Assembly (NCBI GenBank): GCA_947652115.1 | Contig: OX393573.1 | Span: 11,261,981-11,325,980 of the forward strand | Source: Blastomussa wellsi | Lineage: Eukaryota; Cnidaria; Anthozoa; Scleractinia; Plerogyridae | Direction: 5' to 3' | Length of the DNA stretch: 64,000 bases | In this document: piece by piece, positions 1 to 64,000 of the stretch | How the letters are laid out: every line of letters begins with the position of its first letter | Position numbering within the stretch: the first letter of the stretch is position 1 | Notes under the pieces: model-generated | Databases searched by the model: none | The model's input: the letters and a program-made list of their open reading frames with translations, nothing else | What the model was told of the DNA's origin: nothing | Translations under genes and position numbers: made by a program

Positions 1-2
1 CT

Positions 3-410
3 ACTCTTAAACCTTTACTGATTCTTCAAAAGAGAGCTATACCCATTATAACTTTCTCAAAACCAGATGAACAGTCTGAGCCTCTTTTTAAGGAATTAGA
101 GATTCTTAAATTAACTTATCTTGTTACCCTTCACAATGCACTCCTCATGTATCACTATTACCATAACCTTCTTCCATCTTCCTTTGAAAATTTTTTTCAA
201 ACAGTAGCATCCATACACTCGTACAATACCAGGCTTGCTTCTAAATCAACCTATTACATCAATGCCATCAAAACAAACTATGGTAAATTCAACATTTGCG
301 TTTCAGCTGTAAAAATTTGGAATCATCTTGATGAAAGTATTAAACACCTCCCCCTTAAAAAGTTTAAAAACAAAGTGAAGCTTAACATCTTACAGTCTTA
401 CTGTTCATGA
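3..410 (+). pseudogene. 3' end of non-LTR retrotransposon (LINE) reverse-transcriptase ORF
   Basis: An open frame enters from the left edge and ends at TGA 408-410. The peptide contains the segments SIHSYNTRLASKSTYY and KIWNHLDESIKHLPLKKFKNK, which resemble the region after the RT domain in CR1/Jockey-like LINEs of cnidarians and other invertebrates. The catalytic RT core lies left of the window. A 3' untranslated stretch follows, with AATAAA at 655-660 and a short GTTGTTGT end near 674. The family assignment is by recognition only. The frame is clean as far as it can be seen, but the element is cut by the window edge, so it cannot be called intact. Confidence 0.6.
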
Positions 411-675
411 GTTTTCAACTGGTATTTATTTATTTTTATTTTTTTATATTTATTTCTTTTCCCTCCTTTCGTCTTCTATTTTTATTGACTAATTAATTGT
501 TTTGCTCAAGCTTCACTGCCAACCTACCTTCCATATTTAAATAGTATTTAGTTTTACTCAGCTCGATTAGCTTTTTAGTTATTCTGAGTACATGTTACCA
601 TTTTTTGTACCAATATATTATGTTTTGAGTTAAGTCTAACTTTTTTAATTTGATAATAAAGCTTGTTGTTGTCTA
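411..675 (+). repeat. LINE 3' UTR and tail
   Basis: AT-rich sequence follows the LINE stop codon, with T-rich runs, a polyadenylation-type AATAAA at 655-660 and a terminal GTTGTTGT. No coding potential is seen. Confidence 0.4.
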
Positions 676-1654
676 ACAATTAGGTCACCATGCCTCCCAC
701 AAAATATACTTTTAAGTCTTTAGGTGCACTATAATCGCCAAGGTTTTAAAAAATATATTGCAGAATAGTTTTATTTCCTTTTTTTCAATACAGGGTTTCC
801 ATTAAAGATAAAGAAGTAAAAGTCAGCATAATTATTTGACATGTCCGGACATCAAGTATTTTATGAGGTACAAGAGACTTACTGAGTGCAATTTATTGCA
901 TCTTAGAACCATATATCTATGTGTCTAATGAATTTTCAAACAAAAGAGACCTGTTCTCAAAGACGTCCTATCCTCGGAAATTGTTATTGAATTTGATTAA
1001 TTAGTAGTGATAATTATGTCCAATTATTGGACCTTGTGTTGTCCACTGCAATTAAATTACAGTATTTAACTCAGTTATTTACAGTGAACAGTTTCATGGA
1101 CCAGCAGAGTAATGGAAGTCATTGCCATGTATGTCATGATCAGCAATCATTCTTTTAGTCCAACAGCATTTGGGTTTCCAAATGTCCTATGGATGCCCAT
1201 GTGTTCATGGATATTAAAAAAATTAAGTTTAATGTGATTTCTTTGATTGGGAGTTTCTTTTTACTAGCACTCCCCATTTTACATGTAGGAAAACAGTCTT
1301 GCATATACATACAATGCATGCTTTAATTTTACTCCAGATCCACCTGCAAAGGGGATGGTGTCTAAGGCCCCATACAGGGCATGGTTGTCCACAACATTTT
1401 CATTTTCAAGTAATGCTTGTGCCATTGTTCAGTGTTCTCCCTAGTTTTCAGCACAGCGGATAAAAGAGCTTTTCAAACCGGCAAATAAATTCCAGTGAAT
1501 CAAGGATGTTGTTTAAAGGGATATATTTGCTGCCGCTTACATGAAGTACTGTTTGAAAAATCAGCGGTCTCATTAAAGCTCCTTTTTCTCTTAAAAAATT
1601 CATTTAACATATCTGGATTTCTGAAAACTTAACAAATAGAATTTCATAGTGAAA
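676..1654. other. Non-coding, no recognised feature
   Basis: AT-rich sequence without a credible ORF, tandem repeat or terminal inverted repeat that I could see. Confidence 0.5.
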
Positions 1655-1679
1655 CCTGCCTTTGCCTTCACCATGTGTA

Positions 1680-2073
1680 AGCTACAGGTCGGAGTACAAA
1701 CCGGTCGCGAGACACTTCAATCTCCCAAATCATTCTAAGCAACATATGGCAGTCTGCGGCCTTTCCCTTCACCAAGGAAACACGGAAAGCCGTAAAACTC
1801 TAGAACAAAAATTTATTTTTCAAATCGGCACTCTTAATCCTCACGGTATCAACGAACGCTTTTCATTCAACTAATTTATTCCCAAGTTTTCACGTTACCA
1901 GGCACCAGCCAATAGCGAAGCTCCATCTTTCTGTATATAAAGACACACGACGCACAATTCCTTGATTCGCTCCGACGAAGGGCTAACGCTCGAAACGTCA
2001 GCACTTGAATCTCTTTACGGTGGCCAATTGACATTATCAACCCAGTTGATAAAACCAAAATATATTGTTATAC

Positions 2074-2118
<45 letters not shown>

Positions 2119-2143
2119 CTATTCATCTACTGCTACTCGGCTT
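1680..2143 (+). mobile_element. Penelope-like element, 3' fragment (end of GIY-YIG ORF plus 3' region)
   Basis: Codons up to the TAA at 1872-1874 read KPVARHFNLPNHSKQHM and then FIFQIGTLNPHGINERFSFN. This is the typical C-terminus of the GIY-YIG endonuclease ORF in Penelope-like elements. The 5' part (RT) is missing. The following 270 bp hold TATATAAA (about 1935-1942), a hammerhead-like core (1971-2001), and the tail TTCCCACCGACGCAGCACCAC. Copies of this tail recur at 26087-26138, 48730-48900 (minus) and 54405-54530, which supports a repeat family. It is a 5'-truncated dead copy. Confidence 0.7.
1971..2001 (+). ncRNA. Hammerhead ribozyme-like core in Penelope 3' region
   Basis: The segment reads CCGACGA, then a short stem-loop GGGC-TAAC-GCTC, then GAAAC and a GTC triplet. 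This matches the hammerhead layout (CUGANGA, stem II, GAAA, cleavage triplet NUH), apart from C in place of the second core U. Hammerhead motifs are known in Penelope-like retroelements. Activity is not implied, since the U-to-C change is in the core. Confidence 0.5.
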
Positions 2144-2286
2144 GGTTTTGAAAATTGAAATGTGAGTAATATTTCTCGCTTCTTTAGTTACAGAAACAGC
2201 AACAGTTGACATCCCAACAATGGACCCATTAGTCGACCCGGGTCAATTTATTGGCAGTATGACTGTTTCTGATGACACCACCTGGT

Positions 2287-2457
2287 AGGAGGAAACCTGG
2301 TCGACCAAAAACCAACTGGCGTAGAACGGTCATGACTGAACTCAGTGACGTAAAACTCACATGGGGTGAGGCGCAACGCATTGCACAAAATACTGATAGG
2401 GCTAAATGAAAGGACTTTGTTGTTGCCTTATGTCCCACATGGTATGAAGAGGGTTAA
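2287..2457 (+). pseudogene. C-terminal remnant of a LINE endonuclease/reverse transcriptase
   Basis: The frame reads RRKPGRPKTNWRRTV, then LTWGEAQRIAQNTDRAK, an in-frame TGA, KDFVVALCPTWYEEG and a stop at 2455-2457. The RRKxGRPKxxWRR...W(K)xFVxALC pattern is the common C-terminus of one class of animal non-LTR retrotransposon. The internal TGA sits where a Trp codon is usual, so this copy is dead. Only about 57 codons remain. Confidence 0.6.
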
Positions 2458-2496
2458 ATAAGTAAAGGACCCTTCATTTTTATGAGGAAGAGTGGG

Positions 2497-2520
2497 GTCG
2501 GGGGGGGGGGGGGGGGGGGG
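2497..2520 (+). repeat. Poly-G tract
   Basis: An uninterrupted G run of more than 20 nt. Shorter runs follow at about 2597-2610 and 3228-3243. Confidence 0.9.
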
Positions 2521-2707
2521 GCTGGTGGGATTGTGGGGGGCATGCCAAAAACATTGGCCTTGAAGGGGGGCCAGCCAAAAAAATATTGTCTGTACGGGGG
2601 GGGGGGGGGGTCACTCCAAAAATTACCCTAAAATGTTGTTTAATGTGCAAAATGATCTACCAAAATGCCCTAATATTGTATTTCTGAGGACCCCCTAGTT
2701 TCTAATT

Positions 2708-2853
2708 GATGGAACATCATCAACTCCAAACCACTTGATAAAGTTCACTTCCAATAACAAACAGCACCTTGTTTGTAATGGATGGAACATCATCAACTCA
2801 AAACCACTTGATAAAGTTCACTCCCAATAACAAACAGCACCTTGTTTATCAAA
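2708..2853 (+). repeat. 73-bp tandem duplication
   Basis: Two near-identical units start with GATGGAACATCATCAACTC at 2708 and 2781 and differ at a few positions. Confidence 0.85.
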
Positions 2854-4185
2854 GGAAAAGACAGCTTACCATGGCCAGTGCACACGTAAATATTTAAAAA
2901 ATATATTTCTACTATTTTCACTTTAAACTGCAGTAAATGAATTTACAAATATTACAAAATGTCTGCCAGATTGGCGTAAAATAGCATTTCTGAAGTTCTG
3001 ATATTCTAAATTTTCCCTGGGGAGAATGCCCCCAAACCCCCATAGGTAGGGTACTTCTTGAGTTCAAAATACAGTCACAGCATACAAAGGACATGTCCCA
3101 TAGGTGAAAACAGTTATTCGAAAAGAACATTTTGAAACTGCAGTTTTTGTGTTAAGCTTGATAAGTTTAACTTTACTTGATCATTCTTTTTGCTTTGCTT
3201 TTCGTTTCTTTCTTTTTTTGGGAGGAGGGGGGGGGGGGGGGGGTTCATTAGGTTTACAAGGGGGAGCCAGGGCAAAAATATCTGGTTTAGAGGGGGGCCA
3301 TCATATGCTACGGAGACTATCTACCAAAACCCACCAGTCCCCCCTCCCCACCCCATAAAAAAATGAACGGTCCCCAACGGAGCTGCAGAGTCTTCAACGT
3401 CCGGTCCTCAAAATTAATTTAGTTGTCTGAGCTCTCGTTTTCATGCATGACAGACTTTCAAACGAAACTACCTTATTCAGACAACCAATCAAATTTCATT
3501 TCAGAAAGAAATGCCTTTTTGCACTCATCTGAACTTAGCATTAAACATCATCAAACATTCCATTACTAAAACTGCACTATCCAAAGGCTTAGCCCAATCC
3601 AAAAAAAATAACTCTTGTACGCATTGCGTGTCTATGAAAAACCCGTTGGGAAAATTACGCTTCTTTTTAAGTGTTTGAAAACGCTCTCTATTCCTTAAAT
3701 TCGTCAGGGTTTTAATAGCTAAAGCCTTAGAACTCGTCCGGCTCCCTGTAAACATGCTTCGCCTCGACCGGAAGCCTCATTTGAACAAGACAGCCAATGA
3801 GAACATGACCACTTCATAAAAATTGTTTCTCGATCAATCGGACAAGCAAATGTATCATGCCCTCCTCACCCGAGATGATATGTAGGGAGGGAGGGAGGGG
3901 ACCATCCCAGATTAAGCCTAATTTTTCTAATGTAACATTGCCATTTTCTTCCAGAAACCTCTGGGAAACATGGCACCAGTTTGCGTTACTAGGATTCCTG
4001 AGGCTGTTTAGATAACCTACGTGATTGCATTGGCTAACGGGTTTCGTGTCTTGTGCGAAGCATAGATGCGGTTCGGCTATTTCGTCAACACCATCTACTT
4101 TGGAGGAAGCAAGCTCTGATGACTACCAACAGCTGTTTAATGGGCGGCTATTTGATCGGTGAGTCAGCTTTTCGTTTCTTTCTTT

Positions 4186-4438
4186 GTGGTGCTTTCTTGA
4201 GACCGATTTTTCGAAGTATCCAAGCATTCATACGAATACGAATCAGGCCTTTAACAAAACCAGGATCGGATCCGACCGGATCGGACGGAATCCGATTGAC
4301 AAAACCCAGATCAGATCCCAAAAAGTGGATCGTCATGAATTCCCGCCAAAATTGTCACGTGACGTCTCTCATGGCAGAGTGATGTAAACGAAATTTAGTG
4401 TGTTTTTGTTGTATTATTTAGTTGTTATGAAGTTACGA
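4186..4438 (+). repeat. Duplicated block A, copy 1
   Basis: The block runs from TGGTGCTTTCTTGAGACC to TTGTTATGAAGTTA and is repeated almost exactly at 4873-5123. It contains the degenerate motif GGATCGGATCCGACCGGATC. That motif is expanded in inverted orientation at 5685-5935. The overlapping small ORFs come only from this repeat. Confidence 0.85.
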
Positions 4439-4872
4439 TTAGTGTTCTTGGAGTGAGCGAAACCGGTGCGATGCTCACAAGCTATGACACACGATGGCGC
4501 ATATTGGTACGTTAGAGCTGTACATGTACCTCATACTCCTGCTTTGACAACTGTACTCCATTGTGCCAAATTCCGTATTTACCATTCGATATAATCAACT
4601 CCGAATCACTCAGTTAACTTGCACAAGACACATGTACGCACTGCGGGCCTATTTTTAAAGGCAGCCATTTAAGGTTACTGTCAAGAAAATCTGGCCAATA
4701 TTTTCCAAATTTCGTGTTTTTTATAAACATTTAGAAGAAGCCTTTAAGTTTAATTTGTCGAAATAAAAAATGCAAAATGTTAAAAGGAAGACAAGTTATG
4801 ACAGAAAGAGCTTTTCTTAGTTGGAGCTGGCTCGTTGATAAAGCTATGCCGAATATAATAGTACCCAGAACT
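4439..4872 (+). repeat. Duplicated block B, copy 1
   Basis: The block runs from CGATTAGTGTTCTTGGAGTG to GTACCCAGAACT. A second copy lies at 6170-6631 with about 95 percent identity by eye and small indels. It is non-coding. Confidence 0.85.
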
Positions 4873-5123
4873 TTGTGGTGCTTTCTTGAGACCAATTTTT
4901 CGAAGTATCCAAGCATTCATACGAATACGAATCAGGCCTTTAACAAAACCAGGATCGGATCCGACCGGATCGGACGGAATCCGATTGACAAAACCCAGAT
5001 CAGATCCCAAAAAGTGGATCGTCATGAATTCCCGCCAAAATTGTCACGTGACGTCTCTCATGGCAGAGTGATGTAAACGAAATTTAGTGTGTTTTTGTTG
5101 TATTATTTAGTTGTTATGAAGTT
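4873..5123 (+). repeat. Duplicated block A, copy 2
   Basis: Second copy of 4186-4438, joined directly to the end of block B at the AGAACT junction. In the other copy of block B (6631) the sequence instead continues into ACTGCTACTC. This suggests block A is a mobile or gene-converted segment inserted at that point. Confidence 0.8.
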
Positions 5124-5624
5124 AAAATGGCCGAAAAATGTTAAAAGTGTTTACCTGGTATAGCCTGCGAACAGGCTCCGGCAATATGTTGCCAATCCTA
5201 CATATATTTGATAATCTCTGTTTCAAGAGAGAGAGAGAGATCACGCAAGAACAGTTCAAAACAAGACGTCGGTTTAACCGTTTAATGTATATCAGTAGCC
5301 GTTGACTTTCATTGGTCATCAAAATTTGTAACAAAAGTGATGATAAAAAGGCGAGGATTCCATTTAAGCAGATGCCACTATATCACTGCGTGCAGGATAG
5401 CAAAATAAATCGCAAATGGATTTTTAGGCATCTTCATGTTTGATCGATCACGGTAGTTGAAAATGAATATTTCGGACCCAAAAAATTCAATCTCGAATTT
5501 ACATCTGAGAGACAATTTGTCACACGAGAGTTTGAAAGCACATCGGCCTGTTCACAGGTGTAAACATCGATACACTTAGCGAGCTCGTTCCAAAGTTAGA
5601 CACTGAACATTATCGCACACGATG

Positions 5625-5684
5625 AGGTGTCACGTGACTATTTTGGCAGGAATTTATAGCGATCCGCATTTTTGGGATCCCATC
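5625..5684 (-). repeat. Inverted, diverged part of block A
   Basis: The reverse complement reads GGATCCCAAAAATGCGGATCG and then an AT-rich stretch with GTCACGTGAC. It aligns to 4310-4370 (ATCCCAAAAAGTGGATCG ... GTCACGTGAC). It therefore faces the two block A copies as an inverted repeat. Confidence 0.65.
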
Positions 5685-5935
5685 CGGGTTTTGTTAGTCG
5701 GATTCCGTCCGATCCGATCCGATCCTGGTTTTGTTAGTCGGATTCCGTCCGATCCGATCCGATCCTGGTTTTGTTAGTCGGATTCCGTCCGATCCGATCC
5801 GATCCTGGTTTTGTTAGTCGGATTCCGTCCGATCCGATCCGATCCTGGTTTTGTTAGTCGGATTCCGTCCGATCCGATCCGATCCTGGTTTTGTTAGTCG
5901 GATTCCGTCCGATCCGATCCGATCCTGGTTTTGTC
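5685..5935 (-). repeat. 40-bp minisatellite (about 6-7 copies)
   Basis: The unit is TGGTTTTGTTAGTCGGATTC followed by CGTCCGATCCGATCCGATCC, with near-perfect 40-bp periodicity. It is the reverse complement of the single GGATCGGATC-rich motif in block A, so the array is a local expansion of one end of an inverted repeat pair. This layout resembles foldback-type elements. Confidence 0.9.
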
Positions 5936-6169
5936 AACGCCCAACGAATCAAAGATTAGTTAGCGCATAAACATTATGAATAACACAATGCAATAGATGC
6001 TGTTCTTATTCAATGGCTTGTAAATAAGTGGACGTGTATTCTGTAGTTATACAAAAAAGTCCTTACCTTAAAATTTCAAATTAGCCTCTTCAGTGAGAAA
6101 TTGAATTGATGTCAACAGTGTGGGCCGAAGCATGGCGGTTCTCAGAAATTCCATGACAGTGAGCAAATT

Positions 6170-6631
6170 GACGATTAGTGTTATTGGAGTGAGCGAAACC
6201 GGTGCGATGCTCATAAGCTACATTTTTTCCATTACTGTCCTGTTGACACACAATGGCGCATATTGATACGTTAGAGCTGTGCATGTACCTCATACTCCTG
6301 CTTTGACAACTGTACTCCATTGTGCCAAATTCCGTATTTACCATGCGATATAATCAACTCCGAATCACTCAGTTAACTTGCACAAGACACATGTACGCAC
6401 TGCGGGCCTATTTTTAAAGGCAGCCATTTAAGGTTACGTCAAGAAAATCTGGCCAATATTTTCCAAATTTCGTGTTTTTTATAAACATTTAGAAAAAGCC
6501 TTTAAGTTTAATTTGTCGAAATAAAAAATGCAAAATGTTAAAAGGAAGACAAGTTATGACAGAAAGAGCTTTTCTTAGTTGAAGCTGGCTCGTTGATAAA
6601 GCTATGCCGAATATAATAGTACCCAGAACTA
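6170..6631 (+). repeat. Duplicated block B, copy 2
   Basis: Homologous to 4439-4872. It includes an extra stretch around 6221-6245 that is absent from copy 1. Confidence 0.85.
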
Positions 6632-6639
6632 CTGCTACT

Positions 6640-7210
6640 CAAACTCCACGAAATTTTCTATTTTGTAATCGAGTGTAACGAAAATTTTTCCAACCATCTT
6701 TTTTCTCAGTAATTCAGTTAAAACGAAATCGCAAACAAATTATCTACTACTCGAATCAAAATTTATCTTAAATGGCGACACATGCCTTGTGTAATTTCAT
6801 CAGAAATATGTAAATCACGAAAATCTAATGCCGCAGCAGCCAATTCAAATGTTGGTAACCAAAACCATATTTCTTCCCAGCAATTCAGTTAAAACAAAAT
6901 CACAAACAAAACCTCTTCTACTCGAATCAAGGTTCGCAAAAACACCGTTCATTGGCCAAGTGTCCATTTTCATAGATGCCAAGGTTTCTGGTTGGTATGG
7001 AGTGAGAATTTGAATTGATGTCAACAGTGAGGGCCGAAGGAAAACCACACGAAAATTTTTCCAACCACCTTTCTTCCCAGCAATTCATTTAAAACGAAAT
7101 CGCAAACAAAACATCTGCTACTGGCGAGACATGCTTTGTATAATTTCATCAGAAATCTGTAAATCACGAAAATGTGATGCCGCAGCAGCCAATTAAAATT
7201 TTCGTAACCA
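6640..7210 (+). repeat. SINE-associated repeat cluster
   Basis: Recurring phrases are TTCTTCCCAGCAATTCAGTT, AAACGAAATCGCAAACAAA, CATCAGAAATCTGTAAATCAC and GATGCCGCAGCAGCCAATT. They recur with indels at about 6700, 6825, 7070, 7150, 7945, 8560, 8640 and 8735. This is a locally reiterated repeat family. No protein is supported. Confidence 0.75.
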
Positions 7211-7390
7211 AGCCAACAGTTACACATCGAAGCTCTTGGTTGGACAGACACATGTTCTGACCATCCTTTGCCAGTTTTTCTTGTTACAATGAATGAGCGA
7301 TCGACTTTTGTACTTAAAAAATGTTAGCAAATATGGCCAATTCATTCTTTTTTTATATATAAAAGAAAAGAAAAAGAGGCCGATCTGTAT

Positions 7391-7482
7391 GCCACCTCGG
7401 AGGTTTGAACTCATGACTACACACCTCGTGAACTCGACTTCGGAGCGAGTAAGCGCGCAGCAAACCACTGCGCCAACCGGCC
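7391..7482 (-). repeat. tRNA-derived SINE head (copy 1)
   Basis: The minus strand begins GGCCGGTTGGCGCAGTGG (A-box-like) and ends GAGTTCAAACCTCC (B-box-like), spaced as in a tRNA with an enlarged middle. The adjoining body (7200-7390) is shared with the second copy near 8780-9070. It is probably a Pol III promoter of a SINE, not a functional tRNA. Confidence 0.6.
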
Positions 7483-7593
7483 AAGCTTAGCAAATGTGGT
7501 GAAAATTTTAGTAGATATAAATACCAAGTTAACTGTGAAGTTCAGAAAGGTCTTGGTAAAGTTTTGGTTTATTTCTTTGTTTCTTTTAGGCAA

Positions 7594-7701
7594 CAACAGC
7601 GATTTGTTTTAAAGTTCGTGATGGCTTTCTCAACAGAAGGATCATAAATTCGACGTGAAACTAAACTCTCACTGATCGGAACGGGCAAACTTCCTCGAGT
7701 A
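7594..7701 (+). repeat. Exon-like repeat unit, copy 1
   Basis: A TTTCTTTTAG acceptor is followed by GCAACAACAGCG, then AAAGTTCGTGATGGCTTTCT, and ends CTTCCTCGA at a consensus donor GTAAGT. It has stops in all frames, so it would be a non-coding or terminal exon. Two further copies (9207-9328 and about 9574-9674) keep both splice signals. Confidence 0.4.
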
Positions 7702-8008
7702 AGTAATTATGTTAACATCATGCTTACGAACAGAGACAGCTCAAGATCTCGATTTCAACCGTACAAACAATATGGCTCTAAATTAATAAGGGTTTGTATG
7801 GGAATTTCGACAAATGATTCATGGAGGTAGTCATGCGGTAAAATTGTTCCATGTGTGTGTTACTTGCTTGTGGTGTGGTTATTCCACCGATGAAAGGCGT
7901 TTTGAGCGATTTTTTTAATTCCCGACGTCGGAAATCTTTCTTCCCAGCAATTCAGTGAAAACGAAATCGCAAGCAAATTATCTACTACTCGAATCAAAAT
8001 TTATCTTA

Positions 8009-8538
8009 GGCCCCATTCATATGGTCTCGGGTACCCGAGACAACCCTCCCCCGGAGATACCCTCTGGGCGGGCTAACTTTTCACTAAAATCTTGAAAAAT
8101 TCCGCCAACCGTTTATATGATCCTACCCGAGTTGTCTCGGGAGGTGAGATAACTCGGGTAGGCGAGTTGTCTCGTCTCGGCAGGCAGGGTAACCCTGGCA
8201 GGCGGGACAACTTTTTCTCATATAAACACTTTGGCTCGCCTGCCCGGGACAACTCTTAACGTGCCGAGTGTCACGTACAGTCCGCATTTAAGGTTTTTAA
8301 GTAAAAAATTGCACTAAATAAATAGAATTTAACCCAGCAAGGCCTCCAGTGATAAACGAAAGAAATTAAAAGGAAGAAGGATAACTGGTGAGTTGAATAT
8401 TAAAATACTTTATGAATAATCAAATAGGGTCAACTTTAACTCAGCTGACAGGGACAATTTTTTGTCACATAGACTCTCGGTAAAGTTGTCTTGGGAAGGA
8501 GGGTTGTCTCTGGTACCCGAGACCATAAAACTGGGGCC
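8009..8538. mobile_element. Harbinger-type MITE with TTA target duplication
   Basis: The left end GGCCCCATTCATATGGTCTC and the right end, reverse-complemented as GGCCCCAGTTTTATGGTCTC, continue as matching TIRs through GGGTACCCGAGACAACCCTCC. TTA flanks both sides (8006-8008 and 8539-8541). The surrounding SINE repeat is present uninterrupted elsewhere (TCTTAAATGGCGACACATG near 6770), so the pre-insertion site is visible in the same window. The 530-bp interior is palindrome-rich (CGGGTACCCG, GTTGTCTCGG) and has no ORF. Confidence 0.8.
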
Positions 8539-8979
8539 TTAAATTGCAACACATGCCTTGTGTAATTTCATCAGAAATGTGTAAATCACGAAAATATGAT
8601 GCCGCAGCAACCAATTCAAATTTTGGTAACCAAAACGATCTTTCTTCCCAGCAATTCAGTTAAAACAAAATCGCAAGCAAATTATCTACAACTCGAATCA
8701 AAATTTATCTTAAATGGCGACACATGTCTTGTATAATTTCATCAGAAATCTGTAAATCACGAGAATCTAATGCCGCAGGAACCAACGTAAATTTTCGTAA
8801 CCAAGACAACAGTTGGACTGAAGCTCTTGGTTGGACATACACATGTTCTGACCATCCTTTGCCAGTTTTTCTTGTTAGTATGAATGAGCGATCGACTGTT
8901 GTACTAAAAAAATTGTTAGCAAGTGTGGGCAATTCATTTCTTTTTTATAAGAAAAAAAAGAAAGAAGGCCTATGTATAT

Positions 8980-9070
8980 GCCACGTCTGAGGTTTGAACT
9001 CAAGACTCCACACCTTGAGAACTCGACTTCGGAGCGAGTAAGCGCGCATCAAACCACTGCGCCAACCGGC
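8980..9070 (-). repeat. tRNA-derived SINE head (copy 2)
   Basis: Second copy of the 7391-7482 unit, again starting GCCGGTTGGCGCAGTGG on the minus strand and preceded by the same body (8780-8980). Confidence 0.6.
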
Positions 9071-9206
9071 TTAGCATATCAACTCCGGTAACAATTTTAG
9101 TAGAAATAAATACCAAGTTGATGCCTGGCCAGTTTACATGCCATTGTTAACTGTGAAGTTAACAAACAACTTGGTAAAATTTTTGTTTATTTTTTGTTTC
9201 TTTTAG

Positions 9207-9328
9207 GCAACAACATCAACAACAGCGTTGTGCTTTAAAGTTCGTGATGGCTTTCTCAAGAGAAGGATCATAAACGCGGCGTGAAACTAAAATACCTCTC
9301 ACTGAACGGAATGGGCAGACTCCCTCGA
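9207..9328 (+). repeat. Exon-like repeat unit, copy 2
   Basis: TTTCTTTTAG, then GCAACAACATCAACAACAGC, then the shared core TTCGTGATGGCTTTCTCAAG, ending CTCCCTCGA before GTAAGT. It aligns along its whole length to 7594-7701. Confidence 0.4.
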
Positions 9329-9573
9329 GTAAGTTATTATTTTAACATCGTGCTTACGGACATATACAGCTATATTTTTTCTTGATGCAGACAAAATCTT
9401 ATCTGACTACAATGTTGTTTTCTTGCTCTTTGGAAAGTTTATTGCGCTCGAGAAAATTGCTCTTTGCGGAGGACAATTTGCATTGTATATTCTCTCATTA
9501 TTTTATCTTCAAAAGTTTGCATGTCAGTGTTGACACTGAAAGTTAAGAAACAATTTGGTAAACTTTCTTTTAG

Positions 9574-9674
9574 GCAAAAACAGCAACGATAACAGCGACG
9601 TGATGGCTTTCTTGACAGAAGGATTATTACGCAGCGTGCATATTCCTCTCTGAACGGAATGGACATGGGTCAAG
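9574..9674 (+). repeat. Exon-like repeat unit, copy 3
   Basis: CTTTTAG, then GCAAAAACAGC, then GTGATGGCTTTCTTGACAG, ending GGGTCAA before GTAAGT. It is the most diverged of the three copies, but the acceptor and donor are retained. Confidence 0.4.
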
Positions 9675-9944
9675 TAAGTTGTAATGTTAACATCATGCTT
9701 ACCGCAAATTGGAATGTTTGAACTAGAGTATCATCCCTCCCTACAATTAGTCCATTCCAAACTGATCCAAATTGAAATTTGTGACAGAAAACGTTAGTCA
9801 GCTTAAATTTTGTATACCGGTAAAGTAAGTAATTTCATTCAAGTCACTCAGCCCAATTTCCGAGTTATCTTTTCCTTCAGTCCCAAAACGGGTTTAAGAG
9901 TCCAAGTGGTTTCGCACTTAGACTCCGGAAAAATTTGTATAAGA

Positions 9945-11045
9945 ATAAGAGTTTGGAGTTCGCATTCTTGTGGTACATCTTTCCTCTACGTATTAACATT
10001 CATGAATAAAATTTTTCTGTCTCTTATATTTCAGATGCCTTAAAAATGACGAGTCCAAGAGAAGAAAAAATTCAACCTTTTATACTTTTAGCAAGAGTTT
10101 GGAGTACTCGTCCTTGTGGTACAACTTTGCACCAGCACATCTACGCATGCACGTTCTGATTTATATTTTTGTATTAAATTTTTTCTAAGTCTTTTGGCAT
10201 GCGCGTTGTTACTGTAACGTTTGAGCTCTCTGTCTCTCAGATTTCAGATGCCTTAAAAATGACGAGTCCAAGAGAAGAAAAATTTCAACCTTGGAAGGAA
10301 GGAAAAAGTGTATGTGGAAACCACCACCTCCCCGCCAGCCACCACTAACTAGCATTTATTTTATACTTTTAGCCAGAGTTTGGAGTTCTCATCCTTGTGG
10401 TACAACTTTGCACCAGCACATCTACGCATGCGCGTTCTGATTTATATTTTTGTATTAAATTTTTTCTAAGTCTTTTGGCATGCGCGTTGTTACTGTAACG
10501 TTTGAGCTCTCTGTCTCTCTGATGCCTTAAAAATGACGAGTCCAAGAGAAGAAAAATTTCAACCTTGGAAGGAAGGAAAAAGTGTATGTGGAAACCACCA
10601 CCTCCCCGCCAGCCACCACTAACTAGCATTTATTTTATACTTTTAGCCAGAGTTTGGAGTTCTCATCCTTGTGGTACAACTTTGCACCAGCACATCTACG
10701 CATGCGCGTTTGGATTTATATTTTTGTATTAAATTTTTATAAGTCTTTTGGCATGCGCGTTGTTACTGTAACGTTTGAGCTCTCTGTCTCTCAGATTTCA
10801 GATGCCTTAAAAATGACGAGTCCAAGAGAAGAAAAATTTCAACCTTGGAAGGAAGGAAAAAGTGTATGTGGAAACCACCACCTCCCCGCCAGCCACCACT
10901 AACTAGCATTTATTTTATACTTTTAGCCAGAGTTTGGAGTTCTCGTCCTTGTGGTACAACTTTGCACCTGCACATCTACGCATGCGCGTTTGGATTTATA
11001 TTTTTGTATTAAATTTTTTCTAAGTCTTTTGGCATGCGCGTCTGG
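9945..11045 (+). repeat. Tandem array of about 280-bp units
   Basis: The marker TATACTTTTAG recurs at 10081, 10362, 10636 and 10916 (spacings 281, 274 and 280). A shorter, diverged unit starts near 9945. Each unit carries a pyrimidine-rich CTCTCTGTCTCTCAG, then GATGCCTTAAAAATGACGAG, and a CATGCGCG motif. The frame after the putative acceptor reads DALKMTSPREEKFQPWKEGK, so the unit may include a captured terminal exon. Confidence 0.85.
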
Positions 11046-11204
11046 TACAGTAGCCTTTAATACATATGCCCACTGGGGGAGTATGTCTCACTTGTGAAGG
11101 TGGGTTTACTGTTTGTCGTGGCCGTAAGTAAAGATACTTACAGTTACGATATACATTATACACACCTTTTACAAGGGATACAAACTCACCCAGTACGCAT
11201 ACGT

Positions 11205-11367
11205 ATTAGAGGCTCTTGTCCCACAAGGATGAGAACTATAAACTCTTACTAAAAGTGTAAAAGAAATGCTAGTTACCGGAGGCCGGTGGTTTCCACGTCC
11301 ACCTTTTCCTTCCTTCCCAGGTTACAATGACATTTTTGTTTTCTTGGACTCGTCACTTCTAAGGCAC
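11205..11367 (-). repeat. Inverted outlier copy of the 280-bp unit
   Basis: The minus strand repeats the array unit: an acceptor-like TTTTGCAG, then GTGCCTTAGAAGTGACGAGTC, GGAAGGAAGGAAAA, and TAGTTCTCATCCTTGTGG. The array and this copy face each other about 200 bp apart. Confidence 0.75.
11273..11367 (-). CDS. Candidate terminal exon of a small spliced gene (tentative)
   Basis: An acceptor CTATCTTTTGCAG is followed by a 31-codon frame ending in TAA at 11273 (GALEVTSPRKQKCHCNLG...). It requires one base from the previous exon, and the exon at 17768-17866 supplies it. With the exons at 28152-28279, 23347-23426 and 17768-17866 the phases close over 402 nt. The same sequence is also part of the repeated 280-bp unit, so it may be only repeat. 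I do not recognise the protein. Confidence 0.2.
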
Positions 11368-11399
11368 CTGCAAAAGATAGTATTTGCAAATAAAAGTAT

Positions 11400-13029
11400 T
11401 TAGTAAACCACAAACAACTTCGTAAAGCAATTAAGTTATTTATTCTGTAATATTTCAACAAACATGTCAATAAAATGATGTTACATAAATTCAACAGTTT
11501 CAGTGTAATCTCAACGGATAATTAGCAACCCAGTAAACGTTATCAGAGTCGCATAACGCCAAATCCGTGTACGCATCCTCATAATCCCATTTTCTTTGAA
11601 TATGACATGATAACAATAAACCCCTAAATTACAAACCTTGCTTTACTATACTCTGATAGCGAATACCTAGTTGCTTACCACAATATTAAAACTACCCGGT
11701 GAAACGCCTCCTCCTTTGGGTGTAACAACACTCGGTTGCTTTTAGCCACAGAACTAGATTATGAACTAAGTATAAAACTGATCACGATCTCAAAAAACCC
11801 ATGAGGAAAATCAAACACAATTATACATAACGCTACTGCTTTCCTTTGACCCCTTCAAAGATTTACAATTATAATCCTTTCGGCCTTCTAATGTGAATTT
11901 AAAAATACCCATAAACCTATTGTAAGTAAAATAATTTGAATATCTTTGAATTTCTCGGATATACGTTTGTTCTGAAATGTTGTGCCGTCTTCTTCCCTCA
12001 CCAAAATACAAAAATGTAACTATTGAAACGCTCTGCTTTGCTCGATATGCAAGAGTAAATTTAATTTTCTCAAATGCAAGATAAAAATTAAATCCCAGGA
12101 AAATGAGCTGCGATTTGAATAATTGAAATTCTGCCAAATTTTTGCACGTTCGTTGTTTCCCTAATTTTGACCGTTTCCTTTTCCTCTGTTTATCATTATT
12201 CCTGCGCCTTAGCCTTCTTTAAAGGAATGTTTTAAAGAAATGGCAAAGTCTCAGACGCCTCACTTATCGCTAGGTCATCCGATTACCTCTATTATCCCAA
12301 TTTTAGAGTTTATAGACTATCTAACCTGTCACCATAACCATGTTAGCATAGCGGATATCATTCGTAGCGTATGATGCATCCGTATGGACTGAGATCTCTG
12401 ACAGTTAACGAGTCTTTGAATGTAATGGTGTCACACCTGGAACAAAAAAGTGAGAGTATATTAACAATCAAAGTAATAATAGTAAATAACTTAATATTCA
12501 ATTCGCTCTTGTTAATCCTTGTTAATCGTTGGTCAACGGAAAATTGGACCTCCACTGCCTGTGGGGGGAGAGGACAGGGAACGGGGATGCGGGCTCACCC
12601 GTCGTACCCCCCTTCCGTACGGGATTGGACAACTAAGCAACATCTCACCAGTCACGATTGTCTTTTACAGTCATTCTACGTCACATGTGACCAGAATTTT
12701 TGATCAAATGTTCAAACTGCCTACGGGTCAGTTTTGACCACGTTAATCGCGAGATTCGATTTTCTTCGTTGATATACAGCGGCAAAATATCAATACATTT
12801 TTTTAGTTAAAATATAAGCTTTTTGAGTATAGACCCTTTGCACAAATGGCGCCCAAAATTGGATACCAATACTTGATACATCCTAAGCCTCAAATGCACG
12901 TAAAAATCCTTTGTCTATAATTAAACATTCACACGAGGCTATCCCTTCAGTTGGGCGATATCATTTTTTACTTACACCCTGTATTTCTCAACTTGCAGAA
13001 AGATATACCACATTAAGATGGCCCGACTG
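11400..13029. other. Non-coding, no recognised gene
   Basis: AT-rich sequence with only short ORFs in random frames. A phrase TATAGACCCTTTGCACAAAT near 12829 resembles the ends of the small MITE at 49831-49948. Confidence 0.5.
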
Positions 13030-14072
13030 GGTGTTTTTAGGGACAAAACTACTCAAAGTTGAGAACTTACTACATCGCCATTACTAAAGCTATCGAGAAA
13101 CGATTGCTGCAGATTTAGACGAAGATGAAAATTTCTTATGACTAGTGTTGTAGTGGCATCGGAGTTACCATAGCAACGTAATGAAGTCATAATGTGTTTT
13201 ACCTTTGTTCCTATTCCTCGGCCCCAGGCCATTTTTCGGAAACCGCTCATGGGAGCTTGGGGATTTATAAATTCAGTAAAAACAAAATTATTTGCCGATG
13301 TGGATATGAAACTTGAAAACAATACCGTTGAATAATGAGGACAGTCACCTGCATGTAAAAAAGAAATCTGCGAGAAATTTTATTAAATGGGAGGCCCCAT
13401 TTTATTGCTTTGTATGCTTGTATGTTTTCAATAACTTTGAAACTTGCAGGCCATATGAACTGTTTATTAATCTTGAGGTGATTAAAATTTATAAAAAAAT
13501 TCATCAAGCGGTTTCCACATTTGTAGGTGTAGACTAAGTTACATACAAAAGTGACAGCAAGATTACCTGAGCGCATGCTCATCAAATCAGTCCCATTTTC
13601 TCGCAAACAGCCAAAGCAATGCCATCAATTTTTACACACAACTTCAAATGAGATCAAACTACTATGAGATGAAACAGCATTCGCAAAACGCGTCCTGTTC
13701 TCGAGATATTGCCCAATTACGTCGAAAGTATATTTTTGCTGTACTTATAACCCCCCAAATTTCTTCCCCTCAAAATTTCGGCAACGTTCTCGTAGAATTT
13801 GTTCAAACTTTGCCAAAACCGAGGCAACTATAGGAGGTACAAGCTTCCTTAAGCAATTTCCGAAAAAATCTCAGGGCCGAGGAGTACGCACAAAAGTGAA
13901 ACACGTTATGACGTCATTACATTGCTATGGCAACTCCGATGCCAATAGAACACTTGTCATGACAAATTTTCGTCTTTATTTGATACATCTGTGGTAATCG
14001 TTTCCCGATAGCGTTAGCAATGGCGACTTTCTAAATTTTCAAATTTGAGTGGTGTTGTTCCACAAATATCCA
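13030..14072. mobile_element. Long-TIR (foldback-like) element
   Basis: The segments 13030-13248 and 13851-14072 are inverted copies of about 215 bp. Shared blocks include GGCATCGGAGTTRCCATAGC and CGAGAAACGATT/CGGGAAACGATT. They enclose about 600 bp without a coding frame. Divergence between the arms suggests an old non-autonomous insertion. Confidence 0.7.
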
Positions 14073-14690
14073 GTGGAGCCACCGTAGCAGACTGTAAATT
14101 TTGAGCGAATTAGTCTATTATATTTTAAGTGTTTTTTTTTTAAAAATTGGTCGAGGTTTTATTTCAAAATAAAAGGGACTGAAACTGTAAAAAGTATAAA
14201 TGGTTTTGATCGCGACCGATCAAATTCTCTTCTAAAATTCTTTGCCTTAACATTTTTTAGAGCATGAACAAAATATTGGTATTTATCTGCAGTTTTAATT
14301 TGGTGAAGCTAAAATTATTCGGAAACTACTCCTGATCTTCGCACCAAAATCTATTTAGATGTCGGATCCGATTCAGTGTTATGCTAAAAGGGCATACGGC
14401 ATACAAATTGCTGCAAAGTTTTTGAAACATGTACAACTTTCGTTGAAAACGCGGAAGTATCCAAACTGTGGACACTTTTTTCAGGAATGAGATTCAAAGA
14501 ACCTTCAAGAAGCTTGTTAAAAAGATAATTTCATGATGGAAGCTTAGTCAACGCCAACGTTTTCCTCTAAAACGCTTTAATTTCAAGAAACACTGAACGG
14601 TTTCCACAAATTTTGCAAAAAAATGTCTCCAAAACGTTCTTGTTTGTTGAAACGAATTCATGGAATTATTTAACAAGGCATATAGGCATA
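14073..14690. other. Non-coding, no recognised feature
   Basis: AT-rich sequence. I see no gene or repeat structure in it. Confidence 0.5.
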
Positions 14691-14699
14691 TTTCAAACG

Positions 14700-14880
14700 A
14701 AATGTTCATCACCAGAGAGGTCAACTCTGATATGCCTATCCATATTAAACAGAACAAATGCCGGAAAAAATCAGATGCCCCGAGCGGGATCTGAACCCAC
14801 GACATCCCGATCTCATGAAAGGTGTTCTAACCACTGAGCTATTCAGGCAACCACAGTGGAGTGAGTCAAATATTAGCCAC
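14700..14880 (-). repeat. tRNA-derived SINE, minus copy
   Basis: The minus strand reads GGTTGCCTGAATAGCTCAGTGG, an anticodon-arm region containing CAT, and GGGTTCAGATCCCGCTCGGGGC (A and B boxes). The body follows as CCGGCATTTGTTCTGTT and GGCATATCAGAGTTGACCTC. The sequence preceding the head is CACTCCACTGTGG. The body is shared with the plus copy. Confidence 0.7.
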
Positions 14881-14957
14881 ATACTAAACATCATCATCAG
14901 AGAAGTCTGAGAGGCCTGGGACCAAATGCCTGGTAATCGATGTTTCCTTTGTATCTA

Positions 14958-15130
14958 ATATTTAACTCACTCCACTGTGGTGGCCTCAGTAGCTCAGTGG
15001 TTAGAGCACCTTTCATGAAATCGTGGTGTCGTGGGTTCAAATCCAGCTCGGGGCATTTTCCGGCATTTTTTTTTATTGATAGGCACATCAGGGTTGACCT
15101 CTCTGATGCTGAACAGAATTCATGGATTTC
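14958..15130 (+). repeat. tRNA-derived SINE, plus copy (head-to-head partner)
   Basis: CACTCCACTGTGGTGGCCTC is followed by AGTAGCTCAGTGGTTAGAGC (A box), GGGTTCAAATCC (B box), then the body GGCATTTTTTTTTATTGATAG and CAGGGTTGACCTCTCTGATG. It is the same family as 14700-14880 in opposite orientation, with the two heads about 100 bp apart. Confidence 0.7.
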
Positions 15131-15499
15131 TAGTGCATTCATTTTGACCTGTGAGCAATCGATTCTTGAAAATGTTTTTTTAAGTTTTTTTAAGTGCCCA
15201 TGACCGGATGTGTTGCCATAGCAACACCAAAATTTGCACCTTCTGATGTATTTCTTAGACTATAACATGCTCACCATGTTTCAATTTCATTGCATCATTA
15301 CTCGCAGAGATATGCCATATTTTGTGTTTCTACACCCATACTATCACACCTTATGACGTCATCAGTGCCTAATTTGCATAATACAAAAATCTTGAATATC
15401 TCTGGAACGAGAGGAGATTTCACGAAACCCCATTTTTCATCATTTTTTAAGGCCTTTCAAATAAGCTTATTTTTCAATAGCTCATTTTTTTATTTCATA

Positions 15500-15667
15500 C
15501 ACCTTATTCCAAAATGGCCGCTGATTTATGTACATACAAATTGGCCCTTGTTGCCTCGTTCACGATAAAATATTCTTTTGATTTTTGAGCTTAAAAACGA
15601 GGCAAGAAGGGCTAATTTGAATACCAACAAAAGAATATTAAGATGGTAGCCATTTTGGAATAAGGTG
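15500..15667. mobile_element. Mariner-type MITE (TA-flanked)
   Basis: The TIR CACCTTATTCCAAAATGGC is present perfectly at both ends and is flanked by TA (15498-15499 and 15668-15669). It is 168 bp and non-coding. The internal phrase GAGGCAAGAAGGGCTAATTT also occurs in a partial copy near 51115-51215. Confidence 0.8.
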
Positions 15668-15669
15668 TA

Positions 15670-17760
15670 TAGGCACTGTAATTTTGGTAATTTCACAAGG
15701 AAAACCCTTTTTACTAAACAGATGACATTTTCTATTTTAACGATGATGGAAAGAGTTTAGATTATTGTGACAACTTACTCGTGAGTGTTTTCGTCGAAAA
15801 TTCTTTACACAAGCCTTTCATTTTCACATGAAACTTTTGTCACTTTTGTCACAAAAGAAGATTATAAAGTTAATCAGTGTTTGATATGGTTGGTTTTTCT
15901 TTCGTTATTGTTGTCCATATAATCTTTTTGCTATGTTGATATCGTAAAAAAATATTTGGTCTTGAGAAAACTCTAGCTGCTGCATTAAAACATTCTTTGA
16001 ACCAGACGTTGCGTAGGAGTAGAAATGACTTCGATGAACCCAGTAAATCCCGAGATGGTGCTTTCCTGTTTAACACTTACAATCGGAGAAATTGGTGGTA
16101 TATCACAAAAATATCCCCTCGTAGATGGATTTCTATATATATTCTAATATTTGATGACAATATGCGAGTCTTGTGCTAAGGAAAAAGCTACTGATCACTC
16201 TAACTTAGGTTTTAAAGGTTAAGCGTAGTTGTTGGGAAAGAACGGAACAAGGAAACAGAAATAAAAATTGGCATGGAAATCATTCAAATTGGAACAAAAT
16301 AGTAATAGAGTTTATTAGCACACACTAACAGTAAACATCTAACATGGTTAACGGACACCTCCCAAAGTTTTGGTCCCAGCCACACACACTCTACATTTCT
16401 TACCTCTCATACGCGGACAACACTTCTAACTGGACACATCTTCAGAGGGGAGGGGTGGTGATCCACTAAGAAACCTCTAACCAGTCTCCGTTTCCTTTCA
16501 AAAACAAAAGTTGTCGAGAAATGTTTTCAGCGTCAAATGTCCAACACAACAATATTTGCTTCTCGTTTTTACTTCGCACCAAAGAAAAAACGTGCGAATC
16601 AGTGATAAACTTCATTTGAATTTTTAATTTAAATCACTATTAATTTAGTGAATCAGATTTTTCCTTCATTTTGGACGCTGCTACATTAACTATGAAAAAC
16701 CTTAAAACAAACTGATTATCAACTTTATCCTAAGTTTATTGGTTACCGGCTTTCGAACAAACTGGGCCAAACTTTGTTTAAACTAATAAACTTACCAACT
16801 GATTAAACTTTTCGCCGCTGTTGATTTCTGTCTTTCCCATTTTGTGCTTGACTATTTCCTGGAGAGAGATAAGTATAATGTGACGTGCCTATCTGGAATG
16901 TTGCTGGTCAAATACAAATTTAGTTACCGGAAATGAAAATGTTTAGCTACGTTTGGGTCAAGTTTGACCAATTAAGGGCCTGTTTGCCCGGGGTGAAATT
17001 TCAGCCCGGTAAAAAAAAAAGCTCAGAGATTTTGGCAAAGAAAAAAGTGCTTTGAATAACACTATTATCCTGCTGTGTGTCTTTATCCCAATGTATGTGT
17101 CTGTCTGTCTGTATTTTAAGCCTCTTGGGGACGAGCCAATGAAGTGCGTCTGTATGTATCGAACTTTCATAAGCCATGACATCCTACGACCAGGTTTGCC
17201 TTTATAATTATGGAAAAAAAGTACCTCATAAGGTTGTCATGGCAACTACCATTTCGTACGCTCATCTAGTTTCTGATAATTAAATTTTAAGGTTTTTCTA
17301 GTGAACCCAAGTATTTAGTCCCAAGAAAGAAAAACAAGTGCCAAATCATCCCGACAAATGCTACAACTATGGTCACAAGTGTTGGAACAAAACAATTTAC
17401 ACACTGGGCGTTGTGTCATGTGACTGCCTGCAATGAACGACAACAACAGACCAATGCACATTCAGTTTTCATGATACCGAAATTATTAAGGGTGAGTGGG
17501 TGGGAGCTTGAGTGATTTTGCACGAGGGCACACGCACGCAAACATGCACGGGATTCCCGTACAATGCAGGAAGAAGCAGGTTTTATATTTTTCCTATTAC
17601 TGGGATCAATCTCACTGTTTCAAGTCACCAAGTTATTAAAATTCCAAAAATGCAAACAAGAATACGACACTTGCCAGACCTCGCAAGGCTAGGGGTAGGA
17701 CGTTCCGGGTGGGGGGTGGCCTGGGGTGGGTTTACAATCAAAGGTGACACAACAAACAAA
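15670..17760. other. Non-coding, no recognised gene
   Basis: AT-rich sequence with only short ORFs and no repeat family recognised. Confidence 0.45.
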
Positions 17761-17767
17761 CACTAAC

Positions 17768-17866
17768 CTGTGGTTTGAGGAAAATCGTTAATGCACTGCG
17801 TGCCTTGTCTTTCCAAGCCAATCGCAAACTTTTTCCAGCCACATGACTTGCCTTGAACAGGTTTCC
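17768..17866 (-). CDS. Candidate internal exon (tentative)
   Basis: On the minus strand, a pyrimidine-rich TATTTTTCTCCCTAAAG acceptor precedes 99 nt, followed by a GTTAGTG donor. Two frames are open. The one in phase with the exon at 23347-23426 (2 nt in, 1 nt out) reads KPVQGKSCGWKKFAIGLERQ and onward. No family recognised. It could equally be intronic sequence with chance splice sites. Confidence 0.25.
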
Positions 17867-17869
17867 CTT

Positions 17870-19260
17870 TAGGGAGAAAAATAAAAACAATGGAAGGTTG
17901 GCATTCCAACTACTTGTACTACTAAAAGAACGCATCGTAGATTTACGGTGAAACATGACACATGGTTGCAACAAAAAAAAAAAGTGGAGATCACCGTGCT
18001 TGTTTCCACGTGACAGTGCTGACGAATATGGTTATTTACGCTTCTCTGGCAACAGCCGCGCATAACCCAAAACCAGACAGCTAAGCTTCCAACATACCAC
18101 AATATTTGAATTGAATCTATTGTTTATTCACCTTTGTACCAAAGTAATGTCTTTGAATATCTTTGCTTTTACTCTACGCTCCAAAAATAGAGGTATTTTT
18201 GATATGCGCTGTTTGACCCTTCATAGCGCAATCCGTACAATTTAGTTCAATTTCCAGAGAACTGGATATGGATTTTTGCTTTTTCTTTCTTACTGAAAGG
18301 AAATGCTATTCTTGTTAAAATTATGAAATAAGAAATGGGGATCACCGTGCTTGTTATCGCGATAGAGCTGTCGAATGGGCGCACGACCTGCATTTCTTCC
18401 GATTTTAGAGCGAGTACTGGGGTGAGTTTTAAAACTGCAATACGCTTTGGAGGTGAAAGACAGCAACGTAGAAATATTTTAAGGAACTGTGTTCCAGATA
18501 CTGCAGTTAGGACGTGTTGGATTTTAAATGCTAATTTAGTGGCTCATTACTCAGTCTGTGCGCCCTTTTACTGAGCAAAGCTCACAGAAATATCACGCAA
18601 CCTCCCGTTCAAAGACTTCTTGCATAAAGAATTCCTCACAACTTGCGGGAAAAATATAATGTAAATGATGAGGTAGGGGAAGATTATCGGCAAATTTCTT
18701 GAGCATTCTAAACTCATGAGCTCTTTAATACAGACGCTAGTTGATGTGGCGTAGTTTTACAGGTAATGGCCTTCACACGGCTAGCTGACCTTAACACGAA
18801 AAGCTAAATTATAAACCGAATCGCTCTAAACGTTTGACTTTGAAGAAAAATATAATAAAGTGACCTGGCTTAAATACTTGCACGGCCATTATTCAAAGTT
18901 CGAACGCACGAATACACTATTTCCAGTATTCCCCAGATCATGAGTACATTAAAGCAAATGCGAAGCGCTGCCGACATGAGTTGATCGTTCGCATTGTACA
19001 TGTAAACAGATTGAGCAAATTTAAAACATGCATGCAGAGTTACTTTTGGCGTGATGCTTTGCAAAAGCATGAAAGAGACAACTACAACAGCCACATTTAC
19101 AGTGAACCAAAACTTTATTTTTTAAATGGCGAAAATGTTTCAGCTTTATTGGACATCAGAGGCTTCACTTAGCTATGAACTTTTTGCATTTAACATTGGC
19201 TGTATTTATTTAATATTTTAATGTTTTAATTAAGGGGGTTCGATCGAATTAAGTAACCCC
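17870..19260. other. Non-coding, no recognised gene
   Basis: Short random ORFs only. The phrase GGAGATCACCGTGCTTGTT (17986) and its relative near 18340 are a small dispersed similarity. Confidence 0.45.
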
Positions 19261-19262
19261 CT

Positions 19263-19390
19263 GAACCGCCCTAGTCTCCTTCGCAGCCGTTTTTTGGGAT
19301 GTCACGGGCGTTTTTTCTGGGATGTCACGCAACGCTCCCGTCTCGTGACATCCCATAAAACGGCTGCGAAGGAGACTAGAACCGCCCTAG
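19263..19390. mobile_element. Short palindromic MITE with 12-bp flanking direct repeat
   Basis: The arms TCTCCTTCGCAGCCGTTTT and, reverse-complemented, AAAACGGCTGCGAAGGAGA enclose GGGATGTCAC inverted repeats. GAACCGCCCTAG occurs on both sides (19263-19274 and 19379-19390). The TIR is also bounded by CTAG, so a TA or a longer duplication can be argued. It is non-coding. Confidence 0.7.
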
Positions 19391-20590
19391 ATCCGCCCAG
19401 GGTGCAGATCAAATTTTCTTCCATACTATCAGGTCACAAGTGCTATTCCACAAGATCCAGTAAACAAGGAAAAAAACAGTCATACAATCAGGAAAGAAAC
19501 ACACTCCACTGCAACTTTAGTCCAATTAAATGAAGCCACACAACTTGATTTAAATTAATTTAAGGCCAAAACTTGCGATTTTTACGACTATTAAATGCGA
19601 AGATCCACACAGCTGAGCATACAGGTCCTCGACGATGGAACGAAAGTCTATCCATGAATGAAGACTCCTGGGGAGAAACATTTCCTCCATCAAAAACATA
19701 TGCAAAGAAACCAAGTTAAAGGTATTTCAGTTGAAGCTGATTCATGGCACTGCCAAAAAGAGCGATGCCGCTTTGGCATGTTCTCTTACGAAAGGCGGAG
19801 GGTGTTCTTCCAGACATTTTCTTTCCAAAACGAAATCGATTATCCCTTTTTTACATTTCTAACATTATTAACTAATTATCTTACAGTCGCAAATAAACAG
19901 TGTTAGGAAATTTTTAGCGAATGTCCTCCCTTGACATCGATTTTGAGAATTTTGAGAATAATTTGCTGGTATTTGGCTCTAATTTCCTTATGTTTCACTT
20001 TGATATGTCCATATTTGGCTTTGAATTTGCTCACACTTGACTTTGGTGTGGTTTTATTTGGCTTCCAATTGCCCCGATTGTCGACTCTTGCCTTCAACTC
20101 AGTCATGAAACCTTCACCGTAAAGAAGCATTGCAAGTAGCTCTGCCGACCAAAGAACACAAAAAAGTATTATGACGATCTTGAAACTCCACGAACACCAG
20201 TTGCAATTAACTAGTACCCTTCTCGTTGCAACTTTGCAATTATGCGAGCCCGCTGTGTCCTCAATATATCAGTGGTATACGTCACGTGCTCAAATATGTT
20301 ATTTTGTCCACTTTGTTATCGCAGATGTTTCGTTTGTGTAGTGGGGTGTTTATGTGCGTACCACGCGAGCGTTCCAGGATCAATCCAGGTGCTGTTCGCC
20401 CATGGATTTCTTCTTTTTTTCTTTCTCACAGAATAAAACAGATATTGCTGTTTTATAATGCTCGATATTGGTGCTTTCACCATACTACATGTATAATCGT
20501 CCCGTGATTTGAATTTCCGTTCACTTTTGCTGTCGTAAAATATATTCAACAAATCCTTGTGAAGTCTGAACACTGTAAAGCTGCTGGCCT
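19391..20590. other. Mostly non-coding; one unassigned minus-strand ORF (19903-20130)
   Basis: A 75-codon minus-strand ORF from an ATG at 20130 is rich in Lys and carries an internal near-repeat (KFKAKYGHIKVKHKEIRAKY). No family is recognised and no splice or promoter context supports it. Confidence 0.25.
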
Positions 20591-20594
20591 TGAA

Positions 20595-21120
20595 TGTTTC
20601 AGGAGTTTAATTCTAGCAAGAAGTGGCGAGCACTATTCGGAAGACATATAAAGCGATTGTTGACAACAACAAGAAGACGGGTTGCGAAAGTGAATCTTTC
20701 GAGTATTTCAAAATTATGGATGAATTTATTGTGTGTTCTTAAAAACGTCGCCAACAATTTGTCTAGCAGACCAGTTTACTGGAGAAACAGAAGAATGCAA
20801 CATCGGAAAATGTGGATGAAGACGAATCAACCAAGAATTTATCGTCTGTTGTGCATAACTGCAAAGAAAGCACCAGCTCATGAGGCGATGAGAATGTTCA
20901 CAACAAAGGTCACGAAAAGGGAAGAAACGAAGAGGAAGGCTACACATGTGAATCGGATAGAGCATTATTTGACCTGGTTAAGGCTCAACAAGGATTGATT
21001 CGACAATCTTAAGAGCGAGATAAAGAGGCGCTTGAAGCCATGATGAAATTTCAAGCCGATACAGAACGTAGGCATCAAGATTTCATGGTTTCTTTTTCAA
21101 ATAAAACTTGGGGACATTTT
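20595..21120 (+). pseudogene. Decayed Myb/SANT-like DNA-binding protein gene (Harbinger-associated type)
   Basis: From about 20633 one frame reads TIRKTYKAIVDNNKKTGCES and FEYFKIMDEFI, matching the trihelix-like Myb/SANT domain of Harbinger accessory proteins and related host genes. Stop codons and a frame change follow. Near 21022 the C-terminal helix reappears as DKEALEAMMKFQADTERRHQ. Such a terminal amphipathic helix is also present in the intact protein at 31800-32885. This is a dead relative. Confidence 0.55.
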
Positions 21121-22975
21121 TTCTTCCCAGTAAAAAAAAATGGTCGATTAAACTGAAACTTTAGCGTTAAATTGTGAATATTTTGGTAAGTTCGTGAAAC
21201 TGTGCGAGAGACAAACACCTTGTATTTGTTTCGTTAAAATCACAATAATCGATTATCCGATCGCTCACGTTTGTTGTAAACATGGTAAAAGACTTTAAAG
21301 CTTGCATGTTTGTGTTAGCTAGAGATTCTAACCCTTGTAATAGAACAATTAAAAGGTAGGTTTTGGGAACCAGCACGAGCATAAATGGCGCGAGTCTCTA
21401 GGGGGTCTTTTCTAGGGGGGAGTCTTTTCTACAAATTTAGGCCTCCAAGATGTCATTTCCTACATTCTGAAAAGTAACAACGAGTTATCTCTAGAATCAG
21501 ACTTCATGAAATCTTGTGAAGAAGTTGTGATTCAACTTCCACAACTTCGTTTCCAGGGCCATCCCCGTGGTGCCCCCGACAAAAGGCCCTGGTGCAGGGT
21601 GTTTTATCGTGTGATGCGATCGATGCGATCGGTTTATTTATATGTCGAATATGTTCTTGCATTTGATTGGCGCACGTTTCAAAATTGTGGCGAAGCTATG
21701 ACGCCAGTCTGACGATGTTGACTGCGGTCAAGGTCACATCATTTGAAAGCGTGTTAGCTGAAATATTGATAATGGGGAAAGCAGTTGACAGAACACTGAG
21801 GAAAACTTGTACACTGACTCTCAACACTTCCAAATGTTTGTAAACTGTCGCATTGCTGTGACAAGAAACGCTGTTTGCAACAAGAAGTGGATCCCATGCT
21901 CCACCTCGAACTTGACGAAAGGTTTCAAGCAAGAGTAACTAATGATCTATTAATGCAATACCTCAATTCTGCAATATCCTATCCATGTACGCTTTTAGAA
22001 GCCATCTTATTTCTGCTTAATTGCTTCTTTTGCTGAAAGGAAGTAAATAGGTCACATTAAATATCAATGAAAAAATAGATACTAAATATATTAATTGAGG
22101 TATCAGGAAATTTGAATCATCTTGACAATTTCTTTATAATTTTCTTACAGGTCTATTTATTATTAGTACAAATCTACTAGTATGCTAATGAAAATGCCGC
22201 AATGCAATCTGATTGGCTGAGCTAATGCACACTATCAGCCATTAGTAGAAACTCAGCTGTGTTCTATTGGGAGCTCATTACATTTCTTTCTCTCCTGAAT
22301 GAAAAATCTCAGTTTCAATAAGACAAATGTCTTGCAAACGTTCATGTTGTTAAAGATGAAATGTGTCAGAAAGGTTTCACGGGTTCCAGACCAAGCCAAT
22401 CCTTTGCAGGTGTGTGTTTGTAGTTAGTTAAAGTGCATATGAAGCGAATTTCTTCTTTGCCGTTTTGAGTTCCCCAATATGTACAGAAAACCACTGTAAG
22501 TAGGAAATTACACTGAACAAAGATATGAGCGATTTTGAGGGGTATTAAATGCGGATTTTCTGAACAAAAAGTGTCCGGAGTCTGGGTCGAGTTTCTATTG
22601 TGAAATCCTTAATGTGATGTCACTTTGGTTGCAAAGGGCCGTTTTGGGTAAGCGCTGAGTGCATACATACATACATACATATGAACCGAATAGCCGTTTG
22701 TTAACCGCTATAGCACAGTGGGATAACGTTCTAACTCCTCAACGCGTAGTTTTTTCACTGTCCACCTCATCTCTTGATCTGAGATGCAACCAACTTGACG
22801 TCACAATCTGAGATGAGGTGGTATTTTGACCGCGCAAATTGGCGGACAATTTTGAAGCAAAATGCGGTAACTTCCAAGGCCTATAAAATTGTCAATATGT
22901 TATCTTTTTTTCCCAAACTTTCAGATTCTTCCTTAAACATGTTAAACTTTAGAACTGTGTATTAAAACACTTTAA
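21120..22975. other. Mostly non-coding; contains one copy of a dispersed repeat (21735-21885, minus)
   Basis: The minus strand of about 21735-21885 is about 85 percent similar to the plus strand of 54215-54357. Both copies keep an open frame reading VSCHSNATVYKHLEVL and relatives. A short (ACAT)n microsatellite lies at 22665-22681. Nothing else is recognised. Confidence 0.5.
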
Positions 22976-22982
22976 GTGTTAA

Positions 22983-23277
22983 CCCTCGGATGTACAAGCA
23001 AACTCATACCCCCACCGTGGTACAGGGGGTGTGGGGTGGGGTGAGAGGAACATCCCTGGGTTTTCGTTGGGCTAAGATACTTTGAAAAGGTTATACCGTC
23101 AATAGATAGCCTGTTATATTGTATACACGACTTGGTTAATATTATGGGTTACATATGCAAGTTGCGCTATGACGTCATTCAATATGGCAGAGGGACCCTT
23201 AACAAAATCTCAAAAAAACCTTGGGGGATGGCCTCCACCCTCCCTCCCCCCCCCCCCCCCTCTTGTACGTTCGAGGG
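22983..23277. mobile_element. piggyBac-type MITE (TTAA-flanked)
   Basis: TTAA (22979-22982 and 23278-23281) flanks CCCTCGGATGTACAAG on the left. The right end is CTTGTACGTTCGAGGG, the inverted match. The length is 295 bp. The TTAA duplication and CCC start are typical of piggyBac and related superfamilies. The interior has a C run at about 23247-23260 and no ORF. Confidence 0.8.
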
Positions 23278-23346
23278 TTAACTATTATAAGGTTTTCCTT
23301 GTATCTGAAGCCAATTTGTAACTCAAAGAGATTTAAAAGGACTGAC

Positions 23347-23426
23347 CTTTACTTCCTCTCAAGTGTTCAATCCATTTGCACACCACGATTCCCTGATATA
23401 CTGGACCTCCTCTGCTTGCCATTTTC
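23347..23426 (-). CDS. Candidate internal exon (tentative)
   Basis: On the minus strand, a strong acceptor (GTTTTCTTTCTTTACAG) precedes 80 nt with exactly one open frame (KMASRGGPVYQGIVVCKWIE...), then a GTCAGT donor. The phase fits the exon at 28152-28279 (2 nt plus 1 nt) and the exon at 17768-17866. No protein family recognised. Confidence 0.3.
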
Positions 23427-23429
23427 CTG

Positions 23430-26085
23430 TAAAGAAAGAAAACAAACAAGATTAGTCAAATCTTCCATTTCTATTGGTCAAATCGTTGCCACGGTTTCGA
23501 GCCTCGGGGTTGGACATAGTCGGGAGGGGAAGGGAATGCTCATACTTATAGTTTCGTGAGCGGAAACGTTCAAATGAATGAACCTCAGTGAGCACGTTGA
23601 TATGCAATACAGTTCAAAACCAAGTTTAACGAAACAAGTTTAAAGGAGCCACGCCACGATATTCTGAGTCATTGCCCTTAAAACGTAAGAAACCTAAGAG
23701 GTTAAGAAAACAAAGAGGTGACACTAAACCAGAAAGGAACAAGGCTGGTTAAGGATGGATAAGATTGAGACGGATTGCAAATGACGAATTTGAAAAAAAT
23801 AGGTTAAATTTCTCAAAATGCACACACCGTGACGTGGCTCCTTTAATAGGCGAGGAATCAGCCAGCTGAGTTGCTTGTTTTTTTTTTTAATTGGTCTTCA
23901 GCTTGTCTGCAGGGAGTGACTCAAATCAGGAAATGACACTTTTTCGAGTCCTACAGTAAAAATGTGGCCGTCCTTTGATGCAAAAGGTGAAAGCACGTTC
24001 ACAACACGCTAACACAACGCGCTCAGTGTGTCCGAGAGTCAGGAGTATGTGTGTTTTGGATGAGTTCACACGCTAAACCTTTTGTTTTCGTTAGTGTGTT
24101 CGATCTCACGTATAGCATGCTTTGAGCACAGTTAGCGTGGGATCGTGTATAGCACGCGCAGTGTGCGTGGAGCGTGCGTGCACGTGGTTTGAGCAGACTT
24201 AGCCTGTGATCATTAGCACACTTGATGTCAAATTTGACACACGAAAATGCTTCAATATCATCTCTCAAGTCAAAGAAAAACACAAGTTAATACTCCTGAA
24301 AACCAAATATAAGAAAAAATACCTTTGTGGAGTGATAAAATAAACCATTAGTCTCTGTAGTTCTTTCTTATGCGCTCCAGTCTCCACTAAGCGGCTATTT
24401 TAGTTAACTTGACTCAACAGTTATTGCTGGCCCAAGAGAGGCCCTCAACACTTATCTAGACAGTGACCAGCGGATCGCGTATCACGTATGCGCACCACGT
24501 TTATAGCAGGGACGTTCAAAGGGGAAGCTGACAAAATTTCTTCCTCCACCAAGAACAATTAGAATGCGAAAAATGTGTCAATCACAACAGTTTCACACGT
24601 GAGCGCCTCGTTTATAAGTCACCCCGTGAAAGCGAGTGTCGTGGTCCGGAAATCACACGGTACGGACCTGCATTCTTCTGAGAATACGGACAAATCCGGA
24701 GGTGTCGTGCTTATGACACGCGACGTGTCCAGCGCGTGTCAGCAACCGTATTTTCCACGATTCATACTTTTTCCGTAGCATGGAAAATCCGATGTCTGCT
24801 CGCTTCAAAAGCGTAAAATTCCGAGCAAAAAACATTGAAAACTAGAACAGACGTGACAGAAAGTTCGGTTAGAATTGAAGTTAAGATTGTATTCAAAAGC
24901 GTCGAAATAGAAAAAATATTAAAGCCGTGCAATTCTGCATGCAAGAATTATATGCACCACGTTAAAGCGAAAGTTTTAATTTTATCCAACGGTTTCAGTC
25001 AACCGTTCACTAAATGGTTTTACCGATCGCCCTAAAAATCTCATGCAAATTTGAAGAAGTATTGTATATTGCCAATCTTGAGAAGCCTCATTAAGTCCGT
25101 GATTGGAAGCCAAACGCATCCAAAACCGCCATGGTGGCTTGCCTTCGTGGCCGTCGAACTATTAAAGACGACCTCTTCGCCTCTAGCAAGGTTTAGCACC
25201 CTTTACTCCATGATTTCCCTCTTAAGAAACACTAAAAATTTATCGGTGTTTTTGCTTTTCATTTTTCGCCCCAAAGTGGGAATTTTCTGTGTTCAGAATG
25301 AAAAACGAGGCCTTGGAATTTTGTAAACAAGTGCCGCGACTCGCCAAGACGCGCCATGACTTCCTCGTACATGCTGCATGCAAGGATTAAGGAAAATAAA
25401 CTTCTTTGTAGAGAAAGAGTTCACTAAAAGTATGGACAGAAAACAGATTCCGATTGGTTTATTGGCCCTAATTTACTGGAGAACAATAGGAAAACTAAAA
25501 CGTCTCCAGGTAGGGAGGGAAAGGGGAGCTCATGCTTTCCCGGCCGGTTTAATTTGGCCGAAACAGGAATTCAGTGCATCTTGGCTCGCACTTTCTAACC
25601 TGTGGTTACCACTAGTAATAATTGTTATTCTCCTTTATCGAATCTTTCACTGTTTGTTGTGAGGACCGTGAGAAGAATCTTAATATACCACATGGGCGAG
25701 CTAAGGGAATCGAAAACTGTTATGGAATGTGAATGTGTGTACAGGGTTGCCTTGTAGCGTAACGCACTTTGTGTGCGTTACTAACACGCTAAGCGTGTTG
25801 TGTTTAATCGCACGCACGTACGCAGTTTTCAACACTTGCCATGCTTTATTGTTCGATTTATCACGCTTCATTTAGCGTGTTCCAAAAACAAAGGAAATGG
25901 CATGGCTAATGAGGCAGACTTCCTAGCGCGCTCTGCAGTCGTTGGTGCTGATGCGAGGCAGCGCGCGCACAAGGATAACACAACAACAAATATGGAGCCG
26001 AAAGAGTGATGAGTGTTTGTTCCAAGGCGGTTTTATATGAGGCATTTTTTTCTTAAATGATAGTATGTTCTAAATTTAAAGAAGC

Positions 26086-26119
<34 letters not shown>

Positions 26120-28150
26120 GCTTACCCCCTCTATTCACGGATAACACAGTTTGAAAAGGTTAGCCTAAATTTTTCAAATTTGACAATTGCAATCCTTCTC
26201 AATCTTCCTCATTCAAAGCCACCCTTGATTCTTCTTAGTTTATTGGTGCATCTTTCGTGTTTTTCTACCTTAGTAAACTACTATTTCAAGGTTTCCTTTG
26301 ATCTGAAGGCAATTTTATACATTGCCAACGTTTCCTTCATTCATGACGACTGTGCCCCTTTAAGTCTTGTTAGAATGGTATGTCAGAAAAAGTCAAATTT
26401 GGCAAGTTTTTAAGTGTCATCGTGAATACCGTAACAACCCAGGTAAATGTAGTCAAAAAATTGAGATTGAACTCTTTAGGTCCAGTCTTTCCGAAATATG
26501 CGTATTTCTCGAAAACCGTTCGTTAGAATTTCACCAAATTTGGCAGGAAAATACTTTAGGAAACAAGAAAGAAAGTTGTTGCAAAACGTCTGAAATTTGA
26601 CAGAGGGAATTTTAAATAATGGAGTTATCATTCAAGGACGGATAGCTAAATAATCGGTCTGTTAAAATAACGTTAGAATAGTGTCCGCATGCGAGTATTG
26701 TGACAAGTTTGTTTCAGGCAAATGATAGAGAAAATCTAACGACTGAATTTTCCGCAAATATACAAAACCCGATTTTAAATTGATGTTTATGTCCAGTCAC
26801 GTTACCATGGCAACAGCGCACACGTCAATGTAACTCTCAAATTCGAAAGTCTATCCTTTTAACTTATCACCTGCCAATTTTTGGGACCTAGAGTTCAACG
26901 GTTTTAGAGTAAAAGGCAAATGCAACACAGGTTTCAAAAACTGTGTACCGCCACCTTAAGCGTGCTAAAGTGAATTATTTTGTTTCCAAGTGGAAGTGTG
27001 TTGCGAGCATGCTGTCACCTTGGCGTCAAAGTCCTCTGGAGGGTCACAAATTTTCACGGGAGAACGTGCTACCAGATATGCAAACGAGTAATATCAACTA
27101 TGGTAAATCTCTAGCTGATGCTACAATCACTGCCATAAGTCGTTGGCCCACCCACAAATTTGTCCGAACTCCTCGCGAATTGCCGAATTGGCGCTTTTAC
27201 GGTTTGTAGACAGCGTTGAACGGGTGCATGGGAGCGGGAGGGCGACTCAGTTAATTAAGTTGTTAGTGTCCCAACGATATGGCAATGATTGTAGGTCAGA
27301 ATGGGCAGGGACAAAAGTCGGACATCAAATTTCTCATTCGACATTGAAATGCCCAATGAGAATATTTTTACCCAACGAACTTTGCACGCTTCATATTTCT
27401 CCACGAATCTAGTGATCGAAACATGAATAATAAAAGAAAAAAAAAATAATGGTTGATTTACCAATAATGTAATTGTTTTATACATACCTACTGGAGTTCC
27501 CAGTCCTTGAAGATCGCGTAGTTTGTTGTCAGTTACAAAAACTAAAATGAGAAAAATATGGATCAATCAGTGATAAGTCAATAAAAGGGTTTACTTCGGT
27601 GTAAGAACCAGTGACTTTTTTCTTTGTTTTTGAGCTATTGTTTCTGTGTTCTGTATTGTTTTGAGGCTCTTTGTTGTCTTGTTATTTCTTCGTTTTACGT
27701 CACTCGTGAGTTTCACAAGTTCTTACACCGAGGATGAGCCCAATAAAAATAAATAAAATAAATCAGTAAAGCACCAACGAGTTTAAGGTCGCACCACTGA
27801 TTGGACTCAAACTGAAACTGAAATAATGATTCAGTCTTGGAAATTCGGCCACATAACAAATTAGACAAAGCATATTTTCGGCCGTTATAGACAACACTGT
27901 CGAAATCATCAGTCTAAAAGATAGTTTGTTGGTCCGTACAGAACAAAGTATTTGATCGACTCAATATGGTATCTAAAGCTCGACATCAAGTTGCTATCAT
28001 CTAAAACTGCTCTAAAATTCAAAATGGTCCGTATTAAACCGAATGACTTATCTAGAATAGCGAGAATAGAACGTAGTTGAATGATACTTCACATGGAGCA
28101 ACTTCAAAAACCAAAAGCAAAGCGGTAATAATTATAAAGCCAATACGTTA
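23430..28150. other. Non-coding stretch with scattered repeats
   Basis: It contains a CGTG-rich stretch with recurrent TTAGCGTG words (24000-24240), a perfect AACACGCTAAGCGTGTT palindrome near 25783, and a Penelope tail (26087-26138). An AATAAAAATAAATAAAATAAAT tail near 27745 suggests a retroposed 3' end. Other ORFs look random. Confidence 0.45.
26087..26138 (+). mobile_element. Penelope-like element tail fragment
   Basis: TTCCCACCGACGCAGCACCAC and then CAGTTTCTTTAGAAGCTTAC match the end of the Penelope fragment at 2073-2130 nearly base for base. Confidence 0.7.
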
Positions 28151-28151
28151 C

Positions 28152-28279
28152 CTCAGACCAAAATTTCGCATACCAAAGTCAGGCGGCAATTTTACTAGGG
28201 GGCGAAGCATCGTTTGGAAAGCGACAACAGCGAGAGCTAGTAATACAGAAAGAAACGTTGATTGAAACTCTGCCTCCAT
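28152..28279 (-). CDS. Candidate first exon encoding an N-terminal membrane anchor (tentative)
   Basis: The minus-strand ATG at 28279 opens MEAEFQSTFLSVLLALAVVA and then FQTMLRPLVKLPPDFG. That is a hydrophobic helix of about 17 residues followed by basic and prolyl residues, as in ER-anchored or secreted proteins. GTAACG at 28151 can serve as donor, leaving two bases. An alternative donor GTATGC lies 18 nt earlier. The ATG is preceded by GGAGAAAAAAA. The product is not identified. Chaining it to 23347-23426, 17768-17866 and 11273-11367 gives an in-phase 133-codon reading, which is suggestive only. Confidence 0.3.
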
Positions 28280-28944
28280 TTTTTTTCTCCAACCACGTGC
28301 AAAGGTGACATTAAAAGTTGAATATCATTAAAAAGTAATTTTAAATTCAAATGAATCCTACCTGATCTTTTCGCAGTTTAGTTCTGTGAGGCATACCACG
28401 GAATAAAATGAAATTGCTTATAAATCAGAAAACGAGACTAGCTCAGTTAGCCTCGGCAATTCCAGTTTCAAGAAATCATCACTTTTGCAGAGGGGATCAG
28501 TGACGGAAGCTTAAGGGTATACTCGTTTTTGATCGAAAAAAGAAAGGGATCCGTAGTAACAAAGGGGGACTCGTGGGAGAGGATCTATTTGGCTCAAAAT
28601 GGGTACGATCTTCATGGACCATTCTGAAGTGACTTTAGAATGAATCCTCGCATTTTACAGCACACCGCTCAAAGTGTGTAACGCGACACATAGATTTTAG
28701 CAAAACTGATGTTCAGTGTTAACAAAACATCCTTTAATTCATTTCCACGATTTTAACAACAGTGCTAAACGGCTGCAAATAAAAAAAATAGTTATTAAAT
28801 AAATCGTCTCCTCGAATAATTTTTGGATTCGTCCGTCAACTGGTACTCTTTCCTCGACTGAAAACTCAAACCGGATCGGATAACATGAAAGAATTTCCGA
28901 CCATTGCGAAGGTACTCACAGACTTTCTAATACGTGACGTCATT
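28280..28944. other. Non-coding
   Basis: No gene recognised. It may be upstream sequence of the tentative exon at 28152-28279. Confidence 0.4.
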
Positions 28945-29210
28945 GGCCTGATTTATATTAGAAACGGATAATACGTCAAGACAGATCGTCCGTCTAGACG
29001 GATCATTCGTCTAGTATAAATACGGGATGAACTTTGGGACAAACAATAGGTGCTTTACAGTTCGTTAGACGGATTATCCACAATAGCTCAAGACGAACTA
29101 TCGAGATAAGTTGTCTGGACGGATGATCTGTCTGTTTGCCCGTATTTATACACCGTTCTCTTCTCAAATTCATCCCAGACGGATGATCCGTCTCTAGCAT
29201 AAATCGGGCC
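28945..29210. mobile_element. Harbinger-type MITE
   Basis: The left end GGCCTGATTTATATTAGAAACGG pairs with the right end, which reverse-complements to GGCCCGATTTATGCTAGAG. Subterminal GACGGATNATNCGTC palindromes resemble those of the autonomous element at 30149-33115. Flanking trinucleotides are ATT and ACT, an imperfect duplication. The 266 bp contain no ORF. Confidence 0.7.
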
Positions 29211-30145
29211 ACTGCCAGAATCATGGACGGGCTGGTTTGTTCGAAAGCCGGCTAAAGGATTAAAGTTACAATTTGATCAAGGGTTCGATCTCTTTTGTAT
29301 ACAATTGTCTAAATTGCATATGTTTTGCGGAATTTGAGATAAGGGACGGACCATTAGAAGAGTGATGGGGGAGGGGGGAGGATACAAAAAAATCATGCAA
29401 GACTAGATGACTGAAAAAAAAATTGTGCAAAGGAGAAGTGAAGAAAAAAAATTCCTGCAGAGTGAATTGAAGGAACATTCGGCAGCCACTTTATACAGCA
29501 GTTTTCTCGATCCTGGTTGAGTCCCCTTTCACTTTATTTTCTCCACAATATTGAAAACGGACATTTTTCCAAACAACCTTACAGAAAAACTCTTATGGAT
29601 AGAACCAACAGCCATTCTGCTTGATTCCTTTGTATTTTATTAGCACATGCAGAGTTTTGAAAGCTTCGACATAAAACAAAGAAGCGAGAACACACACACC
29701 AGTCTCGTCATGTAAATTGTAATCATTGTGATAGATCTGCCAACTATCATGAATTATGCGGGTTGAAAACGTCGAGCCCATGCCTTCTCATGCATGGGAA
29801 CAAATTTCTCACGCCTCGCTGAAAAAAATTATGATATTACAGCCTCAACTGACACAATTTCTAATGCAAGAAGAGAAACATCCGTCTGAATGACAGTACT
29901 TCACCCGAATTCCCCGATTTTAACGGAAAATGTTCTTGGGCGACGCTTCGACAGTGTTATGTTTGACAAACACACCCAAGGACTGAGACCCGGAAATCTT
30001 CGGACTGTCTTCAGAAGTGTTCGGAACGACCTTGAGAATCTTGGGAAGACTTCGGAAATGATCGGATCGTCTTCAAAAACCCTGACAAAAATTTCCCGCT
30101 TTTGACTCGGAAAAAGTTGACTGAAGTATTGTGATATAAAGTAAG

Positions 30146-30148
<3 letters not shown>
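29211..30148. other. Non-coding
   Basis: It contains GGGACGGACCATTAGAAGAG with a G-rich run (29343-29382), which looks like one end of another DNA transposon, and CTTCGGA-rich sequence at 29995-30080. No gene supported. Confidence 0.4.
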
Positions 30149-30177
<29 letters not shown>

Positions 30178-30331
30178 CCGTCCAGACGGATAATGCGTCT
30201 CTAGTGTTATGCGTCTAGTGTAAAGACGGGACGAATAACAAGACGAACTTCGACAGACGAAGAATGCGAACCATTTCGCGCGGCGAAATAAAGAGGAATG
30301 AGGTCTAGTTTTTTTGGCGGTAAAATTAAAG

Positions 30332-31591
30332 ATGGCGGCCCTTTTACAACTTGTAAAATTGTTTTCCCGTAAAAGAAGAGCAGAAGAAGCGTTTTTAAGT
30401 CTCCAATATAAAGTAAACGAGGAAATGGCAAGGAAACGTTTCGTTGCAGAAGCGGATTTCGAAACTGAAGCTTCAGAACTCGCTGTTATGTCAGCAATCG
30501 TGATTACAAAAAGCAACAGAAACGAACGAGGTCCAGATGAATTGAGAAACGGAGATTGGTGGACGAACGGATACCAAAACTGGGACGAAGCTTCTTTCAA
30601 GAAAAGGCTGAGGGTGTCTCGAGACACGTTTGAATTTATTCTGGGAGAAATTAAAGACCTTATCAAGAAGGAGCCCACTCGCATGAAACCTCACCCTACT
30701 CCACCTGCTACCCAGTTGGCTTTATGTCTTTACAGACTGGCACATGGGTGTACGTTTTTGACCGTTGGAGATCTCTTTGGGGTTGCAGAATCAACTGCTC
30801 ACATCATTTTTCAAGACGTTTGTAAGGCCATTGTGGGATGTTTGTATGACAGACTCGTTTACCTGCCAAGAAATCTGCAAGAGTGGAGTCAAGAACTGGA
30901 AAATTTTCTGGCAAATTGGGAGTTTCCTTGTGTAGGAGCATGGGATGGATTTCATGTTTACGTCAGCACTAAACTTAAGAACTTTTACAGTTACAAGAAA
31001 AGATATTCTGTGACGAACATGGGATTCATTGGTTACAATAAGCGTTTTATGTGGGCTGCAGTGGGTGCTCCAGGATCCACACATGACTCTAGGCTTTTAA
31101 GAAGTTGTGGTATTTATTCTGAAATAGAATCAGGTCACGTGCTTCCTAACAGGTCTTTGAATCTGGACCCCTATGGGGAGATTCCATTTACTACTGTGGG
31201 TGATTCAGCTTTTCCCAACCACTCCTGGCTTCTAAAGCCATACAAAGAGGGAACAAGAGTAACTAAGCAAAGGTATTTTAACAGGAGACTTTGCTCTGCC
31301 AGAGTAGTCTCTGAACATGCCTATGGAATGTTGAAAGGGCGGTGGAGAATTCTCTACAAAAAAACAGATTGCCATTTAGACAACATTTCCCTCCTCATTA
31401 TGACCTGCATTGCTCTTCATAATCTTTGCATCCACCGAAGTGATCCCTGCAACCCCAGGTGGAGGCTTCAGGTCAATGAGCTCAATCTGATTAGAAATGG
31501 AGATGCCCCAGCTGAAGATGGAAATACAACAAGAGAAGCCATTGCCAATTGGTTGTGGGATATCAGTGAGGAAAGAAATGCAGTTCCTTGA
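30332..31591 (+). CDS. Harbinger DDE transposase (HARBI1-like)
   Basis: The 419-codon protein starts at the first in-frame ATG (30332); the frame extends upstream without ATG. A helix-turn-helix region lies around residues 120-165 (LALCLYRLAHGCTFLTVGDL). The DDE catalytic triad is visible as D205 in GAWDGFHVYV, D291 in GDSAFPNHSW and E328 in SEHAYGMLKGRW. HARBI1-family enzymes cut and paste TIR elements with 3-bp target duplications. They act in the nucleus together with the element's Myb-like protein. The length is normal for the family and there are no internal stops or missing catalytic residues. The gene lies just inside the left TIR. It could be either an active transposase or a recently silenced one. 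Confidence 0.92.
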   Translation: MAALLQLVKLFSRKRRAEEAFLSLQYKVNEEMARKRFVAEADFETEASELAVMSAIVITKSNRNERGPDELRNGDWWTNGYQNWDEASFKKRLRVSRDTFEFILGEIKDLIKKEPTRMKPHPTPPATQLALCLYRLAHGCTFLTVGDLFGVAESTAHIIFQDVCKAIVGCLYDRLVYLPRNLQEWSQELENFLANWEFPCVGAWDGFHVYVSTKLKNFYSYKKRYSVTNMGFIGYNKRFMWAAVGAPGSTHDSRLLRSCGIYSEIESGHVLPNRSLNLDPYGEIPFTTVGDSAFPNHSWLLKPYKEGTRVTKQRYFNRRLCSARVVSEHAYGMLKGRWRILYKKTDCHLDNISLLIMTCIALHNLCIHRSDPCNPRWRLQVNELNLIRNGDAPAEDGNTTREAIANWLWDISEERNAVP

Positions 31592-31799
31592 ATTTGTAGA
31601 TCAAACTAATACCACAGACAAAAACTGAGAAACTGAACTTTACTTGAACCCAAGGCAAACAGGTTATACATTGTTAATAAATTCAAGTTTGAAATTAAGC
31701 ATCATGATTCTTAAAACATATTGTAATCTTCACATTAAGTGTTGATCCCTGTTAAGAAACAATGTTTATTTCATGAGAAGCCCCTAATGTAACTTCTAC

Positions 31800-32885
31800 C
31801 TAATACCAAGTCATGGATGGTTGATCATTCCTGCTATCCATGTCTAAAAAGTGGCTATCTTGGCTACCACTTGCCACTTGATGAGTTGGAGGAGTATGGC
31901 TATATGGCATTGGGTTGTAATACTGAGGAGGTGCAACAGGCTGGACAGGCATTGTTTGTTGTTGAGGATGCTGTTGTACTCCTTGGAATGGAGGATTTGA
32001 ATATTTCATGATGATTTCAAGCATCTTCAGCTCATGCTGCCTATTCAATTCAGCTTGCTCTTTCTGAAAAGAGAGAAATTCAGCGTGCCTTTCTCTGTCT
32101 GCTTCCATCATCCTTTCAGAACGCTTTTGCTGTGATTCTCCAAGAGCGTGAAAACTCTTTGCGATCTCGTTTATGGCCTGGGACTGACTTCTTACTCGTT
32201 TCTTGCGATCTAATGGTTTTACGTCCAATGCAGTTTTCAAAACTTTCCTTTTTACACCTTCGGTTCCACTCTCACTCGTTGAGGTTAAATCTGTCTCACC
32301 ATCCTCTTCCTGATAACCACTATGACTTGTATCTGCCTGCTCTTCGTCGCTGCCTGGGTATGAGTCCACATCGGACAAAACATCACTCGCTTTCGAAGCA
32401 ACTTCCAAATTACCGTGAGTGTCAGACAAAATTGGTTTAATAATTTTGTACCACTCTGGCTCTTCAATTGGAGACTTGCCACTACCTTTCTTGATGCGAT
32501 CCGTATATTTACGCCATTGATCTTTCATCCACTTAAACTTGACTCGAAGCCTTTCAACATCAACTCTCAAAGGAGGTAAATCCTTTTTCGATTTAGACCC
32601 ACGATGTTCACGTTCATTTTCTTCTTTAAATTCTTGTGAGGACATGATTTCCTCGAAGACCTTCTTTATATCCTCGAAGACAGTTTTATTTGCGGTCTTC
32701 TTCAACGCAAGCGAGTCCAGTTTGTAACCAAAGTCGTATTTCTCGTCTGCCAGGACTAAGGCAAGGTACTTGAGCTCTGTTTGTGTCCATTGTCGATTTC
32801 GCGGTTTTGCACTTGCCTTATCACTAGCACCCGCCATGTTGTTTTCTTTGCATACAACCGCTGGCTCTTTCATAACGCGGTGCAT
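31800..32885 (-). CDS. Harbinger Myb/SANT-like DNA-binding protein
   Basis: 361 codons from ATG at 32885 to a stop at 31800. Further in-frame ATGs at codons 5 and 17 could also serve as the start. Residues about 30-150 form a trihelix/Myb-SANT domain (RQWTQTELKYLALVLADEKY at the start, LRVKFKWMKDQWRKY near the end). An acidic Ser-rich linker and a basic stretch follow (KRKVLKTALDVKPLDRKKR). Next is a long charged helix around residues 240-300 (ADRERHAEFLSFQKEQAELN). The tail is rich in Pro, Gln and Tyr. In Harbinger systems this protein aids nuclear import of the transposase and binds the transposon ends. The ORF is intact and convergent with the transposase. Confidence 0.88.
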   Translation of the reverse strand: MHRVMKEPAVVCKENNMAGASDKASAKPRNRQWTQTELKYLALVLADEKYDFGYKLDSLALKKTANKTVFEDIKKVFEEIMSSQEFKEENEREHRGSKSKKDLPPLRVDVERLRVKFKWMKDQWRKYTDRIKKGSGKSPIEEPEWYKIIKPILSDTHGNLEVASKASDVLSDVDSYPGSDEEQADTSHSGYQEEDGETDLTSTSESGTEGVKRKVLKTALDVKPLDRKKRVRSQSQAINEIAKSFHALGESQQKRSERMMEADRERHAEFLSFQKEQAELNRQHELKMLEIIMKYSNPPFQGVQQHPQQQTMPVQPVAPPQYYNPMPYSHTPPTHQVASGSQDSHFLDMDSRNDQPSMTWY

Positions 32886-33115
32886 TTTTTACGTTGTTCG
32901 TCTGCTGCCCGTCTTTATACACACAGACGAGTTATGCGTCCAGTCGAATTATCTTTCGTAATGCGTCGTCCACGACGCATAACCAAGGATAGTTCGTCTA
33001 GACACATAAGTCGTCTTGTGCCCGTCTTTATACTGGAGACGCATAACCAGACAAACTACAAATGTTTGCCCAAATTCGTCCAGACGGATAATGCGTCTCT
33101 AGTATAAAAACGGCC

Positions 33116-34202
33116 AATCACCGTGCTAATCGCATAGTCTCTCAGATAGGTTTTGTGGAATAAAACAAAGAAAGGAAACTGGTAGTAGTCGATGGAAGAT
33201 TAAATAAATAAATTGATTAAGTAGTCAATTAATTGATTGATTAATTAATTAATTAATAATTTTGTTTTAATCACCCAAGCTCTGAGCTCTATTTGCACCG
33301 GCCCTTTTCAGGTGGGCTTATTTTCAAGGAGAGATTATTTATGGTTGTTGCGGGGAGCCTTATTTTCGGATGGAAATTTAGGTTTCAAAGGTGTTTGGGT
33401 TTATAGATTGAAAGGGTACGGTGCACAAATACCACATTTTATAACTCTGAACATAACAATATGAAACCGAAAATACACTCTTCTGACAAAGCTAAAGCAA
33501 GCTCTAAAATGTACGGCTTGTAATCGTTCAGTTCGCTCTTTTATTCGAAACCAGAGCCAATATGATGTTCAAAACCTTACCCGGAGAGACATCATCTAAA
33601 TTCGACCTTTTGATTCCTGCGTCAGCGTACATCCATGTAATATGTCAAAAACTCGTCACGGTAGTGTAGCAGCTCTCGTAGGCTTGTAATTCTACTGGTA
33701 GCAGTTGCTATTGTTTTAGGGGCCTGGGGCATTGTTCCTGTTGTTTGTTCAATAAGTTCTATACTCAGCTTGTACACTTGTCTAGCAATATGAAGCACGC
33801 TCGTGTAATTGAAGTTGGTTACACGAATTTACTAGCTATGTTATGCTATGTTTTGAGTATAACGCATAGCAAAAATAAATCCCAAAGAGCAGAATTTTTT
33901 TTATTTACTTTCATATGAATAGGTAGTAAGTCTAAATTATTAGGCCTTTTGAAACCTTTATATTTTGAAATTACATTTATAACAAATTGAGCTGTAAATT
34001 ATTTTAATTCTTATATTTGTACATACAATATTTTGTATGTTATTGTAAGGATTTACCGTGCATAAATAAGGTCATCGATCTAATCATAACGTTTTCAGGG
34101 ATATCATTCTTCTGTATCCTTGATTTAGCGACACTTAGAATATTTTCATTCTCGTCTATTTTTTTTCTCAAGCCCGGAACCACTGACATGCTAGCTCCCT
34201 CT
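33116..34202. other. Non-coding
   Basis: AT-rich sequence with an ATTA/ATTGATT low-complexity run (33215-33262). No gene seen. Confidence 0.5.
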
Positions 34203-34383
34203 CAGTGGCAGATCCAGGGGGAGGGTCGGGGAGGGGACCCCCTTTCCTAACCGAAGATTTGGTTTTTACTACTTGTTTGACGCTGGAATTCTCGTATCGA
34301 CAGGATCGGCACTTATTATCACTCAAGTCTCAACTGAGTAAACGTTTGGACCCCCCCATCAAAAATTCCTGGATCCGCCCCTG
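34203..34383. mobile_element. hAT-type MITE
   Basis: CAGTGGCAGATCCAGG at the left pairs with CCTGGATCCGCCCCTG at the right. CAGNGGCGGATCCAGG termini are typical of a widespread hAT MITE group. The flanks (CTCCCTCT and CCTCTCTT) are similar but not an exact 8-bp duplication. The 181 bp have no ORF. Confidence 0.7.
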
Positions 34384-35067
34384 CCTCTCTTACCACTACC
34401 ACGTTGACCCGCTAACACCCCCCCCCCCCCCCCCGCACCCCCCGGCAATTACTGTACAGTTTTATGCTTTCAAAATGCAGATTTTTTAAGGAGTATTTTG
34501 GCACTAAAAATTCAAATTAATCATAACCAAGCTATGACGTTATGTGTTAATTGGCATTCTTAGGAGTTAAATCCCTATCCCACACCTAAGCGCGAATCTA
34601 ACTTAGATTTAATAATCCCCTTATCTTCGCCTAATTTTAACTGATAATCAGAGCAAAGTTTCGACCTAGTGCAGCCCTAAACTAAAGGAAATATGGTCCG
34701 TCCATAACCAAGAAGTTGGTTAGCAATGATGGCATTAACCTGCGACCTTTTTGGCGTTCCTCCCGCCACGAAAAATAAGAACGCCTGATCGCAGGTTTGA
34801 TGGCATCATATCCCGCATTTCATTTCATTTAATTTATCAACCTTATCAGCGTGGGCATCAACCTTATCAGCGTGGGCGCTCGAGATTTGAACTCTCGAAA
34901 ATATCAGAAGTGGTCGTATTTGTTCCTTATTTTTAGACACTACAATAGTTCAAAGTCTTACTTGGCTGGATTGCAAACTCATAATTATATTTTTGTTCCA
35001 GGACCTTAAAGTTTTTCTTGTAATTGAAGAAGACCTCAAAAATATTTGCTTGTTTAATAACATTGTA
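34384..35067. other. Non-coding, includes poly-C tract and 3' flank of the P450 gene
   Basis: A C run lies at about 34419-34434. A 22-bp phrase CAACCTTATCAGCGTGGG is duplicated at 34838 and 34860. ATTAAA on the minus strand (35054-35059), just past the P450 stop codon, may be its polyadenylation signal. Confidence 0.4.
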
Positions 35068-35566
35068 TTACTTCCTTCGAGTTATAGTGCATATAACGCC
35101 ATCACGAGGCCTCAGAGTTAAAGTTTCCTCTATTTGGGCAGTTTGCCCAGACAGCAATTCAAATTTGAATTCCCGAAGGACTCTTGCCATCAAAACTTTG
35201 GCTTCAAACTGAGCTAATGTCTTTCCTATGCAAGTCCTGGGTCCAAGTGAAAATGGGAAATACTTCGACTGTGAAATATTCTCTTTCTGGTCAGGAGAAA
35301 ATCTATCTGGATCAAACACATCAGGATTCTCCCAGAATTCAGCAGCTTTGTGGATTATAAAACAAGAAATTGTTACGCAAGTTTTCGCCGGGATTTTGAA
35401 GCCTCTGAAATTTTCTTCCGTTTGCACAGTCCGTTGGGTGTTGCCAATTGGGGGATGGATTCTGAGACCCTCTTTTAATGTCTGGTCAAGATACTGGAGT
35501 TTGGCAAGATCCTCGTACTCCACATTATGGCGATAACCAAGGACTTTCTCGATTTCTTCCAAGATC
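35068..35566 (-). CDS. P450 exon 4 (last): ExxR, meander and heme-binding loop
   Basis: The acceptor TTTCTCACCAG lies just above 35566, and the stop TAA is at 35070-35068. It encodes residues 336-501, including EGLR, DPDRF and the Cys448 loop. It starts with one base completing the AGG codon from the previous exon. Confidence 0.92.
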
Positions 35567-36108
35567 CTGGTGAGAAACAACATCGAAAAAAAGAATTATC
35601 AACGAACCATTGTCACGATAATGCACATGTGGACCCTTGATACGCGCGGAAAGTGTTTTACCCAATAGAAATTTGGCAAGGCTGCACACTACACGCTGTC
35701 ACGAACCACCGTGGCCTTCTACAATTGTTTTGGAGTTTTCATGTGCGTACAAACACACCTTTGTCATCCCGTTGTTTTAGCTTTCGTTCTGAACCGCTTT
35801 GTGTATCGCCATTCGAGAAAATCATATTTCCTGTGATGTTCATATGAAAATACAAGCAATGTATTCCGTTTAAAACGTCCACAAATGGCCAATTAATACC
35901 TTAACTTAATTTTTTTAGCGTTTGCAAGCCCCCCCTTGAATCATACTGCATTGCAGTCCAATTTTATATATAAACAACAGTGAAATACCAGGTGAGCTTT
36001 CGCGCGAAAACATACATGTTATCTTCACATGTGAAGATATCACCGTTGTTATGGTTATGTAATAAATCGCGCCTTTTGAAGCAAAAGTGAAAAGGTTTGG
36101 AAATTCAT

Positions 36109-36139
<31 letters not shown>

Positions 36140-39100
36140 GGCCGCTCGGAGATGTGAAATTTCTTTTCTCATGTTGAAACATATTTCACTCGTTCACTGC
36201 GCTCACTTGTGAAACATCTTCCAACACTCGAAGAGAAATTTCACATCTCCGCGCGGCCATGTAATATCCTCTACGTATTGCATTGTATTTAGTATGTACT
36301 GTGGCCGACCTGCATCAGTACTGTCAAGACTTATCAGGCTGATAACCTGCAAGTATTGTTTTGCCTTGTATTGCATATTGCATTTCACTGTTTTGTATCA
36401 CATCCTGTATAAGCACAAGTAGTATAGGTGGCTCGTTTGGAACCTAACCAATCAGGAGCCAGCATACGGCTCAGGTGACAGCTCACGACCAATCAAATTG
36501 CCGGGTTGAATCCAAGATGACCGAAGCTGAATTTTGCATCTCACTAGTGTTTTTTAACCAACCATGAATCAAACTGAATATTCAAGATGTCTGCACGCAC
36601 GTTGTAAAACTCCGTACTTGTGCACGGGGAGCTAACACTAGATTTAAGTGGCCTGGAAAACAACCCAGCAGCCTCGACAGAGTAGTGGGACCGGTGGCGT
36701 AGATTTCCACGGCTATGAATAGATAAGAATCGTTATTAATCAGTATTTGGGTACTTGCAGTGGCATGTGTAGCGGAACGACATAAGTCCTTCCAGCAGTC
36801 GGCCATGACGAAGACAGAGTTGGACCCGAGCGGGTCTTATATAGGATACCACAAAGCCTGCCGGTACTACATGACATCATCGTGAACCAATCAGGAGTCG
36901 CCCACGCCATGAAAACGTAATAAGGTGGCTTTCCGGTCCCCCCCTCCTTAAGGAAGAGCATTAAGCCCCGGGATCCCAGAGTCGTGGGCACTCTTCGGGG
37001 GGTTGGTTACCCCGACTCATCTTTTGATCCCTGACAACTCCGAAATCCTAGGATGGCATCATGAAGGCGCCACCCCCATTCATTGACGCCAGAATGAAAG
37101 AAAACAATAACGTATATACAAAAAACTGGTTATTTTACGATATTTGCACGAGTGTGTGTCTAGGGGGAATACGAGGGAGTTTTGTAGACTGAGCGTATGC
37201 ATGGACGCGAGTGGGTAGGGGAACTATTTACAACTCGCACAAGAGTTCGGCCATCTCCACATCGTGACTGTCCAAATCTTCAAAGGCGGACTTGAAACGT
37301 ACGGATAGGAGCAGAACTTGTCTAAGTCGACCACTCTCTTGTCAAAAACACGGCCGTACTGTTTGGTGCGTGGGGAGACCTTTAGGCGTTTAGTGGCAGG
37401 GTTGTGTGTGAATGTGGATTCACCACATTCATGTTGCGCCTTTGCTCTAGAGGGTTGGTCAACTCTTCCAGTACGTTGCGTTTGACGATGTCGTAGTTGA
37501 GTTGACTGGATCCCCGCACAGATTTGAGAGAATACCCACGGATTATACAACAAACTCTGAATAGTGCTGTCTTGTATCGGCAGTTTTTAGGACCACCGGA
37601 GACGAATTCGGTGATGTAATCACCAGGGTGATCGGGATCGTCCAACTTGCCTGTCATGTCACCCAAACCACAGATGAATGTCGGGTTGTCTGGGTTTCCA
37701 TTTGTACACAACGGAATCAGTATCAAAGTACAAGGTAAGGGTATAGTTTGAGACGAGCCCAAAAAGTGGTGAACGCTACAACGAACTTGTTCCTCTTTCC
37801 GTTGTCTAGGTCGTTGTCTTCCATGTTTGAATAGACGATCTACAGTTTCTCATCTGTACAGATGCATATCGTGTGAATATGCCACAGAAGATTCGACACA
37901 GCCGGGATATAGATGGCCACGGTGGTGGGTTTGTTAATATTTTCTCCGAATTTTCCCCAGAAGGAGTTCAGCATGAGTTTGGCTGTAGCTTTCCTGCCCG
38001 GGTTTTTGACGATGTTGTCGTCCTCTACCTTTATGCCTTCATGCACAGTGTAGCTGTCCTTATACTGCTTTTTGTGCTCCTCGGTGACAACCCAGCATGG
38101 ATAACCGGCTACCTCTTGTTTGATGTTTGACCACTTGTTGACAAAGTTGGCAAAGAGGCCTGTCTTTCTTTGGGCTTGGGGAAAATACCACACCTCATGG
38201 ATCTTGACAATTTGGTATCCCTTCTTGACCGCCTTGACCAGTTCTTGGGTACACCACGTCCCACGGAGCATATGTTCTTTGGAGGTGTGTAGACAATACC
38301 AAGACCTATCTGCAAACTCGTTTGGCATCTCCATCTCAATCCACGTTCTGCAGATGATGGTAGGGAAGTGCAGGGTGGTAAATATCAAAGGGGTGTATGA
38401 CATCAACTTTGGCCCTCATGAAGTAACTGTGGATGTCTTGATCTTTGGGGTGAGTGACTATGGTTGGATGGCCCATTGGGTATTCACCGTATTTATTCAC
38501 CCATGGATACAAGGAGGTCACACCCACATACTTTATTTGCTCCCCTTCTGATGAGTCTATTTGAGAGAAAAGAGTGACAGCGTTGGTACGACCACCAAAG
38601 GAGGCATTTCTTGGTTGTAGGGGGTCTGTTATTTGGATGGTGCCCAAGAAAGTTTGCGGCTCAGGGTCAGTCTTGACACGTGTGTCCCACTCGCACTCCC
38701 AGATGATGGTGAGGGTGTACCCTTGGTTGGAGAGGATGACTTCTTTGGCTCAGGTATTTTTGTAAAGCTTGCCAAAGGTACCATCCAGATGGATTTTGGA
38801 TGATTGCCCTGTCTGGGTAGTAAGTAGGACAGCCGTGCCAAAAGCAACCGTGGAACTCGTAGATGGTGTTGGTGACTTCGTCGTATCCATCCACCAGGTA
38901 CGATTGGGTGGGGGTGAACATGCATACTTCTCCGCCATTTCCCGCATGGCAAATGCGGTCAGCCATAGGCTCGCCAGTCAGAGAAGTAGGATTATTCACC
39001 CTCAGTCTGTGGTCCTGCCACACTACCCATTTGAGTGCCTTGATGGATTGGGTGCCTGCCATGAGAAGGTTCGACGGCAATGGTGTTTTAGGTAACATCT

Positions 39101-42100
39101 TTTTTCTCCAAAAACGGTTGCACGCCGAGGCAATAGTAATACACTTTTCCATTGGCCTGAAGTCAGCGTGCTGTTCGAACTCGTCTTTTCACACCCGGCT
39201 TTTAAGAGCTTGACGCCCGAGACGCAGTACACTTCCGTTTCTTCTTTAAAGTTGAACACATAGTTTGAATGTACTTTCTCAGCATACCACGACTTGAACT
39301 TTGTCTTTGCTTTGGCTGACATCCCCTTCTGGATCGTACATCTCTGCAGGTGGCATGGATTCCACATACTCTTGATTCTCTAGAGTGTTGAAAAGATGCA
39401 GTAAGAAACCCTTGCACTGTTTGGTGCTGCTAAAGGTGGAAGGGAAATGAGAGAGAGGAAAAGGTAGGAAACAGACCGAGTCGACAAATTGGATCTCACC
39501 ACTGGATAGTGATAAATCTTTCCACCCACACTTGGCTGTCCGTGGATCCACACACACCACGGGTCACGTTCCAACCTCGGATGTGGACACCTTTTTGACT
39601 TTTGGTTTGTCATCCTCAGGGTCAACGGGTTTGATGAAACAGTGGTGAGTGGCCAGCTCGACTTGCTCTTCACAAAAAGGGCACTTGTCCCACCCACATC
39701 GATGTCGTTTGTCGCCTGCACCATTCTCGATGTTTGGTTGCAGCGCTGTAAACTTTGTGGCAACTTAGACACTTCTTCGTCTGACACAACGAAGGGGTTT
39801 TTGGGTGCTTGTAAGGTGAGCTGAGTAGCAGGTGTTACCAAAGAAACGACGTACGGTTGCGATGGTGTAGGAAATTGGCCGGCTTGCAGACAGGACAGTC
39901 CTTCTGCCCGCAATAACGACACCATTTGCCCTTGCACGTGTGGTGGTCCATGTCATCGTTATTGTACCCCCAGTTACAGTCATGGCAAAAGTATGATCTT
40001 GACAAGGACCCGCCCATAGTAGTGGTCGTCCACCTTGAGCAGGAGAATCAGTTTTGGTGACGGTGTCTTGCCACTGAAGATGATGCAGTGTGGTTCGTCC
40101 ACCGACATGACATTGATCTGGTAGCCCGGCAGTGCATCTTGGAATTTCTGCAGTTCAGCTAAACTGCAGGGACCTTCGGGTACACCTGCCACCCGGTGAA
40201 GCTCTTTAGCTAGTCTTGTCTGGACAGGGAGACCTTTACAAAGGATTGTGTAGTCGGGATCGGTATGACCTCCCCAAGCATACAGTGTGCAGCATAGGTC
40301 GTCTTTGTTCTTGATGGTGACCACTGATTTCTTTCTGGCCAACAACGTCCCATTGGCCTCTCGACCCGGTCTTTGCTTTTTTCCATGACCACTCCCAGGA
40401 CCAGGTGTACAAATGAAGGTTGTCTCCATAGTGAAGGAGTCGTCCGGGGAGAAGTCCTGGTTTGAATTGAGTTTGGAAGCAAGGGACTGGAGGTTCGTGT
40501 CCAGTCTGTCGCTTCCATCCTCAAACTCGGCCATGGTAAAGGTGGCAGATTGGAAGGGGTGGGTGAAGGCATTAGATTGAAGGGTGAAGTGGATGATCGA
40601 CGAGTGTGGCGTCAGAGTTGTGTCAGCGGTAATTAGAGCCATGATGCTGTGCTGTAACGCCTCTGTGACCTCTTGCCCCAGGTCGTCATGTGGAGTAGCA
40701 ACTCGGCGTTTACATAACTGGGCCTCGAACCACTGTTTGTTTAGGACATTGCGCCAATTTCTCCAGTGTCCCACGGGCTGAAGTTGGAAATCCAACAATG
40801 GCGCACTGCTGACACCTTCACCAACCATTGGAACATCAGCAATCAAATCATCATCATCACCATCGAACATGTACTTGTCAAGTAGAGTGGCTCGATGGCC
40901 TGATTGAAGATCCACTGATCATCGTCGTAATCTTGACGTTTATGTTTGTTGCCGGCATGCACAGCCGGCGAGTGATCGCTCCTAAAAGAGCAGGTCGAAG
41001 CCAGAAGAGATCGTGCACGGGGTCATTGTCCACTTGAGCGGCAAAGCGGACTCAACGAACGAGCTCTTCTCGTCATGCTGACAACTGAAAATGAGTACAT
41101 AAACAACCCTTTGATCCTACAGTACCGCTCAAATGTAAGTTACCACCGTCTCGCGAGAAACGAGACTCGTATCGCGAGAAACGAGACTCGTATCGCGAGA
41201 AACGAGACTCGTATCGCGAGAAACGAGACTCGTATCGCGAGAAACGAGAACTGTCTCGCGAGACATTTCTCGTTTCTCGCGAGTGCACTGCAAGTACCAA
41301 CTTTACGTTGTTGGGCCGAGAATATCATCGAGCGGACACGTGTCGTATCGTTGATTTTTTCGGTGATCGACTTGATCGGAATTTGTTTTGTTGTCTGTTC
41401 GTGCTGGATATCTACATCGGTAGCGCCACGCTCTAGCTTGTATAGTTTGAAACCTCGATTGACTTTATAATTACTTGGTTCATAGCATTCACATGCGAAG
41501 CAAGGCTTCGAACATGTAATCTAAGTAAACTATTTATTCACAATGTGAAGCCGCAACGCTTTTGAACATGAAGCGTCGGTCCTCGATCGACTTTTTATTT
41601 TTGTTCTCTTTTTCAAATGTGAGGTCACGCTTCGAACATTCCGTCCAAGTTAACTCTTCATTCACAAAGTAAAGCCGAAACGCTTTTGAGCAGGAAGCCT
41701 CCACTTATTTTGAATTCACATGCGAAGCCACGCTTCGAACGCGTAATCAAAGTTAACTTTTTACTCACAAAGTGAAGCCGCAACGCTTTTGAACATGAAG
41801 CGTCGGTCCTCGATCGACTTTTTATTTTTGTTCTCTTTTTCAAATGTGAGGTCACTCTTCGAACATTCAGTCCAAGTTAACTCTTCATTCACAAAGTAAA
41901 GCCGCAACGCTTTTGAGCAGGAAGCCTCCACTGATTTTGAATTCACATGCGAAGCCACGCTTCGAACGCGTAATCAAAGTTAACTTTTTACTCACAAAGT
42001 GAAGCCGCAACGCTTTTGAACATGAAGCGTCGGTCCTCGATCGACTTTTTATTTTTCTTCTCTTTTTCAAATGCGAGGTCACGCTTCGAACATTCAGCCC

Positions 42101-45100
42101 AAATTAACTCTTCATTCACAAAGTAAAGCCGCAACGCTTTTGAGCAGAAGCCTCCACTGATTTTGTATTCACATGCGAAGCCACGCTTCGAACGCGTAAT
42201 CAAAGTTAACTTTTTACTCGCAAAGTGAAGCCGCAACGCTTTTGAACATGGAGCCTCGATTGACTTTCTATTTGGTTTTCGTGTTGACACGCGAAGCCAC
42301 GCATCGAACACGTAATCTAACTAAAATTAACTTTTTATTCAAAGGATAATTTCTGGATGATCTTAGACATACATTGGTAATATAATAATGACGCCACTTC
42401 TCCGATCGACAGCGTGGCCAATCGAACTCTTAAAAACAAAACACAAATGCAAAAACTTATAATGTTTCTAAGCATTAGAAGACGAAAAAGTTATTCGCAT
42501 TTTACTGATTTGTAAACTATATAATTCATACTCTGAAGAAAGATGAGCGAAGACGACGGCTGTATTCTACATGTATTTTACAAATCAACCGAACATTCGC
42601 AAAAGGGAGCTGGGAGGGAAATGGCTATCGCAAAGTTTATGATAAGAAACACAATGTTGGTCATGACTTTTACAGAAGTGGTGGCTCCTAAAAGAGCCGT
42701 TTTAGCGTAGTTCTGTAAAAAGCTGGTTTTGAGATCAGTGTCCAGACGCACGGCCTTGTCGCTCAATCACGATCGGCACAACCTTCTGCAAGTGGTTGAT
42801 GTACGTCGTGCACTTCTCAGCCGTCATCCTTGTCTGCCAAAATTGTGTTATCCCGCCGATCAGCTCATCTTTGGTTGTGGGTTTTACGATGGTGCGAAGA
42901 AAGTGCTTTAGTTCGTGCCAAAGTAACTCGATCGGGTTCAGATCGGGGCTTTCTGCGGGGGTCTGAAACCAGTTGATACCATTCTCCGCTATGAAGTTTT
43001 GGGCAAGCTTGCTAGTATGCTTCGGATCGTTGTCCTGCTGAAAGCGGTGACCATCAGGAAAGTGTAACTGGATAAAAGGCATCAATGTCTTTTCCAAGAT
43101 TTCATCGACGAAAAACCGCGCATTCATGTTCCCGGTGAACAGAAGAACCCTGGACGCTCCTCGTTTGGAGATACCAGCCCAGATGTGAACTTTGTAGGGA
43201 TGCTTGGGTCTTCCTTTAAGCTTCGGCTGCTCCCACTTTCTACGAAAGCAGATCTTGGCGTGATTTTCCATGTGAACAGAACATTCATCGGTGAATATCA
43301 CGTCGTCGAACTGCTCATTGTTTTCCATGCACCTCAGGCAGAACGCCAGTCGTTTGACGCAGTTCACCTCCTTTATCAGCTGACAGTACTTTGTGCCAGT
43401 CTGCACCCACAAAAGCTTCTTTCTCAGCCTCTTGATTTTGCTTTCGGAAAAGTCGACGCCGAATTCATTCCGGATCTTTTGTCGAAGTTTCGGTGATGTG
43501 AGTTCGTCATTCTTTTCCATTTCGGCATCGATGAAGTTCGTGATTTCGGGAGTGACAGTCTCGCTTGGACGGCCTGGTGGTGGTGCATTGGCAAATGACT
43601 GCCTTTCCTGGAACCGCCTTAAAAATAGTCTTACACTAAGACGACTTATGGGGCAACCGTCTTGGGCAAGGATTCTTACAATTTGGCTGATGTTAGTATT
43701 TTGATCTCTAAGCTTTACGATTTTTGCTTTTTGCTCATTTGTTAAGCGACCCATGATGTTAAATTGCTCTTACAACAGTAAACGGCAATAAACCAGAGTT
43801 GCATTAGCCGAACAATTCAGTAAGACAACAGTAAAATAAAAACAACCAATGAATGATAAGGATTTTGCGATCCACAGTAAACAATGAGTAAATTTGAATA
43901 TTACACATCCAATGAACGAGCGGATTTTTGATCCTCCGTTCACAATGGCAAACTTAGGAGCCAATCAATGACAAGGAATTTGGATCCGTTTTAAAACAAT
44001 GCTCCTTGCACGCGTACTATAAAAGGGCGCTCCCGTTGAAAAACATCATAGTAATTTGATTACTCTTGCAATCGCTTCCTCTCGAAAACTCACCATCACG
44101 TAAAAATGTCCGCCAGACAGCTATGTCGTCAGACACAACTGCCATCGAAGGCTCTGTTTTATTTTTCCGACGAGGGTAAAACTGGAATTGCTCCCACGCG
44201 GATCATTGTAGAGAAGCATGCAGTTGCAGTTGGCGCAACCGTCACAGTCAACTGGCAGGGGGAACACGTGCTCGCGAAAGTTATTGCACTAAGTGGTAAG
44301 TACAGTTGTATCATACGTAAATATATTTATATCACATATTAAGTAGTGGCGAATGATACTTTATTACACCATCACTTTTATCATTATCCAACCCTTCTAT
44401 TTAAAACTTAGGCATGCCTTGTCGACTTAGCTCTTGCAGACTTCACTGCACGGTATTCCGTTTAACTGTTTCCATTTTTTCATTTTTGGTACAGATGATT
44501 ATCGTGTGTTGAATGAAAAAGACCTCTCCTTCTGTGCCGAAATAACCGGACCGGCCATGACCGATAACCCTGATAAAGAAAACCAGGCACAGACCGCCAG
44601 AAAGAAACCTCGTAAGGTAAGATGAGATTTTTATTGAGCGCGCGCAGAATGATTGTGTTGTACAGTAATTAATAATTATTTAGACAATTAGGTTAATTGA
44701 GGGCAGTTCCGAACGCCTTACAATCTTCATTTTTCGTTTAAGACGTTTTGGGTGTCGTACCTTGGTCTCACGATCCAAGAACTCACAAAGTCCTGTCTCG
44801 TTCTCGCCGTGAAAATGTGCTAGCTCACGGTCTTGCTATGTCTCGACTTTTTTAAGTAACCTTAGTGTAATTTAGCTCAACTTAACTCTTCTCAATTCAT
44901 TTATGCACCATTAACCTCCCCCGTTTAATTATATTTGAACAAACTACATGCTGGTCTAAACTGTGCCGTAAAAACGGACTTGACCGAAATTGAAAGTAAA
45001 TGAAAATGAATGTTGTAGGCTTTCAACTAAGCGATATTTTTTTAAACTTCAGGGAAAGGAAGCAGTGAAGAAGACGCCTGAAGATGGAGAGAAGAATGTC

Positions 45101-48100
45101 GACAGTAAAAGCAAAAAAGGGAAGAAGGTAACTTGAATAGAACATCTGACTAGGGCCCTTTTACATGGTCTTTTAATATCTTTCAAATGCCCGTGAAATG
45201 AAATTCGATTCTTTTGATGAAGTTTGACTAGGGCCTTTTTACATGGTCTTTTAATATCTTTTCCATCTTATGCCCGTGAAATGAAATTCGATTCTCTAGA
45301 TGAAGTTTATTATTAAGTTTTTGTAAAATTGCCGCTCGTCTCTATAGAACTAAAAAAAGTTGTCATCGTTTAACAGTGGAACGATCTGACGGAATCTAAC
45401 TGATACTAAATCAACATACGTTGTTATATCTTTGACAGGATGAATGTAAGGTCCTCCTTTCCGTGGACCCAGTTAATGAGGCGCCACTTGAAGTGACGAT
45501 TGAGCAGGAGACTGCCGCCCGTAACCAGCCTTATCCGTCTGACTTTAGGACTATTATAACGGTCCCTGCATCGCCTCAACCAGAAGCAGTAGAAGTGTCG
45601 CCATCGAGACCATCATCTACCCCGAAGCCTGCAGCCGTCAGTCCTATTAAAGCCTCACAGCCGCTAAGGCGTTTCAATGACCAACTGAGCTTTTTGGACG
45701 ATATCCTCGAAGGTGAAGATGTCTCTCTGCATAAAAAGCTAGACAAGGTGCTAGAAAACCAAAAGGTTCTTTTTAAGTTAATCGCGGACTTAATGAAGGG
45801 AGGGAGAGAGCATAGGGGTAAGGATTTCAGTCAGAGTTTAGGGGATGTTTCAAACATGGAGCACGAGGTAGGGAAGGGGATAGCAGGGTCTAGTGTGGGA
45901 AGTCAGTCGGGGGTTTACGATGATGTTTCAAACGTGTTTAGAGGGTCAAATTATGTTGTAGCTTCAGACGGCATTTCAAATACGGGGAAAAATTATGTTT
46001 CTAGGGACAATTCAGGGGGTGACAGTCAGGATAGGGCTCTAAAGGATAATTCAAACGCTACGGGAGGGACAAGTACAGGGCCAGATTATGTTTCTGGGGA
46101 CCAGTTAAGGGGTATTAATCAGCATCGAGTTTTAGGGGATATTTCAAACATTGTGGGGACAAATTATGTTAACGTGGACCATTTGGGGAGTAGTAATCAG
46201 CATAGGGAAACTAATCTTTCACGGGAACAGTCATTTGGGGAGGAGGGAGGGCAATTTATGGGGGAGGCATTAGTTATAAAACGTGCAAGCTGTAGTGTGG
46301 GGAATTTCGCTGCAAAGTTTTTAACCGTAGTTTTTAAGTCAGACGAATTAGTTAATCGTAATTGTACTGGGACTAGGGGGAAGATCGCTCTGGACCCTGG
46401 GAAGATGGCGCTAATAAAGAAATACGTTTTTAAGTTGTATCCGTGCGCCCCAACACAAGAGGAGTCAACGTGGAGGAAGTGTGTGGTGGCCATAGATGAG
46501 TTTTTGCGAAGGAAAAAGCGGGATGGTGTGCGGGGGCGACAAGATTAACTAAGGTTCAGTTTTAAGAATTATGCATGTACTTTCAATTTGCCTCAAGAAA
46601 CCTGAGAACTTGTGTATAACTTTGGTAAGTCGGGATTTGAGCGCGCTCAATCGTTGTTATCGCTGCTTTAGAGGATTATTTTTATGACCAGATATATGCA
46701 TGTTATTAAGAAAACAAGTATTCTAAAAACTAGCTAAACGAAACTCGTTTATTTATATGCAAATGCAGTAATAAAATGCCGTAGTGTGTGTTAAACAATG
46801 TGTGCCAATTCTTTATTGCTCCATCCTCTAGTTTTGGACTATTTCAGCGTTTGAATCATCCAATTGTGCCAAATAGAACGAGAGATATCGAATACTTCGC
46901 CGGCATGCCGTAAAATTTCAAAGAGCTTTTTGAATTGTCTCACCAGCGCGTGCCGAGAGCAAACTTTTCCCTGTCAAAAATTGAAAGAATGCTAACAGCG
47001 CATCTAAAGAACTTCGATAATACACTCTTTCTGTAAATTTGGACTGTTTCAGCGTTTGAATCATCCAATTGTGCCAAATAGAACGAGAGATATCGAATCC
47101 TTTTCGAAGCTCGCCGGCATGTCGTAAAATTTCAAAGAGCTTTTTGAATTGTCTCACCAGCGCGTGCCGAGAGCAAACTTTTCCCTGTCAAAAATTGAAT
47201 GAATGTTAACAGCGCATCTAAAGAACTTCGATAATACACTCTTTCTGTAAATTTGGACTGTTTCAGCGTTTGAATCATCCAATTGTGCCAAATAGAACGA
47301 GAGATATCGAATCCTTTTCAAAGCTCGCCGGAATGCGGTTAAATTTCAAAGAGCTTTTTCAATTGTCTCACCAGCGCGTGCCGAGAGCAAACTTTTCCCT
47401 GTCAAAAATTGAATGAATGTTAACAGCGCATCTAAAGAACTTCGATAATACACTCTTTCTGTAAATTTGGACTGTTTCAGCGTTTGAATCATCCAATTGT
47501 GCCAAATAGAACGAGAGATATCGAATACTTTTCAAAGCTCGCCGGCATGCCGTAAAATTTCAAAGAGCTTTTTGAATTGTCTCACCAGCGCGTGCCGAGA
47601 GCAAACTTTTCCCTGTCAAAAATTGAATGAATGTTAACAGCGCATCTAAAGAACTTCGATAATACACTCTTTCTGTAAATTTGGACTGTTTCAGCGTTTG
47701 AATCATCCAATTGTGCCAAATAGAACGAGAGATATCGAATACTTTTCAAAGCTCGCCGGCATGTCGTAAAATTTCAAAGAGCTTTTTGAATTGTCTCACC
47801 AGCGCGTGCCGAGAGCAAACTTTTCCCTGTCAAAAATTGAATGAATGTTAACAGCGCATCTAAAGAACTTCGATAATACACTCTTTCTGTAAATTTGGAC
47901 TGTTTCAGCGTTTGAATCATCCAATTGTGCCAAATAGAACGAGAGATATCGAATACTTTTCAAAGCTCGCCGGCATGCCGTAAAATTTCAAAGAGCTTTT
48001 TCAATTGTCTCACCAGCGCGTGCCGAGAGCAAACTTTTCCCTGTCAAAAATTGAATGAATGTTTACAGCGCATCTTAAGAACTTCGGCCGCCAGCGATTG

Positions 48101-51100
48101 CCGTGAAGTGTCTTTCGTCGTCTCGTCGGTCGCCATACACATGGGAACTGGCTTCTTGCGAGTAATATATTCCATACTAAACGCTTCAGTGATTCTCGAG
48201 AGAAACGAGAACCTTCTCGCGAGAAACGAGACTCGTCTCGCAGGAAACGAGACTCGTATCGCGAGAAACGAGACTCGTATCGCGAGAAACGAGACTCGTA
48301 TCGCGAGAAACGAGACGAGAGGTGGTAACTTACATTTGAGCGGTACTGTATATACTCATCAATTATCACGTGTGCATTCAATTACAAAGTACTTTTACTG
48401 GCACGCTTCACCTGGTTAAAAAACACTTTTTACATGCATGTAATTAATTATGGGGATGTGGCTCAATGGTAGAGCGTATGCCTTGCAAGCAAAAGGTTGT
48501 GGGATCGAAAAATTACAATTTATTTTTACATTAGGTCTACACGTGGTTATGTCCTAATAAAAGTCTTCCATAACCATTCGTATCACTTCCACTTCAAGTG
48601 TTTCGTTTTTAAGATTAGACCACTTCATTCGGGAACGAAATTTAAAAATAGCTGTGACTTAATTAAATGGTTAGAGGGGGTAAGTTTCTAAAGAAACTGT
48701 AGTGCTGCATTGGTGGAAAGTATAGCAAGATAATTTGCTTTAACAACTGGGTTGAAAATGTGAATTGGTCACCGTAAAGAGACTTGAAAGCTGATGTTTC
48801 AAGCGTTAGTCCTTCGTCGGAGCGAATCGAGGAATTGTGGGTCGTGTGTGGTTTATATACAGAAAGATGGAGCTACGCTATTGGTTGGTGCCTGGTAACG
48901 TGAAAAACAACAGAATAAATTAGTTGAATGAAAAGCGTCCGTTGATACCGTGAGAATTAAGAGTGCCAATTTGAAAAATAAATTTTAGCTCTAGAGTTTT
49001 GCGACTTTTCGTGCTTCCTTGATGAAGGGAAAGGCCGCAGACTGCCATATGTTGCTTAGAATGATTGGGGAGATTAAAGTGTCTCGCGACCTGCTTGATG
49101 CATTTTTGTTGTCTTTCTCTACGTCACAAAGGTGTTCTCGGAATCAATCGCCTAGTCGCCTCCCTGTTTCGCTGATGCATAACTTTTTGCAAAGAGTGCA
49201 AGTTATGCAGTAGATCACATTGGCTGAGGTACAGGTAAAATGATCAGTGATCTTGATGGATCGCTTTGGACCCGATATTTTATCAACGTTGTGAATGAAA
49301 GGACATGTTTTGCATTGTGCGTGAATGCATTTAAAAGTTCTGGGTTGATCACTTGTCTGGAATGCACTTCTGACTAAAAAGTTACCTATGTTTTTGTCAC
49401 GTTTGAATGAAATTAATGGACGTTGCAAAAAGATTCTACCAGTATCAGGATCATTTTGAAGTAATTTAAAGTTTTTTAGAATGATGGATTTTACTGCGTG
49501 GTTGTGAGGGTAAATGGAATTCTATCATTGTGACATCTTTGTGACGTTTGTAGTTTGTAGGGTTAGCTCCCCGTGCACAAGTACAGATTTTTACAACAAG
49601 CGCGCACGCATCTTGAATATTCAGTTCGATCCATGATTGGTTTACAAACACTAATGAGAAACATAATTCACCTTCGGCCATCTTGGATTCAATCCAGCAA
49701 TCTGATTGGTCGAGAGCTGTCACATGTGCTGTATGCTGGCTCCTGATTGGTTAGGTCCCAAATGAGCCACCTATACTCCTAGCACATTAAAAAATAATTG
49801 GGGTATCTTTTATTCCCCAGCTGGTAAATATATAGACCCCATGCACAAATAGCTTCCATTTTTGAGTTGGTAATTAATTCAAATGGGGCTAATTTAAATA
49901 CACACAAAAGGATTTAAAATTGCCAGCTATTTATGCACAGGGTCTATAGTACCAAAATATTTGCTAAATAAGTATGCAGTACATACCTTTCTTCAACCTT
50001 TGGATGTTTCAGAATTTCATATAGAGTAAACGACAGCTGGTTTGATGTTGTTTCTTGTCCTGACAAGCAAGGCATTTACAAATTATTAGTTTTGGAATGA
50101 AAGATAAAAGGGAAAAGTCAATTGTCTACTGACCATGGGTATGTAGGTGAAGAGTCTTACATCAGAAATGGATGAATATTGATTAGTAAATTTTCAACCT
50201 CTGGATAATGATTTTCTAGCTTTCTGATTGGTTCCCTCCATTATGGATCTGAGCCATTATCCTTAAGTTGACCAACTATGGGAAAACGATGAAAAAGGAT
50301 GCAAGAAGAACTCAGAAGGACTCAGAGTAATTAAACATAAAAAGCACTTTCTAGTTAAAGCGAATAAGCAAACTCTACCACAAAGCAAAAAAAGTTGTAC
50401 GCGAAACATTTAATTGTATTAAAATGCTTGTAAAACTACAACAAAATGAGTAAAGCGGCATTAACACAGCATTCGAGGGAAGATCCGAAAACCAAATCTA
50501 TTTTCCCAAAACATGAAAATTCTGTTAGTTTGTTACCTTTTGCTTGGACAAGAGCACAATAACATGTTGAAGACGAAGCGGCAAATTTTTGTGATGTCCG
50601 ATTATCTTTATCTTTGAAGATCAATGTCCCTCTCATTCTCCATCAGTTATAATATGTGCAGTGATTGACAGATTGTTTTGTCCTTTACGTCAGAGGGATT
50701 CTCGCCTTTAGTTCAATGCAGTTATTAAATTTTCAGTCAGATGATCAACCACAAGATCGAGTAGGCTAGACAGGTAAATATATGCCTGTTTTGACTTGTA
50801 CAAGAAATGCAATGTTCAGCTCCGCAATAATTTTGGATCTTCCCATTAACCAACATCGTTTACCTTGATTTTCAATGAAAGGGAAACCTTTACAATTAGA
50901 AGTGATTGAGCCTAGAATATTTAGAGAGTCACTTGCATTTAAAAATTCCTATGAGTATAATAACCAGAGTTGAAAATTTATCAAAGCAGTTATTCTTCTC
51001 AGACTGGCTGGATATGAAATGAAATAACCAACTCAGCCTACAGCCTCGTTGGTTATACATGTATATGTTAGCTCATATCCAACGTGTCCTCGAAGGATAA

Positions 51101-53802
51101 CTGTTAATTATTATTACTAAAATATCCTTTTGATTTTTGTGCTTAAAAACGAGGAAAGAAGGGCTAATTTGAATACCAACAAAAGAATATTAACCATTTT
51201 GGAGTAAAGTGTATTGCTTCATTGTTTAGTACCTTTTAAAATATTCATGTAATTAAACAGGTAGCCCAGGCTCAGTATAGTACCGCTCGGAGATAAGCGA
51301 AAACACCTAACGCGTTCTCAACGCGAAGGAAACGCGAAGGCAACGTGAGGGAAACGCGTTTGCGTTTGCGTTTCCATGCAAATGCAAACGCGTTGGTGTA
51401 GCTCATTTGTAGATCACACTTTAGAAGCATTTTGCATAACAAGAGGTCCAAACAAAGCCGACTTCTTGCTTACAATTACCTTTTGCATTTCCGTGGCTTC
51501 TTCGTAAGCAAGCGTTATCCCAGAGTCGATTCTTTATCAAAAATAGAATGCACACTAAAAAGTTGAGCGAACTTTTTTAAGTGGAACAATTTGGCCGGCG
51601 AAATTTGCGAACAACTTCGAAGATAAAATTTTTTATCGATTGATCTTGTGTTTTACTGTTTACGTGCCGCGCCATGTCTCGAAATTCGTCAAACATCTCG
51701 GTGCTTGTTGCTATGTTGGCAGTAAAATTATAGCCGTAATTTGACTGGCGAAATTTTGCGAACAACTTCGAAATACTCAGAGCCATTCTTCTGGTTTGCT
51801 TGTCTTCGAGAGGTACTGTATATGTGTTCAGTGCATTACACAACAGTAGAAGTATAGCATATTTATATGGGAAAAACAGCCACAACAATCACGACACAGT
51901 TTAATATGGAATTTTGTTTCTGGACCAATCAGAAAGAAGTCCATTCAGATACTGAACTTGTTTAGTAATAGAAGTCGTCAAATATACATGTATCAGGCAT
52001 TATTTTTTCCGTTTTTCTCACTGAGTAAAATAGAATGCCTGATTGCAGGTTATGTCTCGAATAAGGGGTCAGTTTGAGTTCCCATAATTCTAAATAAGCA
52101 CCCTGGTCATCACATTTACCTGCAACAAAAATCGTCAGGAAGTTGTCGACCAAGTCATCCATATCAAGATCAGAATTGTCCTTTGCTTCATTAAGGATGT
52201 GCCCCAAAACATCTTTGGGGGTGTCTTCACCATTCTTCATAGCCAAGCATCGTTCTTCAATAACTTTTGTGGCAAAGCTTCGTAGAAATTTTATGGCCTT
52301 GATGGTGGAATTTTGGAATGGAAACATGCTAACATCAAACATCCAGAACGGATTCTGGAAATTTGCTTGGATGCCTTGAAGCATTTTTGATACTGCGCTA
52401 GGGAATTCCGAGTGTGGATGTACTATGGTACCAAGATTGATGTTGAAACCAACCTGAAATTAGGAAATATCTGTTAAATACCGGTATTTGTGATTTGGGG
52501 CAATAAAGTGGCCTAATGGTTAGGCTGTGCACTGTAGCCTGGATGGTGTGTTGCATGTTCCATTCATGGAAGGGAATTATGTTGTGCTTTGGACAACAAA
52601 CATATATGTAACTGGCTTGATTTATACTGGAGATTGATGATCTCTCTAGATGGATCATCCATCAAGACCAATCATTCCCCTAGTAGTGGAGCTATAGCAC
52701 TCCAAGTGCACCAGTAGAGCGCCATGGGTAAGAAATTTTGGAAACCCATCAAGCCAAGAAAATTTGGTTTTTGCACGACCGTACAACCAACCATACTCCC
52801 ATACAGAGGCTAGGGGAAGGGGTGGGGGATAAATACTCAAGAAATAGGCTTTGATTAACATACATCATTTTGATGTAAAGCATGAAATGTTTGAAAAATT
52901 TGACATGCCTCCCTGACTGCGAGCCTTTCAGGTTCAAAATCCAAATTTCAGAGCAACTACAGAATCCAGCGCCGCTTTAGTCCAGTTCATTTACAGGTGT
53001 ACATGTGTTGGGACCTTTTGTAGAATGAGGAATAACACAATAGATGTTATTCTTATTCAATGACATGCAAGTAAGTGGCCATGTATTCTGCAGTTTAGCC
53101 CAAATTTCTAAATATTCCATTGTCTGCTATTATTCCAATCAGAGACCTATAAAGAAATGGCCACGTTTTAAATTTGATACATCAAACATAGCCCTTGATT
53201 ACCTTGCCAATAATGTCCAGAGTAACCCTTGCAAATTCATCGGCCATTCTCACCGGTGTTTTTCCATCAGCTAACTGACCAAGTTTTCTCAGGAACTCAT
53301 CACCAACGGAATTAAAGGAATCCATCAGGTTCATCAAATACTTCCTGTGAAATGCTGGGTTCAACATGGCTCGCTTTCGACGCCATCTTTCATGATCGAT
53401 TTCCGTTAAAATTCCCTTCCCGACGCTTCGCTGGCCGAACACGTAACTAACAAGGGAATATACGCGGTGTGCTTTTGGTAAATTCAACGCGACTAATGCT
53501 TTCTTTGCCGTGTCTGGATCCGATAGAACCACTACTGGAACATGATAAATCCACGTAACGTATACCGAGCCGTAGTTTTTATACCAGTCGAACCAAATAG
53601 AGGTCATGCCAATGCCAGGGTTCCGTTTCTTCTCCTTTCGAATGAAAGGAATATTGCCGATGAAAAAGCCATCCCTCGCTGGGCCGGGAATATGCTGGTA
53701 GCGCCAGTGTTGGTAAAAAACGTACAAGCTAAATGACAAGAATCCAAGCAACAGAAGGGAAGCTAAGACCACTAAGGTGAATAACAAATATGCTAAAGCC
53801 AT
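35068..53802 (-). CDS. Cytochrome P450, CYP46 (cholesterol 24-hydroxylase)-like, four exons
   Basis: Minus-strand exons 53802-53203, 52453-52120, 50059-49987 and 35566-35068 join at GT-AG sites in matching phases (0, 1, 0 mod patterns all close) to give 1506 nt, 501 residues plus stop. Features in order: N-terminal membrane helix (about residues 3-32), the IPGPARDG hinge, the I-helix AGQETT (311-316), ExxR as EGLR (368-371), DPDRF, and the heme loop FSLGPRTCIG with ligand Cys448. Family assignment rests on overall similarity to CYP46 (YFPFSLGxRxCIG, the C-helix region HERWRRKR). Such enzymes are ER monooxygenases hydroxylating sterols or other lipids; the substrate here is inferred. All landmark residues are present, so it is probably functional. 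The last intron is 14.4 kb and filled with transposons. Confidence 0.9.
35570..36130. other. P450 intron 3, unique part
   Basis: AT-rich intronic sequence between the last P450 exon and the first MITE. No gene seen. Confidence 0.5.
36131..36267. mobile_element. Palindromic MITE in P450 intron
   Basis: ATATTACATGGCCGCTCGGAG with GATGTGAAATTTCT forms an inverted pair with AGAAATTTCACATCTCCGCG and GGCCATGTAATAT. The 137 bp can fold as a near-complete hairpin. It is non-coding. Confidence 0.8.
36418..36635 (+). repeat. Polinton left TIR
   Basis: It aligns to the reverse complement of 49568-49790. Shared blocks include ACCTAACCAATCAGGAGCCA and CTGAATATTCAAGATG, ending near GTGCACGGGGAGCTAAC. It contains two CCAATCA boxes. 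Confidence 0.85.
36636..37224. other. Polinton non-coding segment
   Basis: Sequence between the left TIR and the 3' end of the polymerase gene. No ORF recognised. Confidence 0.4.
37225..40915 (-). pseudogene. Protein-primed family B DNA polymerase (Polinton-type), broken
   Basis: The minus strand carries consecutive homologous pieces in different frames, so several frameshifts break the gene. In order: an N-terminal region (40915-39980); a Cys/His-rich segment (CHDCNWGYNNDDMDHHTC) near 39950; exonuclease-region pieces (39560-38670) including YDEVTNTIYEFHGCFWHGCP; motif A near 38520; motif B (KNPGRKATAKLMLNSFWGKF) near 37990; motif C (DTDS) at 37713-37724; and the C-terminus to about 37225. 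Motif A reads GVTSLYP where family members have an Asp first, so a metal-binding catalytic residue is lost. It once replicated the element's DNA by protein priming. It is not functional now. Confidence 0.8.
40916..41117. other. Polinton segment upstream of the polymerase
   Basis: Short non-coding or 5' coding remnant up to the Tc1/BEN element insertion point at 41118. Confidence 0.35.
41149..41290 (+). repeat. 21-bp CGCG-rich subterminal array, left end
   Basis: The unit TATCGCGAGAAACGAGACTCG repeats about five times. TCTCGCGAGA occurs exactly at 41149-41158 and 41254-41263, and TCTCGCGAGT at 41275-41284. TCTCGCGAGA is the known binding motif of the vertebrate BEN-domain protein BANP. Confidence 0.9.
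41465..42335 (-). repeat. 227-bp satellite (about 4 units)
   Basis: The marker CACATGCGAAG recurs at 41490, 41717, 41944 and 42170. Each unit holds two related half-units (GAAGCCGCAACGCTTTTGA and AAAGCCGCAACGCTTTTGA). Small minus-strand ORFs within it are products of the repetition. Confidence 0.9.
42336..42734. other. Non-coding part of the Tc1/BEN element
   Basis: AT-rich stretch between the 227-bp satellite and the transposase stop codon; presumably the transposase 3' UTR. Confidence 0.4.
42735..43754 (-). CDS. Tc1/mariner-class transposase, intact (DD34E)
   Basis: 339 codons from ATG at 43754 to the stop at 42735. The N-terminal 110 residues form paired helix-turn-helix domains (MGRLTNEQKAKIVKLRDQNT... 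with the linker GRPSETVTPE). The catalytic triad is D156 (IFTDECSV), D241 (QQDNDPKHTS) and E276 (SPDLNPIELLWHELK). The spacing of 34 residues between the second Asp and Glu is the Tc1 pattern. Length and motif order are normal and there are no stops. It performs cut-and-paste transposition at TA dinucleotides, matching the TA flanks of the 7.2-kb element. About 350 bp separate its start from the BEN gene start on the other strand, a shared divergent promoter region. Confidence 0.92.
   Translation of the reverse strand: MGRLTNEQKAKIVKLRDQNTNISQIVRILAQDGCPISRLSVRLFLRRFQERQSFANAPPPGRPSETVTPEITNFIDAEMEKNDELTSPKLRQKIRNEFGVDFSESKIKRLRKKLLWVQTGTKYCQLIKEVNCVKRLAFCLRCMENNEQFDDVIFTDECSVHMENHAKICFRRKWEQPKLKGRPKHPYKVHIWAGISKRGASRVLLFTGNMNARFFVDEILEKTLMPFIQLHFPDGHRFQQDNDPKHTSKLAQNFIAENGINWFQTPAESPDLNPIELLWHELKHFLRTIVKPTTKDELIGGITQFWQTRMTAEKCTTYINHLQKVVPIVIERQGRASGH
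43755..44105. promoter_or_regulatory. Divergent promoter region of transposase and BEN gene
   Basis: The interval between the two start codons holds TATAAAAG at 44018-44025, 81-88 bp upstream of the BEN ATG. No equally clear TATA box is seen in the transposase direction. Confidence 0.5.
44018..44025 (+). promoter_or_regulatory. TATA box of the BEN gene
   Basis: TATAAAAG followed by GGGCGC, 81 bp upstream of the ATG at 44106. Confidence 0.5.
44106..46548 (+). CDS. BEN-domain protein, four exons, cargo or accessory gene of the Tc1-class element
   Basis: Exons 44106-44295, 44495-44616, 45053-45127 and 45439-46548 join at GT-AG sites in phase, giving 498 residues. The N-terminus (1-70; IAPTRIIVEKHAVAVGATVT, NWQGEHVLAKVIALS) resembles the head of cnidarian BEN proteins. 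A Lys-rich basic linker (about 95-130; ARKKPRKGKE, SKSKKGKK) could be a nuclear signal. The middle (about 255-400) is a degenerate repeat of D-SN...NYV..D units. The BEN domain is at about 410-490 (SVGNFAAKFLTVVF ... YVFKLYPCAPTQEESTWRKC). BEN domains bind DNA and mediate chromatin regulation. AATAAA follows at 46770-46775. There are no stops or frameshifts. Exon structure suggests capture of a host gene; whether it aids transposition is inference. Confidence 0.85.
46833..48085 (+). repeat. 214-bp satellite (about 6 units)
   Basis: The phrase TTTGGACTGTTTCAGCG recurs at 214-bp spacing (47041, 47255, 47469, 47683 and 47897), with a first, shorter unit from about 46833. Identity between units is very high. 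It lies between the BEN gene polyadenylation signal and the right terminal array. ORFs across it are artefacts. Confidence 0.92.
48195..48316 (+). repeat. 21-bp CGCG-rich subterminal array, right end
   Basis: Same unit as 41149-41290 and the same top-strand orientation. TCTCGCGAGA lies at 48215-48224 with three TATCGCGAGA units following. It abuts the right TIR. Confidence 0.88.
48452..48508 (+). pseudogene. tRNA-Ala(TGC)-like fragment
   Basis: GGGGATGTGGCTCAATGGTAG is followed by an anticodon arm with loop CTTGCAA (anticodon TGC) and a partial T-arm ending GGGATCGA. The 3' acceptor strand is absent. It is a truncated tRNA or a SINE head. Confidence 0.5.
48720..49560 (-). mobile_element. Penelope-like element fragment, minus strand
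   Basis: On the minus strand, pieces in two frames read KNFKLLQNDPDTGRIF, FLVRSAFQTSDQPRTFKCIH, CPFIHNV and VIYCITCTLCKKLCISETGR. This is the linker and GIY-YIG start of a Penelope ORF; the usual YIG motif reads CIS. The 3' region down to 48730 matches the fragment at 1870-2070, including a hammerhead-like core. The RT is missing. It lies inside the right end of the Polinton next to its TIR. Confidence 0.75.
48792..48821 (-). ncRNA. Hammerhead ribozyme-like core in Penelope fragment
   Basis: The minus strand reads CCGACGA, a GGAC-TAAC-GCTT stem-loop, GAAAC and an ATC triplet. It has the same layout as 1971-2001 with the triplet changed from GTC to ATC. It is probably decayed. Confidence 0.4.
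49568..49790 (-). repeat. Polinton right TIR
   Basis: Inverted copy of 36418-36635, ending CCACCTATACTCCT immediately before AGCACA. Confidence 0.85.
49831..49948. mobile_element. Small TA-type MITE in P450 intron
   Basis: TATAGACCCCATGCACAAATAG forms an inverted pair with CTATTTATGCACAGGGTCTATA. The 118 bp are non-coding. A single diverged end also occurs near 12829. Confidence 0.75.
49987..50059 (-). CDS. P450 exon 3: I-helix
   Basis: The acceptor TTGCTTGTCAG and donor GTATGT bound 73 nt that encode GQETTSNQLSFTLYEILKHP and onward. The first two bases complete the Gly codon begun in exon 2. This exon is too short for simple ORF detection but is required by phase and family alignment. Confidence 0.9.
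50060..52119. other. P450 intron 2
   Basis: Mostly unique AT-rich sequence. It holds a partial copy of the 15500-15667 MITE (about 51115-51215) and an AACGCGTTTGCGTTTGCGT-rich stretch (51310-51400). A direct repeat TTCGAAGTTGTTCGCAAATT is seen near 51597 and 51755 on the minus strand, inside an unassigned ORF (51577-51828). Confidence 0.5.
52120..52453 (-). CDS. P450 exon 2: F-G region to start of I-helix
   Basis: The acceptor TTTCCTAATTTCAG and donor GTAAATG bound 334 nt in one open frame (VGFNINLGTIVHPHSEFPSA ... DNFLTIFVA), residues 201-311. Confidence 0.9.
52454..53202. other. P450 intron 1
   Basis: No coding content. Repeats include a partial relative of the Harbinger MITE (52620-52680) and a copy of the repeat AATAACACAATAGATGTTAT (53030-53110), which also occurs at 5978-6050. 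Confidence 0.5.
53203..53802 (-). CDS. P450 exon 1: membrane anchor, hinge and C-helix
   Basis: ATG at 53802 starts MALAYLLFTLVVLASLLLLG, a signal anchor. IPGPARDG follows at about residues 36-44 and HERWRRKR in the C-helix. The donor GTAATC at 53202 follows the Lys200 codon (phase 0). Confidence 0.92.
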
Positions 53803-54400
53803 TTGATTTCTCTTGCGGGCTCCACGTGGACTTGTGCTTGAAATTGCTCAACCGTAAGCTTAAGTGGAAAATGCAATCTTGCGTAAAGTAATCAGTGAGT
53901 CATGTGACGCGCTCGCTGATCATGGGATTGTTTCAACAACCAACTGTCAAGTGAAGCTACTATAAGTTTCTAGAAAGACTACAATGCAAACAGACACCAT
54001 AAACTTATCAAAACTCTGAGCGTTGTTTTCTTGTTTCTCGGCGCCACGTCCGCCATGTTTCTTTATTCTGGTACCCAGACTCCCTTTCTTCTCGACCTCG
54101 TCCCCAGAGCCATCCGCGTGCTGCCCCCGACAAATGAAATGGCCCTGGTACATGGTACAGGTTGCAAAAACTACCGGAATCCTCAAGATTACCTCGTTTT
54201 CAAATTGTGTTCAAGGTAGTTACAAACGACGTTTCTTGTCACAGCAATGCGATAGTTTACAAACATTTGGAAGTGGTGACAGTCAGTGTACAAGTTTTCC
54301 CCGGAGTTTTGTCAACTGCTTTCCTCATTATCAATATTTCACCCAACACAATTTCGAAAGCGCACTATAATTAAGCTTTCTACTAATAATATAATTTGGT
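53803..54400. other. Upstream flank of P450 gene; dispersed repeat copy at 54215-54357
   Basis: No TATA box is evident. The plus strand of 54215-54357 matches the minus strand of 21735-21885, and both keep an open frame (VSCHSNAIVYKHLEVVTVSV). Confidence 0.4.
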
Positions 54401-54404
54401 TTTA

Positions 54405-54545
54405 CCAACTGGGTTGATAATGTAAATTGGCCACCGTAAAGAGATTCGAGATTCGGTGGCCAATTTACATTATCAACCCAGTTGATAAAACCAAATTATA
54501 TTGTTATACTTCCCACCGACGCAGCACCACCCCCCCCCCCCCCCG
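54405..54545. repeat. Head-to-head Penelope tail fragments forming a hairpin, plus poly-C
   Basis: The two arms (54405-54443 and 54466-54520) are near-perfect inverted copies of the Penelope 3' segment GGTTTTATCAACTGGGTTGA and TAATGTAAATTGGCCACCG. They are separated by about 20 bp. TTCCCACCGACGCAGCACCAC and then a C run of about 14 follow. Confidence 0.8.
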
Positions 54546-55170
54546 TAGTACTAATAGCTTCGCCATTTGCGCGCGCGCATGCTTTTAACGAATTGTTTTC
54601 TTCAATAGTCTGAGTGCAAAGGCAGAACGTTTGTCAAAGATGTCATAATTCAACCGTGAAATCGTCTTTTCACTACTAACAATTTTAAGCGTAAAAACAA
54701 CAAGGGTCCGGGCTGTTTTCTCGCAAAGTCAACTTTTTCACGTAGTATCAGCCTTTCAGTTATGTTTGTGTTACAGTTTATTTTTGGCTGATTAGGTCTC
54801 TTGTAGATCCAACGTCAACTAGCAGCATTATCGTTCGCGGTCCTTTGCAGTTTTCACCTCTACTTTTTTCTTACAGTGGATTATGAAGTTGGAAATTGAG
54901 AGTTAAACAAAACGCAAGCTACCTCTAGTATAAATCTTAACCTTAAATATTCAGGGGCATGTTTCCTTAAAAATTGCCAAAATGTTCACATTTTCTCTTT
55001 TTTCCGCAGTGTTGTCGAATCGTTGTCAATCAGGTCTCTAGTTCGTAGCAGTAAAATAAGAATTCAGAAGTGTGTAGTGGCTACTGACTACAGGCGCTTT
55101 ACCTTAAAACAGTCGGAATAGGGATTTTAACTCGTTTGAAGGATGTAGCTGGGATAGAAGACGCTCAGTT
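54546..55170. other. Non-coding
   Basis: AT-rich sequence with no gene or repeat recognised. Confidence 0.45.
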
Positions 55171-55177
55171 AGTATAT

Positions 55178-55339
55178 GTAATAGGACTACATGCTGTCCA
55201 ATTTGAAAATAATTGGATGAGAAAAAATTCCGAGGACTGCGAAATTGGACTAGGCCGTAGGCCGAGTCTAATTTGGCAGTCCAAGGAATTTTTTGAATCC
55301 AATTATTTCCAAATTGGACAAGCATGTAGTCCTGTTACC
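55178..55339. mobile_element. Palindromic MITE
   Basis: GTAATAGGACTACATGCTGTCC pairs with GGACAAGCATGTAGTCCTGTTAC. The arms extend through CAATTTGRAAATAATTGGAT, about 70 bp each, around a CTAGGCCGTAGGCCGAG centre. Confidence 0.8.
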
Positions 55340-56240
55340 TATTAATTATATAGCATCCAAAAATATATGAACATGGCAAATGTTTCGCCCTCCAAACTAG
55401 TTTTTCTTGGCAATTGATTGGTTTATGGAAGACATCTAGATTTTTCTTAAATTGGACAGTTTGAGCAAAACAGTTGGCAAAAATTAACAAAAAAATGCAT
55501 CTGTTGACAATAATGGATTTTGATGTAGCTATATAATTAAGTTTTTAATTTTCAATACATTTCTTTGTATTTTTTCCCGCGAACCGCGTCGCATTTACAG
55601 ACAAACGTATGGAAATTAATAGCATCTTCTATCCCTTCAACATCGTTCAAACCTGGCGAGTACAATCTTCAGCCTAGTATTTTAAGATTTCAACGTTGCG
55701 ATTCATAAATTGTGTAAATTAAACTTAATTTTTTAAAAAAGTTATTTCTCACCAGATTCTCATACAAACACTGTAATTTCTCAGCGCCTTGCCTTAGTTG
55801 CCTACCCGTCAAGATGATAAGGCCTATAGTTTTCGTCAACTCTCATCGACTATCATCAACTCGAGCCAAATGAGAAAAAAACTCTCTTCGACTCTCATGA
55901 ACTGAATTTGAGCATGTCCAAAATCGATAAGAGCGCAAGGAAGTCGATGAGAGTGCATGAGAGCTGCAGCATAAATGAAAGTTGAGTTTGAACTCTCATC
56001 TTCTTTTGATCCAAACTTCCCTAGTTTGCATTGCGCATCATTACTGCGCATAATTTCACGCATGTTCAGTGCCCGCGCATTGAAACATGGCGGAGTTTTC
56101 TTTATGTTTGGAGTTCGCCAGAGAAGTAAATAAATCGTTACTTTCTCATAAACGAGTAGGGTGACTTTAATGTCAAGCGTTTTAGGGTTACCGTTTCGAG
56201 ACCGTTACAATCTCTGGTCGACTCTACGCTTTATCCGTAT
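55340..56240. other. Non-coding, ACTCTCA-rich stretch
   Basis: From 55838 to 56000 the words CAACTCTCATCGACT, GAGAGT and relatives recur on both strands. No gene recognised. Confidence 0.4.
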
Positions 56241-56244
56241 ATTA

Positions 56245-56246
<2 letters not shown>

Positions 56247-56296
<50 letters not shown>
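56247..56296 (+). repeat. (ATCA)n microsatellite
   Basis: About 12 perfect ATCA repeats. Confidence 0.95.
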
Positions 56297-56297
<1 letters not shown>

Positions 56298-56641
56298 CTT
56301 TATTTATCACCGTTAATTCCAGGAGCTCATAATGGAACTCGTTCAAAATACGTACGTGCATCTTAACGTTTAGAAATATAAAAACCAATACCTAAAACGA
56401 AAATGTTCAAAAATTACAGTAATCTAATACATATGTACAAGTGGAATTTAAAATCCTAACAAAATAGGCCATTTCGGAAAATACCATAATACTCTTTGCT
56501 TGCCCTCCCCCCCCCCCCAAAAAAAAAAAACAATTTGCACAAGCATTGTTTCCAATTTCCCTTGGGACGTAGTGTCCGTTTCCGAGGTCTTGCGGACGGC
56601 CGTTCCCTTTCGTTTCTATTTTCCGAGCAGAATCTTTGATA

Positions 56642-57620
56642 TTAATAACAAATAAAGTCCTTATATTTATTGTCCTTTGTGGATTTGTTTTTTTTCTGCA
56701 AGGACGCATATCGCTCGTCTTTGCTCTGCGTCCCTGCTTTCACTGGGCTGCTCTGCATCTTGCGGGCATTCATTCGCTGGAACTCCGTCCGGATCAGAGA
56801 CATCCTTATCACACGTAACTGACTGCCTGTATCCGTCTTTTTAGTAGCTTCCAATCGGCGTAGTTCCTGGTCCGAATTTTCTGGTTGCTCATGGTTGTGA
56901 TCATGTCTTCTTTTCTTGCCGGCATAAAACTGTGTCACCCACCGTTTGATCCTAATCGCAGCTGTATGTCTTCTTTTATCTACACAGTTCGTCATTTTCT
57001 CCTTTAATTTTACCCTCGGTCACGCTTACGGCCCATACTGTCGTCCGGATGTCCAGGTTGTCTGTTGGTTTTGGGAAATATCCGCGTCGTTAACGCCCGA
57101 ACATGAGTTTATTCGGGCTAGCTCCTCTGAGTGGTTGGGTATACAATTGCTCTGTACGCCCTGATCCCCTGTGCACTTAGGCACGCAACGGCTCTCTTGT
57201 AATGCGGCGATTCTTGCTGTTTTTATTCTCTGCATACACCTGTCTACATCGTCGTTGACTTCTGGCCATTCAGGGATCACCTCCCGATGTTTGAACCCTT
57301 CCTCTCGTGTGTATTCTCCGAATTTGCGGCTGTTGAAGGGCGAGAGGCCTTTTTTCCGAGGTTTCCATGGGGTTGACCGTTTCCAATGTGCATGTGGACT
57401 CGTCGCTGCTCTCGGACGAGGGGTCATATTCTTGTTCACCTTCGTATGCTAATTCTTTCTTCGCTTTGATTTCTTGTTTGCTTTTAGAGTAGTCGGCGAA
57501 ATGGTTTCTTTATCCGCATTCCGTACACTGCTTGCCGAAAGCCGGACATTTTCTTGCCCCCCCCCCCCCCCTGGTGAGACCATTGTTTTCCATATAAAAC
57601 ATGATTTTTTGCCCGTTCTG
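56642..57620 (-). pseudogene. Decayed Ty3/gypsy-type gag/pol remnant with zinc knuckle
   Basis: Near 57560 the minus strand reads CPAFGKQCTECG, a stop, then RNHFADYS. This is a CCHC knuckle with an internal stop and the last Cys replaced by Tyr. An acidic stretch follows (SSESSDESTCTLE), as seen after the gag knuckle in many gypsy elements. Further pieces downstream on the minus strand (57439-57026 and 56995-56642) are basic and unassigned. The upstream half of the gag lies beyond the minisatellite at 59205-59580. Confidence 0.5.
57557..57571 (+). repeat. Poly-C tract
   Basis: A C run of about 14 inside the gag remnant. Confidence 0.9.
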
Positions 57621-57685
57621 TCCGCTGTGATTTATTCATTTCGTAGTGACCTCCGATAGCGTTTGGTTCTCCACTTGTGTGGCGT

Positions 57686-59047
57686 GTTGATCCGCGCTTT
57701 CGAGACCTCTGGCATCATGCCCTGATGGTATTGATCAGCGCTTTCGAGACCTCTGGCATCATGCCCTGATGGTGATGATCCGCGCTTTCAAGACCTCTGG
57801 TGTCATGCCCTGATGGTGTTGATCCGCGCTTTCGAGACCTCTGGAATCATGCCCTGATGGTGTTGATCCGCGCTTTCGAGACCTCTGGAATCACGCCCTG
57901 ATGGTGTTGATCCGTGTTTTCGAGACCTCTGGCGTCATGCCCTGATGATGTCGATCCGCGTTTTCGAGACCTCTGGCATCATGCCCTGATGGTGTTGATC
58001 CGCGTTTTCGAGACCTCTGTCATCATGCCCTGATGGTGTTGATCCGCGCTTTCGAGACCTCTGGCATCATGCCCTGATGGTGTTGAACCGTGCTTTCGAG
58101 ACCTCTGGCATCATGCCCTGATGGTATTGATCAGCGCTTTCGAGACCTCTGGCATCATGCCCTGATGGTGATGATCCGCGCTTTCAAGACCTCTGGCGTC
58201 ATGCCCTGATGGTGTTGATCCGCGTTTTCGAGACCTCTGGAATCATGCCCTGATGGTGTTGATCCGCGCTTTCGAGATCTATGGAATCACGCCCTGATGG
58301 TGTTGATCCGTGTTTTCGAGACCTCTGGCGTCATGCCCTGATGATGTTGATTCGCGCTTTCGAGACCTCTGGCATTATGCCCTGATGATGTTGATCCGCG
58401 TTTTCGAGACCTCTGGCGTCATGCCCTGATGGTGTTGATTCGCGCTTTCGAGACCTCTGGCATTATGCCCTGATGATGTTGATCCGCGTTTTCGAGACCT
58501 CTGGCATCATGCCCTGATGGTGTTGATCCGCGTTTTCGAGACCTCTGTCATCATGCCCTGATGGTGTTGATCCGCGCTTTCGAGACCTCTGGCATCATGC
58601 CCTGATGGTGTTGAACCGTGCTTTCGAGACCTCTGGAATCATGCCCTGATGGTGTTGATCCGCGCTCTCGAGACCTCTGGCATCATGCTCTGGTGGTGTT
58701 GATCCGTGCTTTCCAGACCTCTGGCATCATGCCCTGATGATGTTGATCCACGTTTTCGAGACCTGGCATCATGCCCTGATGGTGTTGATCCGCGCTTTCG
58801 AGACCTCTGGCGTCATTCCCTGATGGTGTTGACCCGTGCTTTCGAGACCTCTGGAATCAGGCCCTGATGGTGTTGATCCGTGCTTTCGAGACCTCTGGCA
58901 TCATGCCTTGATGGTGTTGATCCGTAGCTTTCGAGACCTCTGGCATCATGCCCTGATGGTGTTGATCCGTGCTTTCGAGACCTCTGGCATCATGCCCTGA
59001 TGGTGTTGAACCGTGCTTTCGAGACCTCTGGAATCATGCCCTGATGA
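57686..59047 (+). repeat. 44-bp minisatellite (about 31 copies) with higher-order structure
   Basis: The unit is GTTGATCCGCGCTTTCGAGA followed by CCTCTGGCATCATGCCCTGATGGT. Variants (GATCAGC, GATTCGC, AACCGTGC, CATTATG) recur in order: the ATTGATCAGCGC variant appears at 57731 and again at 58126, 395 bp or nine units later. A two-unit repeat is seen around 58345-58500. No protein is implied. Confidence 0.95.
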
Positions 59048-59093
59048 TCCCCTGATGGTCTCCTGGACTTTCAGTTTCACAAGTTTGCATTCA

Positions 59094-59206
59094 CCTGAAT
59101 TTACTTTCCAATCCAACACACCTGACGTACATCGCGAACCACTGAAAATGGCAGACCTACCAGAGGGACCGTGGATACAGGACTTCTGGGCACCTCTGGC
59201 ATAATG
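59094..59206 (+). pseudogene. Ty3/gypsy integrase fragment (sense strand)
   Basis: The plus frame reads SNTPDVHREPLKMADLPEGP and then W, which matches the linker between the integrase zinc finger and catalytic core in gypsy pol proteins. It ends at TAA. It is only about 35 codons and opposite in strand to the gag pieces around it. Confidence 0.5.
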
Positions 59207-59580
59207 TTAGCTGGTCTTGTAGCAACGTTCTTTTTCCCTCTTGGATTTTCCCCTCTCGATCATGGCCATTACTATCTCGGTATCCAACCAACCCACCTTC
59301 CGCTCTAAACTTTGAGATGAACGAATCCCAAGTTTTGTCCTTTCCTTGTTTGATGCAGCGAAATTTGAGAATGTTGTACAGGCGGTTCTGAGATTCCTTG
59401 AACTTGTCCCGTTATGCATTGATGGCTCCGTCCAGGTCTGTTCCCGTGTGGCTGAATTTCTCGAATATGTCCAGAGTAGGTTCGCCTATCGAATCTAAGA
59501 ATAGCGATCGTTGTGGTGCCTTGTCTGTAATGTTGTACGCTTTACAACTCACCTGCCGAAGCATCTAGTCCTGAAAATGG
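59207..59580 (-). pseudogene. Decayed Ty3/gypsy-type gag, N-terminal part
   Basis: The minus frame reads APQRSLFLDSIGEPTLDIFE, then TGTDLDGAINA, a stop, RDKFKESQNRLYNILKFRCI and KTWDSFISKFRAEG. This is a retrotransposon gag core. One in-frame stop replaces a sense codon. The matching knuckle lies on the same strand beyond the minisatellite, so the gene was split by the expansion. Confidence 0.6.
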
Positions 59581-59740
59581 ATGGCGCTCAACCGTCGCAT
59601 CTATGCTCCGCCGAGGGCACGGCCGCCGGTGCATATTTTGGTGGCAGTAGCAAATATTCAAATGAGAACTTTAAAGACCCAAGCCATGTGAACAGAAGTT
59701 GGACATGGGTTAGTCGATCCTAAGAGATGGGGTAATTCCG

Positions 59741-60089
59741 TGTGAAAGCGCCGGATGCTGGGTCGCCTATAGAAAAGGATCGGGTTAATATTCCTGAACG
59801 GGAACAAGGATATTGCCACCTGGTGGCAGGTGTGGCAACGCAACCGAACCCGGTGGACAAAAGACATTTTAAGTCACGCGTCACGCAATTTAATGCGTAG
59901 TTTTCTGCAGAGAATCGGATTTCATTTTTGATTGACAGTTATTTTATTGTGTAATTCGCACGCGGTCAGGGTTTTTTAGTGTCGGTACCGTAGACGTCGC
60001 TAGAGTCTAGAGCAATGGAAAAGCTAGGGAAACCGTGAATTAAACCGTGAGTTTACTGTTCTGAATTACCGTTTGTTGTCTACGCAACA
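59741..60089 (+). repeat. BEL/Pao 5' LTR (tentative limits)
   Basis: A TGTGAAAGCG start and a TACGCAACA end would give a TG...CA LTR directly before a primer-binding-like TGGCGACCACG (60093). The 3' LTR lies outside the window, so the left limit cannot be checked. Confidence 0.4.
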
Positions 60090-60092
60090 TTT

Positions 60093-60110
60093 TGGCGACC
60101 ACGAAGAAAC
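60093..60110 (+). other. Putative primer binding site
   Basis: TGGCGACCACGAAGAAAC begins 3 bp after the proposed LTR end. TGG-initial sites are complementary to tRNA 3' CCA. The tRNA is not identified. Confidence 0.35.
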
Positions 60111-60183
60111 CGTTTTGGAGATTTACCGTACGCAAGCACACTGTGGTAAGCTTGAAATTTCATTTGTGTTCTTGCCGTTCAAG

Positions 60184-61815
60184 ATGCCTGATCCGGCTGG
60201 TGTTGAAGAAACTGGCGGCGAGGATTCTCCGGGAACCGAACAGACCGACAACAAGGACGATGAAGAAAAACTGGAAAGGGAAAAAACGCTTTTGAAGCTG
60301 AAAAAACAAAAGCGAACACGAAAAACCGAGATGACAAAAATTCGCCATCACATCGAGAAGCTTTGTATCACGCCGAAGGATTCGCCGAAGGACGTAGGCG
60401 CTATAGAGAAAGATATCGAGCAACTTTGGTCGCTTCTGGAAATCACACTGGAAATTCTGGACGAATTGTGTGTTGTTTATTTGGAAAATGGAGAAGAAAC
60501 GAATAAACAGGCGGCTATGGAAGAAGGACAAGCGCTCGAATCGGAAATTCAAGCTGCTATTGAAAAAGCACACGAGGCCGTGAAATCACACGCTCAAATT
60601 TCTGTCGCGACTGCTTCGAACAAATTCGTCGCTCATCCAAGTCCGCCGATCGTTTTGCAGGGTTCGCTCAACCCAGCTTCGCCTCCACCGCCTTCCCAAA
60701 GTTCTCACAGCAGTCAAGAAGAAGCAGGAGTCCCTGAAAGCCCGCCAGCCAGTCATTCCTCGAATCATCGCCTGAAGCCATTAAAAGTGCCGTCGTATGG
60801 TGGAGACAAGACGAAATTTGAGGAGTTTTGGGGGCTGTTCGAAAGTCTAGTGGACCAGTCCAAAGAACCAGTGAATCTAAAAATGGCGAGATTGAGGCAA
60901 TGCTTGTCCGGCAGCGCACTAGAGGCAATCCGAGGGCTTGGTGTTTCAAAACCAGAATATGAAGAAGCCAAGGAAATCTTGATAGCCAAGTTCGGCGGTC
61001 AGCGGCGGCAACTGCGGGCCTACATGGATCAGCTGGAAAAAATGCCACAAATGAGAAACAACGACGTTCAGGGATTTGAAAAGTTTGCAGATTTAGTACG
61101 GATTACGGTGGTTAAGCTCAAGGCTGAGGGTCGTGATGGAGAGCTTGGAGAAGGAACACTGCATAGCTTGTTAGTGAAGAAGCTTGCCGAAGCCCATGTG
61201 CAAGGGTACAGCCGTTGGTTACAGGAACAGGGCCGGGAGCGATCCGTTCTAAGCTTAAAAGATTGGCTTAAAGAGGAAGTACGAATTCGAGTGGAAGCTA
61301 TGGAGATGGCACATGGCTTAACTGTGGTAGAGAAAACGGATGGATGGCAACCTTCAAACCGAAATCCAAATCGACACAAGCCCCGAAACTTTCACGTCAA
61401 ATCAGATTGGTTAACCCGAACCAGGAGACCGCCAAGCTCAGGCCAGTTTACCCGTAAGCCACCTTGTTCGTGCTGTGGCTCCCTGAATCATGGAGTATGG
61501 GCGTGTTTAGCATTCCAGCAGAAGAGTTATGATGACCGATGGCAGCTGGCTAAAGACAAACGATTGTGTTTCCGGTGTTTAGCAGGTAATCACCAGGGAA
61601 AAGCCTGTACGAAGTCGCAAACGTGCCAAATTGATGGTTGTCGGGGGAACCACCACCGTCTCTTGCATGAGAATCAACCTGTTACAGACCAACCCATGGG
61701 GGCTGCTCCGCCAGTGGTCGAAACTAACAGTTACCCGTCATTTACTCCATGGGAAGGGGCAGTTGGCCTGCTTTATCACCCGAGGGAGAGGACAGTCACC
61801 CCTCGTGTTCGATGA
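60184..61815 (+). CDS. BEL/Pao retrotransposon Gag
   Basis: 543 codons from the first in-frame ATG (60184). The frame is also open upstream to 60073 but has no ATG there. The N-terminal 150 residues are charged coiled coil (KTLLKLKKQKRTRKTEMTKI). A Pro/Ser-rich linker follows. Next is the DUF1759-type Gag core at about residues 195-385 (KVPSYGGDKTKFEEFWGLFE). Two CCHC knuckles follow (CSCCGSLNHGVWAC and CFRCLAGNHQGKAC), then a further Cys/His segment. Gag forms the particle that packages the element's RNA. The ORF is intact. Its stop TGA overlaps an ATG that opens pol. Confidence 0.88.
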   Translation: MPDPAGVEETGGEDSPGTEQTDNKDDEEKLEREKTLLKLKKQKRTRKTEMTKIRHHIEKLCITPKDSPKDVGAIEKDIEQLWSLLEITLEILDELCVVYLENGEETNKQAAMEEGQALESEIQAAIEKAHEAVKSHAQISVATASNKFVAHPSPPIVLQGSLNPASPPPPSQSSHSSQEEAGVPESPPASHSSNHRLKPLKVPSYGGDKTKFEEFWGLFESLVDQSKEPVNLKMARLRQCLSGSALEAIRGLGVSKPEYEEAKEILIAKFGGQRRQLRAYMDQLEKMPQMRNNDVQGFEKFADLVRITVVKLKAEGRDGELGEGTLHSLLVKKLAEAHVQGYSRWLQEQGRERSVLSLKDWLKEEVRIRVEAMEMAHGLTVVEKTDGWQPSNRNPNRHKPRNFHVKSDWLTRTRRPPSSGQFTRKPPCSCCGSLNHGVWACLAFQQKSYDDRWQLAKDKRLCFRCLAGNHQGKACTKSQTCQIDGCRGNHHRLLHENQPVTDQPMGAAPPVVETNSYPSFTPWEGAVGLLYHPRERTVTPRVR

Positions 61816-64000
61816 CGACTCACAGCCCAAGAAGTCCCAATGAAGCCTGCTCACTCCGTACCATTCCAGTGTGGGTGAAAGCACAAGGAAAGAAAGTTAA
61901 AGTAAATGCAATCCTGGATGATGCTTCAAATGAGACATTCTTGAATGAAGAAGTGGCTGGAGCCCTTGGACTTAAGGAGTCTTATCAAACCGTGAAAGTT
62001 CATGTGCTGAACAACTCTGTAGAGACATTTCAGACAATGCCGTTGAAAGTAGAGATCGAAAGCGTTAATGGCCAGCTTACAAAGGAAATCGAAGTGAAGA
62101 CTTGTCCCCGCAGTGTAACTGGAAACTACCAAGTTGAGAATTGGGACGCAAACAAAAACAAGTGGCCTCACCTTGCAGAGTGCGACTTCGCTTCACCAGC
62201 GAAAGATGGTTTGGTGGACTTGTTGATAGGGGTTGATAATGCTGACTTGCATTATTCATTTGTTGATGTACGTGGAAAGGTGGGTGAACCGGTGGCTCGT
62301 TTGGGTCCGCTTGGCTGGACTTGTATTGGATCCCCAGATGGAAGAGCGGAATCTGGAACAAGGACACACACCATTCGAACACTGTTTACTAGAGAAGTAA
62401 GGTCGATTAGTGGAGCTGGTGGTTTTTGTGATTTGGATCAAACGCTTAAGAGGTTTTGGGAGATCGAGAGTTATGGAACTGAACTTAATGACCGAATCGT
62501 GTGCACTGAAGAAGAGAAATTGGCCTTAGAAAAAGTCAGCAGCTCAGTCTGTTACAACAGTGGAAGATACAGTGTTGCTGTGCCATGGAAAGGACAGAGG
62601 CCTCAACTACCTGATAATCGGCAGATGGCAGAATCCCGTCTTCTCAGCACAGAAAAAAACTTAAGGAAGAAAGAATTTGTTGAAAGGGAGTATCAGAAGA
62701 CCATCGAGACTTATGTGGAGAAAGGATACCTGCGCAAAGTCCCAGAAAGTGAAGCACCGCCCCCTGAAGTTTGGTACCTGCCACACTTCCCGATTGTTAA
62801 GATGAGCAAGTCTACAACCAAAGTAAGAATTGTCTTTGACTGTTCTGCAAAATGCCAAGGAATGTCTCTTAATGATGTCATTCATGCTGGGCCAAAACTT
62901 CAGAGAGAACTGTTTGATGTTCTGATCCGTTTCCGCCGCAACCCAGTTGCCCTTGTTTGTGACATTCAAGAGATGTACCTCCAGATAGAAATTGAAACTG
63001 AAGACCGACCATTGTTCCGAATTCTGTGGCGAGATGGGGAAACAGGCCGAAACCCAGATGTATACGAATTCTCTAGAGTTGTTTTTGGAAAGAATTCAGC
63101 CCCCTTTGAAGCCCAGTTCATTGCCCAGGAGAACGCCAGGCATCACCAAACCGAGTTCCCATTAGCTGCTGAAACTGTTCTTCAGTCCACATACATGGAT
63201 GATTCGTTGGACAGTGTTGAGGATGACGAGAAAGGAGTTGAACTGTATCATCAACTTGATGCACTGTGGGCGAAGGCAGGCATGCATGCCCGAAAATGGG
63301 TTCCGAATTCAGAAATAGTGATGGCAGCCATACCCGAGGAGGACCGAGCCACTGAAGTTAACATAAGAGACAGTAACGATACAGTTATAACAACACTTGG
63401 CTTGCAGTGGAATAGCACCGATGACGTATTGGCAGTACCTGCAACACCCATACCCCTTGACTATCCAATTACGAAGAGGAGTGTTTTGAAGAAGATCGCA
63501 ACCGTCTTTGACCCGCTTGGCCTAGTAAGCCCTTTCGTAGTGCGAGCAAAGATTATGCTCCAAGAACTGTGGAACCGTGGCTATGATTGGGATGAGGAAG
63601 TTCAAGACGAAGTGGCTAATCGTCTCCAGATCTGGTTCTCGCAGCTGTCGTGTCTGGCAAATGTCAAGATTCCCCGGTGTCTGCAAAACCAGCAACCAGT
63701 GAAATCGAAGGACTTAGTGACCTTTGTTGATGCCTCAACACAAGCCTATGGAGCTGCATCATACTTACGCTGCGAGTATGAAGATGGTACTGTATCCGCA
63801 CAGCTGATCGCTTCGAAGAGTAAGGTTGCACCGCTTACACCTGTGACTGTTCCAAGGCTGGAATTAATGGGAGCCATAGTGGGTTTGAGGTTAACCCAGT
63901 CCGTGTCCAGAGCCCTAAATCTACCTGTGAAGGCAGCATCGTTCTACTCTGACAGCACAGACGTGCTATGGTGGATTCGTGGAAGAGGCCGAGACTTTCG
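61812..64000 (+). CDS. BEL/Pao retrotransposon Pol (protease, RT, RNase H), runs off window
   Basis: The frame opens at ATG 61812, overlapping the gag stop (ATGA), and has no stop to 64000 (about 730 codons). An aspartic protease segment lies at about residue 35-55 (NAILDDASNETFLNEE). The reverse transcriptase is visible as VRIVFDCSAKCQGMSLND and the active site YMDDSLDS near residue 460. RNase H begins at VTFVDASTQAYGAA (about 640) and continues with FYSDSTDVLWW. The integrase is expected beyond the window edge. The domain order and DDAS protease match BEL/Pao. Expression is likely by reinitiation or frameshift at the overlap. There is no sign of decay. Confidence 0.9.
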   Translation, partial: MTTHSPRSPNEACSLRTIPVWVKAQGKKVKVNAILDDASNETFLNEEVAGALGLKESYQTVKVHVLNNSVETFQTMPLKVEIESVNGQLTKEIEVKTCPRSVTGNYQVENWDANKNKWPHLAECDFASPAKDGLVDLLIGVDNADLHYSFVDVRGKVGEPVARLGPLGWTCIGSPDGRAESGTRTHTIRTLFTREVRSISGAGGFCDLDQTLKRFWEIESYGTELNDRIVCTEEEKLALEKVSSSVCYNSGRYSVAVPWKGQRPQLPDNRQMAESRLLSTEKNLRKKEFVEREYQKTIETYVEKGYLRKVPESEAPPPEVWYLPHFPIVKMSKSTTKVRIVFDCSAKCQGMSLNDVIHAGPKLQRELFDVLIRFRRNPVALVCDIQEMYLQIEIETEDRPLFRILWRDGETGRNPDVYEFSRVVFGKNSAPFEAQFIAQENARHHQTEFPLAAETVLQSTYMDDSLDSVEDDEKGVELYHQLDALWAKAGMHARKWVPNSEIVMAAIPEEDRATEVNIRDSNDTVITTLGLQWNSTDDVLAVPATPIPLDYPITKRSVLKKIATVFDPLGLVSPFVVRAKIMLQELWNRGYDWDEEVQDEVANRLQIWFSQLSCLANVKIPRCLQNQQPVKSKDLVTFVDASTQAYGAASYLRCEYEDGTVSAQLIASKSKVAPLTPVTVPRLELMGAIVGLRLTQSVSRALNLPVKAASFYSDSTDVLWWIRGRGRDF

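Follow-up and report, generated by a model that had tools for sequence, protein, structure and literature searches.

In this work we describe a Tc1-type transposon of 7,229 bp (positions 41120–48348 of the window, that is, of the whole stretch of 64,000 nucleotides of the Blastomussa wellsi genome analysed here), in which the terminal inverted repeats (TIRs), the TA duplications, a DD34E transposase and an intron-bearing BEN-domain gene make up a single unit that transposed whole. New here are 21-bp repeats inside both TIRs that are centred on the published motif of the BEN protein BANP. Our observations suggest that Tc1/mariner transposons can become two-protein machines. The features of the element are listed in Table 1.

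Table 1. Features of the two-gene Tc1-type element, in window positions
Feature	Positions	Strand	Support
TA target-site duplication, left	41118..41119	.	TA/TA also in 13/13 further complete copies
Left TIR, 28 bp, CAGTACCGCTCAAATGTAAGTTACCACC	41120..41147	+	28/28 bp match
Left subterminal 21-bp array and edge, seven TCTCGCGAGA-type sites (0–1 mismatch)	41147..41284	+	
227-bp minisatellite, 3.4 copies	41487..42258	.	
DD34E Tc1-type transposase, 339 aa, intact	42735..43754	-	Pfam and ORF
Divergent intergenic/promoter region, 351 bp	43755..44105	.	
BEN gene exon 1	44106..44295	+	Junction backed by P0143 and copy L009
BEN gene exon 2	44495..44616	+	Also in L009
BEN gene exon 3, lysine-rich	45053..45127	+	Also in L009
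BEN gene exon 4, with a predicted helix, a linker of low confidence and the BEN domain at the C-terminus	45439..46548	+	
214-bp minisatellite, 5.9 copies	46833..48086	.	
Right subterminal 21-bp array and edge, five TCTCGCGAGA-type sites (0–1 mismatch)	48194..48316	+	Same sense as left array
Right TIR, 28 bp, complementary to the left TIR throughout	48321..48348	-	
TA target-site duplication, right	48349..48350	.	

Structure of the element and its two genes

Tc1/mariner elements typically, though not by definition, measure 1–2 kb and carry a single gene. The original prediction of an unusually large two-gene element, with perfect 28-bp TIRs and TA duplications enclosing 7.2 kb, is borne out: the inverted repeat (28-bp TIR plus TA on each side, 30 nt, 41118–41147 and 48321–48350) is 100% complementary, and with up to three mismatches allowed the TIR occurs at two places only in the whole window, both of them element ends (0.00 expected). 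The 21-bp tandem repeats lie directly inside both TIRs (41147–41263 and 48196–48316), and the minisatellites account for roughly 2 kb of the element; neither these arrays nor the minisatellites figured in that prediction. The transposase is intact, as had been proposed, with Pfam matches to DDE_3 (5.1e-15) and HTH_32 (2.6e-8) and a catalytic triad, D156–D241–E276, that has DD34E spacing. The solved structure nearest to it by sequence is that of Sleeping Beauty (5cr4, E 9.7e-17).

The divergent BEN gene with four exons and in-phase junctions also stands. Its exons join into a single 1,497-nt frame that encodes 498 aa and ends in a stop codon, all introns are GT–AG, the alignment of an annotated Montipora capricornis protein (P0143) spans the exon 1/2 junction, and a second copy of the element, L009, agrees. 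The exon-4 ORF, on which the scan was run, contains a BEN domain (PF10523, 5.2e-10, 39.8 bits versus a Pfam cut-off of 23.2), and a helix is predicted at residues 97–120 of the exon-4 translation. The BEN fold was found in the structural comparison of the protein, with structural alignment identities of 22% to BANP and 32% to BEND3; the BEN domains closest in sequence are those of BEND3, and BANP was absent from the results of the sequence searches.

Copies in the host genome and mobility

The TIRs define a multicopy family in the same genome, as the exact TA-plus-TIR 30-mer occurs 245 times in 368 Mb (123 forward and 122 reverse; control, 0). The original prediction depended on a second copy in which the same TIRs enclose both genes, and L009 is such a copy: it has the TIRs and TA of the window element around both genes, its proteins are 97–98% identical to those of the window copy, all three introns are kept with GT/AG unchanged, the spliced frame is open, and the 351-bp intergenic region shows 0/351 differences. 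The flanks of L009 joined over one TA match, over all 300 nt, two paralogous sites without the element (established by sequence matching), so the two genes were mobilised together. The proposed alignment of empty sites thus succeeded for L009 and not for the window copy, whose joined flanks gave eight matches: the locus itself accounts for two, and the remaining six are short and do not reach across the junction. L009 and its empty sites rule out that the TIRs arose by chance, or came from two unrelated insertions, on either side of a host BEN gene. A single-copy host BEN locus is ruled out by exon 4: of 33 candidates 16 match it, six at 91–100% identity (two of them full length) and ten at 29–51%. 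In the other 12 complete copies fetched, one or both genes are not full and both ends are kept; among the first 20 loci, ten were picked for a similar left end, so that in those ten only the right end freely tests retention.

The dN/dS of the BEN gene could be calculated on two copies, the window copy and L009, and is 1.17 (3 synonymous and 12 non-synonymous changes), so that no constraint on BEN is seen; for the transposase it is 0.255 (6 synonymous, 6 non-synonymous). We set dN/dS aside as evidence of selection, because the changes between two full copies are too few. We likewise set aside the library homologues as evidence of constraint, since the library consists of predicted proteins, hence open frames, which makes this evidence biased.

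Related families and the origin of the BEN gene

The layout of transposase plus BEN gene is repeated in a diverged family, C8, within its own TIR-bounded 6.5 kb. Compared with the window family, its transposase is 37–64% alike in three pieces and its BEN 29%, and CAGTACCGCTC is common to the TIRs of both; another BEN fragment of the C8 type sits beyond the C8 element, about 1 kb to the left. Two more distant Tc1 families (A and C) have a BEN-like second gene whose domain is below the Pfam cut-off (21.4 and 20.1 bits versus 23.2). Three families (transposase 44–48%) had been chosen as single-gene Tc1 controls, and this negative control failed, because all three extend for kilobases beyond the transposase, with an N-terminal-domain exon, and two of them have the BEN-like domain. 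The N-terminal profile includes the family A row itself, and its E-value for family A is meaningless. The 8.4 kb searched in family B yielded no BEN; this stretch has retrotransposon-like ORFs (by eye) at 6674–8399. Scanned viral and prokaryotic contigs contained no relative, and the coral MITEs described in PMC2872659 are piggyBac-related and are not the window element.

The BEN gene is likely to have formerly been a host gene. If it were still captured cargo, a real passenger without a role in transposition, one would understand why its introns are retained, why its dN/dS is about 1 between two full copies, why the ends are intact in derivatives that lost it, and why the host genome also contains a BEN gene with no transposase detected in 6.5 kb (L030, 52% identical in the BEN domain). 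This reading is nevertheless improbable: the pairing recurs in the C8 family, BEN-like genes occur in two more families, the CGCG palindromes at the element ends are family-specific, and an unconstrained passenger is not expected to last so long. The recurrence of the pairing makes recent host cargo less likely than an accessory factor, the other alternative left by the original prediction, which we favour.

Separate families might also have captured different host BEN genes independently. In favour of such convergence, the BEN tree places the C8 BEN with L032 and not with the window family (84/75, weak), and gene orientation differs: families A and C have the two genes in tandem, whereas those of the window family and of C8 diverge. 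Against this, long branches meet in this tree, where 16/34 forks are open, and the window and C8 TIRs have CAGTACCGCTC in common. We regard convergence as rather unlikely.

Subterminal repeats and the CGCG motif

At the centre of the 21-bp repeats just inside each TIR lies TCTCGCGAGA, which is the published BEN-domain ChIP motif of BANP (PMC10206803); the BEND3 motif cited in the same paper is CCCACGCG. In 12/12 complete copies counted, TCTCGCGAGA is present at each end and absent from the sequence in between. A shuffled 21-bp unit matches the motif with 0–1 mismatch in 168/200,000 cases, a frequency that must be multiplied by the number of known BEN motifs (few); the link to the motif was made after the repeats were seen, and a tandem array amounts to a single motif in many copies. 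Tandem repeats in this element need no protein, since two unrelated minisatellites are also there. The 21-bp period persists at an older end, that of L015, where TCTCGAGAGA is present and CGCG is missing. The ends of the C8 family have AACGCG/CGCGTT in place of TCTCGCGAGA, with two AACGCGTT sites inside the TIRs; ACGCG/CGCGT matches number 11 at its right end versus 5 in the largest of 300 shuffles, and 4 at its left end, again versus 5, which is not exceptional. Family-specific repeats adjoin both TIRs in the window family, and in C8 clearly at the right end, the left end having two sites only.

The BEN protein might act on the host or on transcription rather than on the transposition reaction, by opening chromatin, repressing the transposase or shielding the element from silencing. 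BEN proteins recruit chromatin factors, BANP regulates genes via a TCTCGCGAGA-type motif (PMC10206803), and TnpA of Spm also has a suppressor role, according to PMC2613891. However, the TCTCGCGAGA-type motif is at the ends only and was not found in the 351-bp promoter region between the genes, which contains by eye one bare TCTCG core and, upstream of the BEN gene, TATAAAAG; moreover, the motif is retained in derivatives without genes. A host or transcriptional role therefore seems unlikely to us.

Model and comparison with known systems

We think that the BEN protein is probably an accessory factor binding the element ends, by analogy with TnpA of Spm, and the motif and the fold lead us to infer that it binds DNA sequence-specifically. 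Counting against this reading are the BEN dN/dS, the closer sequence match to BEND3, the L015 end, the ordinary left end of C8, the outlying C8-type BEN fragment and the CGCG at the ends of the Harbinger described below. The transposase would bind the 28-bp TIRs and cut and paste at TA, like other Tc1 transposases, and the BEN protein, with its N-terminal domain, predicted helix and C-terminal BEN domain, would bind the TCTCGCGAGA-type sites. Their 21-bp spacing corresponds to two turns of the helix, so that all sites would face the same side of the DNA. The BEN protein may coat or pair the ends of the 7-kb element, and assist in synaptic complex assembly or in opening or protecting the ends; when abundant it might repress, as TnpA does for Spm, and mobilisation in trans would be expected for derivatives that retain TIRs and arrays. 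More tentatively, it is quite possible that a lineage of large Tc1-type transposons, present in this genome and in its relatives, has become a two-protein system in which BEN reads CGCG palindromes beside the TIRs, and that from family to family protein and sites have changed in step (TCTCGCGAGA, AACGCGTT and, in family A, TTCGCGAA-like sites).

With Tc1/mariner elements (IS630-Tc1-mariner; Tcb2/Sleeping Beauty-like DD34E) the window element shares the DD34E domain, the N-terminal HTH, a TIR that starts with CAGT, the TA duplication and many internally deleted derivatives; it differs in its 7.2 kb, its intron-bearing BEN gene and its 21-bp subterminal arrays. PIF/Harbinger elements have a similar two-gene layout, with a Myb-like partner protein and a 3-bp TSD, but the window element has DDE_3 and HTH_32, not DDE_Tnp_4. 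A likely Harbinger does lie in the window at 30148–33116, with a DDE_Tnp_4 transposase and a partner ORF without a Pfam match; it has 3 CGCG in 500 bp of its ends versus 1 inside. TIRs of CACTA elements start with CACTA, whereas that of the window element starts with CAGTACCGCTC, and the TIR and TSD of Spm/En are unrelated to those found here. Spm/En (CACTA; TnpD and TnpA) is alike in having a transposase and a separate protein, which there recognises subterminal repeats (PMC2613891), and unlike in that the second protein is here a BEN protein with putative binding. The ciliate TBE/Tec elements likewise carry several genes, among them a DD34E transposase related to those of Tc1/mariner; they contain three ORFs, Tec has a site-specific recombinase, and the excerpt of PMC7325037 mentions no BEN protein. 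The BEN domains of BANP and BEND3 are similar in fold and in their CGCG-containing DNA, but these two proteins are host transcription factors.

Significance

Tc1/mariner is the standard example of a transposon that needs one protein only. With its dedicated second DNA-binding gene, matching-looking sites and near-identical copies, this lineage opens to testing how such a transposon may gain an accessory subunit, and whether that subunit lets it carry 7 kb. It connects CGCG-reading BEN-domain proteins with a mobile element, and its natural protein–site pairs lend themselves to the study of changes in BEN specificity. If the two-protein system is real, a separate end-binding subunit would have been invented independently once more, beside TnpA of Spm and the Myb-like protein of Harbinger, and the system might be a source of host CGCG-binding BEN transcription factors.

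A second complete copy and sites without insertion

The window element is one mobile unit carrying two genes, with its subterminal arrays retained. Protein searches of the genome that contains the window (368 Mb, 124 contigs) gave 98 matches to the transposase, one besides the window's own being of this family and nearly full-length (98%, residues 1-324), and 16 matches to BEN exon 4, one besides the window's own being full (97%); partial copies are included in both counts. This transposase and this exon 4 sit together in one locus (L009, on C9), between the same TIRs (1 and 0 mismatches) with TA/TA outside, as the original prediction had anticipated for a second copy. With 7,026 bp, L009 retains every splice site of the BEN gene and an open spliced frame; one additional base near the end of its transposase alters the last residues. 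The flanks of L009 joined over one TA (300 nt) gave two full-length, equal-length matches, one at C9:18362301-18362600 (99%; roughly 2 kb away from L009) and one at C8:8360989-8361288 (98%), both judged by match length, coordinates and identity from the search alignment alone. On this alignment the L009 target is a repeat, two other copies of which appear to be without the element, which argues that both genes arrived in a single insertion of the complete unit. A genome search with the joined flanks of the window copy gave no element-free site.

The proposal that these TIRs define a multi-copy family also holds: the exact TA+TIR 30-mer occurs at 123 forward and 122 reverse places in the genome, and at 0 when the pattern is read backwards. 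A DNA search with the left end gave at least 40 distinct places at 92-100% identity (best 40 of 463 candidates scored), together with weaker opposite-strand matches of repeats at those places. Among the first 100 TA+TIR places listed there are 27 facing neighbour pairs 0.7-4.1 kb apart, plus one at 18.8 kb. Twenty loci were taken by coordinates, 10 via transposase matches and 10 via left-end matches; both ends lie inside the segment taken in 12, a single end in six (L010, L015, L019, L021, L024, L027) and neither in two (L013, L014). Including L039 there are 13 complete copies, all with TA/TA and all with different flanks. Among them, both genes are complete in L009 alone. Parts of both survive in L011 (3.2 kb), just the end of BEN in L039 (2.5 kb), and no more than part of the transposase in the remaining 10. 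Portions of the 214-bp minisatellite are kept in many fetched derivatives.

Subterminal arrays and the CGCG motif

The 21-bp tandem repeats that adjoin each TIR on its inner side are centred on TATCGCGAGA/TCTCGCGAGA. PMC10206803 gives TCTCGCGAGA as the motif obtained by ChIP for BANP, a BEN protein, and TCXCG as its core by protein-binding microarray, and describes the BEND6 structure likewise on CGCG DNA. All 12 matches to TATCGCGAGA/TCTCGCGAGA with at most one mismatch in the window lie in or at the edge of the arrays (1.04 expected), and the TC[TG]CG core is found 29 times in 153 bp and 23 times in 131 bp at the two ends, vs 24 times in the 6,889-bp element interior and 154 times in the 56,767 bp outside the element. 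The motif is at both ends, and never between, in 12 of the 12 complete copies examined. L015, whose transposase pieces are 71% and BEN exon 1 75% identical to the window family, is apparently an older relative; its right end keeps the 21-bp period, but with TCTCGAGAGA, without CGCG.

A second family has the same layout. Its element (C8:15608320-15614784, 6,465 bp) has perfect 41-bp TIRs flanked by TA, which share CAGTACCGCTC with those of the window family. The transposase is degraded (best two pieces 57% and 64%, N-terminal piece 37%, vs the window's), and the BEN ORF, divergent from it, is 29% identical to the window's BEN (Pfam 44.1 bits), with an upstream exon resembling the N-terminus of P0143, an annotated Montipora capricornis protein (1.8e-5). 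AACGCG/CGCGTT gives 14 matches: the first 400 bp have 4, the last 400 bp have 10 and the sequence between them has 0. Palindromic sites enter this count twice, and the TIR at either end contains one of the sites. For ACGCG/CGCGT the right end has 11, vs a maximum of 5 in 300 whole-element shuffles; the left end, with 4 against the same maximum of 5, is not exceptional. In this family, then, a diverged BEN gene goes together with end palindromes that have CGCG but differ from those of the window family. A second BEN fragment of this type (L040 ~1537-1924, C8:15607136-15607523) lies to the left of the element, about 1 kb beyond its TIR, the remains of an adjacent copy or a tandem duplicate being candidate origins.

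More distant Tc1 families (A, B and C, 44-48% transposase identity) were considered as single-gene controls and ruled out by further BEN-like or N-terminal exons. In families A and C the strand of the transposase also encodes a BEN-like domain, which an in-phase GT-AG intron interrupts at the same place and which scores 21.4 and 20.1 bits, below the Pfam cut-off of 23.2; all three families have an exon resembling the N-terminal domain of family A. The family A element (C1:18956964-18963946, 6,983 bp) has TA/TA. This family was likely mobile recently, because two copies (L042/L043) share 99.97% identity across 3,019 bp; equal-scoring open transposases occur at four places. The density of CGCG (per kb, terminal 250 bp vs interior) is 22.0 vs 2.67 for the window family, 16.0 vs 1.17 for the C8 family and 24.0 vs 1.7 for family A, all three carrying a BEN or BEN-like domain. 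In the Harbinger of the window the excess is milder, with 3 in 500 bp of ends vs 1 inside.

Selection and origin of the BEN gene

Comparison of the window copy with L009 shows 3 synonymous and 12 non-synonymous differences in the BEN gene (ratio 1.17), against 6 of each kind in the transposase (0.255). The dN/dS comparison of the BEN ORF, which the original prediction had called for, thus gives no visible constraint at this depth, that of two full copies. Among library proteins the BEN domain is more conserved than the linker (93/103 vs 97/129 identical to P0121), although this library consists of open frames only. Between the two copies, divergence is about 2.5% in introns 1 and 2 and 0.6% in intron 3, and the 351-bp intergenic promoter (43755-44105) has 0 differences, for which constraint and gene conversion are both candidates.

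A 37-row tree was built from the window, 8 loci and 28 of the 46 BEN proteins in the library; L034 and L035 were omitted because they nearly duplicate L038 and L036. In it the BEN of the window clusters with library sequences, L030 falls just outside this group (87/83) and the C8-family BEN joins L032 weakly (84/75). With 16 of 34 forks open and long branches meeting, the tree favours neither a single capture of the BEN gene by transposons nor repeated captures. L030 (C12:5882500-5889000) has a 284-codon BEN ORF whose BEN domain is 52% identical to that of the transposon, and no transposase was found in its 6.5 kb; it is a candidate host relative or domesticated copy.

Other features of the window

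The element at the top of the table is likely a two-gene PIF/Harbinger, and the polymerase fragment is perhaps a Polinton relic. The DUF1759 ORF resembles a BEL/Pao-type gag. Directly beside the insertion, at ~48453-48500, a tRNA-like sequence was seen by eye, part of which recurs at C8:11949517 (92% over 50 nt); ARAGORN called no tRNA there, and it is perhaps a SINE.

Features of the window inside and outside the element
Feature	Position	Strand	Detail
Likely PIF/Harbinger element, two-gene	30148-33116		35-bp inverted ends, 97%
Harbinger DDE_Tnp_4 transposase	30314-31591	+	Pfam
Harbinger second ORF	31800-32885	-	without Pfam match
Type-B DNA polymerase fragment	37840-38406		DNA_pol_B_2, 7.8e-11
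Minisatellite, 227 bp, inside window element	41487-42258
Minisatellite, 214 bp, inside window element	46833-48086
ORF with DUF1759	60073-61815		Pfam 2e-16

Proposed mechanism and novelty

The transposase would act at the TIRs and TA, and the BEN protein would occupy the 21-bp arrays. Basic stretches of the window BEN domain, RNCTGTRGK (from 436) and IDEFLRRKKR (from 481), would correspond to the loop and the final helix with which BANP contacts DNA. The nearest working analogue of a transposase with a putative array-binding BEN protein is Spm, in which, according to the account in PMC2613891, TNPA recognises subterminal repeats that determine excision and transposition in cis. TNPD is described there as the putative transposase, and both proteins are said to be required; the subterminal repeats vary among CACTA elements, and the same account considers parallel variation of the proteins that bind them likely.

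In searches of open PMC text, no title or abstract among the papers listed describes a Tc1/mariner transposon with a BEN gene; the term BEN domain occurs in PMC5704228 in the references only and is absent from PMC10027918. The multi-gene layout alone is not new, because the ciliate TBE/Tec elements are described in PMC7325037 as multi-gene Tc1/mariner relatives. What appears to be new is a BEN partner with candidate sites in a Tc1-type element.
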